Shown here in pieces: positions 1-64,000 of a stretch of 64,000 bases of DNA. Both the position numbers and the translations under genes were made by a program. The notes below the pieces were generated by a model, which was not told where the DNA came from, did no database searches, and saw only the letters and a program-made list of their open reading frames with translations. This DNA comes from Actinoalloteichus hymeniacidonis (lineage in GTDB: Bacteria > Actinomycetota > Actinomycetes > Mycobacteriales > Pseudonocardiaceae): the NCBI RefSeq assembly GCF_014203365.1, contig NZ_JACHIS010000001.1:3100001-3164000 (forward strand). The letters run 5' to 3'. Every line of letters begins with the position of its first letter. Position 1 is the first letter of the stretch.

Positions 1-3000
1 CCGGCGTCTTCGTGGGCGGCACCGTCCAGGAGTACGCCCCGCTGCTGGTCAACTCGCCGGAGGGCAACAGCGGATACACCGCGACGGGTGCCTCGTCGAG
101 CGTGATGTCCGGTCGGATCAATTATGTGTTCGGCTTCGAGGGGCCCGCCGTCACGGTCGACACCGCCTGTTCGTCCTCGCTGGTCTCGATGCACCTGGCC
201 GCGCAAGCGTTGCGTGCGGGGGAGTGCGATCGGGCACTCGCGGGCGGGGTGGCGGTGATGGCCACTCCGGGGGCCTTCGCCGAGTTCGGCAAGCAGGGCG
301 CCATCGCGGGCGACGGCCGCTGCAAGGCATTCTCCGATGGCGCCGACGGCACCGGCTGGGCCGAGGGCGTCGGCCTACTCGTGCTGGAGCGCCGCTCCGA
401 GGCCGAACGCCACGGCCACCCGATTCTGGCCGTGGTGTGTGGTTCGGCCACCAACTCCGATGGTGCGTCCAACGGCCTCACCGCACCGAACGGTCCCTCG
501 CAACAGCGCGTCATTCGCGCCGCGCTGCGCAGCGCGGGCCTGGCGCCGTCCGAGGTGGACGCCGTCGAGGCACACGGCACCGGCACGACCCTGGGCGATC
601 CGATCGAGGCGCAGGCGGTTCTGGCGACCTACGGACAGGACCGTGTCGAACCGCTCTACCTCGGCTCGATCAAATCGAACATCGGCCACTCGCAGCATGC
701 GGCGGGCATCGCCGGGGTCATCAAGATGGTCCAGGCCATGCGCCATGGCATCCTGCCCGCGACGCTGTACGCGGCCGAGCCGACCAGTCAGGTCGACTGG
801 TCGGCGGGTGCGGTCAGCCTGCTCGCGCAGTCACGGCCCTGGCCCGAGGCCGACCGGCCGCGTCGGGCCGCCGTCTCGGGCTTCGGAATGAGCGGCACCA
901 ACGCCCACGTCATCCTCGAACAGCCCGCCACCGTCCCCGCAACGGACGACGCGGTGCCCGGTGGTCCGCTGCCGTTCGTGCTCGGCGCCCACTCCGGGGA
1001 AGCCCTGACCGAGATGGCCGCGACACTGGCCGCCACGCCGTGGACACCCGCCGACCTGGCCGCCACCCTGGCGACGTCCGGGCGTTCGGGCCTGTCTCAT
1101 CGCGCGGTGCTGACGGCCCAGAGCGCCGAGGAGTTGACCGCCGGGCTGCGGTCGCTCGCACAGGGTGAGCCCCGGCCCGAGCTGGTGCGCGGCGTGTCGA
1201 CCGAACAGGGCCGCGTCACCTTCGTCTTCCCCGGACAGGGCGCGCAATGGCAGGGCATGGGCCGCGAGCTGTGGGCCACCGCGCCGGTGTTCGCCGAGTC
1301 GATGCAGCGGTGCGCGCAAGCCCTCGAACCGTACGTCGATTGGACCCTGCGGGAGATGGTCGACGGCGGCCCCGGCGAGGCCGTCGACGTCGTGCAACCG
1401 GTCTCCTGGGCCGTGATGGTGTCGTTGGCCGCGCTCTGGCGGGCGGCAGGCGTCGAACCCGACGCCGTGGTGGGCCATTCGCAGGGCGAGATCGCGGCGG
1501 CGGTCGTGGCGGGCGCGCTCACCCTCGACGAGGGCGCCCGCATCGTGGCGCTGCGCAGCAGACTGATCGGTGCGACGCTCTCCGGCCACGGCGGTATGGT
1601 CTCGGTCGCCCTCGACGAGGCATCCGTGGCCGAGCGCATCGCACGGTGGGACGGGCGCATCTCGTTGGCCGCGGTCAACAGCCCGGAGTCCTCGGTGGTG
1701 GCGGGCGAGCCCGAGGCATTGCGGGAATTCCTCGACGGTTGTGTCGAGGAGGGCATCCGGGCTCGACGCATCGCCGTGGACTACGCCTCGCACACCGCGC
1801 AGGTCGACGCGCTCGACGCCGATATCACCGAGGCGCTGGCCGGGCTCGCCCCGGTCACCGCGCCGATCACCTTGTGCTCCAGCGTCACCGGCGACATCCT
1901 GGACACGGCCGAACTCGACGGCGCCTACTGGTCACGCAACCTGCGGTCCACCGTGCGTTTCGGCGACGCCGTCGAAACGCTGACCGACGCGGGGCACACC
2001 GTCTTCATCGAGGTCAGCTCGCATCCGGTGCTGGCGATGGCGGTGGACGCGACCGCGTCCGCCCGGGAGGTCCCGATCACCGCGACCGGTTCCCTGCGCC
2101 GCGACGACGGCGGCATCGATCGGTTCACCCTCGCCTTGGCCGAGGCCTGGGTTGCGGGGGTGGCCGTCGACTGGCCCGCCGTACTGCCCGCCCGACGTCG
2201 GGTCGCGCTGCCGCCCTACCCGTTCCAACGCCGCCGCTTCTGGCTCGACTCCACCCTGACCGCCGCGCGGAACGCCGATCCGGTGGACGAGCGATTCTGG
2301 ACGCTCGTCGAATCGCACTCCCTGGCGGCCGAACTGGACATGCCCGCCGACACCCCGCTGTCGGAGTTCCTGCCCGCGCTCGCCGGGTGGCGGGAACGCG
2401 GGCGGCGCAACACGGCCGCCGATGCCTGGCGCTACCGCCTGCGGTGGAAGGCCCTGCCGCACACCGGGCCCGGGCTGCTCGCTGGCACCTGGCTCGTCGT
2501 GGGAACGGCCGCAGGCCCGGACATCACCCAGGCCATCGAGGCCGCAGGGGCGAGGGCGCTCAACGAGCCGACCGACGAGGCGGGCTCGATCAGCGGCATC
2601 ATCGTGGCGCCCACCGACGCGCGGGACACGGTGGCGCTCACCCAGACGCTCGACGCGATCGACCCGACCGCACCGCGCTGGTATCTCACCCGCGACGCCG
2701 CCGACCGTCCGGACCAAGCGCAGATCCGATCCATCGCCCAGATCGCGGGCCTGGAACAACCTCGGACCTACGGTGGCATCGTCGACATCGGACCCGGTGG
2801 TGCGCACCGGCTGGCTGCCGCGCTGACCGCAGGCCAGGACGAGGTGCGCGTCACCGAGGCCGGGCTGTTCGCCCGCAGGCTCACCCGCGCCCCGCTCGGC
2901 GGCGCACCGGCCTCGCGCAGCTGGCGGCCGAGCGGCACCGTCCTCATCACCGGTGGCACCGGCGGTATCGGCGCGTCCCTCGCCCGCTGGGCGGCCGATC

Positions 3001-4247
3001 GGGGTGCCGAGCACATCCTCCTGGTCGGCCGTCGCGGCGATCAGGCACCGGGCGCCGCCGAACTGCGCGAGGAACTCGTCGCCCTCGGCGTCCACGCGAC
3101 CGTGGCGGCCTGCGACCTGGCCGATCGCGATGCGGTGGCGGCCCTGCTCGCAGGCATCCCCGCCGAGTATCCGCTCACCGCGATCCTGCACGCCGCAGGC
3201 ATCGGGGGCGGATACGCCGAGCTGTCCGACCTCGACCCGGCCGACTTGGCGGCCACCGCAGCAGGAAAGGCCGATGGAGCCCGACATCTCGACGAACTCA
3301 CTGCGGACCACGACCTCGACGCGTTCGTCCTGTTCTCCTCCGGCGCCGCTGTCTGGGGAAGCGCCGGTCAGGCCGCCTACGCCTCGGCCAACGGCTACCT
3401 GGACGGACTCGCCGCCGCCCGACGGTCTCAGGGGCGGACCGCCACCTGTATCGCCTGGGGCGCCTGGGGATCCGGCGGCATGCTCGACGCCGACCGCGCG
3501 GCAGGCGAGCGCTTGGCGCGCCTCGGCGTGCGTCTGATGGATCCGGCGCCCGCGATCGCAGCGATGGTGCAGGCCGTCGAGCACGACGAGACCAGCCTGA
3601 CCGTGGCGGACCTCGATTGGGAGCGGTTCGCGCCCGGCTACACGATGTCGCGACGGCGCACCCTCATCGACGACATTCCCGAGGCCACCGAGGCCCTCGA
3701 CGACGACGCGGCACCCACCGAGGCATCGGGCGTCGGCGCGGATCTGCGTGAGCTGCTGGCCGGGCTGACCGACTTCGAGCAGCGCACCACCCTCATCGAG
3801 GTGTTGCGCGGTGAGATCGCCGCCGTCCTCGGCCACGACGATCCCGCCGAGATCCGGGAGGACCGCCCGTTCACCGACCTCGGGTTCGACTCGCTCACCG
3901 CGATGGAACTGCGCAACCGGCTCACCGCCCGCACCGGCAACCGAATGCGAGCCACCCTCGTCTTCGACTTCCCGACCACCGAGGCACTCGCCGACCACGT
4001 CCTGTCCACCATGGACCTCCAGCAGACCGCCCCCCGCCGCGAACTCGCCGATGCCACCGAGATCGGCCACGAACTGGACCGGATCGAACGAGCCCTGCCC
4101 GCCCTCGGCGCCGGACCCGAATCCGACGCGCTCCGCGACCGATTGCGCAGGCTCATCGCCGTGCTCGGCACCGACACCACCGACCTCGACGACGCCACCG
4201 ACGACGAGCTGTTCGACCTCATCGACCGCGACCTCGGGGTGTCCTGA
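1..4247 (+). CDS. Modular type I polyketide synthase, 3' part (KS-AT-KR-ACP)
   Basis: One extension module of an assembly-line PKS; the gene starts upstream of the window, which opens inside the KS (frame from base 3). Visible in order: KS with TACSSS active-site cysteine (near 168), EAHGTGT and NIGHS histidines; AT from about 1220 with GHSQGE serine at 1479 and a YASH motif near 1780, the pattern of methylmalonyl-CoA-specific ATs; a KR with its structural half (about 2280-2900) and catalytic half with TGGTGGIG (2950) and intact SSG/YASAN residues; ACP with GFDSL serine at 3891. The KR lacks LDD and has Trp before the catalytic Tyr, an A1-type pattern. No DH or ER, so a hydroxyl is left. The acidic helical C-terminus (after about 4060, ending DDELFDLIDRDLG) looks like a docking domain for the next PKS, which starts 48 bp downstream. 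Confidence 0.95.
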   Translation, partial: GVFVGGTVQEYAPLLVNSPEGNSGYTATGASSSVMSGRINYVFGFEGPAVTVDTACSSSLVSMHLAAQALRAGECDRALAGGVAVMATPGAFAEFGKQGAIAGDGRCKAFSDGADGTGWAEGVGLLVLERRSEAERHGHPILAVVCGSATNSDGASNGLTAPNGPSQQRVIRAALRSAGLAPSEVDAVEAHGTGTTLGDPIEAQAVLATYGQDRVEPLYLGSIKSNIGHSQHAAGIAGVIKMVQAMRHGILPATLYAAEPTSQVDWSAGAVSLLAQSRPWPEADRPRRAAVSGFGMSGTNAHVILEQPATVPATDDAVPGGPLPFVLGAHSGEALTEMAATLAATPWTPADLAATLATSGRSGLSHRAVLTAQSAEELTAGLRSLAQGEPRPELVRGVSTEQGRVTFVFPGQGAQWQGMGRELWATAPVFAESMQRCAQALEPYVDWTLREMVDGGPGEAVDVVQPVSWAVMVSLAALWRAAGVEPDAVVGHSQGEIAAAVVAGALTLDEGARIVALRSRLIGATLSGHGGMVSVALDEASVAERIARWDGRISLAAVNSPESSVVAGEPEALREFLDGCVEEGIRARRIAVDYASHTAQVDALDADITEALAGLAPVTAPITLCSSVTGDILDTAELDGAYWSRNLRSTVRFGDAVETLTDAGHTVFIEVSSHPVLAMAVDATASAREVPITATGSLRRDDGGIDRFTLALAEAWVAGVAVDWPAVLPARRRVALPPYPFQRRRFWLDSTLTAARNADPVDERFWTLVESHSLAAELDMPADTPLSEFLPALAGWRERGRRNTAADAWRYRLRWKALPHTGPGLLAGTWLVVGTAAGPDITQAIEAAGARALNEPTDEAGSISGIIVAPTDARDTVALTQTLDAIDPTAPRWYLTRDAADRPDQAQIRSIAQIAGLEQPRTYGGIVDIGPGGAHRLAAALTAGQDEVRVTEAGLFARRLTRAPLGGAPASRSWRPSGTVLITGGTGGIGASLARWAADRGAEHILLVGRRGDQAPGAAELREELVALGVHATVAACDLADRDAVAALLAGIPAEYPLTAILHAAGIGGGYAELSDLDPADLAATAAGKADGARHLDELTADHDLDAFVLFSSGAAVWGSAGQAAYASANGYLDGLAAARRSQGRTATCIAWGAWGSGGMLDADRAAGERLARLGVRLMDPAPAIAAMVQAVEHDETSLTVADLDWERFAPGYTMSRRRTLIDDIPEATEALDDDAAPTEASGVGADLRELLAGLTDFEQRTTLIEVLRGEIAAVLGHDDPAEIREDRPFTDLGFDSLTAMELRNRLTARTGNRMRATLVFDFPTTEALADHVLSTMDLQQTAPRRELADATEIGHELDRIERALPALGAGPESDALRDRLRRLIAVLGTDTTDLDDATDDELFDLIDRDLGVS

Positions 4248-4295
4248 CCTGATCGGCGACGACCCTGCCCGACGCACCCAGACAGGAAGAGCCGC

Positions 4296-7200
4296 ATGGC
4301 AGACGACGACAAGATCCGGACATACCTGCGGCGGGTCACCGCGGAGCTGCAGCAGACCCGGGTGCGCCTGCAGGAGGCCCAGGACCGCAACCGCGAGCCG
4401 CTGGCCATCGTCGGCATGGGCGCCCGCTTCCCCGGCGGCGCGGACACACCCGAGAAACTCTGGCGACTGGTCGTCGACGAGGTCGACACCATGGGCGGCT
4501 TCCCCACCGACCGGGGCTGGGACCTCGGCTCGCTGTTCGACCCGGACCCCGACATGCCGGGCAAGACCTACACCGACCAGGGCGCCTTCCTCGCCGACGC
4601 CGCCGACTTCGACCCGGCCCCCTTCGGCATCTCCCCTCGGGAGGCCCGCTCGATGGACCCGCAGCAGCGGCTGCTGCTGGAGACCTCGTGGGAGGCGTTG
4701 GAGAGCGCGGGCATCGACCCGACCTCGCTGCGCGGCAGCCCCACCGGAGTCTTCGTGGGCGGCAACGCGATCGAGCACACGACGCTGCTGATGAACTCGG
4801 CCGAGGACCAGGGCTACGCGCTCACCGGCGGCTCCGGCAGCGTGCTCTCCGGCCGCGTCTCCTACGCGCTGGGCCTGGAAGGGCCCGCGGTCTCCGTCGA
4901 CACGGCCTGCTCGTCCTCGCTGGTCGCCCTGCATCTGGCGATGCAATCGCTACGACAGGGCGACTGCACCCTCGCGTTCGCGGCCGGGGCGGGCATCCTC
5001 TCCACGCCGGGCGCCTTCGTCACCCTCGCCCGGCAACGCGGACTCGCCGCCGACGGCCGTTGCAAGGCGTTCTCCGCCGACGCCGACGGGATCGGGTGGG
5101 GCGAGGGTGTCGGCGTCGTGTTGATCGAACGACTCTCCGACGCCGTCGCGAACGGCCACCCCGTGCTCGCGGTCATCCGGGGCAGCGCCGTCAACCAGGA
5201 CGGCGCGTCCAACGGCATCTCCGCGCCCAACGGGCCGTCCCAGGAGCGGGTCATCACTGCCGCGCTCGCCAACGCGGGGCTGCGCTCGGACGAGGTCGAC
5301 GTCGTCGAGGCGCACGGCACCGGTACCTCGCTGGGCGACCCCATCGAGGCACAGGCCCTACTCGCCACCTATGGCCGGGACCGCGCCGAACCGCTGTGGC
5401 TCGGCTCGATCAAGACCAACATCGGACATACCCAGGTGGTCTCCGGCATCGTGGGCGTCATCAAGATGGCGCTGGCCCTGCAGCACCGTCGGATGCCCAA
5501 GACGCTGCACGTCGGCGAACCCACCCGTGAGGTCGACTGGACCTCGGGCAACATCCGACTGCTCACCGAGGCCCGCGACTGGCCCGACCCCGGCCGACCC
5601 CGCCGCGCCGGGGTCTCCTCCTTCGGGCTCAGCGGCACCAATGCCCACGTCATCCTCGAAGAGGCGCCGCAGGCCCCCGCCGAGCAACCCCGGAACAGCA
5701 AGGACGACCGGGCAGTACTGCCCTGGGTGCTCTCGGCCGCCTCCGCCTCGGCCCTGAGCGAGAACGCGCGCAGGCTCGCCGCCCAGGTGGCCGAACATCC
5801 GGAGCACGACACCACCGATATCGGTCTGTCGCTGGCGACCACCCGCGCGGCCCTCGAACATCGCGCCGTCGTCATCGGCTCGGACCGGGCGGAACTGACC
5901 GCAGCACTCGACGCCGTCGCCGCAGGCCGAGCCGACCCGGCCGTGGTGCGCGGCTCGGCCGGTCGCCCCAAGGTCGCGTTCGTCTTTCCCGGACAGGGCT
6001 CGCAATGGGCCGGGATGGGGCGGGAACTCTGGGCTACCTCCCCGGTCTTCGCGGCCTCGATGCAACGCTGTGAGGAAGCCCTGGCGCCCTACGTCGACTG
6101 GTCGCTGCGCGAGGTGATCGAGCGCGACGACTTCACCGACGTCCGCGTGCTCCAGCCCGCCACCTTCGCCATCGTCGTCTCGCTCGCCGAACTGTGGCGC
6201 TCCTACGGCATCGAACCCGGCGCCGTCATCGGACACTCGCAGGGCGAGATCGCCGCCGCCGTCGTGGCCGGTGCCCTGTCGTTGACCGAAGGCGCGCGCA
6301 TCATCGCCCTCCGCAGTCGACTGATCGAGAAGCTGATGGTGGGCCACGGTCGTCTCGCCTCGGTGGCGTTGTCGCACGCCGAGGCGAGACGCCGGATCGA
6401 ACCCTGGTCGGGCAGGCTCTGGATCGGCGGAGTCAACGGTCCGAGCTCCGTCGTCGTGTCCGGTGCGGCCGCCGCCTTGGACGAATTCCTGGCCGGCTGT
6501 GCCGCCGAGGAGATCCGTGCACGCGTCGTCGCCACCTTCGGCTCGCACAGCCCGATGGTCGACGTCATCCGCGACGAGTTCCTCGACGGGCTCCGCGATC
6601 TGAGTCCGACTCGATCCTCCGTCGGGTTCTTCTCCACCGTCACCGGCGGGCGTCTGGACACCGCGACGATGGACGCCGAGTACTGGTTCCGGAACCTACG
6701 CGAACCCGTCGAGTTCGAGGCCACCACGACCGAACTGATGCGCCGAGGCTTCGACGTCTTCATCGAGATCGGGCCCCATCCGGTCATGGCCGTTCCACTG
6801 CAACAGATCGCCGACGCCGCGGACCGGCCCGCCACCGTGCTCGGCTCATTGCGACGCGACGACGGCGGCCAACGCCGCATCCTGACCTCACTCGGTGAGG
6901 CCTTCACCGCAGGCGTCGCCGTGCGTTGGAGCCAGCTGTACCCGGGCGGGCGCCGGGTCTCGCTGCCCACCTATGCCTTCGACCGCCGTAGCTTCTGGCT
7001 CGACCAGACCAGTCTGGTCGCCGCCCCCGACCCCACCACGGCCTCGTTCTGGGCCGCCGTCGACAACGCCGACCTCGACGCCCTCTCGGCCGAACTGGGC
7101 CTGCCCGACTCGGCGCTCGTCGAGGTCGTCCCGGCGCTGTCGGCCTGGCGACGACGCGGCAGAAGCCAGGCCACCATCGACGGTTGGCGCTACCGCATCG

Positions 7201-10200
7201 ACTGGCAGCCCGTCCCCGTCCGCGAGGGCGTCGTCCTGACCGGCACCTGGCTTGTCGTGGCACCCGAGGGCGTCGACTGCACAGCCATCACCGAGGCCAT
7301 GACCGGCGCCGAACCGATCGTGCTCACCGTGCCCGCCGACGCCACCAGGCAAAGCCTCGCCGAAGCACTGCGCGAGCACACCGAACCGGCAGGCGTCCTC
7401 TCCTTGCTGGGCCTGGCCGAGGGACCGCACCCACAGCACGAGGGCGTGCCGCTGGCCGCCGCCGCGACACTGCTACTGGCCCAAGCCCTCGACGATGCGG
7501 GCATCACCGCGCCGCGCAGACTGCTCACCCGGGGTGCGACCGAGACCGGCGAGGCCGCGCAGACCTGGGCCCTGGCCCAGATCACCGGACTCGAAGCGCC
7601 CGCCACCTGGGGCGGCGTCATCGACCTCGACCACGACTGGGCGGCCGAACACCTCGCCGACGCGCTCACCAGCGACCAGGATCAGCTGCGACTCGGGCCC
7701 GACGGCCTGCGCACCCGTCGGCTGGTCCGGGCCCCGCTCACCCCGGCGAACCCGATCCGCGAGTGGACACCACGAGGCACGGTGCTCATCACCGGCGGCA
7801 CCGGCGGAATCGGCGCCCACCTCGCCCGCTGGGCTGCCGAACACGGCGCCGAACACCTCGTCCTGGTGAGCCGTCGTGGCATGGACGCTCCCGGCGCCGA
7901 AACGCTGCGGGACGAACTCCTCGCCCTCGGCGTGGCGGTCACGGTCACCGCCTGCGACATCACCGATCGCGCCGCCCTCGCCGAGGTGCTCGCCGCCATC
8001 CCGGCGGAGCTACCCCTCACCGCCGTGCTGCACACCGCAGGCGCCACCCTCGGCTACGTCGAGATCAAGGACACCACGACCGCCGACCTGGCCACAGCGG
8101 CAGGCGGCAAGGTACTCGGGGCACGCCACCTCGACGAGTTGACCGCCGAGATACCCCTGGACGCGTTCGTGCTGTTCTCCTCCGGTGCCTCGGCATGGGG
8201 CAGCATCGGCAGCGCCGCGTACGGATCGGCCAACGGATACCTCGACGGTCTCGCGGCTCAACGCCGCGCCCGAGGCTTGCCCGCCACCGCGATCGCCTGG
8301 GGCGCGTGGCGAGACAGCGGAATGGCAGGCGGTGACACCGCCGAGGTACTCGGCCGACTCGGCTTCAGCATGATGGACCCCGACCTCGCCACCACGATAC
8401 TCAGCCAGGCCGTCGCACACGCCGAGACCGGACTGATCGTCGCCGAACTCGACTGGGAACGCTTCGCACCCAGCTATGCGATGTCCCGCCGCCGACCATT
8501 CCTCGACGGCGTGCCCGAGGCCGTGCGGGCCCTGCGTGGCTCCGCCCCCGACGAGACCGAGGTCTCCGGGCTGCGATCCGAGCTCGCCGGATGCTCCGCC
8601 GCGCGCCGTCGCGAGATCCTCACCGAACTCGTGCGTACCGAGGCGGCAGCGGTACTGCAGCTCGCCACACCGCAGGACATCGCTGTCGCCAAGCCGTTCC
8701 AACTGCTCGGCTTCGACTCGCTCACCGCCATGGAGCTGCGCAACCGGCTGCAGACCGCCACCGGACTCGCCCTGCCCGCCACCCTGCTCTTCGACCACCC
8801 GACCACCCGTGAGCTGGTGTCCTGGTTGGACACCCGCCTCGGCGGGCTGGTCGAGGACACGCCACGAGCGGCCCCGCAACCGGTCGAGGCCGACGAGCCG
8901 ATCGCCATCGTCGGCATGGCCTGCCGTTTCCCCGGCGGCGTCACCGACCCCGACCGGCTGTGGGACCTGCTGACCGGCGGCGTGGATGCCATGGCCGGAT
9001 TCCCCCAGGACCGTGGCTGGCCCACGGAGCAGCCGGACTCCGCGCTGAGATTCGTCGAGCGCGGCGCCTTCCTCTACGACGCGGGCGACTTCGACGCCGA
9101 GTTCTTCGAGATCTCGCCGCGCGAGGCGGCCGCGACCGACCCGCAGCAGCGCATCCTGCTCGAAACCGCTTGGGAGACGCTGGAACGCGCAGGCATCGAC
9201 CCCTGGTCGCTACGGGGCAGCAGCACCGGCGTGTTCGTGGGCGCCACCACCCAGGAGTACACGGCACTCACCATGAACTCGCCCGCCGCCATGAGCGCGG
9301 GCTACTCGCTCACCGGCACCTCGGCCAGCGTCATGTCCGGCCGGATCTCCTATGCCCTCGGTTTGGAAGGGCCCGCCGTCACGGTCGACACGGCCTGCTC
9401 CTCGTCACTGGTGAGCCTGCATCTGGCCGCGCAGGCGCTACGCAACGGCGAATGCGATCTCGCGCTGGCGGGCGGCGTCACGGTGATGGCCACCCCCGGC
9501 GTCTTCATGGAGTTCACCCGGCAGGGCGGCCTCGCGGGCGACGGTCGGTGCAAATCCTTCGCCGATGAGGCCGACGGCACCGGCTGGGGTGAGGGCGTCG
9601 GCCTCGTCGCGCTGCAACGGCTCTCCGAAGCTCGCCGAGAAGGCCGCACCATCCTGGCCGTGGTGGCCGGTTCGGCCGTCAACCAGGACGGTGCGTCCAA
9701 CGGACTCACCGCCCCGAGCGGACCCTCGCAACAGCGCGTCATCCGCGCGGCCCTGGCCACCGCTGGACTGACGCCCGCCGAGGTGGACGTCGTCGAAGCA
9801 CACGGCACGGGCACCAGGCTGGGCGACCCGATCGAGGCGCAGGCGCTGCTCGCCACCTACGGCGCGGACCGCCCCTCGGATCGGCCGCTGTTACTGGGCT
9901 CCATCAAATCCAACATCGGGCACACCCAGTACGCCGCAGGCATCGCGGGGGTCATCAAGACGATCCTCGCCCTACGGCACGGCATCGTGCCCGCCACCCT
10001 GCACGCCGAGCACCCCACAACTCAGGTCGACTGGACAGCCGGAGCCGTGGAACTGGTGACCTCGGCGCGAAGCTGGCCCACCACGGGCCGACCGCGCCGG
10101 GCAGGCGTGTCGTCCTTCGGCATGAGCGGCACCAACGCCCACCTGATCCTCGAACAATCCACCGATGCCCCCGCGACCTCGACGGCGGACGCTGTCGGCC

Positions 10201-13200
10201 CGCTCGTGGTGTCCGCGCGATCGGCGAACGGCCTCACCGCGCAGACCGAACGGATCGACGACTGGCTCGACGACAATCCCGATGCACCGGCCGCCGACGT
10301 CGTGTGGTCACTGGCGACCGGCCGAGCCGGTTTGGAACATCGGGCGTTCCGGTCGGCGGACGCGGACTGGCAGCGCGGCACCGTATCGCCGGGCGGGTTC
10401 GGTGTTCTGTTCACCGGGCAGGGCTCACAGCATCCGGACATGGGTTCGCACCCGCTGATCGCGCCGGAGTACGCACGCGTGCGGGCGCTGTTCGACCCAG
10501 AGACCTTCGACGGCGACCCGGACTCGACCGGCGTCGCCCAACCCGCCGTGTTCGCGCTGCAGATCGCGCTGTGGAAGTTGTGGGAATCCTGGGGTCTTCG
10601 CCCCGACCGGCTGATCGGACACTCGGTGGGTGAATTCGCCGCCGCCGTCGCCGCCGGAGTGTGGTCCCTGGAAGACGCGTGTCGGATCGTCGCCGCCCGT
10701 GCCCGGCTGATGCAGGCCCTACCTGCGGGCGGGGCGATGCTGGCCGTGGACCGCCCGGTGCCGGAGGTGCCCGCGAGCATCGCGATCGCTGCCGTCAACA
10801 GCCCCACCTCGACCGTCCTGTCCGGACCGGCCGTCGAGCTCGACGCACTGGCCGATCGGCTGCGTGCGGCGGGCGCCCGGGTGAAACGGCTGCCGGTCTC
10901 GCACGCCTTCCACTCGGCGCTGATGGAACCCATGCTGGCCGACTTCGCGGCGGTGCTGGAAACGGTCGAGTTCCACCCGCCGCGGTTGTCGATCATCGCC
11001 ACCAGCGGGGCGGGCGGCGACATCGGCACCCCCGGATACTGGGTCGACCAGATCCGGGCCACGGTGTGCTTCGCCGACGCGGTCCACACGGCCGTCACCG
11101 AGGGCGTGGACACCTTCCTGGAACTCGGACCGGACGCCGTGCTCACCCAGATGGTCTTGGAGACCGACGAGACCATCACCGCCATTCCGGCTCAACGCGG
11201 CGATCACGACCAACTGCACGAGGCCCTGGGCCGGATGTGGCTGCGTGGCTTCGAACCAACCTGGCCCGCGATCCTGCCGCGTAGCGCCCGCGCGGACCTG
11301 CCCACCTATCCCTTCCAGCACCGGACGTACTGGCTCGATGCGCCGCCCGCCGTCCGACTTCCCGCCGGTATGCGCGCAGGCGACCACCGCTTTCTCACCG
11401 CCGAATTTCCCTTGGCGGACGCCGACGTGCACCTGCTCACCGGTGTCCTCGACCCACGGACGACGCCATGGCTGCGCGACCACGTGCTGGCCGACACCCC
11501 GATCCTGCCCGGCACCGCCTTCGTCGACCTGGCTCTGCACGCGGCTACCCGGACCGGCCACGACGCCGTCACCGACCTGGTCGTGCACACGCCACTCGTC
11601 CTGGCCACGGCGGCCGATCTGCAGGCGCGGGTCACCCGGCCGTCCGCGCAAGGCCGTGCCGAGTTGACCATCCACTCCCGCCCGACCGGTGCGGCCACCG
11701 ACGAACCGTGGACCCTGCACGCCACGGGCTCCCTCGGCGACTCCCCGCAGGCAGACCGGCCCGACGGGCAGCCCTGGCCACCGGCGGAGGCCACGGAGGT
11801 CTCGCTGGCCACCTTCTACTCCGGTCTCGTCGAGGGCGGCATCGACTACGGGGACACCTTCCACGGCCTTCGACGGCTCTGGCAGCGCGGCGGCGATCTC
11901 TTCGCCGAGGTCGAACTCCCCGCCGGACACACCGCCGACGGCCACGTCGTGCATCCGGCACTGGCGGACGCGGCGCTGCAACCGCTGGCCCTGGGCTTGC
12001 TGGGGGAGGGGCTGCCCGACCGCGAATCGGTGCACGGACTTCCCTTCAGTTGGTCGGACGTCCGCTGGTACGGCAGCACCACGGCCGAGACCGTGCGCGT
12101 GCGACTGACCCCCGAGGGACGCGACGCGGTCCGCGTCCTGATCACCGACTCCGCCGAGACACCGCTGCTCTCCATCGGCAGCGTGACCCTCCGGCCGCCC
12201 GCGCAAGCCATCGCCGCCGCGCCGCTCTATGAACTCTCCTGGCCGCCCGCACCCGCGATCGAGACGACCACCGGCTCCTGGGCCGTCCTCGGCCTCGACC
12301 CGTGGGGACTCGGCATCGAGCAGCTCGACGACCTCGCCGGTCGGATACCCCGCAACCTGGTGCTCTGCGCGGATGGCACCGGTGAACTGCCTGCCGCCGC
12401 CCACCACCTCACGCGCCGGATCACCGAGACGCTGCGCCCGTTGCTGGCCGACGAACGCCTGCGCGGCACCCGCGTGGTCGTGCTGACCCGGCACGCGGTC
12501 GGCATCGACGGGCAGCCCGTGCGCGACCTCGCCGCCGCCGCCGGGTGGGGCCTCGTGCGCGCCGTGCAATCGGAGTATCCGGGTCAGGTCGCGTTGGTGG
12601 ACCTCGACGACTCGCCCGCCTCGGCGCGACTGTTGTCCACCATGGACCTCGATGGGGAGCCGCAGCTCGCCATTCGCGAGGGCGTCGCGCACGTCCCCCG
12701 GCTGGCGCGGATCGACCGCGCGCCCGGAATCGATCCGCGCCCGACGACACGGTTCGACCCCGACCGAACCGTGCTGATCACCGGAGCCAGCGGCGCCCTC
12801 GCCGGTCTGGTGGCCCGACATCTGGTGCAGGCGCACGGTGTGCGGCGGCTTCTGCTGACCTCACGCCGAGGCGCCCAGGCACCGCGCTCGGTCGAGTTGG
12901 CCGCCGAACTCGCCGAGTCGGGTGCCCGAGTCGACGTCGTCTCCTGCGATGTCGCCGACCGAGCGGCGCTCTCCGCTCTGCTCGCCGACATCGACGACGC
13001 CGCGCCGCTGGGTGCGGTCGTGCACACGGCGGGCCTGGTGTCCGATGGGCTGTTCGAGACCTTGACGCCCGAGCGGCTCGGGGACGTGCTGCGTCCCAAG
13101 GTCGATGCAGGCTGGCTGTTGCACGAGCTGACCCGCGAGTCGGACCTGTCCGCGTTCGTGCTGTTCTCCTCGGCCGCCGGGGTGCTCGGCAGCGCGGGAC

Positions 13201-14714
13201 AGAGCAACTATGCGGCGGCCAACGCCTTCCTCGACGGACTCGCCGCGCATCGACACGCCTCAGGGCTACCCGCGCTCGCCCTCGACTGGGGGTGGTGGGA
13301 CCTCGACGGTGGCATGGCTGCGGAACTGGACGATCAGAACCGCGGCCGCATGACCGGCGCCGGCCTGCTGCCTTTCGATGCAGCGCGGGGGATGGCCGCC
13401 TTCGATGCGGCCTGCGCCATCGGCGACCGCCCCGTGCTGGTGCCGATCCGACTCAATCCCGTCGCGGCCGACCCGGCCGCCCCGATGCCGCCGGTCCTGC
13501 GTGCGTTGGCCCGGTCGACGCCGCGCCCAACCACGATGGACAACACCGCCGAGGACCTACGGCGGCTCGAACCTCTCGAACGGTTCGCGGCGGTACTCAG
13601 CCTGGTGCAGCGGCTCACGGCGGGCGTCCTCGGACATCGGGCTCCCGAGGACATCGACCCGGGTCGCGCCTTCGGTGAGCTGGGCTTCGATTCGCTCACC
13701 TCCGTGGAGCTGCGCAATCTCTTGAACGGCGCGCTCGGTCTGCGACTGCCCGCCACGGTGATCTTCGACCATCCGACGGTGGCCGAGCTTGCGCAGGTCG
13801 TCGACGGAACACTCGCCGATACCGAGGTCGATCCAACACCCGAGCCGACTGCCGAGTCGGCGGTCGACGATTCCTCGGTGCTCGACAGCGTCGAGGTGCT
13901 CTACCGGCGCGCGCTGGAGGCCGGGCTCTACGAGGCGAGCGAGAAGATCCTGTCGAACACGGCCGTGCTGCGCCGCTCGTTCTCGGAGGACGACGACCAG
14001 GTTCCCGGCCCCAAGCCGGTGCGCCTGGGCACCGGCGACGGACAGCTGCCGATCATCGGGCTCCCGTCGACCTCGGCATGGTCCAGCGACCAGGAGATGG
14101 TGGCCGTGGCAGGCGGACTGCGCAATCAGCACGACGTGTGGTCGATCATGGCCCCCGGTTTCGTGGCCGGTGAGCGCGTCGCCGACGGAATCGACGCACT
14201 GACCGCGTACTACGAGCGGCAGATCCGCACCATCGCGGGCGACAGGCCGTTCGCGCTGGCCGGCCGCTCCTCGGGCGGGTCGGTGGCCTATGCCGTGGCA
14301 CAACGGCTGGAGGCCGCCGGGATGCCGGTGCAGGCGGTGATCCTGCTGGACACCTATCTCAGCGGCACCGAGCAGACGAAGTACATCATGCCGGTGATGG
14401 AGTCCAAGACGCTCGAACTGGAGAAGAAGTTCGGCCGGATGACCGGCGTGCGACTGACAGCCATGGCCGCGTACTTCATGATGTTCGAACTCTGGCAGCC
14501 TACGCCGCTCAAGGCACGGGTGTTGCTGGTGCGGGCGAGCGAGGCGGTCGGCCACGATCCGAGTCAGGGCGGGCAACTGCCCGGCGAGGAGTGGCAGACG
14601 GTATGGCCGGTCCCCATCGACATCGTCGATGTACCCGGTGACCACTACAGCATGATCGAGGAACACCGAGACGTGACCACCGCCGCCATCCACGACTGGC
14701 TCATCGACTCGTAA
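4296..14714 (+). CDS. Terminal bimodular type I PKS with thioesterase (KS-AT-KR-ACP-KS-AT-DH-KR-ACP-TE)
   Basis: Last protein of the polyketide line, 3472 residues, AGGAAGA ribosome site before the ATG. An N-terminal coiled coil (residues 1-30) pairs with the docking tail of the PKS before it. Module 1: KS Cys205, AT Ser648 in GHSQGE but FGSH instead of YASH, A1-type KR with Trp motif, ACP Ser1475. Module 2: KS Cys1701, AT Ser2110 in GHSVGE with HAFH (malonyl-CoA type), DH with His2396 and a DAALQ aspartate, KR of B-type (VSD in place of LDD, no Trp), ACP Ser3133. The C-terminal thioesterase has GRSSG (Ser3325), an aspartate in LLDTY and a GDHYSM histidine, so it should release or lactonise the chain. 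Predicted end: an alpha,beta-alkene from module 2 preceded by a hydroxyl. The DH has Asp where HxxxG is usual, and the second KR has TGASGALAG, losing one glycine of the cofactor loop; both may still work. Confidence 0.96.
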   Translation: MADDDKIRTYLRRVTAELQQTRVRLQEAQDRNREPLAIVGMGARFPGGADTPEKLWRLVVDEVDTMGGFPTDRGWDLGSLFDPDPDMPGKTYTDQGAFLADAADFDPAPFGISPREARSMDPQQRLLLETSWEALESAGIDPTSLRGSPTGVFVGGNAIEHTTLLMNSAEDQGYALTGGSGSVLSGRVSYALGLEGPAVSVDTACSSSLVALHLAMQSLRQGDCTLAFAAGAGILSTPGAFVTLARQRGLAADGRCKAFSADADGIGWGEGVGVVLIERLSDAVANGHPVLAVIRGSAVNQDGASNGISAPNGPSQERVITAALANAGLRSDEVDVVEAHGTGTSLGDPIEAQALLATYGRDRAEPLWLGSIKTNIGHTQVVSGIVGVIKMALALQHRRMPKTLHVGEPTREVDWTSGNIRLLTEARDWPDPGRPRRAGVSSFGLSGTNAHVILEEAPQAPAEQPRNSKDDRAVLPWVLSAASASALSENARRLAAQVAEHPEHDTTDIGLSLATTRAALEHRAVVIGSDRAELTAALDAVAAGRADPAVVRGSAGRPKVAFVFPGQGSQWAGMGRELWATSPVFAASMQRCEEALAPYVDWSLREVIERDDFTDVRVLQPATFAIVVSLAELWRSYGIEPGAVIGHSQGEIAAAVVAGALSLTEGARIIALRSRLIEKLMVGHGRLASVALSHAEARRRIEPWSGRLWIGGVNGPSSVVVSGAAAALDEFLAGCAAEEIRARVVATFGSHSPMVDVIRDEFLDGLRDLSPTRSSVGFFSTVTGGRLDTATMDAEYWFRNLREPVEFEATTTELMRRGFDVFIEIGPHPVMAVPLQQIADAADRPATVLGSLRRDDGGQRRILTSLGEAFTAGVAVRWSQLYPGGRRVSLPTYAFDRRSFWLDQTSLVAAPDPTTASFWAAVDNADLDALSAELGLPDSALVEVVPALSAWRRRGRSQATIDGWRYRIDWQPVPVREGVVLTGTWLVVAPEGVDCTAITEAMTGAEPIVLTVPADATRQSLAEALREHTEPAGVLSLLGLAEGPHPQHEGVPLAAAATLLLAQALDDAGITAPRRLLTRGATETGEAAQTWALAQITGLEAPATWGGVIDLDHDWAAEHLADALTSDQDQLRLGPDGLRTRRLVRAPLTPANPIREWTPRGTVLITGGTGGIGAHLARWAAEHGAEHLVLVSRRGMDAPGAETLRDELLALGVAVTVTACDITDRAALAEVLAAIPAELPLTAVLHTAGATLGYVEIKDTTTADLATAAGGKVLGARHLDELTAEIPLDAFVLFSSGASAWGSIGSAAYGSANGYLDGLAAQRRARGLPATAIAWGAWRDSGMAGGDTAEVLGRLGFSMMDPDLATTILSQAVAHAETGLIVAELDWERFAPSYAMSRRRPFLDGVPEAVRALRGSAPDETEVSGLRSELAGCSAARRREILTELVRTEAAAVLQLATPQDIAVAKPFQLLGFDSLTAMELRNRLQTATGLALPATLLFDHPTTRELVSWLDTRLGGLVEDTPRAAPQPVEADEPIAIVGMACRFPGGVTDPDRLWDLLTGGVDAMAGFPQDRGWPTEQPDSALRFVERGAFLYDAGDFDAEFFEISPREAAATDPQQRILLETAWETLERAGIDPWSLRGSSTGVFVGATTQEYTALTMNSPAAMSAGYSLTGTSASVMSGRISYALGLEGPAVTVDTACSSSLVSLHLAAQALRNGECDLALAGGVTVMATPGVFMEFTRQGGLAGDGRCKSFADEADGTGWGEGVGLVALQRLSEARREGRTILAVVAGSAVNQDGASNGLTAPSGPSQQRVIRAALATAGLTPAEVDVVEAHGTGTRLGDPIEAQALLATYGADRPSDRPLLLGSIKSNIGHTQYAAGIAGVIKTILALRHGIVPATLHAEHPTTQVDWTAGAVELVTSARSWPTTGRPRRAGVSSFGMSGTNAHLILEQSTDAPATSTADAVGPLVVSARSANGLTAQTERIDDWLDDNPDAPAADVVWSLATGRAGLEHRAFRSADADWQRGTVSPGGFGVLFTGQGSQHPDMGSHPLIAPEYARVRALFDPETFDGDPDSTGVAQPAVFALQIALWKLWESWGLRPDRLIGHSVGEFAAAVAAGVWSLEDACRIVAARARLMQALPAGGAMLAVDRPVPEVPASIAIAAVNSPTSTVLSGPAVELDALADRLRAAGARVKRLPVSHAFHSALMEPMLADFAAVLETVEFHPPRLSIIATSGAGGDIGTPGYWVDQIRATVCFADAVHTAVTEGVDTFLELGPDAVLTQMVLETDETITAIPAQRGDHDQLHEALGRMWLRGFEPTWPAILPRSARADLPTYPFQHRTYWLDAPPAVRLPAGMRAGDHRFLTAEFPLADADVHLLTGVLDPRTTPWLRDHVLADTPILPGTAFVDLALHAATRTGHDAVTDLVVHTPLVLATAADLQARVTRPSAQGRAELTIHSRPTGAATDEPWTLHATGSLGDSPQADRPDGQPWPPAEATEVSLATFYSGLVEGGIDYGDTFHGLRRLWQRGGDLFAEVELPAGHTADGHVVHPALADAALQPLALGLLGEGLPDRESVHGLPFSWSDVRWYGSTTAETVRVRLTPEGRDAVRVLITDSAETPLLSIGSVTLRPPAQAIAAAPLYELSWPPAPAIETTTGSWAVLGLDPWGLGIEQLDDLAGRIPRNLVLCADGTGELPAAAHHLTRRITETLRPLLADERLRGTRVVVLTRHAVGIDGQPVRDLAAAAGWGLVRAVQSEYPGQVALVDLDDSPASARLLSTMDLDGEPQLAIREGVAHVPRLARIDRAPGIDPRPTTRFDPDRTVLITGASGALAGLVARHLVQAHGVRRLLLTSRRGAQAPRSVELAAELAESGARVDVVSCDVADRAALSALLADIDDAAPLGAVVHTAGLVSDGLFETLTPERLGDVLRPKVDAGWLLHELTRESDLSAFVLFSSAAGVLGSAGQSNYAAANAFLDGLAAHRHASGLPALALDWGWWDLDGGMAAELDDQNRGRMTGAGLLPFDAARGMAAFDAACAIGDRPVLVPIRLNPVAADPAAPMPPVLRALARSTPRPTTMDNTAEDLRRLEPLERFAAVLSLVQRLTAGVLGHRAPEDIDPGRAFGELGFDSLTSVELRNLLNGALGLRLPATVIFDHPTVAELAQVVDGTLADTEVDPTPEPTAESAVDDSSVLDSVEVLYRRALEAGLYEASEKILSNTAVLRRSFSEDDDQVPGPKPVRLGTGDGQLPIIGLPSTSAWSSDQEMVAVAGGLRNQHDVWSIMAPGFVAGERVADGIDALTAYYERQIRTIAGDRPFALAGRSSGGSVAYAVAQRLEAAGMPVQAVILLDTYLSGTEQTKYIMPVMESKTLELEKKFGRMTGVRLTAMAAYFMMFELWQPTPLKARVLLVRASEAVGHDPSQGGQLPGEEWQTVWPVPIDIVDVPGDHYSMIEEHRDVTTAAIHDWLIDS

Positions 14715-14860
14715 CGCGGGCGGAGTCGCTTCCGTCGGCAGCGGGGGACCAGACAGGCGTCCGGTGGGCCACGAGCGCACCGGGCGCCGTGTCCTTGTTG
14801 GACCGAAGGCACGGTGCGGACGGGGTGACCTGTGTGTTCTCCCCGCGCGCACCCGGCGAT

Positions 14861-14893
14861 TTGACATTGTCTATGTAGTGACTGTTAACTATC
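14861..14893. promoter_or_regulatory. Promoter-like -35 box with overlapping dyad operator, copy 1
   Basis: TTGACA at 14861-14866 is followed by TAGTGA-N6-ACTATC at 14876-14893. The dyad lies where a -10 box would fall, the usual position for a repressor operator. Read on the minus strand it is GATAGT-N6-TCACTA, the same as copy 2 at 15037. The binding protein is unknown; a TetR- or MarR-type regulator is an inference from the dyad form alone. Confidence 0.45.
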
Positions 14894-15036
14894 AAACATG
14901 ACGGCAGGCAACGGCTTGCCGATCGACTTCGAAGTCCGCACGCACCGCAGCACGGCCGAGCGCTGCAGGCACCCCTGCGGTCGGCTTCATCTCCCGGATA
15001 ACCGCACCAGTGTCAGAGATCTTTTTTTACGAACTT

Positions 15037-15056
15037 GATAGTGCCTACTCACTATC
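15037..15056. promoter_or_regulatory. Dyad operator-like element, copy 2 (GATAGTG-N6-CACTATC)
   Basis: Perfect inverted repeat with 7-bp arms and a 6-bp spacer, 143 bp downstream of copy 1 and about 80 bp before a strong AAGGAGG ribosome site. The two copies share GATAGT-N6-TCACTA exactly while their spacers differ (GCCTAC and TAACAG), which points to protein recognition of the arms. Confidence 0.5.
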
Positions 15057-15137
15057 TAGAGGCGGTTCGGCCGCACGAGACCACACCCGATGCGGCACCG
15101 CCAAGCCCGATCGCTCGGAGAAGGAGGCACGCGATGA

Positions 15138-15236
15138 GTGACGGGTCTGCTCTGGTTGGCAGGCAATCCCACCTCGCACCGGTTCGCCGGACACCTTCTC
15201 GGCGCCGACCATCCGACCAAACCGTTTTTCGAATAA
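15138..15236 (+). CDS. Possible 32-residue leader peptide or small protein
   Basis: A GTG-started frame of 32 residues (MTGLLWLAGNPTSHRFAGHL... ending KPFFE) with an AAGGAGG site 10 nt upstream. Codon third positions are mostly G or C, and it stops 27 bp before the Dabb start codon. An ATG at 15134 uses the same ribosome site, but its frame runs 120 bp into the Dabb gene and is less likely. No family recognised. It could be a leader peptide or chance. Confidence 0.28.
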   Translation: MTGLLWLAGNPTSHRFAGHLLGADHPTKPFFE

Positions 15237-15263
15237 CCGAAACAGAAAGCGGAGGAAACACCG

Positions 15264-15671
15264 ATGATCTACCACTGCATTCGATTCACCATCAAGCCCG
15301 GCGTTCCAAAGGAGACGGTCGACGCCATCATCTCGGGAATGAGCGCACAGAACGCCGATACGGCGACGTCGTTGTTCGGACGTGATTTCGGCGGCGACTA
15401 CGAATACGGCGCCGTCTCTCTCGTCGCGGACATCGAGACCTACGAGAAGATGATGAACTCCCCGGCGCACCTGGCGGTCGACCGGATGGGCCTGCCGCTG
15501 ATCGAGAGGTTCGCGTCGTTCGACATCACCGACGACCTCGACCCGGAGCTGGGCGCGAAGATCACCGCCGTCCACCAGCGCCGATTCGACGCCAATCCCG
15601 ACATCGTCGAATTGGTCTCCAACCTCGCAGAATACCGGGGAAGCGCCGCTCCCGGAAAGCACGCGAGCTGA
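15264..15671 (+). CDS. Dabb (stress-responsive alpha/beta-barrel) family protein
   Basis: 135 residues with a GGAGG ribosome site. Residues 1-95 have the dimeric alpha/beta-barrel pattern: a first strand starting MIYHCIRFTIKPG, a helix, a strand through YEYGAVSLVADIETYEKMM, and a helix with HLAVDRMGLPLIERF. This fold includes plant olivetolic acid cyclase, small monooxygenases and stress proteins. About 35 extra residues follow the barrel. Placed directly after the thioesterase-bearing PKS and before a GMC flavoprotein, it is a candidate cyclase or oxygenase acting on the polyketide. That role is inferred from position and fold only. Confidence 0.75.
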   Translation: MIYHCIRFTIKPGVPKETVDAIISGMSAQNADTATSLFGRDFGGDYEYGAVSLVADIETYEKMMNSPAHLAVDRMGLPLIERFASFDITDDLDPELGAKITAVHQRRFDANPDIVELVSNLAEYRGSAAPGKHAS

Positions 15672-15680
15672 TTCATAAAA

Positions 15681-15747
15681 CGACGCGAGGCGATTCGCTC
15701 GTGCCGTTGAGCAGTGTGCCGGTGGACCTGCGAAACGCCTCGCGTCG
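15681..15747. terminator. Long hairpin between Dabb and GMC genes
   Basis: CGACGCGAGGCG at 15681-15692 pairs perfectly with CGCCTCGCGTCG at 15736-15747 (12-bp stem, 43-nt loop). No U-run follows, as is common in actinomycetes. It could end the Dabb transcript or attenuate read-through into the flavoprotein gene. Confidence 0.45.
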
Positions 15748-15812
15748 GATAGACAGCCGATCAACTCGATGGCTACCGAGTCGCAACCACGAATTGCGGT
15801 GAAGGAACACTC

Positions 15813-17960
15813 ATGACTGATCGATTCGACGCCGACGCGATCGTCGTCGGCAGCGGGTTCGGCGGTGCCGTGGCCGCAGCCCGTCTCGCGCAGGCAGGCT
15901 TCTCGGTCATCGTCCTGGAACGCGGCCGACGCTGGGGACTCGGCGATTTCCCCCGCGCCCCCGAACTGACCGACGGTTGGTTATGGGACCTCGACCGAGG
16001 CCTCTACGACATACGCTGGCTCGACAGCATGGGCAGCGTTCAGGCGGCAGGCTGGGGCGGCGGATCACTCGTCTACGCGAACGTGTTCGCGCGGCCCTTC
16101 GAACAGACCTTGGACGAACGCTGGCCCGCTCACCTCCGCCGTGAAGAACTCGATCCCTACTACGACCTCGCCGCGCACATGCTCGGCGTCTCGCCCGTCG
16201 GCAAGGACCCGCGTACCGGCAAGATCCCGCCCCGCACCGACCTCATGGAGCAGCTCCTCGAGGGCACGGATCGGGACGAGGCCACCGTGCGGCCCAACCT
16301 GGCCGTGACCTTTGGCGACCCGGACACCTGGAAGCCGAACATCCACGGGGTCGCCCGCCGGGGATGCGCCTTCGTCGGCGAATGCGTCATTGGTTGCAAC
16401 CACGGGGCGAAGAACACCCTCGACTACACCTACCTCGCCGTCGCGGAGCAGGCCGGGGCGCGGGCCGTCACGGATGCGCAGGTCACCCGCATCGAACACC
16501 TCGGAGAGAGCTACCGGATACACGTCTCGACGCCCTCCGATCCGGAGGCGGCCGAGCGCACCTGGGTCGCGCCCAAGGTCGTGCTCGCCGCAGGGGCGGT
16601 GGCCACCAACGAACTCCTGCTCCGCTCCCGCGACGTGCATCGCACGCTGCCCGGTCTCTCCCGGCAACTGGGCAAGGGCTTCTCCGGAAACGGGGATTTC
16701 CTCACCCTGGCCGAGCTTCGAGGCAAGCGGCCCGACATGACGACCGGACCCACCATCACCACCAACACCGTGTTGGACGTGCCCGAGGGCAGGCGTCCGG
16801 TGTGGTACCAGGTCCAGGACGGCGCGTTCCCGCCGCCGCTGAACGCCCTGTTCGACTCGATTCTGCCCGCCAGGCGGGCGCGCGACTGGTGGCAGCGCAG
16901 CGTGCGGCACACCGAGCCGCGTCAAACCTTCACCGTGCTCGCGATGGGGAAGGACTCGGGCAAGGGGACGTTACGGCTGGACACCAGGGGCGATGCCACG
17001 TTGGCCTGGAACAACCGATGGCAGGCTCAGCTGTATCGGTCCCAGACGCGGGTGGGCCCGTTCGTGGCCCGACTTCTCGACGCCCGGCTGTACAACCCGT
17101 TCACCTGGTCCCTGCTGCGCCGCACCATCACCGTTCACCCGCTGGGCGGGGTGCGGTCCGGCCGCGACGCCGCCACCGGGGTCGTCGACGCGGCGGGGGA
17201 GGCGCACGGTTATCCGGGCCTGTTCGTCATGGACGGCTCGGTGATCCCCGCAGCGACCGGGGTGAATCCCTCCGCGACGATCCTGGCCGCCGCGGAACGC
17301 TCGATGGAGACGATGATCCGCCGGTCGGGGCGGATCGGCTGGCGGGCACCCGAGTGGGAATCGGTAATACCCGCCGAGGTCCCCGAGGACGGCGCCTATC
17401 TGTCCCAGGCCAAGCTGCACGCCGCGACCAAGGGCGATGGCCTGATCTTCGCGGAGCAGATGGCCACCGACGCCCGCGAACACCCGCGAATGGTGTTGTC
17501 CCTGCACGCCGAGATCCCGGGCATCGACCCATTCCTCGCCGATGGTGCGCACACCGTGCAGCTGCGGGGGCTGGTCGACATCGATGACGTCGCCACCCAG
17601 ATGGACATCTCGGGAACGCTGTCGTTGTTCCCGGTCGGCAGGCGCGAGGCGATGGTCTATTCGCTGCGTTTCGACGACGACCGGGGACGCCCGTGGCAAC
17701 TCTCGGGCACCAAGACCGTCCGCTCCCGCAACCCCGTGGACCTGCTGTCCGGGCTGACCATGCTGCGTACCGAGGTCTCCCCGGTCGACGCAGAACCGGA
17801 CGAGGTCCAGCGTTTCGTGCTCACCATCGGAACGCGCGACCTGGCCCGGCTCGGCAGGTCGATCCGGGGGAGAGCGTTCACCCGCTCCCGCCGCCTGCGC
17901 GCCGCCAGCCGTTTCGTGTCGTTCTTCGCGATCTCCGCGCTGCGGCGGCGCACTCGGTGA
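15813..17960 (+). CDS. GMC-type flavoprotein oxidoreductase, cholesterol-oxidase-like, with C-terminal extension
   Basis: 715 residues, GAAGGA ribosome site. The N-terminus has the FAD dinucleotide fold (VVGSGFGGAVAAARLA then an acidic strand end VLERGRRWG) and a GWGGGSLVYANVF segment typical of cholesterol-oxidase-like GMC enzymes; the HPLGGVRSG and GVNPSATILAAAERS motifs near residues 445-495 complete the FAD site. These enzymes oxidise alcohols to ketones or aldehydes with O2. Homologues occur in some macrolide and polyene clusters, so a polyketide hydroxyl is one possible substrate; sterol catabolism is the alternative. Residues about 525-715 form an extra beta-rich domain ending in a basic tail (RRLRAASRFVSFFAISALRR), possibly membrane-associated. 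No signal peptide. Confidence 0.88.
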   Translation: MTDRFDADAIVVGSGFGGAVAAARLAQAGFSVIVLERGRRWGLGDFPRAPELTDGWLWDLDRGLYDIRWLDSMGSVQAAGWGGGSLVYANVFARPFEQTLDERWPAHLRREELDPYYDLAAHMLGVSPVGKDPRTGKIPPRTDLMEQLLEGTDRDEATVRPNLAVTFGDPDTWKPNIHGVARRGCAFVGECVIGCNHGAKNTLDYTYLAVAEQAGARAVTDAQVTRIEHLGESYRIHVSTPSDPEAAERTWVAPKVVLAAGAVATNELLLRSRDVHRTLPGLSRQLGKGFSGNGDFLTLAELRGKRPDMTTGPTITTNTVLDVPEGRRPVWYQVQDGAFPPPLNALFDSILPARRARDWWQRSVRHTEPRQTFTVLAMGKDSGKGTLRLDTRGDATLAWNNRWQAQLYRSQTRVGPFVARLLDARLYNPFTWSLLRRTITVHPLGGVRSGRDAATGVVDAAGEAHGYPGLFVMDGSVIPAATGVNPSATILAAAERSMETMIRRSGRIGWRAPEWESVIPAEVPEDGAYLSQAKLHAATKGDGLIFAEQMATDAREHPRMVLSLHAEIPGIDPFLADGAHTVQLRGLVDIDDVATQMDISGTLSLFPVGRREAMVYSLRFDDDRGRPWQLSGTKTVRSRNPVDLLSGLTMLRTEVSPVDAEPDEVQRFVLTIGTRDLARLGRSIRGRAFTRSRRLRAASRFVSFFAISALRRRTR

Positions 17961-18106
17961 ACGACCACTAGCGCCACCGCTTCGAAGCGGCGGCCGCGAC
18001 GGGCCGCGACGACACCGGCCGGCCCGCCCTGGCTTCATCCCAGCACCGACACACCTATCGCGATCGACCCATGTCCAGATATCGACGAATCGACCGGAGG
18101 ATCACC

Positions 18107-18718
18107 ATGACCGACTCCACCACCACAGCCGAGGCCGTCGACACCTCGGCGGAGGTGCCCGGCCCCGGCCCGATCGACAGTCGAGGCCCGTATCTGAGCT
18201 TCGCCTTCGCCTTCGTGTTCGGGCATGGCGCCTTCGCCGTGAGCGCAGGCGTCGACCCACTGCTGGCCTTGCCGAGCTGGGTGCCGTTCACCCTGCTCGC
18301 GATCGGCATCGTGCCCGGGGTGGCAGGCTCGCTCATCGGGGCCCGGTTCGCTCAGGTCGGCGCGGGCAAAGACGTCGTCGCCAGTGAGAAGATGGTCGGC
18401 AGCGCCTGGGGCACCGGCTTCATCGCACTCATCCTCGCGATCAGCGGCCTGACCAGTACGGTCGAATTGCCGACCGAGATTCAGAATGTCCTGTATCCGA
18501 CCGGTGCGGCCTTCGTCGTCGGTCTGATCAACATCGCCGAGGGCGCGGTGCGGCGTAACGTCCTGCACCACAGCCTCGGTAGCTGGCTGGCACTGATCTC
18601 CACCGCTGCGCTCTTCCTCACCGGCGCGGGCCCGTTCTGGGTGCTCGCGCTTGCGGGCGGCGGTGCCTACGCCCTCGCCGCGGTCCTCGAAGGACGCAGG
18701 CTCGCCCGACTGCGCTGA
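18107..18718 (+). CDS. Small polytopic membrane protein, unknown function
   Basis: 203 residues from the ATG at 18107, chosen because GGAGG sits 6 nt upstream; an ATG at 18071 lacks a site. After a soluble, Thr/Pro-rich N-terminus of about 30 residues come five or six hydrophobic segments (for example LSFAFAFVFGHGAFAV, VPFTLLAIGIVPGVAG, GFIALILAISGL, WLALISTAALFLTG). I do not recognise the family. It follows the GMC gene by 146 bp on the same strand and may or may not belong to the polyketide cluster. Confidence 0.7.
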   Translation: MTDSTTTAEAVDTSAEVPGPGPIDSRGPYLSFAFAFVFGHGAFAVSAGVDPLLALPSWVPFTLLAIGIVPGVAGSLIGARFAQVGAGKDVVASEKMVGSAWGTGFIALILAISGLTSTVELPTEIQNVLYPTGAAFVVGLINIAEGAVRRNVLHHSLGSWLALISTAALFLTGAGPFWVLALAGGGAYALAAVLEGRRLARLR

Positions 18719-18746
18719 CCCATTCTCGTCGCGCCTGCGAAAGCCG

Positions 18747-18775
18747 AACGCGGTGGCCTCGCGGGCCACCGCGTT
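18747..18775. terminator. Perfect 12-bp stem terminator hairpin
   Basis: AACGCGGTGGCC (18747-18758), loop TCGCG, then GGCCACCGCGTT (18764-18775), 28 bp after the stop codon of the membrane-protein gene. GC-rich stem without a long U-run, as expected for an actinomycete terminator. Confidence 0.75.
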
Positions 18776-18813
18776 TCGCTGGAATTCACCGATCCCGCAA
18801 GGGGACCAGTGAT

Positions 18814-18899
18814 CCGTGCACTGTTATTCCTGATTCACCCCCCGACAACAGAATTCTGTTGGGCGAGGCGCAGGGGATCAGACGATCATTAGTGCACGG
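18814..18899. repeat. Nested inverted repeats between convergent genes
   Basis: CCGTGCACT (18814-18822) pairs with AGTGCACGG (18891-18899). Nearly centred inside is a perfect 16-bp palindrome CAACAGAATTCTGTTG (18846-18861). The site lies between two convergent genes, so a bidirectional terminator or cruciform is the simplest reading; a protein-binding palindrome is possible. Confidence 0.5.
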
Positions 18900-18959
18900 C
18901 CATGATCAAATGTGCGGTCGAGATCGATCTCCGTTATTGGATCCGATCGGCGACCTCGA

Positions 18960-19607
18960 TCAAGGACAGGTGTCGAGCATTCCCGAGAGAGCGGCCTGCT
19001 CGTCATCGGTGATGGTCAGGTCGTAGCGGGTCTTCACCTCGGTCCAGTGCACGGCGTAGGTGCAGTGATAGCCGGTCGCCGGGGGAACCCAGTCGGCCGG
19101 TGTCTGGTCTCCCTTGGACCTATTGGACCGTGCCGAGACCGCAAACAGTTGCGGAGCCTCCAGATCATTGGCGAACTGCCTGCGTCGGGCTGTATCCCAT
19201 TCGTCCGCGCCGGAGCGCCATGCTGCGGCGAGCGGGACCATGTGATCGATGTCCACACCGGATGCGGGGCTGACCTCGACGTCGTCGTAGACCGACCACC
19301 AGGTCCCGGTCACCGCGCGACACTCCTGGTCGACCTCGACGTCGCTGCCGTCGCGGATCAACACCAGCTCGCGGGTGTTGCAACGATCGCCCCAGGAGAT
19401 CCAGTGTGGGAAGAGTTCTCGGGAATAGCCGTCCATCGGTCCTTCCGGTGCGACCGTCAACGTGGCGAGTTGTTCACGGGCCACTTCCTCGGACACCGGC
19501 CAATCAGCAGGAGGAATAGGCGGAACCGGTGCTGCGGGGTCAACAGTGGAAGGCGAGATCAACAATGACAGGGCTGCGGCTAACGCTGCACCATAAGCAC
19601 CCAACAT
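18960..19607 (-). CDS. Secreted HNH-family nuclease (DUF1524-like)
   Basis: Start set at the ATG complementary to 19605-19607, which gives a signal peptide (MLGAYGAALAAALSLLISPS) and has GAAAGG upstream; a start 28 codons earlier would bury it. The mature protein has the HNH core DIDHMVPLAAAW, then FANDL, AVSARSNRSKGDQTPADW and a C-terminal CTYAVHW, the pattern of small exported HNH endonucleases common in actinomycetes. His in DIDH is the expected general base and the Asn/Lys region the metal and DNA site. Probable role: extracellular nucleic acid degradation for nutrient use or competition. No immunity-type partner is next to it. Confidence 0.88.
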   Translation of the reverse strand: MLGAYGAALAAALSLLISPSTVDPAAPVPPIPPADWPVSEEVAREQLATLTVAPEGPMDGYSRELFPHWISWGDRCNTRELVLIRDGSDVEVDQECRAVTGTWWSVYDDVEVSPASGVDIDHMVPLAAAWRSGADEWDTARRRQFANDLEAPQLFAVSARSNRSKGDQTPADWVPPATGYHCTYAVHWTEVKTRYDLTITDDEQAALSGMLDTCP

Positions 19608-20027
19608 GACAGACCTTTCGACGAGGACAAGGGCGATGTCGTGGCGTGCATACCGATGGGAACAGTCTGTGGGCGCCTCGGGTCTATTCATTTCGATCCC
19701 ACCCGATTGATCGACCGGATAACACTCCGATGCCCTAATTGCGGTCCCAGCTGCGCGCTGGTTGCGCCGAATGCGCTGATGACCGAGTCGTCGTAGCCGT
19801 GTTCATGCCTGTGCAGTCGTCGAACTCGGTGCGTCGGAGACGGGGGTCAGGGCTCCGTCGTCCGGCCATCGTGCTGGGCCCGGTCGATGTCTGAACCGCC
19901 GTTCATCCGCAGCCGAGCCACCGGCCGAAATACCAGAGAGACGCGGAATGGTCTAGACCCTTGTCGCGGCTCCGGGATACTGCCATGCTCGATGTGCTCG
20001 GATATCCGGCCTGGAATAGGAGCGCCC
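19608..20027. other. Divergent intergenic region
   Basis: About 420 bp between the HNH nuclease (minus) and the Tat-exported protein (plus). It must hold both promoters. I see no clear dyad, RNA element or small gene in it; the frame that extends the plus-strand gene upstream lacks a ribosome site. Confidence 0.5.
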
Positions 20028-21443
20028 ATGCATGCCCTTCCGCCTTTCTCCCGCCGCCGGTTACTGAGCACCGCGGGGGTTCTCGGGGCCGCAGCAGCAT
20101 TCGGCGTGCCCGCTCCCGCCGCCGTCGCGGCTTCCCCCGGGACCGGCGTCCGACCCATCGATTGGCAGAGCCTGGGGTCCTATCCGGGGTCGGACGCGGC
20201 CGGAACACGGATCCGGACCATTCTGGCGGGCAGCTCCCGCTATCTGGTCGGTCCCTGGTATGCGGGCAGGTACACGCGTTATCTACCGGACGGCTACATC
20301 GACCTCCAGGGGACCGATGAGCGGGCGATCAGGTTGCCCGCCATGGCCGCCGTGGCCACCACCACCGCGTTGATCACCGACACCTACGATCCCCGGACGC
20401 TGTCTGCGGCCAACGCCACCATCCGAACCCACAATCTCGTCCGGACCCTCGCCGCCCGCCACCGAGCCAATAACGACGACACCGCGACGAGGTGGGGCAG
20501 TGGTTGGCAGACCGCACTGTGGGCCTTCTACACCGCCTTGGCGGGCTGGCTGTTCTGGGACGAACTGGACGACACCGAACGCGATCACCTCGCCGCGATG
20601 CTGGCCTGGGAGGCCGACCGACTGACCACCGGAAACGATGTCCACCTCGTCGGCACAAGCGGTGCGGAGCTCTACATGACTCGCCGCGATGGCACCGTTG
20701 TCTCGCCGGGAGACAGCAAGGCGGAGGAGAACAGCTGGAGCGCGGCCGCACTCTCCCTGGCCGAGGTGATGATGCCTCGGCATCGCAATATCGCGCGATG
20801 GCGACGTCGGAACGTGGAACTGCTGTTGGCAGGTGCGGCCTGCCCGGCAGATCTCACGAGCAACGAGACGATCAACGGCATTCGGCTGTCGACCTGGTTG
20901 CAGGGCACGAACATCGAGGACGACGGCACCCTGCAGAATCACGCTCGGCTGCATCCGCTCTACATGGTCTCGTTCGATCAGAGCCTCTATCAGGGCTTCG
21001 TCTTCGGCCTGGCGCGGCGAGCCGCCCCGAGGGCCGCACTGCACAACATCAATCGGACGTACTCCGCCCTGGTAGACAAGCAGTTCCCGCTACCGGACGG
21101 GGGCAGCACTCCGATCTACCGGCCCGGCTCGGCCGAGATCTACTACCCGGAGGGCAACGACTGGGGCACCCATTTCCCGTTCTACTTCGGGAATTTCGAC
21201 CTGCTGGTCGCTCTCACCGGCCAGGACACCGGAATCGACCCGGCAGCGTCGGAGTGGGAACGACTGCACAACGAGGACCAGCTCGCACTCATGTCGCGCT
21301 TCACCGATGGCCGCACCTACGACGCGAACTCGGAGAACACCTACTACGGCCGCGAACACCGCATCGGCGTCATGGCCGCCCAGGCGTATCTGACCCTGTT
21401 CCTAGCCCGCAACACGACCGGGAATCTGCTGCGCTGGCGGTAG
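20028..21443 (+). CDS. Tat-exported protein of unknown function, possibly alpha/alpha-toroid
   Basis: 471 residues from the ATG at 20028, which has AATAGGAG upstream and puts a twin-arginine signal near the N-terminus (SRRRLLSTAGVLGAAAAFG, then an Ala-rich cleavage region). The mature part is rich in Trp/Tyr and paired helices (GWQTALWAFYTALAGWLFWDEL; SWSAAALSLAEVMMP; HPLYMVSFDQSLYQGFVFGLA) and has TNIEDDGTLQNHARLHP and YYPEGNDWGTHFPFY stretches, recalling secreted polysaccharide lyase or hydrolase toroids. I cannot assign a family. It is likely an extracellular, cofactor-folded or pre-folded enzyme. No operon partner. Confidence 0.7.
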   Translation: MHALPPFSRRRLLSTAGVLGAAAAFGVPAPAAVAASPGTGVRPIDWQSLGSYPGSDAAGTRIRTILAGSSRYLVGPWYAGRYTRYLPDGYIDLQGTDERAIRLPAMAAVATTTALITDTYDPRTLSAANATIRTHNLVRTLAARHRANNDDTATRWGSGWQTALWAFYTALAGWLFWDELDDTERDHLAAMLAWEADRLTTGNDVHLVGTSGAELYMTRRDGTVVSPGDSKAEENSWSAAALSLAEVMMPRHRNIARWRRRNVELLLAGAACPADLTSNETINGIRLSTWLQGTNIEDDGTLQNHARLHPLYMVSFDQSLYQGFVFGLARRAAPRAALHNINRTYSALVDKQFPLPDGGSTPIYRPGSAEIYYPEGNDWGTHFPFYFGNFDLLVALTGQDTGIDPAASEWERLHNEDQLALMSRFTDGRTYDANSENTYYGREHRIGVMAAQAYLTLFLARNTTGNLLRWR

Positions 21444-21569
21444 AGCAGCCGGGGCATCGGCGGCGCGCTGCGCCACCGGTGTCCCAACGACCCGCACCGG
21501 AGAGCCTCTCCCATCGAATCGCGGGAAGAATGGTGGGTAACGGCTGTCAACACCAGGTGGGGGCCAACC

Positions 21570-21770
21570 ATGGAAGCCCTACGGACCCTCGCTGCGACTA
21601 CCCCCATCGTTTTCACGTGGTCGTGGCTCTCGGACAACCTGTTGACGGTCGGGGCGTCCCTCACTTTCGCAATGCTAGGCGTCTTGTTCGTCCTGGCGGC
21701 GGTGATCGTCGTCGTAGCTTTGCGCGGCTTGGCCTGCCCGTTCTCCTCGCGACGACGAGGACCCTTGTGA
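21570..21770 (+). CDS. Possible small single-pass membrane protein
   Basis: 66 residues with one strong hydrophobic helix (LTFAMLGVLFVLAAVIVVVA) preceded by a weaker hydrophobic stretch and followed by a basic SSRRR tail, a positive-inside topology. The ribosome site is weak (GTGGGGG). Lies alone between the Tat-exported protein and the HxlR gene. Function unknown; it may be a chance frame. Confidence 0.4.
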   Translation: MEALRTLAATTPIVFTWSWLSDNLLTVGASLTFAMLGVLFVLAAVIVVVALRGLACPFSSRRRGPL

Positions 21771-22040
21771 CGCCCTATTCGATGTATCGAGGCAGGATCG
21801 ATCTCCGGTGAGACGGTGATTCTCGCGGGCGTGATCGGCGTCTACCCCAGCCGACCAGTACCGATGGAATGTCGTCGCGAGCATCGATACCCGAGCTGAT
21901 GCACCTGCCTCCGAGCGAGCCAGTGGAGCGGGCACCTACTCCGTTGACGCGTATCCGATCCTCGGCGAACCGCGCAGAATGACCGTAAGGACCTGGAGAC
22001 CCAGCCCGACCATCGGTCCGCGTTCTCAGGGCGTCACCCG

Positions 22041-22421
22041 CTACTCGTTCTCCGTACTCCACGCGACGAGGGGATGCAGGACCCGCATCAGGCTCTTCCC
22101 GCGTTCGGTGGGTCGATAGCTGATCTGCACCGGGGTGGTCGGCACCACGATGCGCTCGATCAGCCGGCGCGCCTCGAGTTCGCGAAGACGCTGCGACAAC
22201 AGCTGATTGGAGATCCCCGGGATACGCGCGCGATATTCGACGAATCGGCGGGCGCCCCGCAGCCCTGCCAGAAGCACCGCAGCGGTCCATTTCTTACCGA
22301 CGGCCTCGACCGAACGTTGGAAGCTGCGGCATACCTCCTCGTCGATGTGCTCGAAATCGGCGTCGGCACGTTGGGCCGCGAGGGAGGCAAAAGACCCGTC
22401 GATCGGTTGGGAGCCGCTCAT
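22041..22421 (-). CDS. HxlR-family winged-helix transcriptional regulator
   Basis: 126 residues matching the one-domain HxlR pattern: CRSFQRSVEAVGKKWTAAVL at the start of the fold, FVEYRARIPGISNQLLSQRLRELE as recognition helix, then the YRPTERGKSL wing. The family binds DNA as dimers and often represses a divergent gene in response to reactive electrophiles or oxidants. The CRS cysteine is at the usual sensor position. It is divergent from the LAL regulator, with 120 bp between them. A TATTCT hexamer ends 8 nt before the ATG, so the mRNA may be nearly leaderless. Confidence 0.88.
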   Translation of the reverse strand: MSGSQPIDGSFASLAAQRADADFEHIDEEVCRSFQRSVEAVGKKWTAAVLLAGLRGARRFVEYRARIPGISNQLLSQRLRELEARRLIERIVVPTTPVQISYRPTERGKSLMRVLHPLVAWSTENE

Positions 22422-22541
22422 CAGCCCAGAATAGTAGAGCGAGTCATTTTTGATGATCAGGTCACGTCACACTTGGTGTCGCCGTCCGATGCTGGGCAGC
22501 CTGGGGCCCATGACCAACTCGCCTACCCGTGACGACCTGCG

Positions 22542-25442
22542 GTGAACGACGGACGACGACCGAACACCCGGTTGCGCCCCGCCTGCGGTGCCGCTTCGAC
22601 GAAACCGATCCGGCCGAAGCAGCTCGATGACGCGGCGCCGCGCTGGCTGCGTGCGGTGGGCGACCAGCCCGGCGTGGCGGGGTCTCCTGACGAGCCGCGC
22701 GCCGGGACCCCGATCTCGGCCTCCCCGCCACGATTGTTCGGCCGCCACGCCGAGACCACGGCGCTCGATGCGCTCCTCGACCAAGCCCGCGCGGGAATCG
22801 GTGATGCGCTCGTGCTCTGGGGTGAGCCTGGAATCGGTAAGACCGCCCTGGTCCAACACGTCCACCACCGGGCCGGGGAGTTCGTCCGGCTGAGCCACCG
22901 GGCCGCCCGAGCCGAGTCCGAACTGGACTTCGCGGGGCTGCACGGGCTCCTACGGCCGGTCTCGAAACACTTCGAGTCCTTGGCCGCGCCACAGGCGGCG
23001 GCGCTTCGCAGCGCCGCCGGATCGAGCAGCGAGCCGACGAATCCGCTCGTGGTCGGAGCGGCCGTGCTGTCGCTGCTCTGCAGGCTCGCCGACAAGCGGC
23101 CCGTTCTCGTCACCGTGGATGACGGACAGTGGCTCGACGACGCCACGGCGCGGTGTCTGGGCATCGTCGCCCGACGGTTGCACCCACACCCCGTGGTGAT
23201 CGTGCTCGCCGACCAGCACGACCCGGCCGCCCGCCGCTGGGAAGGCCTGCCGGAGCTGCGGGTCGACGGGCTCACCGACGCGAGCGCCCGGCAACTCCTG
23301 GCGGCGGTGGCCGCTCCCACCGACGAGGTGGCGGTGGCCGACATGGTGGCGAAGGCGGGCGGCAACCCGCTGGCACTACGGGAGTCGGCCGGGATCTGCG
23401 AGAGCGCCGAGGACGACGAACATCGGATTCGCGGCCGGACACCCATCGGGCCGCGAATGCGACGGGCCTTCCGCGCCGCACTCGACGCGCTCAGCGCCCC
23501 CGCGCAACTGCTGATCGTGCTTGCAGCCGCCGAATGCGACGGCGACCGCCGCACGGTGCAGCGCGCGGGCCGGGCTTTGGGAGCTCACGACGCCTGGGAC
23601 GAGGCGATCGACACCGGACTGCTGCAGGTGGGGGACGACCAGATCGAATTCCGCCACCCGATCGTGCGCGGAGCCGTGTATGCGGGCAGTGGCGCCGAGA
23701 TACGACGTCGGGTGCACCGGGCACTGGCCGAGGCGATGTCGGACGAGTCCCCACACCACGCCTGGCACCTCGCCGAGGTCGCCGACGACCGCGACGAGCA
23801 GATCGCGACCCTGCTCGAACGGACCGCGGCCCACTCCCTGCTTCGCGGAGCCACCTCGGCTGCGGCTCGCGAGCTGCGGCGGGCCGCCGAACTCTCGTCC
23901 CTACCCATCGACGTGTCGAAACGGCTCGCCGATGCGGCGCGAGCCGCCTGGGACGCCGGGTGGCCGGCGCTCTCGGAACGACTGCTCGACGACGCGGAAC
24001 GGCTGGCCCCCGGCGACCACATCGCCCGCCGCAGCCGAGGTCTGCGCGGACTCCTGGAGATCGCCAGGGGACGACCGGATCGCGCCTACCACTATCTGAC
24101 CATCGACATGGACCGCGTGACGGACCCGGGCACGGCGCTGGAGCTGGGCACGATGGCCCTGCGCGCGAGCTGGTCCGCCGCCCGCGACGACCTTCAGGCC
24201 GCCGCGCTCACCAGGCTGCTCGAACTCGACGTCGACGGCCGGGCCGGCTGGGCAGCCCTGCTCGCCTGGTGGCGCGATACCGATCGGCCAGCGGTGCCGC
24301 CGACATCGGCGATCGCGACCGACGTCCCCGATGCGACCGTCACGGCTCGAACGGCGGTCTCCCGCCTGCTGCCGCCGACCTACCTCGGACACGCCTGGGG
24401 CCTCGACGAACCGATGGGCGAGGCCTTGCGTCGTCGAACCCCGGATCTACGGCGACGCGACGAACGTGCCCGGCTCGCCGTGGTGTTGGCCGAGACGGCC
24501 GTTCTGGAGAACTTCGCCGGGAACTGGGCGGCGGCCGAATCCTCGGCCGGCGAAGGACTGGGATTGGCCGAACAGGTCGGCACCGACCACATCGCCGCCC
24601 AATGCCGCAACAGCCTCGGTTGGCTTGCCGCAGCACGCGGCGAGGAGGACCTCGTCGCCGAGGCGGGAGCCCGAGTGCTGCAGGGGTCCCTCGCGCAGGG
24701 CGTGCGCTCGCTGACCGCGGCCGCCTACTGGAACCGGGGCATGGCATCGCTGTTCCAGGGGCGTCCGGAGGAGGCGCTGGCGAGCCTGATCCGATTGACC
24801 GAACCGGGACACGCCGCGGCACACCCGACCTTCGCCCTGCTGGCCTCGCTCGACATCGCCGAGGCCGCCGTTTACGTCGGCAGGCACGATCTCGCCGAGA
24901 AACGAGCCCGAGAGCTGCATACCTGGGCGCGACGCACCAAGGCATCGTGGGCGGACTCCGCCGCACAACTCATCCGCGCCCTGCTCGGCGGCCCCCATGT
25001 CGAGAGCGCCTTCCTCGCCGCCCTCGACATGCCCGGTGCTCGATCACATCCGCTGTTCTATGCCCGTGCGCAGCTGTTCTACGGCGAATGGCTACGCCGG
25101 GGCCGCCGACGCACCACGGCCCGTGCTCGACTCGGTGAGGCCCGCGCGCTGTTCGACGGCCTCGGCGCCGAACCGCTGCGTCGCCGAGCACAGCGCGAAC
25201 TGGAGCTCACCGGACCACCGGGAAGCCGCAGGGCGCCGGACATCGCCGAGTTCTCTCGACTCACCGCCCAGGAACAACGGGTCGCCCGGCTGGCCGCCGA
25301 ACAACTGACGAATCGAGAGATCGCGGCCCGACTGCGCATCAGCCACCGCACCGTCGGTCACCACCTCGGCAATGTGTTCGCCAAACTCGGTATCAACGAG
25401 CGAGTGCAACTTCGGCACACCCACGCGGGCCACGAGCGGTGA
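22542..25442 (+). CDS. LAL-type LuxR-family transcriptional activator
   Basis: 966 residues: an AAA-type ATPase part with Walker A GEPGIGKTALV (residues about 92-102) and Walker B VLVTVDDGQWLDD, a long helical TPR-like middle, and a C-terminal LuxR helix-turn-helix (LTAQEQRVARLAA...NREIAARLRISHRTVGHHL). This is the large ATP-binding LuxR class, often pathway-specific activators of polyketide clusters, so control of the PKS 8 kb upstream is possible but unproven. The GTG at 22542 has no clear ribosome site and the first 60 residues are low-complexity; the true start may be downstream, before LFGRHAE. Confidence 0.9.
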   Translation: MNDGRRPNTRLRPACGAASTKPIRPKQLDDAAPRWLRAVGDQPGVAGSPDEPRAGTPISASPPRLFGRHAETTALDALLDQARAGIGDALVLWGEPGIGKTALVQHVHHRAGEFVRLSHRAARAESELDFAGLHGLLRPVSKHFESLAAPQAAALRSAAGSSSEPTNPLVVGAAVLSLLCRLADKRPVLVTVDDGQWLDDATARCLGIVARRLHPHPVVIVLADQHDPAARRWEGLPELRVDGLTDASARQLLAAVAAPTDEVAVADMVAKAGGNPLALRESAGICESAEDDEHRIRGRTPIGPRMRRAFRAALDALSAPAQLLIVLAAAECDGDRRTVQRAGRALGAHDAWDEAIDTGLLQVGDDQIEFRHPIVRGAVYAGSGAEIRRRVHRALAEAMSDESPHHAWHLAEVADDRDEQIATLLERTAAHSLLRGATSAAARELRRAAELSSLPIDVSKRLADAARAAWDAGWPALSERLLDDAERLAPGDHIARRSRGLRGLLEIARGRPDRAYHYLTIDMDRVTDPGTALELGTMALRASWSAARDDLQAAALTRLLELDVDGRAGWAALLAWWRDTDRPAVPPTSAIATDVPDATVTARTAVSRLLPPTYLGHAWGLDEPMGEALRRRTPDLRRRDERARLAVVLAETAVLENFAGNWAAAESSAGEGLGLAEQVGTDHIAAQCRNSLGWLAAARGEEDLVAEAGARVLQGSLAQGVRSLTAAAYWNRGMASLFQGRPEEALASLIRLTEPGHAAAHPTFALLASLDIAEAAVYVGRHDLAEKRARELHTWARRTKASWADSAAQLIRALLGGPHVESAFLAALDMPGARSHPLFYARAQLFYGEWLRRGRRRTTARARLGEARALFDGLGAEPLRRRAQRELELTGPPGSRRAPDIAEFSRLTAQEQRVARLAAEQLTNREIAARLRISHRTVGHHLGNVFAKLGINERVQLRHTHAGHER

Positions 25443-25712
25443 ATTCATGGGTCCTCATGCGCATTCGACCCGAACGACTACATCGTGCCTGGCTCACGCC
25501 ACGGGGCTCGGCCGGCTCGTCGCGTCCGGCGCGGCGTTGGTGCCGGCTGAACTGGTCGAACCCGTAGTAGGGATGGGCTGGCGGAAGAGCGCGATTCCCT
25601 ACCGGCATCCGACCATGCGGCTGGGGCCGACACCACGGTGGCGGTGCGATCGGAGTTCGAGGCACCACCCCGTCGCACCGCCCACGATGGTCGTGCTCTT
25701 ATCAGTTGGGCA

Positions 25713-26795
25713 TCAGGTCTGGAAGGCGGGCGGGTTCTCCCCACGCAACCGGTAGTCCGGGCGCGGGCGTTCCAGCCGGATCGACTCCAACACCGTGTAG
25801 GCGTGGTATTTGGTCTGGGTGGAGACGCCGGCCAACCGCTCCCACCACAGCCTGCCGTCGCTGGTCTTCTTCTCCAGGACGTGTCGGGTCGTGTGGTTGG
25901 CCATGGAGTTGATCCAGTTCTCCACGCCGACGAAGGTCCGAAGATCACCCGCGCCAGCCAGGATATCAACCAGTGCGTCGGAGCGGCCGAAACGCTCCAC
26001 CGCCGCCGTCGCCCCTTCGAGGATGTCGGCGAAGTACTCCACACACAGCTTCACCTGCTCGCGGGTGCCGTAGTGCATGTGATGTCCGCCGACGAAGAAG
26101 TCGAAGTCGTACTCGAGGATCTGAGCGTGCGCCTCATACCACCCGGTGATGTTCTGCGAGGCGTCACAGTGCATGAAGGTCGCGCTACCCGGGCTCAGGA
26201 TGTCGACCGCCGTGAGGACCTTCTGCTGCGGCGCGTAGATGAAGATGTTGCCCGGGCAGTGATTCTCGCCCTTATAGGACAACTCCAACCGCGCACCGCC
26301 CACCTCGAGGACGAACTCGGTGTCGAAGACCGTCGTCGGCACGGGACGCTTCGGATCCGGGAACCGCTCCAGGAGTTCCTTGGTGATGCGGTGGGCGATG
26401 ATCTCGACATCCGGGCCGAAGACCGAGGCCGCTCCGATGTGGTCGGAGTGCCAATGGCTGTAGATCACATGGGTCACCGGTAGATCGGTGACCTCCTCGA
26501 TCGCTGCCAGCATGTTCTCGCCCAGCGTCGGCGGCGCGTCGATGGCGATCACGCCTGCCTCGGTCACCACGAATGCGGCGTCGTAACCGGCGCTGGTGAC
26601 CCAGTGGAAACCGCCACGCAGTTCCTCGGTGTGGTAGCCGAACCTCTGGAAGCGCTCGCTCTGTAGATAAGCCGGGTAGTACTCCTCGGGGTCCACCGGA
26701 TCGTCGGCCCCGGCACGGGGGAACCCGTAGTGGTCGATTGCGTAGAAACCCGGCGAATCATCGACATTGATGGACTTTTGATCGTCATGACACAT
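25713..26795 (-). CDS. Metallo-beta-lactamase-fold hydrolase
   Basis: 360 residues with GAGAGG before the ATG. The metal-binding motif HWHSDH (near residues 112-117), a following GENHCPGN histidine, the VDILSPG aspartate and the GGHHMHYG segment give a complete two-metal MBL site. A soluble cytoplasmic hydrolase; lactones, thioesters and related esters are common substrates. It is encoded 78 bp downstream of a zinc alcohol dehydrogenase on the same strand, so the two probably share a transcript and a catabolic or detoxification route. Substrate unknown. Confidence 0.85.
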   Translation of the reverse strand: MCHDDQKSINVDDSPGFYAIDHYGFPRAGADDPVDPEEYYPAYLQSERFQRFGYHTEELRGGFHWVTSAGYDAAFVVTEAGVIAIDAPPTLGENMLAAIEEVTDLPVTHVIYSHWHSDHIGAASVFGPDVEIIAHRITKELLERFPDPKRPVPTTVFDTEFVLEVGGARLELSYKGENHCPGNIFIYAPQQKVLTAVDILSPGSATFMHCDASQNITGWYEAHAQILEYDFDFFVGGHHMHYGTREQVKLCVEYFADILEGATAAVERFGRSDALVDILAGAGDLRTFVGVENWINSMANHTTRHVLEKKTSDGRLWWERLAGVSTQTKYHAYTVLESIRLERPRPDYRLRGENPPAFQT

Positions 26796-26873
26796 CGACG
26801 AGCTACCTCTCGTTATTCTCTGATAACCAGAATCGGTGCGGATTACGAATTCGAAAGCAATGGGGATTCCGCA

Positions 26874-27980
26874 TCAGGTGAAACGCAGAACCGCCTTGAT
26901 GGCGCCACCGGAACCCGCGGCGTCGAACGCGGCGTTGACGTCGGAGAAATCGTAGAAGGACAGCAGGCGGTCGATCGGGAACCGACCCGCTCGATAGAGC
27001 TGCGCGAGTTCGTTGATCAGCAGCGGCGAGAGGGCATCGCCCTGGATGATGCCCTGCAGGCTCTGTCCGACCTGGAGTCGACCGGCGTCGATCATCGCGC
27101 CGCCGCCCTCGTGGAACGCCACGAAGCCGAACCGGCCCAGGTTCGCCAACGCGCCGACGCCGGCGTCGAGGTTCTCCTTGCGGCCGCTCGTATCGAGGGC
27201 GTACTCGAATCCGCGTCCCTCGATCGCCCGCAGCGCGGCCGTCAGATCCTCGATCCGGGTTGGGTCGACGACGTGCGTGGCGCCCAGCTCCCGAGCCAAT
27301 TCCAGCCTGCCCGCGTCAACGTCGACTGCGACGATCGTGGCCGCACCGGCGACGTGAGCAGCCATGACGGCTGCCAGCCCGACCGCCCCCACTCCGAACA
27401 CCAAAAACGACGCGCCCATCGGGACGGCGAGCGCCGTGAACACCGCCCCGGCGCCGGTCTGCAAACCGCAACCCAGCGGTGCCAAGGTCTCCAAGGGCAG
27501 GTCGGCGGGAACCTTGATCGTGTTGCGTTGGTGGGCGAGAGCGTGGGTCGCGAAGGATGACTGGCCGAAGAAATGGCCGCGCGGCTCAACCCCGTCGGCG
27601 ACGTGCAGCGCATTCGAGCCGTCCAGTCGCGCGCCCGCGAAGTTCGTCGCCCAGGCCTCGTCGCAGTAGGCCGGGTGGGAGGACACGCACGGCTTGCAGC
27701 GGCCGCATGAGTGATAGGACAGGACGACGTGGTCGCCTGGCTCGACGGAGGTGACCGCGGCCCCCACCCGCTCGACCACTCCCGCACCCTCGTGCCCCAG
27801 CACCACCGGCAGTGGAGTCGGCATCCGCTGCGCCCGCACCTGGGCGTCGGTCGCGCAGATCCCGGCCGCGACCATGCGCACGAGAACCTCGTCGGGACGT
27901 GGTTCCTCGATCTCGATGTCGCGGAATTGGAACGGCCCGTCCTGCGCCTCGACAACGGCGGCCCGCGCGAACGTGCTCAT
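26874..27980 (-). CDS. Zinc-dependent medium-chain alcohol dehydrogenase
   Basis: 368 residues. Catalytic zinc ligands are in GICATDAQ and GHEGAGVVE; the structural zinc loop is CGRCKPCVSSHPAYC; the NAD(P) fold is VFGVGAVGLAAVMAA followed by an acidic VDVD. This is the class I/III MDR pattern (aryl-alcohol or formaldehyde dehydrogenase-like), oxidising alcohols or reducing aldehydes. It is the first gene of a two-gene unit with the MBL-fold hydrolase. Confidence 0.9.
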   Translation of the reverse strand: MSTFARAAVVEAQDGPFQFRDIEIEEPRPDEVLVRMVAAGICATDAQVRAQRMPTPLPVVLGHEGAGVVERVGAAVTSVEPGDHVVLSYHSCGRCKPCVSSHPAYCDEAWATNFAGARLDGSNALHVADGVEPRGHFFGQSSFATHALAHQRNTIKVPADLPLETLAPLGCGLQTGAGAVFTALAVPMGASFLVFGVGAVGLAAVMAAHVAGAATIVAVDVDAGRLELARELGATHVVDPTRIEDLTAALRAIEGRGFEYALDTSGRKENLDAGVGALANLGRFGFVAFHEGGGAMIDAGRLQVGQSLQGIIQGDALSPLLINELAQLYRAGRFPIDRLLSFYDFSDVNAAFDAAGSGGAIKAVLRFT

Positions 27981-28340
27981 GCGGTGGCCTTCCGAGAAGC
28001 GCCGTCGGCGCTATGACGACAGAGGACAGAAGACATCGACGACTCCCTGATCGGGTTACGGGCCAGGCAGGCCCATCAGCGAGCCGCAACCTATGTCCGC
28101 CGATCACTCGCGCGGATCGGTTGCCGTATCGGTCGTGACCGGGTGCGGAGCGAAGAATTGGTGGGGGAGTCAATGGGGGGTTCGGCTTGGTTCCGCACGG
28201 AGTCGACGGTGCCGTGAAGCGGCGTCTCGGTACCGGCCGATCGACTCGCAGGGATGCGGCGTGTTCCCCGTCCGGATGTGGAAAACTCGCGTTGCGATGA
28301 CGACAGCGCTGAGGGACGGCGACCGCAGAATGCAGGACCG
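27981..28340. other. Divergent intergenic region
   Basis: About 360 bp between the alcohol dehydrogenase (minus) and an unrecognised plus-strand gene. Must carry both promoters. I see no convincing operator, RNA or small gene. Confidence 0.5.
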
Positions 28341-28991
28341 GTGAGCGACGAGCACGTCGCGCGCATCGACGTGTCGCGCCTTCCTGAAGACCTCGTGGCG
28401 TTGATCGACCGCCTCGGGACGGGGGATCGGCTGCTCATCGCCCGGGACGGCGATGTGATCGCGACGATCTCGTCCACCACAGCGTCGATCGAGGATGACG
28501 CCGGCCCCGTACCTGCGGACGAGGCCGTCTGCGAACCTGCCATGGATTTCGGCGACGTGCTGGTGGTCGCCACCGCGATGAAACTGTCCGCTTCGGCGAG
28601 GGCGTCGCTGTCCGCCCAGCTCGGCCCGGACTACATCGTGCTGGACATGCACGCGGCACCGAGAACGGCAGATGTGCTGCTCGTACCGCCCGTCAGCCCA
28701 CAGCTGATCGCAAGCCTGCGCACCGTCTATCCCAAGGCGCGGGTCGTCGTCGCCGAGATCGAGGACCGCGAACTCGGGATCACTTACCAGGGCCCGGTCC
28801 GACGCATGCTGGACGCCGGAGCGCAGACCTACCTGATGTCGACCACCATCCCCCGGCTGGCCGAACAGCTCGACCACGCGATCACACAGTCACAGCAGCT
28901 CAGCCTGGGAAACACCGCCCGGCTGGAGATCGAAGCGGAACGGGATCCTCGGGTCAATTCGAAGAACCACACTGATCGACCGTTTGCGTGA
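28341..28991 (+). CDS. Uncharacterised protein
   Basis: 216 residues from the GTG at 28341 (GCAGGA upstream). Residues 10-45 (RLPEDLVALIDRLGTGDRLL then IARDGDVIATI) resemble the N-terminal strand-helix-strand of Phd-type antitoxin proteins. Residues 75-195 have an alternating strand/helix pattern (VLVVATAMKL, DYIVLDMHA, DVLLVPPVS, RVVVAEIE, AGAQTYLMS) like a Rossmann or receiver fold, but no nucleotide motif is visible. No family recognised and no toxin gene is adjacent. Confidence 0.65.
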   Translation: MSDEHVARIDVSRLPEDLVALIDRLGTGDRLLIARDGDVIATISSTTASIEDDAGPVPADEAVCEPAMDFGDVLVVATAMKLSASARASLSAQLGPDYIVLDMHAAPRTADVLLVPPVSPQLIASLRTVYPKARVVVAEIEDRELGITYQGPVRRMLDAGAQTYLMSTTIPRLAEQLDHAITQSQQLSLGNTARLEIEAERDPRVNSKNHTDRPFA

Positions 28992-29111
28992 GAACGAGTT
29001 TCGGCGTGGAACGAATTCTCAGCATGGGTCGTCGATGAGCAGGCCCCCGAACCGTGAAGGTATCCGTGTTCGGTGCAGGCGGAAGTCGTCGGTCAGCGCG
29101 ACGATGGTTCG

Positions 29112-30005
29112 ATGATCAGGAAACGAGGCAACGATCTCGGCGGGTTCCTGCGCAGCAGGCGGGAACGCCTCACCCCAGCAGAGGCGGGCATTGAGCCCGG
29201 TATCACCCACCGGCGAGTCTCCGGGCTGCGCCGGGGAGAGTTGGCCGAGCTAGCCGGGGTCAGCGTCGGGTACTACACCCGGCTTGAACAGGGCGTCAGC
29301 ACCAGCGCTTCCGGCGCCGTCGTCGACGCGCTGGCCATGGCGCTGCGGCTCGAGCCCGCCGAGCACGAACACCTGCGGATCCTCGCCTCGCCGCGACGAC
29401 CGGTTCGTCTCCGATCCAGCAGAAGCACCCTGAGGCCTTCGATTCGTGTCCTGCTCGCGACCATGTCCGCGATACCGGCGGTCGTGATCGATCACCGTTC
29501 CGATGTCCTCGCGTGGAACAGGCTCGGTCATGCCCTGCTGGCGGGGCATGTCGATTTCGATGCCCCGGACAGCCGGGTCCGGCCGAACATCGCCCGCATG
29601 TTGTTCCTCGACCCGCACCACCGCGCGTTATACCGCGACTGGCAGGCCAAGGCACAGGTCACCGTTGCGGCGCTGCACCAGGCGATAGCGCGGCATCCGG
29701 CTGATCCGGAACTTGAACGTCTCATCGGTCGGCTCGCCGTCGACAGCCCGGAGTTCGCGCGAATGTGGGTTCGCCGTCCGGTCCGTGCCTGCTCGTACTA
29801 CCTACGTCAACTCGACCACCCGGTTGTCGGACAAGTGACCTTGTCGAACGAGACAGTCACCCTTCCCGACGATGACCAACAGATAGGGCTGTTCTATGCG
29901 CAACCCGGTACCGCTGATGCCGATGCGCTCACCCTGCTGGCGCAGGGCCTCGAACTGCACCCCGTCGGGCCGGAAACCGCAGCACAGAAGGAGAACGCAC
30001 AGTGA
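29112..30005 (+). CDS. MmyB-like XRE-family transcriptional regulator
   Basis: 297 residues from the ATG at 29112; a GTG 13 codons earlier is possible. The N-terminal helix-turn-helix reads LGGFLRSRRERLTPAEAG ... RRGELAELAGVSVGYYTRLEQG. The C-terminal half (from about LLATMSAIPAVVIDHRSDVLAWN) is the MmyB-like ligand-binding domain with the FARMW motif. The family commonly controls a neighbouring SDR gene, and here the next gene starts inside its stop codon region (4-bp overlap), so the two are coupled. Confidence 0.9.
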   Translation: MIRKRGNDLGGFLRSRRERLTPAEAGIEPGITHRRVSGLRRGELAELAGVSVGYYTRLEQGVSTSASGAVVDALAMALRLEPAEHEHLRILASPRRPVRLRSSRSTLRPSIRVLLATMSAIPAVVIDHRSDVLAWNRLGHALLAGHVDFDAPDSRVRPNIARMLFLDPHHRALYRDWQAKAQVTVAALHQAIARHPADPELERLIGRLAVDSPEFARMWVRRPVRACSYYLRQLDHPVVGQVTLSNETVTLPDDDQQIGLFYAQPGTADADALTLLAQGLELHPVGPETAAQKENAQ

Positions 30006-30607
30006 GGATCGTCGTTATTGGTGGCGCAGGCACTATCGGGCGACGATTGGTCCCGGCCCTCCGATCACGACACCACGACGTGGTGGTGGCCGGACGCACC
30101 TCCGGTGACGTGCACGTCGATCTGAGCGCGCCCGCGACGATCGACGCCATGTACCGCGAGATCGGGGCGGTCGACGCCGTCGTGAGCATCGCGGCACACG
30201 GGGCACTCGACGAGTTCGCCACCCTGACTGCGACGGCGCTGCACGAGAACATGCGGGCCAAGTTCTTCGGGCAGGTAGATCTAGTCCTCACCGGTCAGCG
30301 CTATTGCGCGGAACGCGCCTCCTTCACCCTGACGTCAGGCATTTTCGCCGACCAGGCATGGCCGCATGTCACCGGCGGAGGCGTCATCAGCGGCGGTCTG
30401 CACAGCTTCACGCTGTCGGCCGCGATCGAGCTACCGCGAGGTATGCGGATCAACACCGTGAGCCCCACGATGATCGGTGACTCCGTCGATGCGTTCGCCG
30501 AACACTTCCCCGGTATGCGGCCGGTGCCCATGAACGAGCTCATCGACCACTACCTCGATTGCGTCGAAGGCGACAGCACCGGCCGGGTCATTCGTGCGTA
30601 CGGCTGA
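30002..30607 (+). CDS. Short-chain dehydrogenase/reductase-like protein
   Basis: 201 residues, GTG start overlapping the regulator's stop by 4 bp. The NAD(P) loop GGAGTIGRRL and VVVAGRTSG favour NADPH. SIAAHG replaces the usual NAAG-like strand, and ITLTSG-type FTLTSGIF carries the Ser, but the canonical YxxxK dyad is absent: the position is occupied by GGLHSF. This is seen in a subfamily of compact SDR-like proteins paired with MmyB-type regulators. Activity may be redox or purely binding. Confidence 0.8.
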   Translation: MRIVVIGGAGTIGRRLVPALRSRHHDVVVAGRTSGDVHVDLSAPATIDAMYREIGAVDAVVSIAAHGALDEFATLTATALHENMRAKFFGQVDLVLTGQRYCAERASFTLTSGIFADQAWPHVTGGGVISGGLHSFTLSAAIELPRGMRINTVSPTMIGDSVDAFAEHFPGMRPVPMNELIDHYLDCVEGDSTGRVIRAYG

Positions 30608-30770
30608 TCAAGGTGGGCAGCACCGAGGTAGGCGACTACCTGGGACTCCGCTCTCGATCGGCGGTAGCGCGAATCCGCGGCGGTCGAATTGGCCATCCAC
30701 CCACTCGATGCCTCGCTCTGGACAGCAGCCGTTCTGCCCGCTCAGAGCAACCGCCCGGGCACCGCAGGCA

Positions 30771-31727
30771 TCATGCGATCAGGACCGGCAGGCCATTCAG
30801 GCGCCGCTGCTCCCAATCCGCATGCACGCGCGCGGCGTCGTCGAAGGGGTAACGAGCGATGTCGAGGTCACTGAAAATGCCGGAACGGATCACATCCCAC
30901 AACTCAGCGGTGGCAACCGCGACTGCCTGGCCGCGTACATATTCTGGTGCCCCGCCGCTGCGGACCTCGACCTGCCGCTGCGCGAGACCGAAACCGGTCG
31001 GCGACGGCTGTCCCGATGCCGCGCCGATCGCGGCGATCACCCCACCCTTACGCACGCTCGCGGCAGCCAGTGCGAACGTCGCCTGCCCGACGAGGTCGTA
31101 AACGACGTCCACGCCTGCTGGTGCGATGTCTTTGATCTTCGCGTCGAGGTGCGGGTCGTGGGAGGGAAAGGCGTGGGTGGCAGCGGCAGCGACCTTCGGG
31201 AGCTTGTTCGACGATCCCGCGACACCGATCACTGTCGCACCCAGCGACGTGGCCCAGCGCGAGATCATCGAGCCGACGCTTCCCGAGGCGCCCAACACCA
31301 GCACCGTGTCCGCAGACTTGAGGTGGTGCATGGCCCGCAAGCCCATCCAGGCGGTCAGGCCCTTGGCCAGAAACGTGGCAGCTACCTCGTTCGAGATGTC
31401 GGCAGGAAGTCGGATAAGCGACGCAGCCGAGACCACCCGCTCCGTCGCATAAGCACCCTCGACGAAGAAGTACGCAACACGGTCGCCCGTCGATACGCCA
31501 GCAACGCCGGGCCCGACCTCGGTGACTGTTCCGGCAGCTTCGAAGCCGAGGACCGCAGGTAGCTGAACCGGATAGAGGCCCGTGCGGGCCATCATGTCGA
31601 CGTAATTGACTCCGATGGCGTCCTGGATGATCTTGACCTCGCCGGTGCCCGGTTTACCCACTTCAGCCGCGACGGTCTCCAGGGCCGATGGGCCGCCGTG
31701 CGAGCGGATGCTGATCGTTCTGGTCAC
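30771..31727 (-). CDS. Quinone-oxidoreductase-like (zinc-free MDR) enzyme
   Basis: 318 residues from the GTG at 31727 (VTRTISIRSHGG; AGAGAG upstream). The zeta-crystallin/quinone reductase pattern is clear: VNYVDMMARTGLYPVQLPAV, GFEAAGTVTEVG, then an NADPH fold LVLGASGSVGSMISRWA. No zinc ligands. Likely one- or two-electron reduction of quinones or enones. It stands alone on the minus strand, separated by about 290 bp from the ABC operon. Confidence 0.88.
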   Translation of the reverse strand: MTRTISIRSHGGPSALETVAAEVGKPGTGEVKIIQDAIGVNYVDMMARTGLYPVQLPAVLGFEAAGTVTEVGPGVAGVSTGDRVAYFFVEGAYATERVVSAASLIRLPADISNEVAATFLAKGLTAWMGLRAMHHLKSADTVLVLGASGSVGSMISRWATSLGATVIGVAGSSNKLPKVAAAATHAFPSHDPHLDAKIKDIAPAGVDVVYDLVGQATFALAAASVRKGGVIAAIGAASGQPSPTGFGLAQRQVEVRSGGAPEYVRGQAVAVATAELWDVIRSGIFSDLDIARYPFDDAARVHADWEQRRLNGLPVLIA

Positions 31728-32016
31728 GGGGTTCTCTCTTCGGGTCGTGTGCGGCCGCCCATGACGGGGAGCAGCCGCGGACTTACTCGGCGAGTCCTCG
31801 TCGGCACCTGTTGCTCCCTGTTCCCGCCCTGGCATTGCGCCCTATGCAACCAGCCGAGCCGCGTTGAGCGAATCGGTCATGCAATCGGCAAGGGGCCGCG
31901 CGGTGATCTACTTGGGGTCGTGATCGGCGATCGTGCTTCGGGGGGATTTTCATACGCAGATCACCGGGAACGTTCTCCCAATGACGGCCCGCTGCCAGCT
32001 TCGTGACTCCTTCCGG

Positions 32017-33750
32017 CTAACCGATCGACCATTGCTCCGCTGCCGCACGTGCTGCGACGAACCTGGCGTAGACCCCATCGCGAGCGAGGAGTTCCTCGTG
32101 CCGTCCGTTTGCGGTGATCCTGCCGCTCTCCAACACCAGGATCTGGTCCGCAGATCGAACGGTGTTCATGTTGTGGGCGATGACCAGTACGCTTCCCGAC
32201 CCGGCGAGCACCGTCATAGCGCGATGAACGATGTGGACGTTCTCCGGATCGAGCGCTGCGGTCGCCTCGTCCATGATGGTGACGGGCGCGGCCTTGATGA
32301 CGGCTCGCGCGATCGACACCCGTTGGCGCTGGCCACCCGACAGCCGCCGTCCCCCCTCGCCTACCTGGGTCGCGATCCCCTCGGGGAAGGTGTCTTCGAG
32401 ATCCGCCAAGCCAGCGAGCTCCAAGGCCCGCGCGAGCTCTGCTTCGGTGGCATCGGGACGGCCGATCCGAACATTGTCCTCGATGGAACCATCGAAGAGA
32501 TACACGTCTTGGAACACGATGGAGAGCCGGGCGTAGAGCTGTTCCGGTGACAGCTCCCGCACGTCCCTGCCGTCGATACGAATCACGCCGGACCGAACAT
32601 CCCAGAACCGTGCCAGCAGTCGAGCAATGGTGGTCTTCCCTGAGCCGCTCGCTCCCACCAGCGCCGTCAGCCCACGAGGAGGTAGCGCGAACGTGAGATC
32701 GTCGAGAACCGGTGCTCGGTCGTCGTAGGCGAAACCGACCTTGTCGACGGTGACGATGGCGTCCGCCCTGGTGATCGGTGGGCCCGGGTCGACCGGTTCG
32801 CGGACCGGCAACGGGTCGGTTTCGAGGATATTGCGAACCCGCGCGAGTCTGCCCGCGTTCAGCTGCACGGCGGTGCCGAGTTCCGCGCCGGAGGCGCCGA
32901 TCGATGTCAATCGTGCGGCGACGATCACGAATCCCAGGAACGTGCCCGCAGCCAGATCACCACCGGTGACGAGGACGGCGCCTGCGGCGATCAAGGCGCT
33001 GAAGGCGAGTTGCACGGTGAACGAGAAGGCCACCAGTCCCGGGATAACCGCCGCCATGGACTTTCTTCCCGCAGCACCGGCATCGACCAACGCCCGATCC
33101 AGCTCATTCGATTGATCATCTGCGGTGGTCCGTAGGACCTGCTGGGCGCGTGCGTACTCCAGAACCAGAGTGGCAGCTCGATCGCTTGCCGCATGCCGTT
33201 CCTCATCGGCTCGCTTGACCCGCTCGCGCGCGACTCGGGAGACCGCAGCCGCGATCGTGCTGCCCAGGAGCAACACGCCAGCAAGGCGCCAGTCCACCGT
33301 GAGGAGTGTGATCGCGGCGGCGGCTGGAGTCACGACTGCGGTGATCAGCGGGCGCAGCAGGATAGCGGGGTAGGACATCAGCGCGGGGACGCCGGTGGTA
33401 TTGACCTCGACCAGGTGCCCCGCCTTCGAGCGGGTGAAGAAGCCGAGCGGCAGGGTCGCGATGTGTTCGGCGAGCAATTGGTGCAGAGCTCGTGCGGTCT
33501 CGCTGCCGACTCTGAATGCGATCTCCTGCGACGCGGACTGAACGGCGATGTACAGGGCGCACAGGAGGGCGAGCGCGACCAACCAGGGAATGCTCGTCGC
33601 AGGATCCGGCGAGAGAAGAGCCTCGAAGAAGGGCACGCACAAGGCGAGCGTGATCCCTTGCAGGGCCGCTGCGATAACCAGCCAGCCAGCCAGTTCGCGT
33701 AGTTGGCGGGCTTCTCTCGGCCGCATCAGACCGACCAACATCGTGAACAT
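32017..33750 (-). CDS. ABC half-transporter, YbtQ/IrtB-like
   Basis: 577 residues from the ATG that overlaps the upstream stop as TGATG, with AAGGAG before it. An N-terminal exporter-fold membrane domain of six helices (for example LVIAALQGITLALCVPF, IPWLVALALLCALYIAVQ) is followed by an ATPase with Walker A GASGSGKTT, signature LSGGQRQRVSIARA and Walker B VTIMDEATAALD. Siderophore loci of Yersinia (YbtPQ) and mycobacteria (IrtAB) use such exporter-fold pairs for metal-siderophore import. It is the last gene of a seven-gene minus-strand unit and should form a heterodimer with the gene before it. Confidence 0.9.
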   Translation of the reverse strand: MFTMLVGLMRPREARQLRELAGWLVIAAALQGITLALCVPFFEALLSPDPATSIPWLVALALLCALYIAVQSASQEIAFRVGSETARALHQLLAEHIATLPLGFFTRSKAGHLVEVNTTGVPALMSYPAILLRPLITAVVTPAAAAITLLTVDWRLAGVLLLGSTIAAAVSRVARERVKRADEERHAASDRAATLVLEYARAQQVLRTTADDQSNELDRALVDAGAAGRKSMAAVIPGLVAFSFTVQLAFSALIAAGAVLVTGGDLAAGTFLGFVIVAARLTSIGASGAELGTAVQLNAGRLARVRNILETDPLPVREPVDPGPPITRADAIVTVDKVGFAYDDRAPVLDDLTFALPPRGLTALVGASGSGKTTIARLLARFWDVRSGVIRIDGRDVRELSPEQLYARLSIVFQDVYLFDGSIEDNVRIGRPDATEAELARALELAGLADLEDTFPEGIATQVGEGGRRLSGGQRQRVSIARAVIKAAPVTIMDEATAALDPENVHIVHRAMTVLAGSGSVLVIAHNMNTVRSADQILVLESGRITANGRHEELLARDGVYARFVAARAAAEQWSIG

Positions 33751-35468
33751 CAGTGTGACTCCTTGGCTGGCTGTTGTGCGTCCCACATCCTGCGGTAACC
33801 GCCTTCGGCGGCGATCAGCTCGGAGTGGGTGCCGCGTTCGACGAGAACACCGTCGTTCAGGACCAGGATCTGGTCGGCCTTGGTGATGGTCGTCAGATGA
33901 TGAGCGATGATCACCACCGTGCGACCTCGGACGAGCGCACTCACTCCGGCCTGGATCTCGGCCTGTGTCTCCGGGTCGGCAGCGGCGGTGGGCTCGTCGA
34001 GGACGACGATCGGTGTGTCCAATAGGAGTGCCCTGGCGATGGAGAGCCGTTGTGCCTCGCCGCCGGAGAACTCGACGTCCTTGCCGATGACCGAGTCATA
34101 CCCCAGCGGAGTCGCCAGCACACGATCGTGGACCGATGCCGCACGAGCAGCTGCGTGCATGGTCTCGTCATCGACCGGGCGCCCGCTCGTCAGATAGTCC
34201 CGGACGCTGCGGGAGAGGAGCACGACGTCCTGGAAGACGAAGGACACCGTGCGGTACAAGGACTCCGCAGTGAACTGTCGGACATCGACGCCCCCGATGC
34301 TGATGGTTCCGTTCTGTGGATCGTGAAAACGCGCGATGAGGGCGGCCATGGTGGACTTCCCCGCACCGGATGGCCCGACCAACGCGGTCATCGCCCCGGG
34401 GACGAACTCGACCGTCAATCCCTTGAGAACAGGCTGATCTGGCGAATAGCCGAAGGTGACCTGATCGAATCGCAACCGGTTGTCGGCCGGCTTCACTCTG
34501 CCGTCTCCCCACAGTGTGGGCTCTCGATCGAGCACTGCGGTGATCGACTGTGCCGCTGCGGCACCGGTACGGATGGCCTGCAGCCGTGGGCCGATGACGG
34601 CGATGGGTGCGCTGATCGCGGGGCCGATGAGTGCGAGGGCGAGAACCGAGCTCGCCGATGCCCAGCCCGCCATGATGGCGAGCGCGGCAACGCCCGCGAA
34701 CGCTGTCAACGTGACAGCGGGAGCGACCACCATCCACGAGGCGGTGGTCGCCGCTGAGGTGGACGAGGACCACGCGCGGAAGAAGTCGTGGAATCGGTCG
34801 GCCGATCGGGCGAACGCCTCCTGCGCGCCTCGGGCCCGGCCGAAGGCCTTGATCACCGGGACTCCGTGGACGTATTCCACGATCGCGGAGTTGATGTCGC
34901 CTTGGGCTTTGGCGTAGACGGCGAAGTTCGCACCCGAACCACGCATCGCATGTAGGAACAAGGTGGTTCCGGCAACCAGTGGCAGCAGCGCCAGGATGGC
35001 GAACCGCCAGTCGATCCCGAACAGCACCACCAGGCCCGTCACCGGAGTGATCACCACGGACGTCACATCGAGCACGGTGTGCGCGACGAGGTAGTGGATG
35101 GCTCCGACGTCATCGTGCACCACCTTCTTGAGTCGCCCGGTTCCCTCCTTGGTGAAAGAGCTCAGAGGTTGTCGGGAGAACGCGGTGATGAGTCGTCGTT
35201 GCACGTCGAGCTGAACGGCGCTGTCGGCGAGATGGGACAACCAGCTGGCGAGTGATGCGAAGAGGACTCCCGCGATGGCGGACACGACGGCGATGGCGAT
35301 CGGCATGCCCGCACCCCCGGTGGAACCGGTGATCCAGGCGCCGCCGAACTGCACGAGTGCCGCCAGGGGCACCACGACGGCGGCGGAGGCCAATGCCTGA
35401 GCGACCAAGGCGGCGAGCAGTAACCCTCGAACAGGGCGGACGAGGCGGAAGAGAGGATGTCGTGTCAC
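33750..35468 (-). CDS. ABC half-transporter, YbtP/IrtA-like
   Basis: 572 residues, GTG start overlapping the previous stop by 4 bp. Membrane domain (LVRPVRGLLLAALVAQALAS and further helices) then ATPase with GPSGAGKST, FSGGEAQRLSIARA and IVVLDEPTAAADP. No N-terminal siderophore-interaction reductase domain like that of mycobacterial IrtA. Partner of the next gene; predicted cytoplasmic-membrane importer or exporter of the salicylate metallophore. Confidence 0.9.
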   Translation of the reverse strand: MTRHPLFRLVRPVRGLLLAALVAQALASAAVVVPLAALVQFGGAWITGSTGGAGMPIAIAVVSAIAGVLFASLASWLSHLADSAVQLDVQRRLITAFSRQPLSSFTKEGTGRLKKVVHDDVGAIHYLVAHTVLDVTSVVITPVTGLVVLFGIDWRFAILALLPLVAGTTLFLHAMRGSGANFAVYAKAQGDINSAIVEYVHGVPVIKAFGRARGAQEAFARSADRFHDFFRAWSSSTSAATTASWMVVAPAVTLTAFAGVAALAIMAGWASASSVLALALIGPAISAPIAVIGPRLQAIRTGAAAAQSITAVLDREPTLWGDGRVKPADNRLRFDQVTFGYSPDQPVLKGLTVEFVPGAMTALVGPSGAGKSTMAALIARFHDPQNGTISIGGVDVRQFTAESLYRTVSFVFQDVVLLSRSVRDYLTSGRPVDDETMHAAARAASVHDRVLATPLGYDSVIGKDVEFSGGEAQRLSIARALLLDTPIVVLDEPTAAADPETQAEIQAGVSALVRGRTVVIIAHHLTTITKADQILVLNDGVLVERGTHSELIAAEGGYRRMWDAQQPAKESH

Positions 35469-36853
35469 GTCAGTCGGCTTTCGGCGAGATGGAGGGAACG
35501 GGACGCGTGAGCGGCGACGCGATCGCTGTGTGTGATGAGCACGACGGTCAGCCCGAGACGGGCGCGGATTCCGTCGAGTGTGTCGAGTACGTGAGCCTCG
35601 GTCGCCTCGTCGAGTGAGGCCGTCACCTCATCGCAGATCAACACCTCCGGGCAGGAGGCGAGTGCTCTGATCAGATTCACCCGCTGCCGCTGCCCGCCGC
35701 TCAACTGGCCGGGCGTGCGCTCGGCGACATCGGGTGGCAAGCCCACAGCGGCCAGCAGGTCTGGTTCCTCCATCGGGGACAGACCGTGGCGAAGTGCTGC
35801 GACGCGGGCCCGATGCAGTGTTCGAGAGACTCGTTCCCACGGTGCGAGGGCGGCCTGGGAATCCTGCTCGACGTAGGACACCGCGATCCGAGCGCTACCT
35901 TGTCGGGCGGTGACGGGCCACGGGATGGGCCGACCATCGAGGGCGAGCACGCCGGAGCGCGGTCGTTGCAGCCCTGCGAGGCAGCGGGCGAGACTGCTCT
36001 TGCCTGCGCCCGATTCGCCACGGATGGCGAGGCATTCGCCGCGGCCCACGGAGAAGGAGCCGTCGACCAGAAGCTCACGGGAACCGTAGGCGATGGTGAT
36101 CTCGTTCGCGGTGAGGGCCGCAACGGTGTCACGCCGGCTCGGTGCGCGTTCCTGGGGACGGCACCGCCGGCGAGGAGCCGGCACGATGCGACCGTCGGAG
36201 ACATGCTCGACCCGATGGGCGAGTCCGGTGAGGAAGTCGGCGTCGTGGCTGACCACGACGATCGACATCGGGTCGATCGCGGTGCCCAGCACGGTCGCCA
36301 ACTCGCGTGCAGTCGCCGCGCCGACGTTGCTGGTGGGCTCATCGAGCAGAAGAAGCCTCGGCCGAGGCAGCAGTGCGGCGGCCAGCGCGACCCGTTGGGC
36401 CTGTCCGCCGGAGAGTTCGGCCGGGCGAGAGCGGAGCAGCCGTGGGGGCAGTCGGACCGAGTCGAGGACTCGGTCGATCTCTTCGGCGCGGTGTGTCCGG
36501 GACAAGGCTGGCCGAGTGCGACGCAGAACCTGATCGAGATGCCAGCGCACCCGGTGAGCCGGGTTGAGTGCACCGGCCGCGTCCTGCGGAAGGTAGGTGA
36601 CCTGCAGACCGCGCAGGGCTCGTCGGCCTTCGGAACTGAACGGATCCGCACCGCATACTCGGACGGTGCCCGCAGTCTGCCGCACGCCGGGCGTCAGTCG
36701 ACCGATCATGGTGTGCAGAAGTGTTGTCTTTCCGGCCCCCGAGGGTCCGCTCAAGCCCACTATCTCGGCGGGACCGACTCGAAGGGTCACGGAGTCCACA
36801 ATGGGCCGGTCGGCGGCGTGCACGCTGAGCTCGTCGATCTCCACGATGGTCAT
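35465..36853 (-). CDS. Fused Opp/Dpp-type ABC ATPase with two nucleotide-binding domains
   Basis: 462 residues from the ATG overlapping the permease stop (ATGA). Two complete ATPase halves: GPSGAGKTT ... LSGGQAQRVALAAALL ... LLLLDEPTSN, then GESGAGKSS ... LSGGQRQRVNLIRALA ... VLICDEVTASLD. In most peptide/nickel importers these are separate D and F subunits; here one chain supplies both. It powers the two permeases encoded just upstream. A much longer open frame on this strand exists but runs through the permease gene. Confidence 0.92.
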   Translation of the reverse strand: MTIVEIDELSVHAADRPIVDSVTLRVGPAEIVGLSGPSGAGKTTLLHTMIGRLTPGVRQTAGTVRVCGADPFSSEGRRALRGLQVTYLPQDAAGALNPAHRVRWHLDQVLRRTRPALSRTHRAEEIDRVLDSVRLPPRLLRSRPAELSGGQAQRVALAAALLPRPRLLLLDEPTSNVGAATARELATVLGTAIDPMSIVVVSHDADFLTGLAHRVEHVSDGRIVPAPRRRCRPQERAPSRRDTVAALTANEITIAYGSRELLVDGSFSVGRGECLAIRGESGAGKSSLARCLAGLQRPRSGVLALDGRPIPWPVTARQGSARIAVSYVEQDSQAALAPWERVSRTLHRARVAALRHGLSPMEEPDLLAAVGLPPDVAERTPGQLSGGQRQRVNLIRALASCPEVLICDEVTASLDEATEAHVLDTLDGIRARLGLTVVLITHSDRVAAHASRSLHLAESRLT

Positions 36854-37662
36854 GCGCCCGCCGCCGCACCGATATCGGCGCCCGTACGGGCGGAGAGGCG
36901 ATCGATGAGCAGCGTGAAGCCGAGGGCCAGCGCGATGATCAGCGCGGCGGGAACCAGAACGGGGAGCGGATTGATCCCGACACCCACGACGTTCTCGCGG
37001 ACCATCCGGCCCCAGTTCGCCGCAGGCGCACCTGCGGTGAGGCCGAGGAATCCCGCTGTGGCCGCGAGCTGGACCGCCGCGACGAACCGCACCCCGGCAT
37101 CGGCCCACATGGCCTCGGTGATTCCCGGCAGGATGTCGTGGCGAAGGCGTTGCAGGACACTGTCTCCTCGTGCCCGGGCAACTCTGGCGAACGCCGTCTC
37201 GTAGACCTGACGGGTCGCCTCGCGCAGGACACGGACCGAGAAGGGCGTGGTGACGGCCACGATCGCGACCACCACCACGAGGTCGTTTCCGGGGGTGCCC
37301 GAAGCGAGCAGCAGCAGGATGAACAGTGGAGGCAGCGCGGAGAGTCCGTCGAGTATCCGCAGCGGCACGGCACTCCACCGCCGGGTGGTCATGCCGGTTA
37401 CCGCACCGAGCAGAACACCGACGACACTCACGGTGGCGGTGGCGGTGAGTGCCTGCATGATGAGCGTCTGTCCGCCCGCAGCGACTCGGGCGAGGGTGTC
37501 GCGGCCGAGGAAGTCGGTTCCCAGCGGGTGTGCGCCGGATGCCGCTGCGAACGGGGGCCCCTGCACCTCCGTCGCCGATCCCAGCGGCAACAGCGGCGCG
37601 AGTAGACCGAAGAGCACCACCGCGAACAGGGCGACGGCGATACCGCGCCTGCCGGTCCTCAT
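36850..37662 (-). CDS. Opp/Dpp-type ABC permease (DppC-like)
   Basis: 270 residues, ATG overlapping the preceding stop by 4 bp. An N-terminal helix, the HPLGTDFLGRDTLARVAAGG motif characteristic of the C-type permease, five further helices and an EAA-like loop near ARARGDSVLQRLRHDILPG. Forms the membrane channel with the DppB-like protein. Confidence 0.92.
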   Translation of the reverse strand: MRTGRRGIAVALFAVVLFGLLAPLLPLGSATEVQGPPFAAASGAHPLGTDFLGRDTLARVAAGGQTLIMQALTATATVSVVGVLLGAVTGMTTRRWSAVPLRILDGLSALPPLFILLLLASGTPGNDLVVVVAIVAVTTPFSVRVLREATRQVYETAFARVARARGDSVLQRLRHDILPGITEAMWADAGVRFVAAVQLAATAGFLGLTAGAPAANWGRMVRENVVGVGINPLPVLVPAALIIALALGFTLLIDRLSARTGADIGAAAGA

Positions 37663-38627
37663 GAGGTCCCGCCCGAAGCCGACGGCCTGGCCAGCACGCG
37701 AGCGCCGAGATCGCCCAACAGCAGGATCAGCAGGGTGCAGCTGCTCAGCGCCAGACTCAATCCTGCGACGACGGGCACGTCGCGAGTGCCCACCGCCTGG
37801 GTGAGTTCGAATCCGATGCCGGGATAGTTGAACAACGTCTCGACGACGATCCCCCCACCGAGTAACCCGGCCGCCATGATCGCGAGTGCCTGGACCCCGG
37901 GGCCCAGGGCGTTCGGCAGGACATGCGCCACGGCCAGCCGGAGGCCGCGTGCGCCGTTGAGTTGGGCGTTCTCGATGTAGGGGGCGCGCATGACACCGAT
38001 CACGCTCGAACGCACGAGCCGCGTGGTGCCGCCGAGACCGCCGAGCACCAACGCCGCAGTGGGCAGCACGAGGAGTTCGGGGTGCTGCCAGGCGAAGTCA
38101 CCCAGCGGGAGCAGGGATACAGCGGGAAAAAGTCCCAACACGGTGGCGAACACGGTGAGCAGCAGCGTTGCGAGGAGGAAGTCCGGTGTGGCGATCAGGC
38201 TCATCGTGGCTGTGGTGAGCGCACGGTCGAGTCTGCCGCCCACCCGCATCCCGGACAGGAGTCCGACCGTCACCGACACCACGGCGATCAGCACTATGGC
38301 GACCGTGACCAGGGTGAGTGTGTTCGCCAACCGGGGAAGGAGGATCTCGCTCACCGGCCTGCCGGTGACCATGGAATCGCCGAGGTCGCCGCGCAGCGCC
38401 GCGCCCACCCATTCCAGGTAACGGTCGAGGGCAGGCCGGTCGAGGCCGAGCGCATCCCGCACGGCCTCGCGTTCGGCCTCGGTCGCATCGCTTCCCGAGA
38501 GCACCCCGACCGCGTCGCCGGGCAGAATCTCGGTCGCCCAGAACACGACGACCGACAGGACGCCCAGCGTGATGACCGCGATGGCCAGCCTGCCCGCGAT
38601 GAACCTCGGCATACCGGACATCCTCAT
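37659..38627 (-). CDS. Opp/Dpp-type ABC permease (DppB-like)
   Basis: 322 residues. The start chosen is the ATG that overlaps the binding-protein stop as ATGA (38627); a frame extending upstream has no support. Features of the B-type permease: FIAGRLAIAVITLGVLSVVVFWATEILPGD, then ALGLDRPALDRYLEWVG, RPVSEILLPRLANTL and a loop NGARGLRLAVAHVLPNALGPG. Pairs with the DppC-like permease. Confidence 0.92.
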   Translation of the reverse strand: MRMSGMPRFIAGRLAIAVITLGVLSVVVFWATEILPGDAVGVLSGSDATEAEREAVRDALGLDRPALDRYLEWVGAALRGDLGDSMVTGRPVSEILLPRLANTLTLVTVAIVLIAVVSVTVGLLSGMRVGGRLDRALTTATMSLIATPDFLLATLLLTVFATVLGLFPAVSLLPLGDFAWQHPELLVLPTAALVLGGLGGTTRLVRSSVIGVMRAPYIENAQLNGARGLRLAVAHVLPNALGPGVQALAIMAAGLLGGGIVVETLFNYPGIGFELTQAVGTRDVPVVAGLSLALSSCTLLILLLGDLGARVLARPSASGGTS

Positions 38628-40135
38628 GGGGACAGACGTGCGATCGTCAGATCCGGGAACTGTTGGGCTCGCACGCCGCTCACCGTGTCGATGGCCGCGT
38701 CGATACCGGGCACGAAGACCGGTCCGATCTGGTTCCCGTTCTCCCACAACAGCTGTTGTGCCTCGTGCGAGGCGGCCAGTCGTTGCTCTGCCGTTGCACC
38801 ACCGCGCGCGGTGATGACCAGGGCGTCGACATCGGGCAGCACCCCGGGCGTGTGGTTCGGTTCGAACAACGCGGGCGGGTTGTACCCGACGGCGAAGGGG
38901 AGTGCGGAATAGGCTTCGTAGTCCGCGAACAACTGGCCTGCGGGCAGCTCGCGGAGGGTGGCATCAACCCCGATCGCCTTGAGGTTCTCGACGATCAGCG
39001 TGCCGGTCTCCACCATTCCCGGCATCTCCGGGCCGACCGTCAACTCGACGCTCATGCCACTCTGCCCGGCTTGCTCCAGCAGGTCCCGCGCCGTATCCGG
39101 GTCGTAGGCACGCTGTTCGAGTTCCGAATGGTAGGTCGGGAAGCCGAGCGCGGGGACGTCGTTTCCGAGGTATGCCCGGCCGTAGTAGACGTTGTCGATG
39201 ATGGACTGCCGGTTGATGGCGAGCTTGAACGCCTGCCGTACCCGGACATCGGCGAACGGTTCGAAGCTCGGGTTCATCACGAACCGGAGATAGGAGGCGT
39301 AGGGCAGCTCTGCGGTCGTCACGACGATGCCGTCGGTGCCATCGAGGTTCTGCGCGACGCCGGTGCTGATGCCGCTGACGAAGTCGGCCTGCCCACCGGT
39401 GAGTGCAGCGACCCTGGCGTTGTCGTCGGCGATCGAGAGCAGCTGGATCTCGTCCAGTGTCGGCTCGTCGCCGATGGCTGCCCCGAAGTAGTCGGGGTTG
39501 CGGGTCAGGAGAGTCTCCCGCCCGGCCTCGAACTGCGTGATGACGAACGGGCCGCACGAAGGGGTGTCGGTCGTGAACTCCGTGGTACCGGCCTTGATCG
39601 CCAGCATGCTCTGGCACAGCAGCAGCCGACCGTCCGCGATCGGGTGCAGCGTGGGCAGTGTCAGTGTGCGATCGTCTTCGACCACCGCGTTGTCGAGGTC
39701 GAAGTCACGCCCGACGATCTGTGTGAACGGCAAGCCTTGGAGCAGTGCAGGCGCACGCAACGAATAGAGGATGTCCTCGGCGGACAGCATCGAGCCGTCG
39801 GTGAAAGCAATGTTCGGACGCACCCGCAGCGTGTACGTCATCAGGTCGTCGCTGATCTCGATGGACTCCAACGCGCCGTACCGCACCCCGTCCGGTTGGT
39901 CGACGTCGATCGTGCCGAGAGCGGCATGAACCAGCCGGGCACGGACGAAGTCCAGTGCGGTGGGTCCGACCAGATAGTTCAACGTCTCACCCGCGCCGCC
40001 GCCGGTGAATGCCGCGCGTAAGCGCCCAGTGGTCTGGGCTGGTGCGGCCGTGCCGCAACCGGCGAGTCCGGTTGCGATGACGGCGGCCGTGAAGGCACCC
40101 AGGCCGAGAAAACGACGACGATCAAGTTCCACCAC
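38624..40135 (-). CDS. Extracellular solute-binding lipoprotein, family 5 (Opp/Dpp/Nik type)
   Basis: 503 residues. The N-terminus has both a DRRRFLG twin-arginine-like motif and a lipobox (TGLAGC), so it should be a lipid-anchored receptor outside the membrane. Family 5 landmarks: YTLRVRPNIAFTDGSMLSAEDILYSL and VRQAFKLAINRQSIIDNVYYG. Such receptors bind oligopeptides, nickel or metallophore complexes. As first gene of an operon inside a salicylate-NRPS locus, its ligand is probably the metal-loaded or free product. A Zur-like site lies 89 bp upstream. Confidence 0.92.
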   Translation of the reverse strand: MVELDRRRFLGLGAFTAAVIATGLAGCGTAAPAQTTGRLRAAFTGGGAGETLNYLVGPTALDFVRARLVHAALGTIDVDQPDGVRYGALESIEISDDLMTYTLRVRPNIAFTDGSMLSAEDILYSLRAPALLQGLPFTQIVGRDFDLDNAVVEDDRTLTLPTLHPIADGRLLLCQSMLAIKAGTTEFTTDTPSCGPFVITQFEAGRETLLTRNPDYFGAAIGDEPTLDEIQLLSIADDNARVAALTGGQADFVSGISTGVAQNLDGTDGIVVTTAELPYASYLRFVMNPSFEPFADVRVRQAFKLAINRQSIIDNVYYGRAYLGNDVPALGFPTYHSELEQRAYDPDTARDLLEQAGQSGMSVELTVGPEMPGMVETGTLIVENLKAIGVDATLRELPAGQLFADYEAYSALPFAVGYNPPALFEPNHTPGVLPDVDALVITARGGATAEQRLAASHEAQQLLWENGNQIGPVFVPGIDAAIDTVSGVRAQQFPDLTIARLSP

Positions 40136-40223
40136 GAGACGGCCCTTACCTGTTCGGCGCGCGGCTCAACCGGTTCGGGAGGAACGGGACCGCGCGTACT
40201 ATACGCCGTAGACTAGACATTGA

Positions 40224-40238
40224 CGAAAATGATTGTCA
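40224..40238. promoter_or_regulatory. Zur-box-like operator between importer operon and TetR gene
   Basis: CGAAAATGATTGTCA matches 13 of 15 positions of the 7-1-7 actinobacterial Zur consensus as I recall it, TGAAAAT-G-ATTTTCA. It sits inside a wider dyad ATTGAC-N10-GTCAAT (40219-40240), 15 bp before the TetR start and 89 bp from the importer start, a position able to control both promoters. Zinc-dependent repression is inferred from sequence only. Confidence 0.6.
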
Positions 40239-40252
40239 ATTTAGGGGAGTGC

Positions 40253-40945
40253 ATGCCTGCTGCCGGCCTGGACCGAGATGCCGTTGTCGGGGCCGCGCTC
40301 GACATCGCGGCCGAGGGTGGTTTCGCGGCGATGTCGATGCGTGTGCTGGCGGAACGACTCTCGGTGACGCCCATGGCGATCTACCGCTATGTCGCCAACC
40401 GGGAGGCACTCAACCGGTTCGTCGCCGACGAGGCGGGCAAGCTCATCCAGCCACGTCTGGACCCCGACGCCGTCTGGCATCGCAACGCCCGCGAATGGGC
40501 GCGCGCACAGCGCAGCGGACTTCGCCGCTTCCCCGGCCTGGCCGCCTGGTTGACGGCGAACGGACCGGCAGGCGAACAGGCCTACCGACTGCTCGACGAT
40601 CTGGCGGGAAGCATGCTGAAAGCGGGTTTCGACGACGAGACCGCAGCCCGTACCTGTTCGATGATCATGAGCTGGGTGTTCTCCCGCGTCAGCGTCGAAG
40701 ACGCAGCGGACGCACGCGCGTCGCAAGCCATACCGAGCAGAGCGCGAGCATTCGTGTCCGGACTGGCCGCCATCGACGGCGATCGGTACCCGGCGGCATC
40801 GCGAATCGGGGACCGCTTCTTCACCCTCAGCATGGACACCGTCTTCGAGAGCGGACTGGATGCCCTGCTCACCGGCTGTGCCGCCGGCGCGAACGGGTCG
40901 CTCGAGTTACCGGGGAACAGATCGTCGACGGCCGATGAGCGATGA
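40253..40945 (+). CDS. TetR-family transcriptional regulator
   Basis: 230 residues from the ATG at 40253, chosen because AGGGGAG precedes it; an upstream TTG lies in the Zur-like site. The N-terminal DNA-binding domain is DAVVGAALDIAAEGGFAAMS ... LAERLSVTPMAIYRYVANREAL. The C-terminal ligand pocket is unassigned. Divergent from the importer operon, so autoregulation and importer control are plausible, with a metallophore or precursor as effector. Confidence 0.9.
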   Translation: MPAAGLDRDAVVGAALDIAAEGGFAAMSMRVLAERLSVTPMAIYRYVANREALNRFVADEAGKLIQPRLDPDAVWHRNAREWARAQRSGLRRFPGLAAWLTANGPAGEQAYRLLDDLAGSMLKAGFDDETAARTCSMIMSWVFSRVSVEDAADARASQAIPSRARAFVSGLAAIDGDRYPAASRIGDRFFTLSMDTVFESGLDALLTGCAAGANGSLELPGNRSSTADER

Positions 40946-41017
40946 CCTACACCCCGCTTCGATCGCGGCCGACGTGGTGCCCCTTGATCAGAAAGCGTTG
41001 ATCTCAAAGGAGAGATG

Positions 41018-42037
41018 ATGCCGATCAGTCCGGATTCTGGGAGACAGCCGAGCGAGAACCCCACCGAGAAGGGCCCGCCTACCGAAGCGAACCGGAGGCG
41101 TGCCGACCGCACGCCCACCGGGTTCACCGCCGATTTACGGGGTTCGCTCCTCGATCTCGGCATTGCCCTGCTCATCACCGCATCCGTTTTCGTCTTCCTC
41201 TACCTGCGGGTACGCGCTGGCCGCTCGGACACGGTGTCGGTGATCTCCTACATGGCCGACGCCGACCGGTACTGGGTCTATTTCCTCAGCCAGGCCTTCG
41301 GCTGGTCCGCGCTGCTCTGGGCCTATTTGGCGGTCGTCCTCGGACTTCTCGTCTCGGGCCCCAAACCCGGCTGGCTGCGGTGGCGGACACCCAGGATCGA
41401 ACGTCTGCATCGCACCACCAGTCTCAGCGTGCTCAGTCTGATGGCGGCCCACGCGCTGCTGTACGCCGTTCAGGTGGTTCGCGACCGAGCGGCTGAAGCA
41501 TGGGGAGACCGCGTGTTCGGTGCTTTCGTCCGTGCCTTCGTGCCGGGCGGACACGACGGCAGCACCGGATGGATCGCGATGCCGATCGGACAGGCGGCGT
41601 TCTACCTCGCGATCCCGCTGGGCCTGGCCTATTACTTTCGAAGGCGAATCGGTTCCAGGGCCTGGCGGATCCTGCACCGATTCATCATCGTCGTCTACGC
41701 ACTCAGCGTGTGGCACACGCTGCTCTACAGCACCAATGTCTGGTACGAGGGCTGGCCGCGCACGGTGTTGTGGTTGCTCCAGGTTCCGATCGTGCTTCTC
41801 CTGCTGTGGCGGTTGATCCAGCCTGCCCGGCGAGGCGAGCGGCTCGACATGACGGCGGAGCAGACGGGACTGCTGCCGCACTGGCTGCGGCTGGCGGGAC
41901 GAATCTCGGTGGCTGTCATCGCCGTGTTGCTGATCGTGGTCGCCGTGACCGGCAGAGACGGTGGTCGACTCCGACCGGAGCACGGGGGAGAGGTGCATGA
42001 CCACGCCGATCCGCATGAACACGAGAGCGCGGGATGA
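41018..42037 (+). CDS. Ferric-reductase-like haem membrane protein with His-rich tail
   Basis: 339 residues. Two ATGs in tandem (41015, 41018) follow AAAGGAGAG; the second is better spaced. About seven hydrophobic segments; two histidine pairs spaced as in ferric-reductase-type b cytochromes (RLHRTTSLSVLSLMAAHALL and RILHRFIIVVYALSVWHTLL) should hold two haems. The C-terminus after the last helix is EHGGEVHDHADPHEHESAG, a possible Zn/Ni/Cu site. There is no flavin/NAD domain, so electrons must come from a partner. Its place between the TetR and ferredoxin genes suggests a role in reductive metal release or in sensing, but this is inference. Confidence 0.75.
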   Translation: MPISPDSGRQPSENPTEKGPPTEANRRRADRTPTGFTADLRGSLLDLGIALLITASVFVFLYLRVRAGRSDTVSVISYMADADRYWVYFLSQAFGWSALLWAYLAVVLGLLVSGPKPGWLRWRTPRIERLHRTTSLSVLSLMAAHALLYAVQVVRDRAAEAWGDRVFGAFVRAFVPGGHDGSTGWIAMPIGQAAFYLAIPLGLAYYFRRRIGSRAWRILHRFIIVVYALSVWHTLLYSTNVWYEGWPRTVLWLLQVPIVLLLLWRLIQPARRGERLDMTAEQTGLLPHWLRLAGRISVAVIAVLLIVVAVTGRDGGRLRPEHGGEVHDHADPHEHESAG

Positions 42038-42196
42038 CGACAGCGCGGGCGGTGACGGCGGGCCACTCCGGCGGCCTGGCGACCGCCCGGCATGATCACG
42101 ACCGCCGCCGTTGACCGCCCGCGTTGGGGAAGGATGAGCGCCCAACGGCATCGTCGATCAGACGCCCCGCGCCGTCCTTCCCTTCCCCGGTCGGTA

Positions 42197-42394
42197 TCAG
42201 TCCGCCGTCAACTCGATGGCCGCCGCCGGGCATCGCTCAACTGCTTAGCGGACGGCATCGAGCTCGGTCGCGGGCGGGGCGGTAGTGCGAAGAGCGACCA
42301 GCCCGTCGTCCGGTCCCTGGTCGAACACGACAGGTGCGGTGAGCACGCACTGTCCCGCGCCGACACACCGATCGGGGTGAGCGAGGACGCGCAT
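42197..42394 (-). pseudogene. 3Fe-4S-type ferredoxin gene interrupted by an in-frame TAA
   Basis: From the ATG at 42394, with GGAGG 6 nt upstream, the frame reads MRVLAHPDRCVGAGQCVLTA ... ELDAVR, then TAA (42247-42245), and continues in the same frame as AVERCPAAAIELTAD to TGA at 42197. Without the stop this is a normal 65-residue actinomycete P450-type ferredoxin with ligands Cys10, Cys16 and Cys55 (CP). The stop is one base from GAA (Glu) and removes Cys55, so the 49-residue product could not hold a normal cluster. It lies 46 bp after the ligase gene on the same strand and would be the electron donor of the P450. Sequencing error remains possible. Confidence 0.8.
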
Positions 42395-42440
42395 CCGATA
42401 CCTCCATTTCTCGGCGAAGCGGATCGAATAGCTGCGGCAG

Positions 42441-44084
42441 TCAGCCGCGAGACCGAAGTGCTCTCTTGTCGACCTTGCCGAGCGGAGTCAGCGGCAGCTG
42501 TTCGATCGCGACCACTCGGTCCGGTGCCTTGTACGCCGCGAGGCCGTGCTGCCGAAGGAAGGCCGCGAGTTCTCGCGCAGTCGGCGCGTCGCGGGCACAG
42601 ACGACGAAGGCCACGGAACGCTCGCCGAGTTCGTCGTCATCCTCGGCGACCACGGCCGCCGACACGATCCCGGGATACCCGAGCAGACACTCTTCGACCT
42701 CCGTGGCATCGATCTTCTCTCCGCCCCGGTTGATCTGGTCCTTGACCCTCCCCACGACGGTCAGATGTCCGCTCGGTAGGCGCTTGACGAGGTCTCCCGT
42801 TCGATAGAAGCCGTTCTCGGTGAAGTGGGTGACGGCGTGCTCCGGCGACCGGTAGTACCCGCGCAAGGTGTAGGGGCCGCGTGTCAGCAGCTCGCCGGTC
42901 TCGCCGTCGGGAAGCGGATTCCCCTGATCGTCTACGACGAGAACCTCGTCCTCCGGAGAGATCGGCCGCCCCTGCGTGGAGCAGACGATGTCCTCGGGGT
43001 CATCGAGGGCGGTGAGATTGAGCAGGCCTTCGGCCATGCCGAACACCTGTTGGAGGCGGCATCCCAAGGTGGGCCCGATGCCACGTGCGATGTCGTCGGG
43101 GAGCCGGGCCGCTCCCACCTGGAGTACCCGAAGACTCGATAGGTCGGGCGTGCTCTCCGTGTACTCCTTCAGCCAGTACGGCACGAGCGGAGGGGTGACC
43201 GCCGTGATCGTGACCCGTTCTCGCTCGATCAGGGTGAAGACGGTGTCGGGACTCGGGTTCGGGGCCAGGACGACGGTCCCACCGGCTTGGAGGGTTCCGA
43301 GGATGCCGGGACAGCTCATGGTGAAGTTGAAGGCGATCGGCAGCACGGCGAGATAGACGCTGTCCGAGGTCAGCTCGGAGATGTTCGCGGCGGCCCGAGC
43401 GTTGTAGGCGTAGTCCTGATGGGTCCTCGGAATGAGTTTGGGCGTGCCCGTCGTACCGCCGGAGAGAAGGAGTAGCGCCAAGTCCTCGGGCGCCGGACGT
43501 GCGAGTTCTGCGATGGCGGGTGCCGTGTCGTCGTGGAGGGCGTCGAACGGGACGAAGTCCGGGCGAGCGCCCACGTCGCCCACGACGATCACCTGACCCA
43601 GGGACGGGTGCTCCGCCTTCATCTCGGCGGCGAGTTCGCGGTGGTCGAATCGTGCGTGGCGGGCGGGGATCACGTAGGCGACTGCTTCGGTGAGCCGAAT
43701 CAGGTGAGAGATCTCGTGTCTGCGATGACCGGGCATGGCGTGGACGGGGACGGCCCCGAGTCGCTGCAACGCGAACCAGCCGAGGACGAACTCCGCGATA
43801 TTGGGCAGCTGCAGGACGACCCGGTCGCCTTGGCGCAATCCGAGTCGGCTCAGCGATCGAGCGAGGATGTCCACCTCGGACTCCAGTTCGCGGTAGGTCC
43901 ATCGACGATCACCGTCGACCAGCGCCACCGCCGCCGGATGCCGGGTCGCCCCCTCCCTCGGAAGTTCGCCGAGGACCTCGTCGCGCCAGTGACCGAGCGA
44001 CCGGTAATGCCGTGCGAACCGCTCGGGCCACTGTGGACGGTCCGCCTCCGTTGGTCGCAGCACCGTGGATGAGATCTTCGCCAT
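42441..44084 (-). CDS. Salicylate-AMP ligase (aryl acid activating, DhbE/YbtE/PchD-like)
   Basis: 547 residues, AGGAG before the ATG. ANL-superfamily enzyme: LSGGTTGTPKLIPRTH is the P-loop, FGMAEGLLNLT the A5 region, YRTGDLV and GRVKDQINRGGEKI the hinge and C-domain, and LGKVDKRAL the final catalytic lysine. It adenylates an aryl acid and loads it on the aryl carrier domain of the NRPS. In the pocket, FNFTMSCPG has Cys where 2,3-dihydroxybenzoate enzymes have Ser, the salicylate-type residue; the salicylate synthase in the locus agrees. The usual His of the AHNF motif is Phe here. Divergent from NRPS 1 across a Zur-like site. Confidence 0.93.
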   Translation of the reverse strand: MAKISSTVLRPTEADRPQWPERFARHYRSLGHWRDEVLGELPREGATRHPAAVALVDGDRRWTYRELESEVDILARSLSRLGLRQGDRVVLQLPNIAEFVLGWFALQRLGAVPVHAMPGHRRHEISHLIRLTEAVAYVIPARHARFDHRELAAEMKAEHPSLGQVIVVGDVGARPDFVPFDALHDDTAPAIAELARPAPEDLALLLLSGGTTGTPKLIPRTHQDYAYNARAAANISELTSDSVYLAVLPIAFNFTMSCPGILGTLQAGGTVVLAPNPSPDTVFTLIERERVTITAVTPPLVPYWLKEYTESTPDLSSLRVLQVGAARLPDDIARGIGPTLGCRLQQVFGMAEGLLNLTALDDPEDIVCSTQGRPISPEDEVLVVDDQGNPLPDGETGELLTRGPYTLRGYYRSPEHAVTHFTENGFYRTGDLVKRLPSGHLTVVGRVKDQINRGGEKIDATEVEECLLGYPGIVSAAVVAEDDDELGERSVAFVVCARDAPTARELAAFLRQHGLAAYKAPDRVVAIEQLPLTPLGKVDKRALRSRG

Positions 44085-44150
44085 CCTTGCTCCTCTGCAT
44101 TGCCCTGATGGGTGGTGTAGACGGCGGCGAGTGCCTACAGTGAGCTTAGG

Positions 44151-44165
44151 TGAAAGTGGTTTTCA
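44151..44165. promoter_or_regulatory. Zur-box-like operator between ligase and NRPS genes
   Basis: TGAAAGTGGTTTTCA matches 13 of 15 positions of the Zur consensus TGAAAATGATTTTCA as I recall it. It is 67 bp from the ligase start and 128 bp from the NRPS 1 start, so one site can control both directions. Together with the site at 40224 it covers both divergent promoter regions of the locus. Confidence 0.62.
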
Positions 44166-44292
44166 TTTCTATCTAGCCCTTTCGTGTCCGATCGGCGACC
44201 GATGGCGACTCAGGAATCACGCTCGGTGAACCCCTGAGCGGTGCCCCGCGCCTCGTCGATCGAGCGATGAGTGAAGGAGGCGATCAACGCCA

Positions 44293-47200
44293 GTGACTCA
44301 GTCATCCCGATCGGCCCAGGCGTCGCTGACCGAGGCGGACGTCCGGGTCTCCGCATCGACGACCATCGGCGTGCCTGCCGCGGACATCGGACTCGACGTC
44401 GACCTGTTCGAGCTGGGCTTGGACTCGCTCGGTCTCATCCGGCTCACGGCCGACTGGCGCAGGCGCGGACTGAAGGTGAGCTTCGAAGACCTCGCCGAGA
44501 CCGCGACCCTGCGCGATTGGCTGCGCATCCTCACGGCCGCAGCAGCGAAGAACACCGACACGGCATCCGGCACCTCGGCGGCCCGCAAGAGCTCGACGCC
44601 GGCAGAAGACCGCCACGTCGCAGCAGACGCCTTTCCGCTGGGCGCCATGCAGCACGCCTACTGGATCGGTCGCCAGGACGGCCAACCGCTCGGGGGAGTG
44701 GGCGCGCACTTCTACGCCGAGATGGACGGCGCGGGAGTGGACCCGCAGCGACTCGGTCGAGCCGTCGCGGCCCTCCGCCGCAGGCACGAGATGTTGCGGA
44801 TCGCGGTGCAGGACGACGGATGGCAACGTGTCCTGCCTCCGGACGACGGCGATCCGGTGGTGATCCACGATCTGACGGCGGCCTCCCCGCATGAGGTGTC
44901 CACGGCGCTGGCTCGGCTTCGTCACCGCTACACCCATCGACGCATGGACGTCGAGAATGGCGAGGTACTCGAGGTCGCCCTCACCCTGCTTCCCGACGGT
45001 GCGACCCGACTGCACATCGACCTCGACATGGTCGCCGCCGACGCCGCCAGCATGCGCGTCCTGCTCGGCGACCTCCGCACGCTCTATGCCGAACCGGAAG
45101 CGCCACTGCCGCAGCTCCACGACTCCTACCAGGACTATCTCCGGCGGAGTCAGGGCGACCGCGCCGCCGACCGCGCCGAGTCACGAGACTGGTGGCAAGG
45201 AAGGTTGGACACACTCGGGGCGGCACCCGATCTCCCCACCGTCGTCGATCCGCTGAGCCGCGAATCCTCCTCGCCCCGCTACCACCGGACGATCCGCCTG
45301 CATCACCAGCTGACATCCGAACGCACTCGATTGCTTCTCCATCGCGCCCGCCGCCACGGACTGACACCGACCGCCGTGTTGGCGACCGCCTTCGCCGAGA
45401 CCGTGGGCGCGTGGAGCGCCGAACCCCGGTTCCTGCTCAATCTCCCACTGTTCCACCGCGACCTGAGCACTCCCGAGGTCGAACTACTCGTGGGGGACTT
45501 CAGCAGTTCGATCCTGCTCGATGTCGATCTCACCGGCGAACGGTTCTTCGTCGACGTAGCGCACGACATCACCGCCCGACTTCGCTCCGCCATCGCGCAC
45601 GGCTCCTATCCCGGTGTCGAGGTCCTGCGGGACCTCTCCCGGGTCGCAGGCGGGACCCCGGTGTTGGCCCCGGTGGTCTATACCAGTGCGCTGGGGCTCG
45701 GGGAGGTCTACGACCGCGCGGTACGCGACACCTTCGGTGAACCCGTCTGGATCATCTCGCAGGGCCCGCAGGTCTGGCTCGATGCGCAGGTCACCGAATT
45801 CGACGGCGGGATCCTGCTGAACTGGGACGTCAGGGAGGACCTGTTCGAGCCGGGCGTCCCCGCAGCGGCCTTCGCCGCGTATCGAGACCTCGTCGAGAAG
45901 CTCCTCGACGACGAGCAGGCCTGGTGGCGTTCGACGGCCCCGCAGCTTCCCGCAGAGCAGCTGCGGGTTCGTCAACAGGTCAACGCCACGGACGCCCCCC
46001 TCGTCGGGGATCGGCTGCATGAGGGTTTTCACCGTGCCGCCGATCGTCACCCGGAACACATCGCCCTGGTGGCCGCCGGTGAAACGGTCACCTATGGAGA
46101 GCTGGCGCGACGCGCAGGCCAGGTAACCGCACTGCTGGCGTCCCGAGGAGTCCGTCCGGGGGACTCGGTTGCGGTCAGTCTGGGTCGCGGGGTAGGTCAG
46201 GTAGCCGCCGTGCTGGGCGTGCTCGGCGCGGGAGCGACCTACGTCCCGATCGGGGTGGAACAACCCGTCGAACGAGCGCACCGGGTCGCGGAGGCAGCCC
46301 GGGTCGTCGCGGTACTCACCGAGCTCGATGACATCGGGCGCCATGGCGGGACCGCCGAGACCGCGATCCCCCTTGTACTGCAGGCTGATGCGACCGGACT
46401 CGACCCCGTGCCGCCGATCCTCGACCAACCCGTCGACTCGATCGCCTACGTCATCTTCACCTCCGGCTCGACCGGATCGCCCAAAGGCGTCGAGGTCTCA
46501 CATGGTGCCGCGATGAACACGATCGCGGCGCTCAATGCGCGTTTCGACGTACGACAGAACGATCGTGGCCTGGCCTTGGCGGAGCTGGATTTCGACATGT
46601 CGGTGTACGACCTCTTCGCACCGCTGTCGGCGGGCGCATCGGTCGTCCTGATCGACGAGGACGCGCGCCGCGACGCCACCTATTGGATCCGGCTGGTCCA
46701 AGAACTCGGTGTCACACTGATCAACTGCGTGCCCGCGCTGCTGGACATGCTGCTGACGGCCGCCGAAGCCGATCCCGACGGGCTGGGCGATTCACTGCGA
46801 CTGGTGCTGCTCGGCGGTGACTGGGTGGGGCTGGATCAACCCGGCAGGCTACGCGCGTTGCGTCCTGAAGCGAGGTTCGTCGCCCTCGGCGGGATGACCG
46901 AGGCCGCGATCCACTCCACGATCATGGAGGTGGCGGACGTAGATCCGGCGTGGACGTCGATTCCCTGGGGCGTGCCGCTGCCCAACGTGCGGGCCCGCGT
47001 CGCCGACCACCGAGGCCGGGACTGCCCGGACTGGGTACCGGGGGAGCTGTGGATCAGCGGTGCGGGCCTGGCTGCGGGCTACCGAGGAGACCCCGAGCGC
47101 ACCGAGCAGAAATTCGTCGAACACGAGGGCCGCCGCTGGTATCGCACCGGTGACCGGGCACGCTACCGCGCCGACGGCCTACTGGAATTCCTCGGGCGAA

Positions 47201-50200
47201 CCGATCACCAGATCAAATTCAGAGGCCATCGCATCGAACTGGGAGAGATCGAGGCCGCCGCCGTCGAACGAGCCGACATCGCCTCCTGCGTTGCGCTGGT
47301 CACCGGGCAACCTCGGCGGCTAGCCCTGGTGGCGGCGCGCCAGCGGGACCACGCACCGTCGGAGGCCGAGCTTCACGACACCCTGAGCCGAGCCCTGCCC
47401 CCGTACATGGTCCCCAGTCAGGTGGTGATCGTCGACGAGCTTCCGCTGACCCGTAATGGAAAGCCCGACCGACGACGAGCCGCCGAGCTGGCCACCATGG
47501 CAACAGCACCGACCGACTCGCGGCACGAACCACCGACGGGGTGGGCGGAGGTGGTGCTCGCACAGGCATGGACCGAGGTTCTCGGCGTGGCCGACATCGG
47601 ACGCGACGACGATTTCTTCGTTCTCGGCGGTGACTCGCTGCTGGCGACGCGCGTGATCGTCGCCTTACGCCGCCGTGGAGTGGGCGGCGCGCGGGTCGGC
47701 AGATTGTTCGCCGAGCCTCGCCTGGCGGATTTCGCCACGACCCTCTCCCGGACCGAGTCTCGAGAGCAGGGGATACGCCACGGCGACCTCGCACGCAGAC
47801 ACGAGCCCTTTCCCGCCACGGACGTGCAACGCGCCTTCTGGATCGGCCGGGACGACCGGTTGCCGCTCGGCGGGGTCGGCACGTACCACTACAGCGAGTT
47901 CGACGACGTCGACGTCGATCTCGAACGGATGCAGCGCGCTTGGCGTGTCTTGGTCGGTCGGCACGAGATGCTGCGCGCGGTCTTCGACGAGGACGGGCGG
48001 CAACGCATTCTCGCCGAGGTGCCCGACTTCACCATCCCGGTCACCGAGGTGACGGACCCCCACGCCGCCGAGCCGGTGTTGGCTCGGCTACGAGCGGAAT
48101 CGTCCCATCGCAGGCTGGATGTGACCCGCTGGCCGTTGTTCGACCTCCGCGCCGTGCGCTACCCGAAGGACGGTCGGATGCGGACCCGGCTCGCGATCGG
48201 ACTGGACTACCTGGTGCTCGATGGGGCGTCGATCATCCTGCTCTACGGCGAACTCGACCGGCTCTACGCGTCTCCCGACACCCCACTGCCGCCTATCGAG
48301 GTTTCCTTTCGGGACTACGTGCTCCAGGTGGTTCCGGAGAAGAAGGTGGTCGAGCGGGCCCAGGAGTACTGGCTGCGAAGACTCGACGAACTCCCGCCCG
48401 CCCCCGCGCTGCCGCTGGCGGCGGATCCCGCCACGATCGACCGGCCATGGTTCACCCGTCGGAGCCGTCCCCTGCCTGCCGCGCGATGGTCGGCCCTGCG
48501 GGAGAAGGCGCGCAGCCACGGGTTGACGCCCTCCTCGGTACTGCTGGCCTGCTACGTCGAGGTCCTCGCTGCCTGGAGTGAAACTCCGGGTGTCACCGTG
48601 AACCTGACCCTGTTCAACCGGCTGCCGGTCCACCCGCACATCGATCGTGTTGTCGGGGACTTCACCTCCGTGTCCTTGATCGGCCATCGTCCCCGGCCGA
48701 ACGAGACCTGGGCGGAGACCGCCCATCGGGTGCAGCGCGTGATGAGCGAAGACCTCGACCATCGTGAGGCATCGGCTATCTGGCTGCTCCAGGAACTGGC
48801 CAGGCGCACCGGCACCGTCGACGCGGCCATGCCGGTGGTGTTCAGCAGCTCGGTCGGGGTCGGCGACCGGGACGTCAAGGACCTCTCCGACGCCTTCCCG
48901 GCCAAGCTGTGGGGCATCTCGCAGACACCGCAGGTGCTGCTGGACAACCAGATCACCGAGGCCGACGGTGGGGTGCTGGTCAGTTGGGACGCCGTCGAGG
49001 AACTGTTCCGCGATGGTGTCTTGGACGCCATGTTCGAGTCGTACGTCCGCATGCTGGATTGGCTCGTCGATCACGACTGGACCGGCTCGCCCCCCATCGT
49101 GCCTGCGAGTGAAACGGACCGGGGCGGCTCCGTTCCCGCCGCCTCGCGGGGTGCCGAGGCCGATGGCCTCATGCACGAGGATCTCCTGCGTCGATGCGGC
49201 GAGGATCCCGAGCGTGTCGCTCTGTTGTGGCCGACCGGCTCGATGACCTACGGCCGGTTGCTCGAACGGGTAGGTCGGGTCGCAGCCGGGTTGGTCGATC
49301 GAGGTGTTCGTCCAGGTGACACCGTCGGCATCGCACTCGGCGCGGGACCGGAACAGGTTGTCGCCGCCATCGCGACCTTGTACGCGGGCGCTGTCTACCT
49401 GGCTGTCGATCCGAGCAGAGCTTCGAGAGAGCAGACCCGGTGGTATCACGAGGCCGATGTCGTTCTCGTGATCGCGACGGAGGCGGCCCGCCCCGGCCGA
49501 GACGATGGCATACCCCAGATCGGTATGTCGGCACTCGAAAGCCAGTCTGCGTTGCCCACCGCGGTGCCGCGAGATCGCACGGATACCGCCTATCACGTCG
49601 TCTCGTCGTCACCAGACGGCGAACCGAGTCTGCTCTCCGTCAGTCATCTGACCGCGGGCAGCACCATCCGCGATCTGCGGACGCGCTTCGCCATCGACCA
49701 GGACGATCGTGTCCTCGCCGTCGCAGGCCTGGAAACCGATCTCTCGGTCTTCGACGTCTTCGGTCTGCTCGGTGCGGGCGGGGCACTCATCGTGCCCGAC
49801 GATCAGGAACGAAATGACCCGGCCGCGTTGGCCCGCCTCGCAGGCCGACATCGCGCGACCGTGTGGAACGGGACCCCATCGCAGCTCGATCTGTTACTGG
49901 CCGAGATCGAGTCGGGCACCGCCGAACCGACGTCGTTGAGACAACTCCGGTTGGCGGTGGTCTCGCAGGAACGGGTGAGTCGTGACCTGCCACACCGACT
50001 GCGGCGGCAGGCCGACCCACACCTGCGGTTCGTGGCGCTCGGAGCCGGTGCGTTCGGATTGCTCGCCCGTGTAGCGGAGTTCGACGCGGCAACGGAGAGC
50101 CAGAGCTCGGTCTCCGATGGCGCGCCGCTGGCCGGGCGCAGGCTCCGCGTGGTCGACGCCGATGGCCGTGATCGCCCCGACTGGGTCGTCGGGGAACTCT

Positions 50201-50928
50201 GGACCGGCGGGCTCATCGCCTGCGCGGGCGACCGGCAGGCAGCGTCGACGAGCACGGACCTGTTCGTCGATGTGGATGGACGACGATGGCACCGCACGGG
50301 AACCCGAGCGCGTCACCTGCCGGATGGCGGTCTTGAGTTCCTCGGTGACGCGTCGCGCAGGGTCGACGTCGGAGGGCGCGGCGTCGAGCTGGACGAAGTC
50401 GAGGCTGCGGCGGAATCGCATCCACAGATCGTGCGCGCGGTGGTCGCCAATCCCGCAGCTCAGAGCGACGGCAGGCCGCAGCTCATCGCACTGATTCGCG
50501 GCCCGCGGCCGGACGACCTCGGCCGTCACCTAGCCGATCGGCTCCCTCCTCATGCGACGCCCACCAGGATCACCTACGTCGACGCCTTGCCCCTCACCTC
50601 GGCGGGCACCGTCGACCACGACGCGCTGTCGGACATCGTCTCCGCCGACGACGGACTCGCCGGTCTGCCGGCCGGAGAGATCGAAACCCGCATCGCCGAG
50701 ATCTGGTCAGAGATCCTGGGCGCCGGCGTCACGGACCGGTACATCAGCTTCTTCAGCGCGGGCGGGGACAGCCTGTCGGCGTTGCGCCTGGTCGCAGCGG
50801 TCAGCACGGCCTTCGGCGTGGACCTCTCGGTCCGAGCATTCCTCACCGCCTCCACCCTCTCCGACCTGACGCTGCAGGTCGAGAGCGCGGGCGGAACCTC
50901 TGTCCCGGAAGAAAGCGGAGTCATATGA
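44293..50928 (+). CDS. NRPS 1: aryl carrier-Cy-A-PCP-Cy-A(degenerate)-PCP
   Basis: 2211 residues, GTG start with GAAGGAGG 12 nt upstream. Order: aryl carrier (Ser45 in LGLDSLG); cyclisation domain Cy1 with DMVAADAAS; adenylation A1 (FTSGSTGSPKG, TGDRARYR, NGKPDR); carrier Ser1115; Cy2 with DYLVLDGAS; a second A region from about residue 1620 whose P-loop is VVSSSPDGEPS and whose final motif is PLTSAGTVD, lacking the catalytic lysine; carrier Ser2160 in GGDSL. A1 pocket residues read about D-M-Y-N-L-G-L-I-H-K, near but not equal to the Cys code. Role: salicylate plus two heterocyclised residues. The second carrier must be charged by another A domain, as in Yersinia HMWP2. Confidence 0.94.
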   Translation: MTQSSRSAQASLTEADVRVSASTTIGVPAADIGLDVDLFELGLDSLGLIRLTADWRRRGLKVSFEDLAETATLRDWLRILTAAAAKNTDTASGTSAARKSSTPAEDRHVAADAFPLGAMQHAYWIGRQDGQPLGGVGAHFYAEMDGAGVDPQRLGRAVAALRRRHEMLRIAVQDDGWQRVLPPDDGDPVVIHDLTAASPHEVSTALARLRHRYTHRRMDVENGEVLEVALTLLPDGATRLHIDLDMVAADAASMRVLLGDLRTLYAEPEAPLPQLHDSYQDYLRRSQGDRAADRAESRDWWQGRLDTLGAAPDLPTVVDPLSRESSSPRYHRTIRLHHQLTSERTRLLLHRARRHGLTPTAVLATAFAETVGAWSAEPRFLLNLPLFHRDLSTPEVELLVGDFSSSILLDVDLTGERFFVDVAHDITARLRSAIAHGSYPGVEVLRDLSRVAGGTPVLAPVVYTSALGLGEVYDRAVRDTFGEPVWIISQGPQVWLDAQVTEFDGGILLNWDVREDLFEPGVPAAAFAAYRDLVEKLLDDEQAWWRSTAPQLPAEQLRVRQQVNATDAPLVGDRLHEGFHRAADRHPEHIALVAAGETVTYGELARRAGQVTALLASRGVRPGDSVAVSLGRGVGQVAAVLGVLGAGATYVPIGVEQPVERAHRVAEAARVVAVLTELDDIGRHGGTAETAIPLVLQADATGLDPVPPILDQPVDSIAYVIFTSGSTGSPKGVEVSHGAAMNTIAALNARFDVRQNDRGLALAELDFDMSVYDLFAPLSAGASVVLIDEDARRDATYWIRLVQELGVTLINCVPALLDMLLTAAEADPDGLGDSLRLVLLGGDWVGLDQPGRLRALRPEARFVALGGMTEAAIHSTIMEVADVDPAWTSIPWGVPLPNVRARVADHRGRDCPDWVPGELWISGAGLAAGYRGDPERTEQKFVEHEGRRWYRTGDRARYRADGLLEFLGRTDHQIKFRGHRIELGEIEAAAVERADIASCVALVTGQPRRLALVAARQRDHAPSEAELHDTLSRALPPYMVPSQVVIVDELPLTRNGKPDRRRAAELATMATAPTDSRHEPPTGWAEVVLAQAWTEVLGVADIGRDDDFFVLGGDSLLATRVIVALRRRGVGGARVGRLFAEPRLADFATTLSRTESREQGIRHGDLARRHEPFPATDVQRAFWIGRDDRLPLGGVGTYHYSEFDDVDVDLERMQRAWRVLVGRHEMLRAVFDEDGRQRILAEVPDFTIPVTEVTDPHAAEPVLARLRAESSHRRLDVTRWPLFDLRAVRYPKDGRMRTRLAIGLDYLVLDGASIILLYGELDRLYASPDTPLPPIEVSFRDYVLQVVPEKKVVERAQEYWLRRLDELPPAPALPLAADPATIDRPWFTRRSRPLPAARWSALREKARSHGLTPSSVLLACYVEVLAAWSETPGVTVNLTLFNRLPVHPHIDRVVGDFTSVSLIGHRPRPNETWAETAHRVQRVMSEDLDHREASAIWLLQELARRTGTVDAAMPVVFSSSVGVGDRDVKDLSDAFPAKLWGISQTPQVLLDNQITEADGGVLVSWDAVEELFRDGVLDAMFESYVRMLDWLVDHDWTGSPPIVPASETDRGGSVPAASRGAEADGLMHEDLLRRCGEDPERVALLWPTGSMTYGRLLERVGRVAAGLVDRGVRPGDTVGIALGAGPEQVVAAIATLYAGAVYLAVDPSRASREQTRWYHEADVVLVIATEAARPGRDDGIPQIGMSALESQSALPTAVPRDRTDTAYHVVSSSPDGEPSLLSVSHLTAGSTIRDLRTRFAIDQDDRVLAVAGLETDLSVFDVFGLLGAGGALIVPDDQERNDPAALARLAGRHRATVWNGTPSQLDLLLAEIESGTAEPTSLRQLRLAVVSQERVSRDLPHRLRRQADPHLRFVALGAGAFGLLARVAEFDAATESQSSVSDGAPLAGRRLRVVDADGRDRPDWVVGELWTGGLIACAGDRQAASTSTDLFVDVDGRRWHRTGTRARHLPDGGLEFLGDASRRVDVGGRGVELDEVEAAAESHPQIVRAVVANPAAQSDGRPQLIALIRGPRPDDLGRHLADRLPPHATPTRITYVDALPLTSAGTVDHDALSDIVSADDGLAGLPAGEIETRIAEIWSEILGAGVTDRYISFFSAGGDSLSALRLVAAVSTAFGVDLSVRAFLTASTLSDLTLQVESAGGTSVPEESGVI

Positions 50929-53900
50929 ACGTCCGTCAGATCGTGGCGACTCTGGAGAAGGAAGGCATCCGACTTTGGGAGGAGGACGGGGCGCTTCGAT
51001 TCCGCGCCCCGCAGGGCACGCTGACCGAGGAACGGCGGGCCCTGTTGCGGACCAACCGTGACGCGGTGCTGGCCCACCTGATCGACCGACGGGAAGCGAC
51101 CCAGCTGGTTCCGGACTTGGCCGCCGGGAACGAACCTTTCCCGCTGACCGATATCCAAGCGGCCTACCTCGTGGGACGAGGCAGCGCCTACGGTTACGGC
51201 GGCGTGGCCTGCCACGTCTACGTCGAGCTCTCCTATCCGGCCGACACGGACCCCGACCGAGTGAACTCGGCCTGGTGGGAGGTGGTGCGTAGACACGACA
51301 TGCTCCGGGCGGTCGTGCACCCTGATGGTTTCCAAGAGGTGCTGTCGGAGATGGCGGAGCCTCCGGTGCCGACCGCCGACCTGCGCGGTTCGACGGCCGC
51401 CGAGGTGGACCGGGGCATCGCCCGGATTCGGAGTGAACTCGCCGCCCGAGTACCTCGTACGGACCGACCGCCGTTGTTCGTGCTGCGAATGACCCGCTCG
51501 GACGACGAACTCGTCCTGCACCTGTCGATCGATCAGCTCATCGTCGACTACGCCAGCCTGATGATCGTCCTCGCCGAGATGGAGGACGTCTACCACGGCC
51601 GCCCGCTCGCTCCGCTGACAATCGGATTCCGCGACTACGTGCTGGCCCGGCGCAAGCAGACGCTCACCGGCGATTACGACCGACATCGCGACTACTGGCT
51701 GCGGCGACTCGCCGAGCTGCCCGGCCCTCCCGACCTGCCGGTCGCCACCGACCCCGACGGGGCACGCAGCTTCCGCCGGTATGAGGTCGTGCTGGGGGAG
51801 CACCAACGGAAGGCCTTCGAAGCCAATGCCACGGCGAACGGAACCACTGCATCCGCGGCGGCGCTGACCGCCTACGCCGAGGTCGTCGGCCGGTGGAGCC
51901 GCAATCCCGAGTTCATGCTCAACGTTCCCACCTTCACTCGCCTGCCACTGCACACCGAGGTCGACCAACTGGTCGGCGATTTCACCGACGTGGAACTGCT
52001 CGCCGTGGATCTGCGACCGAGGCAGACCTTCGCCGAACGCTCCAGAACGCTGGGCGCGAACCTACTGGAGGACCTGTCGCATTCGCTGTTCACCGGGAGC
52101 CGGGTCCTCGCGGAACTGAACCGCGCACGCGGTGCCGACACGGTACTGATGCCGGTGGTGTTCACCAGCACCCTCGGTTCCGCTACGACCCGGCAGCCAA
52201 CGGGTCGAATCCGGCACGCACGGACGCAGACACCACAGGTCTGGCTCGACTGCCAGGTGATGGACCGCGCTGGTGAACTGGCACTGAGCTGGGACGTGCG
52301 CGAGGGGGTGCTCGCGGAGAACACCGCCGCGCATCTCTTCGACGCCTTCGTCGAGTTGATATCCACCCTGGCCGCCGATGACACCGCGTGGCGCACACCC
52401 GCCGCGATCGAACTTCCAGCCCAGACGCGTGCCGTTCGCGAACAGCCCCCCGTCGCCGTCGTGCCTCCACCGAGGGCGTTGTTGCAGGACGCCGTGCTGG
52501 CTACGGCTGCTCGACTGCCGGACGAGATCGCCGTGGTCGATCGAGGGCGCCGGATGACCTATCGGGAGCTGATCCGACAGGCGACGGGCGTGGCCAGGAC
52601 ACTCGCGGCCGCAGGCGTCGAACCGGGCGACCTCGTCGTGATCACCATGGAAAAGGGCTGGGAACAGGTCGCCGGGGTCCTCGGGACGCTGCTCGCGGGC
52701 GCCGCCTACCTGCCGGTGGACACCACACAGCCGCAGCGGCGTCGCGAGGCGATCCTGAACGACGCCAAGGCGAAGGCGGTCCTTACCCAGTCCTGGTTGA
52801 TGGGTGACTGTGCCTGGCCAGAGCACGTCACGTCCCTTCCCGTGGACGGCATTCCCGCGACGGACGGCCCGCCGCCCGAGATCCACGTGGATGTCGACGC
52901 ACTGGCATACGTGATCTACACGTCGGGTTCGACGGGAGCTCCCAAGGGCGTGATGATCAGCCATGCGGCTGCGGTGAACACCGTGGCGGACATCAACCGG
53001 CGGTTCGACGTCCAGGAGGGTGACCGGGTATTCGCGTTGGCGCAACTCGGTTTCGATCTGTCCGTCTACGACGTGTTCGGTCCGCTGTCGGTGGGCGCGA
53101 CGATCGTGTTGCCCGATCCAGCGCGACGTGGGGATCCCTCCAGTTGGGTCGAGATCCTGCGCACGGACGGCGTCACGATCTGGAACTCGGTGCCGGGGCA
53201 GTTGCAGATGGTGACCGACTATCTCCGAACGGACGATCCGCCACTGCCGTCGTTGCGACTGGCCATGTTGTCGGGCGATTGGATTCCCCTGACCTTGCCG
53301 GAGGCGATATGGAGATGGGCGCCCGATCTGAAGATCCACAGTCTCGGGGGTGCCACGGAGGCATCCATCTGGTCGATCCATCATCCCGTCGACCGAGTCG
53401 ACCCCGCCTGGCGCAGCGTGCCCTACGGCAAGCCACTGTCCAACCAAGGCTTTCATGTCCTCGATCACGCGATGCGGCCGTGCCCCGACTTCGTCGTCGG
53501 TGAGCTCTACATCAGCGGCGTCGGACTGGCGAAGGGCTATCTGGGCGATGCGCAGCGCACCGAGTCCCGCTTCATACCCCATCCCGACACCGGAGAACGG
53601 CTCTACCGGACCGGTGACCTCGGGCGGTTCCACCCGGACGGCGTGATCGAGTTCCTCGGGCGCGAGGACCAGCAGGTCAAGATCCGGGGCTATCGGATCG
53701 AACTCGGCGAGGTCCAGGCGGCACTGGACTCCTTGCCCTCGGTCGGCTCCAGTGCCGTGGTCGTCGCAGGAGGTCGGGGCGACGCGGGCACCACCTCACC
53801 CCGGGTGCTGACCGCCTTCGTCGAGCCCGCGCACCGTGCGACGCCCCTGCCGATCCCGGATGGGCTGCCCGCTGTGTTGGCCGAGGCTATGGACGGCGCG

Positions 53901-56402
53901 GTACAGGAAGTGGATCTGACCGCGCTGACGTCGTTCCGCACGGCGATGGGCGAGGCCGCACTGTCCTCGATCGCCGACGCACTGACCGCGGCCTTCGTCG
54001 GGGATGCGACTCGAACCGCCGAGCAGGTCTGTTCGATGCTCGATGTCGCCCCCGCCCAGCACAGACTGGTTCGACGTTGGCTGCGTGGTCTCGTCGGAGC
54101 AGGCAGGTTGAGTCGGGACGCGGCGGGCGCCTATCACGACCTGGTGGTCCACGGACCGCAGCACACCGCACAAGCCTGGTCGCAGGCCGCCGAACTCGAG
54201 AAGTCCGCAGGATGGAGCGCGGAACTCTTCGCCGCAGTCCGGCACTGCGCCGAGGATCTACCTCGGCTGATCAGCGGGCGGACAGACCCGATGAGCCTGA
54301 TGTCGGCCGCCGCCGGTCCCGACGCGCTGACCGCGGCGTACACGGGAAACACCGCAGCAAGAACCCTGCACGAGGTTCTGACGGCCTTCGTCGCCGAGAT
54401 CGCCGGCAACCACCGGGCCGACGGACCGCTGCGCATCATGGAGGTCGGTCTGCGTGGTGGTGGCGCCGCCGCGCGCCTGGTGCCCGCACTCGCCGGGCAG
54501 GACCTCGAATACCTGGCCACGGACGTCTCGGCGCACAACCGGGCGGCGGCTGCCGAGCTGCACTCCGAGGACGCCAGGGTGCGTTGCGCGGCCTTCGACC
54601 CTGCCACAGACCCTCGTGCTCAAGGGTTTCCACCGAACTCCGTGGACGTGCTCGTCTGTATCGGGGTGCTCGACAATCTTCCCGATGTCGGTGCTGCGTT
54701 GGCCAATCTACGTGCGCTCGTAACACCTGGCGGCTGGTTGGTGCTCATGCAGAACATCGACGACGACGATCACGCGTTGCGTGTCTCGACCGAGCTGCTC
54801 CCCGAACACGCGGGCCCCTTCTCCGACGTGCGTGCGGCGGAGGAACAGTCCTTCCTGCGCGCCGCGCAATGGACCGAACTGCTCGGTGCCCAGGGTGACC
54901 GGGTGATCGCCGAGCTTCCCGCCTCAGCGACCACGGCGGCGGTCTTCGGACAGCGGCTCTTCGTGGTGCAGCCCAAGCCCGACCGGGAACCCGTCTCCGT
55001 GGTCGAGCTGACTCGGCGAGCGGAGGAGCTGCTTCCCGAGTACTCGGTTCCCAGCCGATGGGAGGTGCTGGACGCCCTGCCACTGACGGTGAACGGAAAA
55101 CTCGACCGGACCCGACTGGAGAACTGGGCCGAAGCCTCGGACCAGCAGTCCGCCGTCGCCGAATCCGCCGCGCCGCAGGACGAACTGGAGCGTGCACTCG
55201 CCGCGCTGTGGGCCGAACTACTGGAACGTGATCAGGTGGGTCGCGATGACGACCTGTTCGCCCTGGGCGGGGACTCGCTGCTGGTGGCCCGGATCGTCGG
55301 GCGCCTTCGGGATGGCGTGACCACCGAGGACGGCCGGGAGACCCTGGAGTGGGACCTCGAATGGGAGGTGGTCCTTCGGCACCTGCTGCGCAGGCCGACG
55401 GTTGCGGGACTGGCCGCCTACCTGCGTGGCGTGGCAGAGGAAGGTGCGGCCGACGGGAATCGCGAGGTCTCCCCGATCGTCGTGCTGGAGGAGGGCACCG
55501 AAGCGGTCACCGTGCTGGTACACGCGGGCACCGGCATCCTCTTGCCGTACCGGCCCCTGATCACGGAGTTCCGCACACAGTCCTCCGGGCGAAACGGCCT
55601 GCTCGGATTGGAGATCCCGGAGCTGGACGACTTCCTCAACGCCGATCCGAACGGACTGATCGATCGACTCTCCGCCCGGTATGCGCAGGCGCTGCTCGAT
55701 GCCGGTCATACCCGCTTCGACATCGTCGGTTACTGCGTGGGTGGTGTCATCGCCACCGAGGTGGCGCGGGCCCTGTCGGAGGCGGGCGCCGAAGTGCGGA
55801 GTCTCACCGTCATCAGCAGTCACAGTCCGACGTTCCGCCTGGACGACGAGCTTCTGTCGGAATACTCGTTCGGTCTGATGATGGGCATCGATCTGGCGGC
55901 GGTCGGCTTTCCCGAGGATCAAGCCCGGGTCGGGGCGGCGGTCGGCGCCGTACTCGAGCAGTCGCCCGAGGCTGTGCTCGACGGTGCCATCGCCGATCTC
56001 GAAGGGGAGTACGCGGATATCGCGGCGGCGTTCACGGCCATGGAGGCGTTGCCGAGGATGCGACGGGTCGCCTTGATGTGCGAGGCACTCCCGCCAGAGC
56101 TGGCGGGCACCTATCAGCCCGAGGGCCTGCTGCGCGCGCTGCGCACCTACCAGCAGAGCACCTTCGCGCTGAGCAGGCATCACGCCGAGCCGTACGCCGG
56201 AGACATCACCTTCCTTCGGCACAACGGCTCCTACCCGTTCCCCGGCAGCGCGGAGACCATCACCGACCACTGGGCGAAGATCTGCCTCGGCGAACTGACC
56301 AGTCGGGACATCCCCGGCCAGCACTTCACCTGTATGACCGGCGACCACGTCTCGACGGTCTTCGGGCACCTGAGTGAACTCATCGAAGGAACCACATCGT
56401 GA
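50925..56402 (+). CDS. NRPS 2: docking-Cy-A(Cys)-embedded MT-like-PCP-TE
   Basis: 1825 residues, ATG overlapping the NRPS 1 stop by 4 bp. Residues 1-50 look like a TubC-type N-terminal docking domain (IRLWEEDGALRFRAPQG). Then Cy3 with DQLIVDYAS; an A domain with YTSGSTGAPKGV and pocket residues about D-L-Y-N-M-S-L-I-W-K, close to the known cysteine code; a roughly 400-residue insert (about 960-1370) before the final A motif LTVNGKLDR, containing a methyltransferase-like fold with EVGLRGGG as SAM loop; carrier Ser1451; and a thioesterase with GYCVGG, so Cys1604 replaces the usual nucleophilic Ser. Adds and cyclises a third residue and releases the product. Confidence 0.94.
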   Translation: MNVRQIVATLEKEGIRLWEEDGALRFRAPQGTLTEERRALLRTNRDAVLAHLIDRREATQLVPDLAAGNEPFPLTDIQAAYLVGRGSAYGYGGVACHVYVELSYPADTDPDRVNSAWWEVVRRHDMLRAVVHPDGFQEVLSEMAEPPVPTADLRGSTAAEVDRGIARIRSELAARVPRTDRPPLFVLRMTRSDDELVLHLSIDQLIVDYASLMIVLAEMEDVYHGRPLAPLTIGFRDYVLARRKQTLTGDYDRHRDYWLRRLAELPGPPDLPVATDPDGARSFRRYEVVLGEHQRKAFEANATANGTTASAAALTAYAEVVGRWSRNPEFMLNVPTFTRLPLHTEVDQLVGDFTDVELLAVDLRPRQTFAERSRTLGANLLEDLSHSLFTGSRVLAELNRARGADTVLMPVVFTSTLGSATTRQPTGRIRHARTQTPQVWLDCQVMDRAGELALSWDVREGVLAENTAAHLFDAFVELISTLAADDTAWRTPAAIELPAQTRAVREQPPVAVVPPPRALLQDAVLATAARLPDEIAVVDRGRRMTYRELIRQATGVARTLAAAGVEPGDLVVITMEKGWEQVAGVLGTLLAGAAYLPVDTTQPQRRREAILNDAKAKAVLTQSWLMGDCAWPEHVTSLPVDGIPATDGPPPEIHVDVDALAYVIYTSGSTGAPKGVMISHAAAVNTVADINRRFDVQEGDRVFALAQLGFDLSVYDVFGPLSVGATIVLPDPARRGDPSSWVEILRTDGVTIWNSVPGQLQMVTDYLRTDDPPLPSLRLAMLSGDWIPLTLPEAIWRWAPDLKIHSLGGATEASIWSIHHPVDRVDPAWRSVPYGKPLSNQGFHVLDHAMRPCPDFVVGELYISGVGLAKGYLGDAQRTESRFIPHPDTGERLYRTGDLGRFHPDGVIEFLGREDQQVKIRGYRIELGEVQAALDSLPSVGSSAVVVAGGRGDAGTTSPRVLTAFVEPAHRATPLPIPDGLPAVLAEAMDGAVQEVDLTALTSFRTAMGEAALSSIADALTAAFVGDATRTAEQVCSMLDVAPAQHRLVRRWLRGLVGAGRLSRDAAGAYHDLVVHGPQHTAQAWSQAAELEKSAGWSAELFAAVRHCAEDLPRLISGRTDPMSLMSAAAGPDALTAAYTGNTAARTLHEVLTAFVAEIAGNHRADGPLRIMEVGLRGGGAAARLVPALAGQDLEYLATDVSAHNRAAAAELHSEDARVRCAAFDPATDPRAQGFPPNSVDVLVCIGVLDNLPDVGAALANLRALVTPGGWLVLMQNIDDDDHALRVSTELLPEHAGPFSDVRAAEEQSFLRAAQWTELLGAQGDRVIAELPASATTAAVFGQRLFVVQPKPDREPVSVVELTRRAEELLPEYSVPSRWEVLDALPLTVNGKLDRTRLENWAEASDQQSAVAESAAPQDELERALAALWAELLERDQVGRDDDLFALGGDSLLVARIVGRLRDGVTTEDGRETLEWDLEWEVVLRHLLRRPTVAGLAAYLRGVAEEGAADGNREVSPIVVLEEGTEAVTVLVHAGTGILLPYRPLITEFRTQSSGRNGLLGLEIPELDDFLNADPNGLIDRLSARYAQALLDAGHTRFDIVGYCVGGVIATEVARALSEAGAEVRSLTVISSHSPTFRLDDELLSEYSFGLMMGIDLAAVGFPEDQARVGAAVGAVLEQSPEAVLDGAIADLEGEYADIAAAFTAMEALPRMRRVALMCEALPPELAGTYQPEGLLRALRTYQQSTFALSRHHAEPYAGDITFLRHNGSYPFPGSAETITDHWAKICLGELTSRDIPGQHFTCMTGDHVSTVFGHLSELIEGTTS

Positions 56403-57532
56403 TCGCAGTACTCGGTGCATCCGGCGCAGTGGGGAGGCATGTCGTCGCCGCACTCATCGAAGCCGGCGTCGGTCCACTGCGCCTCGGCGCCCGCAGACCT
56501 ACCGCCATCATGGTCGGAAAGACCGCCCCCGGCACGCAACTCATGGCCGTCGACGTCACCGATCCCACAGCACTGGCCGAATTCTGCGCGGGGGCCGATC
56601 TGGTCGTCAACTGTGCAGGTCCCGGTTATCGATTGGCGGAGACGGCCGCCAAGGCCGCATTACACGCCGGAGCCGACTACGTCGATGCACTCGGCGACGA
56701 AGTCGCCATCGCACCGGCCGAGGCACGGGCCGCCGACCGAACAGTGGTCCTGTCGGCCGGGACAGTCCCCGGGCTCTCCGTGCTGGTGCCGCGCCTCCTT
56801 GCCGAGTCCGCTGTCGCCGCGCAGTCGAAGGCGACCCGGCTCGTGGCCTACGCGGGTGGGTTGGAGATGGTCACCACGACGGTCGCCGCCGACATCCTGT
56901 CCTCGTTGAACGTCGGCGGTTCCCACGGTGAGCCGTTCGGATATCCCCTGGCGGCCTGGCGACACGGCCGTCGAGAGGCTCGGGTGCTGCGTTCCGACGA
57001 GAACGCCGAGGTGCCGTTCTACCCGACCCGGGTAGCGGTGCAGCCCCTGCTCACCGCTGAGATCGAACGGCTCGCTGCGAGCCTCGGGCTGACCGAGGCC
57101 GATTGGTACAACGTCTACCCGGGCCAACAGGTTCGAGCCTTGTTCACCACGCTACCGACCCTGCCGACGTCTACTAGCCAGCAGCGTTCGGAGATCGTCT
57201 CCAGGATCATCCGGGCGGCTGCGATCGACCTGGCGGGGGTGGAGCCCTATTACCGGATGGTCTTCACCCTGTCCGGGCCCGACTGGTCTCGCACCGCAGT
57301 GGTTCGCACCGAGGACAGCTATCGGCTCACCGCCGAAGTACTGGTGATCGCCGCACGCGCGGTTCTGGACGGGCGCATCGAGACAGGTATCCACCTGGCT
57401 GGTGATGTACTGCGGCCGGGGGAGGTCGTCGCCGAGATCGAGCGACGCGGAGCCGCCGGATACGCCGTGATCCAGAGTTCCGTCGACCCCGGATCACCGA
57501 TGGACGGCGGTTTCGAGGACGGTGAACTGTGA
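56399..57532 (+). CDS. Saccharopine-dehydrogenase-like NAD(P) protein
   Basis: 377 residues, GTG start overlapping the NRPS 2 stop by 4 bp. The N-terminal Rossmann loop is VLGASGAVGRHVVAAL, then VVNCAGPG and DYVDALGDE, the pattern of the saccharopine dehydrogenase NADP-binding family; the rest (YAGGLEM, PGQQVRALFTTLPTL) is not motif-rich. Sits between NRPS 2 and the imine reductase with overlaps on both sides, so it is made with them. It may reduce an imine or epimerise an intermediate; no function can be assigned. Confidence 0.82.
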   Translation: MIAVLGASGAVGRHVVAALIEAGVGPLRLGARRPTAIMVGKTAPGTQLMAVDVTDPTALAEFCAGADLVVNCAGPGYRLAETAAKAALHAGADYVDALGDEVAIAPAEARAADRTVVLSAGTVPGLSVLVPRLLAESAVAAQSKATRLVAYAGGLEMVTTTVAADILSSLNVGGSHGEPFGYPLAAWRHGRREARVLRSDENAEVPFYPTRVAVQPLLTAEIERLAASLGLTEADWYNVYPGQQVRALFTTLPTLPTSTSQQRSEIVSRIIRAAAIDLAGVEPYYRMVFTLSGPDWSRTAVVRTEDSYRLTAEVLVIAARAVLDGRIETGIHLAGDVLRPGEVVAEIERRGAAGYAVIQSSVDPGSPMDGGFEDGEL

Positions 57533-59475
57533 GCACACCATCGGCAGGTCGCCTGCGCACCGTGGTGTGCGGTACGAATTTCGGTCGTTTCTACATCGAT
57601 GCCGTGCGGGCGCATCCCGGCTTCGACCTCGCGGGCATCCTCACGACCGGCAGCCGGTACTCCCAAGAGATGGCCGCGCGCCTCGGTGTGCCGTGCTACA
57701 CGAGCGTCGACGAACTTCCAGCCGACGTGGACGCCGCCTGCGTCGTTGTTCCGTCCGCAGTAATGGGCGGTGGCGGTTCGGAACTGGGGCGGGCCCTGCT
57801 GGAACGGGGCGTGCATGTGCTACAGGAACACCCCGTGCACCCGGACGAGCTCGCGGCCTCGCTGCGGTCGGCCCGAGCGAACAAGCGCCAGTACCGGGTC
57901 AATACCCACTACCCGCACGTGGAGCCGGTACGACGATTCATCGAGGCGGCGGGGGAGCTTCGGCGTAGACAGCAGGTGCTCTTCGTCGATGCCGCTTCCC
58001 CGGTTCATGTCCTGGCGCCGATGGTGGACATCCTGGCTCGGGCGCTGGGCGGCGTGCGGCCCTGGCGGTTGGGGGATCCTGCGTCGGTTGCCGACGAGGT
58101 CCGTGCGGCCGCAGGCGGCGTGGTGCCGGTGCACAGCCTGCACGGCGTCATCGCGGGAATACCGCTCACCCTGCGCGTCCAGAACCAACTGCATCCCGGC
58201 GATCGGGACAATCACGCGTTGTTCTGGCATCGCATCACCATCGGCACCCAGGGCGGGGTATTGACCCTTGCCGACACACACGGGCCGGTGCTCTGGAATC
58301 CGCGACTGCATTCGCCCCGGGATGCCGGGCACCGCCTGATTTTCGAGGCCGGGCCGGGCGCGGAAGCCCTGCGGTTGCCGACGAGTTCCGTCCTCGGCGA
58401 TCCGGACGAGATTCAGCCGTCCTTCGAGGAGGTCTTCTCCCGACTGTGGCCCTCGGCGGTGGCTGCCGCTCTCACCTCCTTCGCCGAGGCGATCGCGGCG
58501 GAGTCCGATCCGTTGCGGACCGCCCAGCACGATCTGGCGGTGTTCGGTATCTGGCGGGACCTGATGGCCCGACTCGGTCCGCCCGAGTTGATTCGACCGC
58601 CGACACCGACGCCGCTCGCCGTCGAGGATCTCCGTGTCGTCGGAGCGGGGACACAGGGTCCGATCACAACCCGACCGCGCGGCACCACGGCGGAGAACGG
58701 AACACCGGAGCCGGACGGGGCACCTGGCTCGGGCTATTCGGAATCCGCCGAGTTCTTCGACCTGGGCGCCCGCGACCACACTTCGCGTACCGGTCCGGCG
58801 GTGGTGGCGGCCCTCGGCGTCATCGACCGGCACGCGGGTCCACTGTTCGACATCGGGGCGGGCACCGGCTTGGTCACCCGTCAGATCGCCAGAGCCCTTC
58901 CCGGCTGCCAACTGATCGCGACCGAGCCTGCTGCGGGGATGCGTGCGGTGCTCACCAGCCGGATCGCCGATGATCCCGAGCTGGCCTCTCGAGTGACGGT
59001 ACTTCCGCACGCCGCACACGAACTCGTGTTGCCGGAGCGGATCAGCGGGGCGGTCGCCTGCGGGGTGCTCGGTCACCTGGACGCGGCAGCCCGGCGGGCT
59101 CTGCTGCGGAGCATCGCGGCTCGTCTTGCTCCCGGTGCCCCGCTGGTCGTCGAGCTTATGGGGTTCCACACGCCGATCTCGATGCCGCGGACTCGGCTTC
59201 GGCACGCCATGCTGGGCGGTCTGCGGTACGAGTGGTGGATGGCCGGTGAGCCTTCGGGAGCGGATCGGATGCGCCTCGATACCACGTGGCGGGTGTTCGA
59301 TGGGGAGGAGCTGATCCGAGAATCCCACGATCATTACCACTGGTATCCGGTGGATCTGCCGAGGATCGCTGAGGAGAGCGGATTGATTCTAGAGTCGGTG
59401 CCATCGCCGCATGACAAGGCCGTTCCGCACCTGGGCCTGTTGCGAGGTGCGGAACAACCCTGCGTCACCACGTGA
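57529..59475 (+). CDS. Thiazolinyl-imine reductase fused to a SAM methyltransferase
   Basis: 648 residues, GTG start overlapping the previous stop by 4 bp. Residues 1-365 are a Gfo/Idh/MocA-type reductase like Irp3/PchG: VVCGTNFGRFYIDAVRAHP, then GILTTGSRYSQEMAARLGVP and LQEHPVHPDEL. This enzyme class uses NADPH to reduce a carrier-bound thiazoline to thiazolidine. A Pro/Gly/Thr-rich linker (about 375-400) leads to a class I methyltransferase with FDIGAGTGLVTRQIA, IATEP and VVELMGF. The methyltransferase half is clearly paralogous to the free-standing gene at 61739. Its stop lies 11 bp inside the convergent P450 gene. Confidence 0.9.
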   Translation: MSTPSAGRLRTVVCGTNFGRFYIDAVRAHPGFDLAGILTTGSRYSQEMAARLGVPCYTSVDELPADVDAACVVVPSAVMGGGGSELGRALLERGVHVLQEHPVHPDELAASLRSARANKRQYRVNTHYPHVEPVRRFIEAAGELRRRQQVLFVDAASPVHVLAPMVDILARALGGVRPWRLGDPASVADEVRAAAGGVVPVHSLHGVIAGIPLTLRVQNQLHPGDRDNHALFWHRITIGTQGGVLTLADTHGPVLWNPRLHSPRDAGHRLIFEAGPGAEALRLPTSSVLGDPDEIQPSFEEVFSRLWPSAVAAALTSFAEAIAAESDPLRTAQHDLAVFGIWRDLMARLGPPELIRPPTPTPLAVEDLRVVGAGTQGPITTRPRGTTAENGTPEPDGAPGSGYSESAEFFDLGARDHTSRTGPAVVAALGVIDRHAGPLFDIGAGTGLVTRQIARALPGCQLIATEPAAGMRAVLTSRIADDPELASRVTVLPHAAHELVLPERISGAVACGVLGHLDAAARRALLRSIAARLAPGAPLVVELMGFHTPISMPRTRLRHAMLGGLRYEWWMAGEPSGADRMRLDTTWRVFDGEELIRESHDHYHWYPVDLPRIAEESGLILESVPSPHDKAVPHLGLLRGAEQPCVTT

Positions 59476-60691
59476 CGAGTACCCGTTCCGGCCCGAAGGC
59501 GATTCCATCGTTTCGGAACCGGACGGAATGCAGGGGAACTGCGGCGCGTAAGGTCGGAATGCGATCTAGCAGGGTACCGATGGCGATTGCCAATTCCAGG
59601 CGCGCGATGTTCTGCCCGACACACTGGTGAATACCGAAGCTGAAGGCGACGTGCTGTCTTCCCCGGCGATCGAGATCAATCCTCTCGGGGTCGGGGAACA
59701 CTGCTGGATCGTGATCGGCGGCGGCTAAAAGCGGGATGATTCCATCACCTGCCGGAATCACCTGATCGCCGACCTGGAGGTCTTCGGTGGCAATTCGAAG
59801 GGCGATCGAGTCGCCGACGGAGAGTACTCGGAGAAGTTCCTCCACGGCATCTGGCACCCGGGACGGATTCTGCTGCAACTCGGTGATGAGCTCGGGTTGA
59901 TTCAGCAGTGCCAACACACTCAACGCGATCTGGTTGGTGGTCGTCTCCCAGCCCGCCACGACCAGGATCGCGACCGTGGTGATCAGCTCCGCCCTGCTCG
60001 CCAGCCCCGGGTGCAACTGCTCCTTGATCAGCGTGCTCAACAGGTCTTCTCCGAGATCTTGCTCCCGGTCGGTGATCAGACCGTCCAACACGTCGGACAG
60101 GGCGGCGATCCCGTCGCTGGCGCCTTGCGCAGTACTGGCCCCACCACCGAAGACACCCGATCCGAGCGCGCCGGTGATGCGTCGGAACCAGGGATCGGCC
60201 CGTCTGACCCCGATCAACTCGCACATCACGGTGGTCGACACGGTGTGGGCATAGTGCGTGACCAGGTCTATCGGGGGACCGGCTGCGAGTAGTTCATCGA
60301 TGCGCTCGTCAACGATCCGCTGGATGCTCCTGCGCATGCGACGTGCTTTGCGAACCGTCATCTCGGCGAGCAGCATCCGACGGAACCGCGTGTGCTCTGG
60401 CGGGTCCATGCGAATGAACGGCCGCGTCCGTGCGCCCACCTCCTGCTCGCCATCCACGAGGGCCGGGTAATTCGGGTTACGGACGTCGGCACTGACGCGC
60501 CGGTCCGCCAGAATCGCCCGGACATCGTGATAGCCGGTGATCACCCAAGCCTGCCTACCGGTGGGCAGTCGTACTCGTGATGCCGCGCCCTCCCTTCGTA
60601 GGTCGGCGTATGCCTGGGGCGCCGAGAACGGACAGTCGCGAATGGCGGGAAACGTGTGTAGGGCGTCACTGGTCGGGCGAATATCAGTCAT
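59465..60691 (-). CDS. Cytochrome P450, CYP105-like
   Basis: 408 residues, GAAGGA upstream of the ATG. Haem loop FSFGIHQCVGQNIARLEL; I-helix VAGWETTTN (Trp between AG and ET); ExxR in VEELLRV; RMDPPEHTRFRRML in the C-helix region. Soluble bacterial P450 needing a ferredoxin, and the ferredoxin gene of the locus carries a nonsense codon. The S. coelicolor coelibactin cluster also has a CYP105. Likely hydroxylates the peptide or the aromatic ring. Convergent with the reductase-methyltransferase gene, overlapping it by 11 bp. Confidence 0.93.
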   Translation of the reverse strand: MTDIRPTSDALHTFPAIRDCPFSAPQAYADLRREGAASRVRLPTGRQAWVITGYHDVRAILADRRVSADVRNPNYPALVDGEQEVGARTRPFIRMDPPEHTRFRRMLLAEMTVRKARRMRRSIQRIVDERIDELLAAGPPIDLVTHYAHTVSTTVMCELIGVRRADPWFRRITGALGSGVFGGGASTAQGASDGIAALSDVLDGLITDREQDLGEDLLSTLIKEQLHPGLASRAELITTVAILVVAGWETTTNQIALSVLALLNQPELITELQQNPSRVPDAVEELLRVLSVGDSIALRIATEDLQVGDQVIPAGDGIIPLLAAADHDPAVFPDPERIDLDRRGRQHVAFSFGIHQCVGQNIARLELAIAIGTLLDRIPTLRAAVPLHSVRFRNDGIAFGPERVLVTW

Positions 60692-60925
60692 AGAAGTCGA
60701 TTCCTTCGTGTGGAGATACGTTCACCATACGTCTTACCGATGGCGACCTGCAGTGTGCGCGTCAGACGATTTATCGCATCTCCGTATTGCGATGTGTTCA
60801 TAACTGCCGTTGTGTTCTTCGATACCTTTGATCGGTCGGTTCGCCGTGCAACCATCTATTGATTCGCGGCGCGTCGGTCGGCGGCCCGACAGCGCTGTCG
60901 TCGAGTAACAGCGGATGGGAATGGA

Positions 60926-61717
60926 ATGGAAACGAATCATCGTGATCCTCGGCGCTGGTTGCGCAGACCGGCGGCGCAGACCGGTGCAAGCATCCGGCTG
61001 ATCTGCCTGCCGCATGCAGGTGGCGCGGCCTCGTCGTTCCGCCCTTGGCAACATCTGTTGCAACCCGAGATCGAGCCCGTGACCATGCAGTACCCCGGGC
61101 GTGAGGACCGGTTCGGCGATCGTCTGATCGACACGATGGACGTCCTCGTCGCGGAGATCGTGGACGTCCTCGAAACCATGCTCACCCAGCCGTACGCCCT
61201 GTTCGGACACAGTATGGGCAGCGCGGTGGCCTACGAGATCGCCGTGGAGGCACGTCGCCGAGGACTGCGGGCGCCAGTACGGCTGATCGCCTCGGGCAGG
61301 CCATCGCCGCACCACGCGGTGATCAGCGACGTGCACCGTCAGGACGATGCCTCGCTGGCTGCCGAACTCGTGCGACTCGGTGGCACCCCGCGAGAGGTGA
61401 TGGCCGATGACGAGCTGCGGGCTGCGGTGCTGCGCTACGTGCGCAACGACTACCGGCTGATCGAGACCTATCGGCCCTCCGTCGTCGAACCGCTCTCCTG
61501 CCCGGTGAGTGTGCTGATCGGCTCAGGCGATCCCGAATGCGGTGAACCGGCTGCGACGACCTGGCGGAGCACGACCTCGGAGGCGGTGTCCGTCGTCGTG
61601 TTCGAGGGCGACCACTTCTTCCTCGTCCCGCAGCGCAGCCGAGTCGCTGCGGTCATCGGCCGTGAACTGGGTTTCGCGGAGGCCCGAGACACCCGTACCT
61701 GGCCCAGCACCCCCTAG
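60926..61717 (+). CDS. Type II (editing) thioesterase
   Basis: 263 residues. Alpha/beta hydrolase of the RifR/GrsT type: IRLICLPHAGGAASSFRPW at the start, GHSMGS nucleophile elbow, a GSGDPEC aspartate and EGDHFFL histidine. Removes wrong or stalled acyl groups from NRPS carrier domains. Divergent from the P450 gene; the methyltransferase gene follows 21 bp later. Confidence 0.93.
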   Translation: METNHRDPRRWLRRPAAQTGASIRLICLPHAGGAASSFRPWQHLLQPEIEPVTMQYPGREDRFGDRLIDTMDVLVAEIVDVLETMLTQPYALFGHSMGSAVAYEIAVEARRRGLRAPVRLIASGRPSPHHAVISDVHRQDDASLAAELVRLGGTPREVMADDELRAAVLRYVRNDYRLIETYRPSVVEPLSCPVSVLIGSGDPECGEPAATTWRSTTSEAVSVVVFEGDHFFLVPQRSRVAAVIGRELGFAEARDTRTWPSTP

Positions 61718-61738
61718 TTCTACGAAAGAGGACACGTC

Positions 61739-62470
61739 ATGGTCGCCGACTACTACACCACTTCCGCCGAGTTCTACGAGATGGTCGCGATGCGACACGT
61801 GCGAACGAGCGCGGGGCCGCTGAAGACGGCCCTGTCCGGAGTTCGGCCTGCGCACGGCCCCGTCGTCGAGGTGGGCGCGGGAACCGGACGGATCACGGCT
61901 GTGATCGCCGAGGCGCTGCCGACGGCGTCGATCATCGCGACCGAGCCGTCGACTCCGATGCGAGCGATGCTGACGAGCCGGGTGTTCGGTGACGCCGACC
62001 TCCGGTCCCGCGTCACCGTTCTCGCCGATCCAGTACAGCTGCTTCGTCTACCCGACAGCATCAGCGCCGTCGTGATCTTCGGGGTCGTCGGCCATCTGAC
62101 CGAGACCGAACGGAGGCTGATGTGGCGACGATTGAGTGAACGACTGCCCACGGGCGCCCCGATCATCGTGGAACTGATGGGCACGGGCACCCCTCGGGTC
62201 GTCCCACCGTTCCGCATGTTGCGGGAGACCATGGGCGAGCAGACCTACGAGTGGTGGACCGAGGCCGAACCGCTGCGGGATGACGTGATGCGATGGCGAA
62301 CCTCGTGGAAGATCTTCCGAGACGGTGATCTGGTCCGCAGCACCCATGACGAGTACGACTGGGAGAACCTGAGCCTCGATCGGCTCGCGGCGGAAGCCGG
62401 GATGAACAGCAGATTGATCAGCGCGGCAGGTGTTCCCGGCTCTCCCGAGATCGGCATGCTCATCCGCTGA
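61739..62470 (+). CDS. SAM-dependent methyltransferase, free-standing paralogue of the fused one
   Basis: 243 residues, GAAAGAGGA upstream. SAM loop VVEVGAGTGRITAVIA, IATEPSTPMRAMLTSRVF, IIVELMG and YEWW-TEAEP all align with the C-terminal half of the reductase fusion (positions 58.7-59.5 kb). Probable N-, O- or C-methylation of the metallophore. Same strand and close spacing indicate an operon with the thioesterase. Confidence 0.9.
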   Translation: MVADYYTTSAEFYEMVAMRHVRTSAGPLKTALSGVRPAHGPVVEVGAGTGRITAVIAEALPTASIIATEPSTPMRAMLTSRVFGDADLRSRVTVLADPVQLLRLPDSISAVVIFGVVGHLTETERRLMWRRLSERLPTGAPIIVELMGTGTPRVVPPFRMLRETMGEQTYEWWTEAEPLRDDVMRWRTSWKIFRDGDLVRSTHDEYDWENLSLDRLAAEAGMNSRLISAAGVPGSPEIGMLIR

Positions 62471-62506
62471 CCTCGGTACCCAGCCCGCGGCTGTCGCATC
62501 GCTGTC

Positions 62507-62544
62507 GACGTCGGACTCGACCAGAGGGTGCCGAGTCCGACGTC
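62507..62544. terminator. Bidirectional terminator hairpin between convergent genes
   Basis: GACGTCGGACTCG (62507-62519), 12-nt loop, CGAGTCCGACGTC (62532-62544): a perfect 13-bp stem in the 109-bp gap between the methyltransferase and the salicylate synthase genes, which converge. Confidence 0.8.
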
Positions 62545-62579
62545 CTCGCTGGTGGAGAGAGGTTGTCGCGGCAAATCGG

Positions 62580-63902
62580 TCAGGCGGGGACGAGGAAGGG
62601 AAGCACACTGTCCAGCTTCTCGCGGGTCTCCTCAAACTCGCGATCGGGAGTGGAGCCCGCCACGATGCCTGCGCCCGCTCGCAGCCAGGCCTGTCCGTCC
62701 TCCTGGTAGACGGCTCGCAGTACGAGGGCGGCGTCCAGATCTCCCGCCGAGGACGCGGTGACGATCGCACCGGAGTAGAGACCCCTCGGTTCGTCGAGTC
62801 GCAGGATGGCGTCGAGCGAGTCCGGCTTCGGAATGCCAGAGGCGGTGATCGCGGGGAAGAGCACGGAGAAGGCATCCCAGGCGCTGTTGCCTGGCGCGAG
62901 ACGTCCTCGGACCGTGGAAGCCAGATGTTGGACGCTGCCACGCTCGGAGACGCTCATGAAGTCGGAGACGGAGGTGGAATTCGGATCGCACACCGAGTTC
63001 ATCTCGGTGAGGGCCGCGCGCACGGAGACCGCGTGTTCGTAGATCTCCTTCGGGTCGGATTCCAGATCCGCTCTCGCGGTGGCGTTCCGGGCATCATCTG
63101 GCCCGAAGGCCCTGGTTCCCGCCAGCGGATTGGTGACGACGTTGCGTTGCTCGTCGACGGTGACGACGAGTTCGGGGCTGAAGCCCGCACAGCGCACGCC
63201 GTCGAGGTCGAGCAGGAAGGATCGGGCGGGGGAGTTGCCTCGACGTCCCGCCACATAGGTGGCGGGGAAGTCGACAGAGAAGGGCAGTCGTACCACCCGG
63301 GACAGGATCACCTTCTGGTAGAGGCCACGCCTAATCTCCTCGATTGCAGTGCGAACCCGGGCCCGGTAGGACGCCGCGTCTGCCTCCGCGTTTACCGAAC
63401 CGCCGCCATTGCCGGATGTGGCAGGTGTGGCCCGCAGTTGCGACAGCTCGGCGAGAACCCGTTCGGTCGCGGCGATGTCCATCCCCTCGACGGTCGTCCC
63501 GGCAGGAGTGCAACGGACCTCGGTCCGGGGAATCATCAGACGTGCGAGTCTTCGGGGTGGTGCCTCGGGCGCCGGAGGGTCGATGTGGACGGCCGAGGCG
63601 AAATCGAATCCGACCCAACCGTAGGCCCGCCACTCGGGGTATCCCAATGAATCGAGGGCGTTCCGTAATGCCTGTCCCGGGTGGCCCCGGTAGGCGTGTG
63701 ACACCGGTTCGCCACCCGCATGGTGGATCGTGATTCGATCGCTGTCGAGCGCGATGCTGCTCAGCACCCCGCCTGCGAACGTCCATTCGTCGTTGCGTTC
63801 ATAGCCGACGTACTCGGAGAAGAGCCCCGACCGGGCGAGCCCGGCCGTCAGTGCGACGGGGTCGAGGGACGTCTCGACGACGTCCTGGATGTGATGGGTC
63901 AC
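62580..63902 (-). CDS. Salicylate synthase (MbtI/Irp9/YbtS-like)
   Basis: 440 residues, GTG start with AGGAG upstream. Chorismate-utilising fold: IRRGLYQKVILSRVV carries the lysine equivalent to MbtI Lys205; TNPLAGTRAFG the acidic/tight-turn region; SDPKEIYEHAVSVRA and GAIVTASSAGDLDAALVLRA the Mg and chorismate sites. Converts chorismate to salicylate through isochorismate in one protein, which agrees with the absence of a separate pyruvate lyase gene here. Supplies the aryl-AMP ligase 20 kb away. Confidence 0.93.
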   Translation of the reverse strand: MTHHIQDVVETSLDPVALTAGLARSGLFSEYVGYERNDEWTFAGGVLSSIALDSDRITIHHAGGEPVSHAYRGHPGQALRNALDSLGYPEWRAYGWVGFDFASAVHIDPPAPEAPPRRLARLMIPRTEVRCTPAGTTVEGMDIAATERVLAELSQLRATPATSGNGGGSVNAEADAASYRARVRTAIEEIRRGLYQKVILSRVVRLPFSVDFPATYVAGRRGNSPARSFLLDLDGVRCAGFSPELVVTVDEQRNVVTNPLAGTRAFGPDDARNATARADLESDPKEIYEHAVSVRAALTEMNSVCDPNSTSVSDFMSVSERGSVQHLASTVRGRLAPGNSAWDAFSVLFPAITASGIPKPDSLDAILRLDEPRGLYSGAIVTASSAGDLDAALVLRAVYQEDGQAWLRAGAGIVAGSTPDREFEETREKLDSVLPFLVPA

Positions 63903-64000
63903 TCCGGCTCCTAGTGAGGGACATCGATACCGACAGCCCTGTTCTGGATGCGCCCGTGGCGCGTCCGAGAGCTATCGGAACGGTGTCGTGGGACCGCCCG
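63903..64000. other. Edge sequence, undecided
   Basis: The minus strand stays open from the window edge to a TAG at 63914-63912 (last residues GIDVPH), just before the salicylate synthase ribosome site. The G+C of third positions is only moderate, so this may be the end of another gene or non-coding. Confidence 0.2.

What the first reader, a model, noticed from the sequence alone, without database searches (positions are those of the whole stretch)
49170..50640. A decaying adenylation domain inside NRPS 1
The second A region keeps its length and fold landmarks but the P-loop (FTSGSTGxPKG) is VVSSSPDGEPS and the catalytic lysine motif is SAGTVD. The following carrier Ser2160 is intact. This looks like a step between a full Cy-A-PCP module and the Cy-PCP module of Yersinia HMWP2, where one A domain loads several carriers.
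Basis: partly seen in the sequence, partly recalled or inferred. Interest (0 to 1): 0.72.

Follow-up and report, generated by a model that had tools for sequence, protein, structure and literature searches.

The report
Dead adenylation domain in coelibactin-type NRPS
In one actinomycete, a siderophore assembly enzyme carries a full-length but apparently dead amino-acid-activating domain beside an intact carrier, so a neighbouring domain, most likely the cysteine-activating one on the partner enzyme, probably has to load that carrier.

Summary
NRPS 1 (44293-50928, 2211 aa) is CP-Cy-A-PCP-Cy-A-PCP, the coelibactin/sorangibactin layout. Its second A domain (49153-50643) keeps length and ANL fold, but motifs A3, A5, A7, A8 and A10 have lost their key residues. 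Of 224 A-domain rows covered at A3 it alone lacks the P-loop Lys. Only this domain is fast-evolving: relative-rate counts 129 v 38 against its sister (p about 1e-12); six other domains show no significant difference. Cy2 and PCP2 active sites (Ser2160) are intact, so the module is probably still used.

The HMWP2 analogy is only partly supported. A1 has a Ser/Thr-type pocket (DMYNLGLIH) like NbtF/MbtB-type domains. Intact A2 orthologues and the A of NRPS 2 have the Cys pocket. I therefore favour NRPS 2 charging PCP2 with Cys in trans, as after A-domain mutation in photoxenobactin synthetase, over A1 loading it in cis. The loss followed the split from relatives with intact A2, so this is no ancestor of HMWP2. 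With no second copy of the dead form found, "decaying" and "kept as scaffold" cannot be separated. Dead A domains complemented by others are a known kind; this is a new variant.

The parts
44293..50928 (+). NRPS 1, 2211 aa: CP-Cy1-A1-PCP1-Cy2-A2(dead)-PCP2
44335..44538 (+). N-terminal (aryl) carrier, GLDSL, Ser45
44608..45972 (+). Cy1, motif DMVAADAAS
45997..47496 (+). A1, intact motifs; pocket DMYNLGLIH (Ser/Thr type, inferred)
47539..47748 (+). PCP1, GGDSL, Ser1115
47809..49122 (+). Cy2, motif DYLVLDGAS; 101 of 111 conserved columns kept
49153..50643 (+). A2, degenerate adenylation domain; pocket remnant DLFNVSLLL
49591..49647 (+). A3 (P-loop) region YHVVSSSPDGEPSLLSVSH
50029..50058 (+). A5 region FVALGAGAFG, Thr-Glu lost
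50287..50313 (+). A7 region WHRTGTRAR, Asp lost
50344..50403 (+). A8 hinge GDASRRVDVGGRGVELDEVE, Arg and Lys lost
50587..50616 (+). A10 LPLTSAGTVD, catalytic Lys lost
50677..50883 (+). PCP2, GGDSL, Ser2160 (codon at 50770)
50925..56402 (+). NRPS 2, 1825 aa: TubC_N docking-Cy3-A3(MT)-PCP3-TE with Cys nucleophile (GYCVGG)
52470..53774 (+). A3 (part before the MT insert), intact motifs A3-A8, pocket DLYNMSLIW (Cys type); proposed trans-loader of PCP2
42441..44084 (-). stand-alone AMP ligase, aryl-acid type inferred (the only other A-type protein found in the window)
56399..57532 (+). saccharopine-dehydrogenase-like oxidoreductase (SrbE-like, inferred)
   Evidence: PMC10127202
57529..59475 (+). 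Irp3-like thiazolinyl imine reductase fused to a methyltransferase
59465..60691 (-). cytochrome P450 (SrbH/CYP105N1-like role inferred)
60926..61717 (+). type II thioesterase
62580..63902 (-). chorismate-binding enzyme, salicylate synthase candidate

Best explanation
A2 is a Cys-type adenylation domain of a coelibactin-type synthetase that lost catalysis after the split from its sister lineage but was not deleted. Module 2 still works: Cy2 condenses and cyclises, and PCP2 carries the residue. PCP2 is charged with cysteine by the intact Cys-type A domain of NRPS 2, across the subunit border where NRPS 2 must dock with PCP2 anyway; the dead domain remains as a structural spacer between Cy2 and PCP2. 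Shown by computation: loss of the ATP/catalytic motifs, acceleration confined to A2, intact Cy2 and PCP2 active-site motifs, pocket types. Inferred: loss of activity, continued use of the module, who loads PCP2, the spacer role.
For: Motif loss: the one row of 224 covered at A3 without the P-loop Lys. Terminal branch of A2 1.85 against 0.40 in sister L124; the five other domains tested are 0.28-1.35 times the sister. Relative-rate counts: A2 129 v 38, 126 v 24, 124 v 40 with three outgroups, p at most 3.3e-11; none of the six other domains is below p=0.05. Cy2 keeps 101/111 conserved columns and its DxxxxDxxS; PCP2 keeps Ser2160. A2 pockets are Cys-like (S/W) in 25 of 27 synthetases (window SL, L020 AW). 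A1 here is of the G/H type found in 31 of 31 single Cy-A rows from Nocardia- and Mycobacterium-group loci, whose likely families build oxazolines from Thr/Ser. In the window only A3 is Cys-type; in the own-genome stretches read one other intact Cys-type A was seen, 2.1 Mb away. Precedents: killing PxbG A2 by point mutation left products, read as PxbF A1 supplementing in trans (PMC9396620, section 6); HMWP2 A loads PCP3 in trans (PMC9547227 passages).
Against: No biochemistry. Pocket reading can fail: antiSMASH called SrbC A1 Cys although Ser was incorporated. PCP2 shows no drift toward PCP3 (29% to PCP1 and 29% to PCP3 of the window), as retargeting might predict. PCP2 keeps 10 of 13 conserved columns, below the lowest orthologue (0.85), so it may be slightly eroded. 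A3 also has to serve its own PCP3. The residual-constraint signal is weak: 48/65 replaced hydrophobic columns stay hydrophobic (33.1 expected), but A1 shows 31/37 and Cy2 32/35.
Confidence: 0.52

Rival explanations
1. A1 loads both PCP1 and PCP2 in cis, as HMWP2 does, so position 2 becomes a Ser/Thr residue (bis-oxazoline) or A1 is relaxed enough to load Cys.
For: A1 is in the same chain; HMWP2 A loads PCP1 and PCP2 in cis. In relatives L130/L135/L142 the A-less module follows a GH-type A1 and its carrier is a PCP1 copy (60-63% to PCP1, 34-38% to PCP2), which A1 would be expected to know.
Against: A1 pocket is Ser/Thr-type while lost A2 and A3 are Cys-type; window PCP2 is not PCP1-like (29%), so the L130 logic does not carry over.
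Confidence: 0.27
2. Another A domain or stand-alone A-PCP elsewhere in the genome loads PCP2 in trans, as in albicidin or ramoplanin.
For: Known solution for inactive A domains (PMC8949500 section 4.1); a second Cys-type A exists at G000:C1:5273811-5275397.
Against: No stand-alone A-PCP found in the window besides the AMP ligase; the other Cys-type A belongs to a different NRPS 2.1 Mb away. The own-genome domain scan covered only the 11 stretches fetched around the 29 matches, so absence elsewhere is not shown.
Confidence: 0.1
3. Module 2 is skipped or the pathway is dying; A2 is the first part to go.
For: A2 conserved columns are lost widely, not only at catalytic sites (71 of 181); PCP2 keeps 10 of 13, below the lowest orthologue; no second copy of the dead form was found.
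Against: Cy2, PCP2 and the other domains show no significant acceleration, Cy2 and carrier active sites intact, no stop or frameshift, and tailoring genes are present.
Confidence: 0.09
4. A2 has kept some unusual activity despite the motif losses.
For: Fold kept (pLDDT 87.8, TM 0.83 to PchE); A4 Asp kept.
Against: P-loop, A5 Thr-Glu, A7 Asp, A8 hinge residues and A10 Lys are gone. The model used an alignment of mostly active homologues, so fold similarity says nothing on activity.
Confidence: 0.02

Closest known systems
Coelibactin synthetase of Streptomyces (SCO7681-7683) and sorangibactin SrbC/SrbD
   Same: T-C/A/T-C/A(cys)/T of 2213-2250 aa plus C/A(cys)/MT/T-TE of 1842-1857 aa (PMC5932044 passages); SrbC 7 and SrbD 5 domains, Cys-nucleophile TE, P450, saccharopine-DH-like gene (PMC10127202 passages)
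   Different: A2 is annotated as a Cys domain in both; its motifs are lost here. I did not have their sequences to align
HMWP2 of yersiniabactin (and Pxb/Irp homologues)
   Same: ArCP-Cy-A-PCP-Cy-PCP in which one A loads several carriers in cis and in trans
   Different: No A region between Cy2 and PCP2; its A is Cys-specific; separate branch for the homologues examined, L046, L049, L077
BlmIV/BlmIII of bleomycin
   Same: A dead A domain next to an intact carrier in a thiazole-forming line, with aminoacylation in cis and in trans (title of Du et al. 2003 seen in reference lists; that BlmIII holds the dead A is recalled; a non-functional A is marked in a figure legend of PMC3777966)
   Different: There A* starts a separate A*-PCP-Ox protein (recalled); here it sits inside Cy2-A2-PCP2 and has no Ox domain
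Albicidin, ramoplanin, enduracidin inactive A domains
   Same: Inactive A complemented in trans (PMC8949500 section 4.1)
   Different: Complemented by stand-alone A-T proteins; none found in this window
PxbG A2 D3287A K3583A mutant of Xenorhabdus szentirmaii
   Same: Cy-A-T module with a dead A still yields products, read as supplementation in trans by a Cys A of the partner subunit (PMC9396620 section 6)
   Different: Laboratory mutation; product 1 maintained, titres of 2-6 lower; here a natural state

Membership tests
Active NRPS adenylation domain (ANL) | ANL fold | tested here: met
   Pfam AMP-binding 159.6 bits; AF2 model, best PDB match PchE 7en1 TMq 0.83
Active NRPS adenylation domain (ANL) | P-loop, A5 Thr-Glu, A7 Asp, A8 Arg/Lys, A10 Lys | tested here: not met
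   10 of 12 chosen ATP/catalytic positions replaced; list recalled and chosen post hoc
Active NRPS adenylation domain (ANL) | amino-acid-dependent ATP-PPi exchange | not testable with these tools
   needs the excised domain
Coelibactin-type synthetase | seven-domain NRPS 1 plus Cy-A(MT)-PCP-TE NRPS 2 with Cys TE | tested here: met
Coelibactin-type synthetase | salicylate synthase, aryl-AMP ligase, P450, saccharopine-DH-like gene | tested here: met
   Pfam matches, (family level only)
Coelibactin-type synthetase | second A active on Cys | tested here: not met
   motifs lost; activity itself not tested
HMWP2-type synthetase | Cy-PCP module without an A region | tested here: not met
   497-residue A region present
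HMWP2-type synthetase | single Cys-specific A loading several carriers | tested here: inconclusive
   A1 pocket GH type, HMWP2-type loci SW type; loading not testable
BlmIII-type subunit | dead A followed by PCP and Ox on a separate protein | tested here: not met
   dead A met, but in-chain after Cy2 and no Ox
BlmIII-type subunit | carrier charged in trans | not testable with these tools
   biochemistry needed
Albicidin-type complementation | stand-alone A-T protein in the cluster | tested here: not met
   only the AMP ligase found in the window

The most novel reading that the evidence does not exclude
The dead A2 has become a non-catalytic platform, in the way the X domain is a dead condensation domain that recruits P450s (PMC8949500 passages): it holds Cy2 and PCP2 in register and lets the A domain of the downstream subunit reach back over the subunit border to charge the last carrier of the upstream one, so one Cys A serves two carriers on two proteins.
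Probability: 0.14. Interest if true: 0.7.

Novelty: new variant of a known kind. Interest (0 to 1): 0.45.

Why it matters
It is a natural counterpart of a laboratory A-domain kill inside a Cy-A-PCP module, with intact sister synthetases to compare. It makes a general question testable: what replaces a lost A domain, and does a dead one still serve the module's architecture? It also warns that domain callers count this A as present (Pfam and TIGR01733 each give two A stretches in NRPS 1), so product predictions that read three working A domains here would be wrong about who supplies residue 2.

Tried and rejected
Rejected: sequencing error or frameshift (in frame, motif lengths kept but for one Gly, one-contig genome). 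Rejected: a mutational hot spot as the whole cause. Fourfold-site differences of A2 to L124 (88/144=0.61) are near A1 (99/184=0.54) and Cy2 (85/152=0.56), but A2 is higher against L126 and L137 (0.64, 0.66 v 0.49-0.54), so this is not clean. Corrected on the way: my note called the A-less module of L130/L135/L142 a clean A loss; one search shows a PCP1-Cy2 copy. Looked for PCP2 retargeting toward PCP1 or PCP3: none seen. Region-by-region heterogeneity of column loss is not significant (p=0.13). Led nowhere: watasemycin paper not held. No second copy of the dead form: genus 1 of 3 genomes, the own one; genome contigs 74 loci, best 39%; family 50 of 297 genomes at 1e-85, own included, best other 43%.

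Limits: (127 of 297 genomes, own included) cut its list; I fetched 60 further regions chosen from the listed places. In one search rows were keyed by locus, so where two or more ORFs of one locus held an A domain only the last was printed (L159, L166, L167, L168, L185, L187). Four of these were re-read; L166 and L168 were not. L200 has no A row. The output was cut; counts over all 225 rows come. The 29 G/H rows had been picked by motif strings; one search repeats this by domain layout and length (31 of 31). The 12 ATP/catalytic positions and the pocket positions are recalled A-domain knowledge; the 12 were chosen after seeing the sequence, so the Fisher value (2/12 v 108/169 kept, p=0.0017) is post hoc. 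L073 and L020 were left out of the conserved-column and branch counts (24 of 26 orthologues used; CP0 not in the branch test).
Full report
What is there. The open frame 44293-50928 encodes 2211 aa with the domain order CP-Cy1-A1-PCP1-Cy2-A2-PCP2; the next frame, 50925-56402, encodes TubC_N-Cy3-A3(MT)-PCP3-TE. This matches coelibactin synthetases in Streptomyces, annotated T-C/A/T-C/A(cys)/T of 2213-2250 aa plus C/A(cys)/MT/T-TE of 1842-1857 aa (PMC5932044, passages), and SrbC/SrbD of sorangibactin with seven and five domains and a Cys-nucleophile thioesterase (PMC10127202, passages). NRPS 2 here has GYCVGG in its thioesterase. Around it lie a stand-alone AMP ligase, a saccharopine-dehydrogenase-like protein, an Irp3-like reductase fused to a methyltransferase, a P450, a type II thioesterase and a chorismate-binding enzyme, so the pathway looks complete at the family level.

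A2 is catalytically dead by sequence. P-loop, A5 Thr-Glu, A7 Asp, A8 Arg and Lys and A10 Lys are replaced, while the A4 Asp motif stays. In 225 A-domain rows from 94 loci and the window, 224 are covered at A3 and this is the only one without the P-loop Lys. The 26 orthologous A2 rows hold A3 Lys, A5 Thr-Glu, A8 Arg and Lys in 26 of 26 and A10 Lys in 24 of 26 (L073, L020 not aligned there); the A7 test in that script looked at the wrong letter, but the printed rows show the Asp in all 26. A2 keeps 110 of 181 columns conserved in 24 orthologues; A1 keeps 144 of 162, Cy2 101 of 111, PCP2 10 of 13. A1 (0.89) is near the lowest orthologue (0.88) and PCP2 (0.77) is below it (0.85), so these are not spotless. 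Length (497) lies inside the orthologue range. An AlphaFold2 model (pLDDT 87.8) is nearest to PchE in the PDB (7en1, TM 0.83 by query); the model leaned on 43 mostly active homologues, so it shows only that the chain can still be threaded on the fold.

The acceleration is confined to A2. Identity of A2 to 26 orthologues has median 39.1%, where four orthologues against the rest have 58.7-61.8%; the other window domains are in or near the usual range (A1 52.7 v 55.2-57.1, Cy2 50.9 v 49.1-54.0). On a topology built from Cy1+A1+PCP1+Cy2, the A2 branch of the window is 1.85 against 0.40 for its sister L124; ratios for five other domains are 0.28-1.35. Relative-rate counts for A2 are 129 v 38, 126 v 24 and 124 v 40 with outgroups L126, L136 and L137; none of the six other domains reaches p=0.05 (lowest: Cy2 0.052, in the opposite direction). 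L124 and the other orthologues have intact A2, so the loss is later than that split.

Decay or scaffold. At columns of 95% or more conservation, ATP positions set aside, the window differs from L124 at 57 of 152 where L124 and L126 differ at 8 of 152; at the least conserved columns the three pairs differ at 0.76-0.78. So conserved sites are being lost, but are not yet as free as variable ones. Of 65 replaced hydrophobic columns 48 stay hydrophobic against 33.1 expected from random single-base change; A1, Cy2 and Cy1 give 31/37, 32/35 and 24/25. Hydrophobic columns kept: 127 of 144. This fits relaxed but not absent constraint; some of it may predate the inactivation. No second sequence of the dead form was found, so I cannot separate the two.

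Who loads PCP2. The nine pocket positions (mapping recalled) read DMYNLGLIH in A1, DLYNMSLIW in A3, DLFNVSLLL in dead A2. DLYNLSLIW is listed as L-Cys in a table of PMC3777966. Over 27 seven-domain synthetases, A1 is G/H type in 19 and S/W type in 8; A2 is S/W in 25, with the window (SL) and L020 (AW) the exceptions. The G/H type also appears in 31 of 31 single Cy-A rows of 1000-1250 aa from Nocardia- and Mycobacterium-group loci. NbtF uses Thr or Ser (PMC7413640, passages) and MbtB forms the methyloxazoline (PMC10745776, passages); that these rows are NbtF/MbtB is inferred from size, layout and host. In mupirochelin the first A is predicted Thr and the second Cys (PMC10080011, passages). So A1 is probably a Ser/Thr domain and the lost A2 a Cys domain; in the window only A3 looks able to give Cys. 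PCP2 is the last domain of NRPS 1 and must meet Cy3 of NRPS 2, so A3 is close (inference). Precedent: the PxbG A2 double mutant kept product 1 and lower titres of 2-6, read by its authors as partial supplementation by PxbF A1 in trans (PMC9396620, section 6); HMWP2's A loads PCP1 and PCP2 in cis and PCP3 in trans (PMC9547227, passages). Against: PCP2 is no nearer to PCP3 than to PCP1 (29% each), and pocket reading of this family has failed before (SrbC A1).

Is it an HMWP2 precursor? In a tree of 98 Cy domains, Cy2 of three HMWP2-type loci (L046 and L049 Xenorhabdus, L077 Vibrio) and the window Cy2 both fall in the Cy2 clade but on different branches (FastTree, support not examined). Three relatives (L130, L135, L142) have CP-Cy-A-CP-Cy-CP-Cy-A-CP; the carrier of the A-less module is 60-63% identical to PCP1 of the same protein and 34-38% to PCP2, and its Cy is 52-53% identical to the next Cy, which reads as a tandem copy of PCP1-Cy2 rather than loss of an A. 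The window therefore shows another way to a module without its own activation: death without deletion.

Other dead A domains. In 60 more regions chosen from Cy2 matches in 297 genomes of the family (127 with a match at 1e-60, own included), four (L159, L167, L185, L187) hold another dead A. Wider stretches show a line ending in Cy-A(Cys)-PCP-Cy followed by a separate A*-PCP frame with a C-terminal extension, which is the BlmIV/BlmIII layout as I recall it; I did not run Pfam on the extension. Their A* are 50-70% identical to each other, the second active A 63-82%, so a dead A seems able to persist in this family.

Novelty. Inactive A domains complemented by others are known (PMC8949500 section 4.1). 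I found no report of one in a coelibactin-type line in ten paper searches of an open-licence library; of the 13 papers holding coelibactin and adenylation I read passages of three (PMC10127202, PMC10080011, PMC5932044). I rate it a new variant of a known kind.

Noticed in passing
L221-L224 (G023:C1, G052:C23, G312:C42, G048:C9): Four genomes of the family carry a BlmIV/BlmIII-like pair: Cy-A(Cys)-PCP-Cy, then a separate dead A*-PCP frame with a C-terminal extension; A* is conserved at 50-70% identity between them.
   Followed up: partly
L130, L135, L142: Nine-domain relatives in which an A-less Cy-PCP module looks like a tandem copy of PCP1-Cy2.
   Followed up: yes
L225, L226, L230: Frames of 2715-2770 aa with CP-Cy-CP-Cy-CP, two A-less cyclisation modules in a row; loader unknown.
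   Followed up: no
window 57529-59475 (+): Irp3-like thiazolinyl imine reductase fused in frame to a methyltransferase, 648 aa; not checked in relatives.
   Followed up: no
G000:C1:2970118-2971626 (L007, L213): An NRPS-type A domain (pocket DLYNLGFVW) elsewhere in the same genome; the match has one in-frame TGA inside. Described only.
   Followed up: no
L125, L126 (A1 domains): A8 hinge reads GRxDHQVQVHG, with Gln in place of the usual Lys, in otherwise intact A1 domains of two closely related loci.
   Followed up: no
window 4296-14714 (+): A 3472-aa open frame that gave no Cy, A or CP hit; not examined.
   Followed up: no
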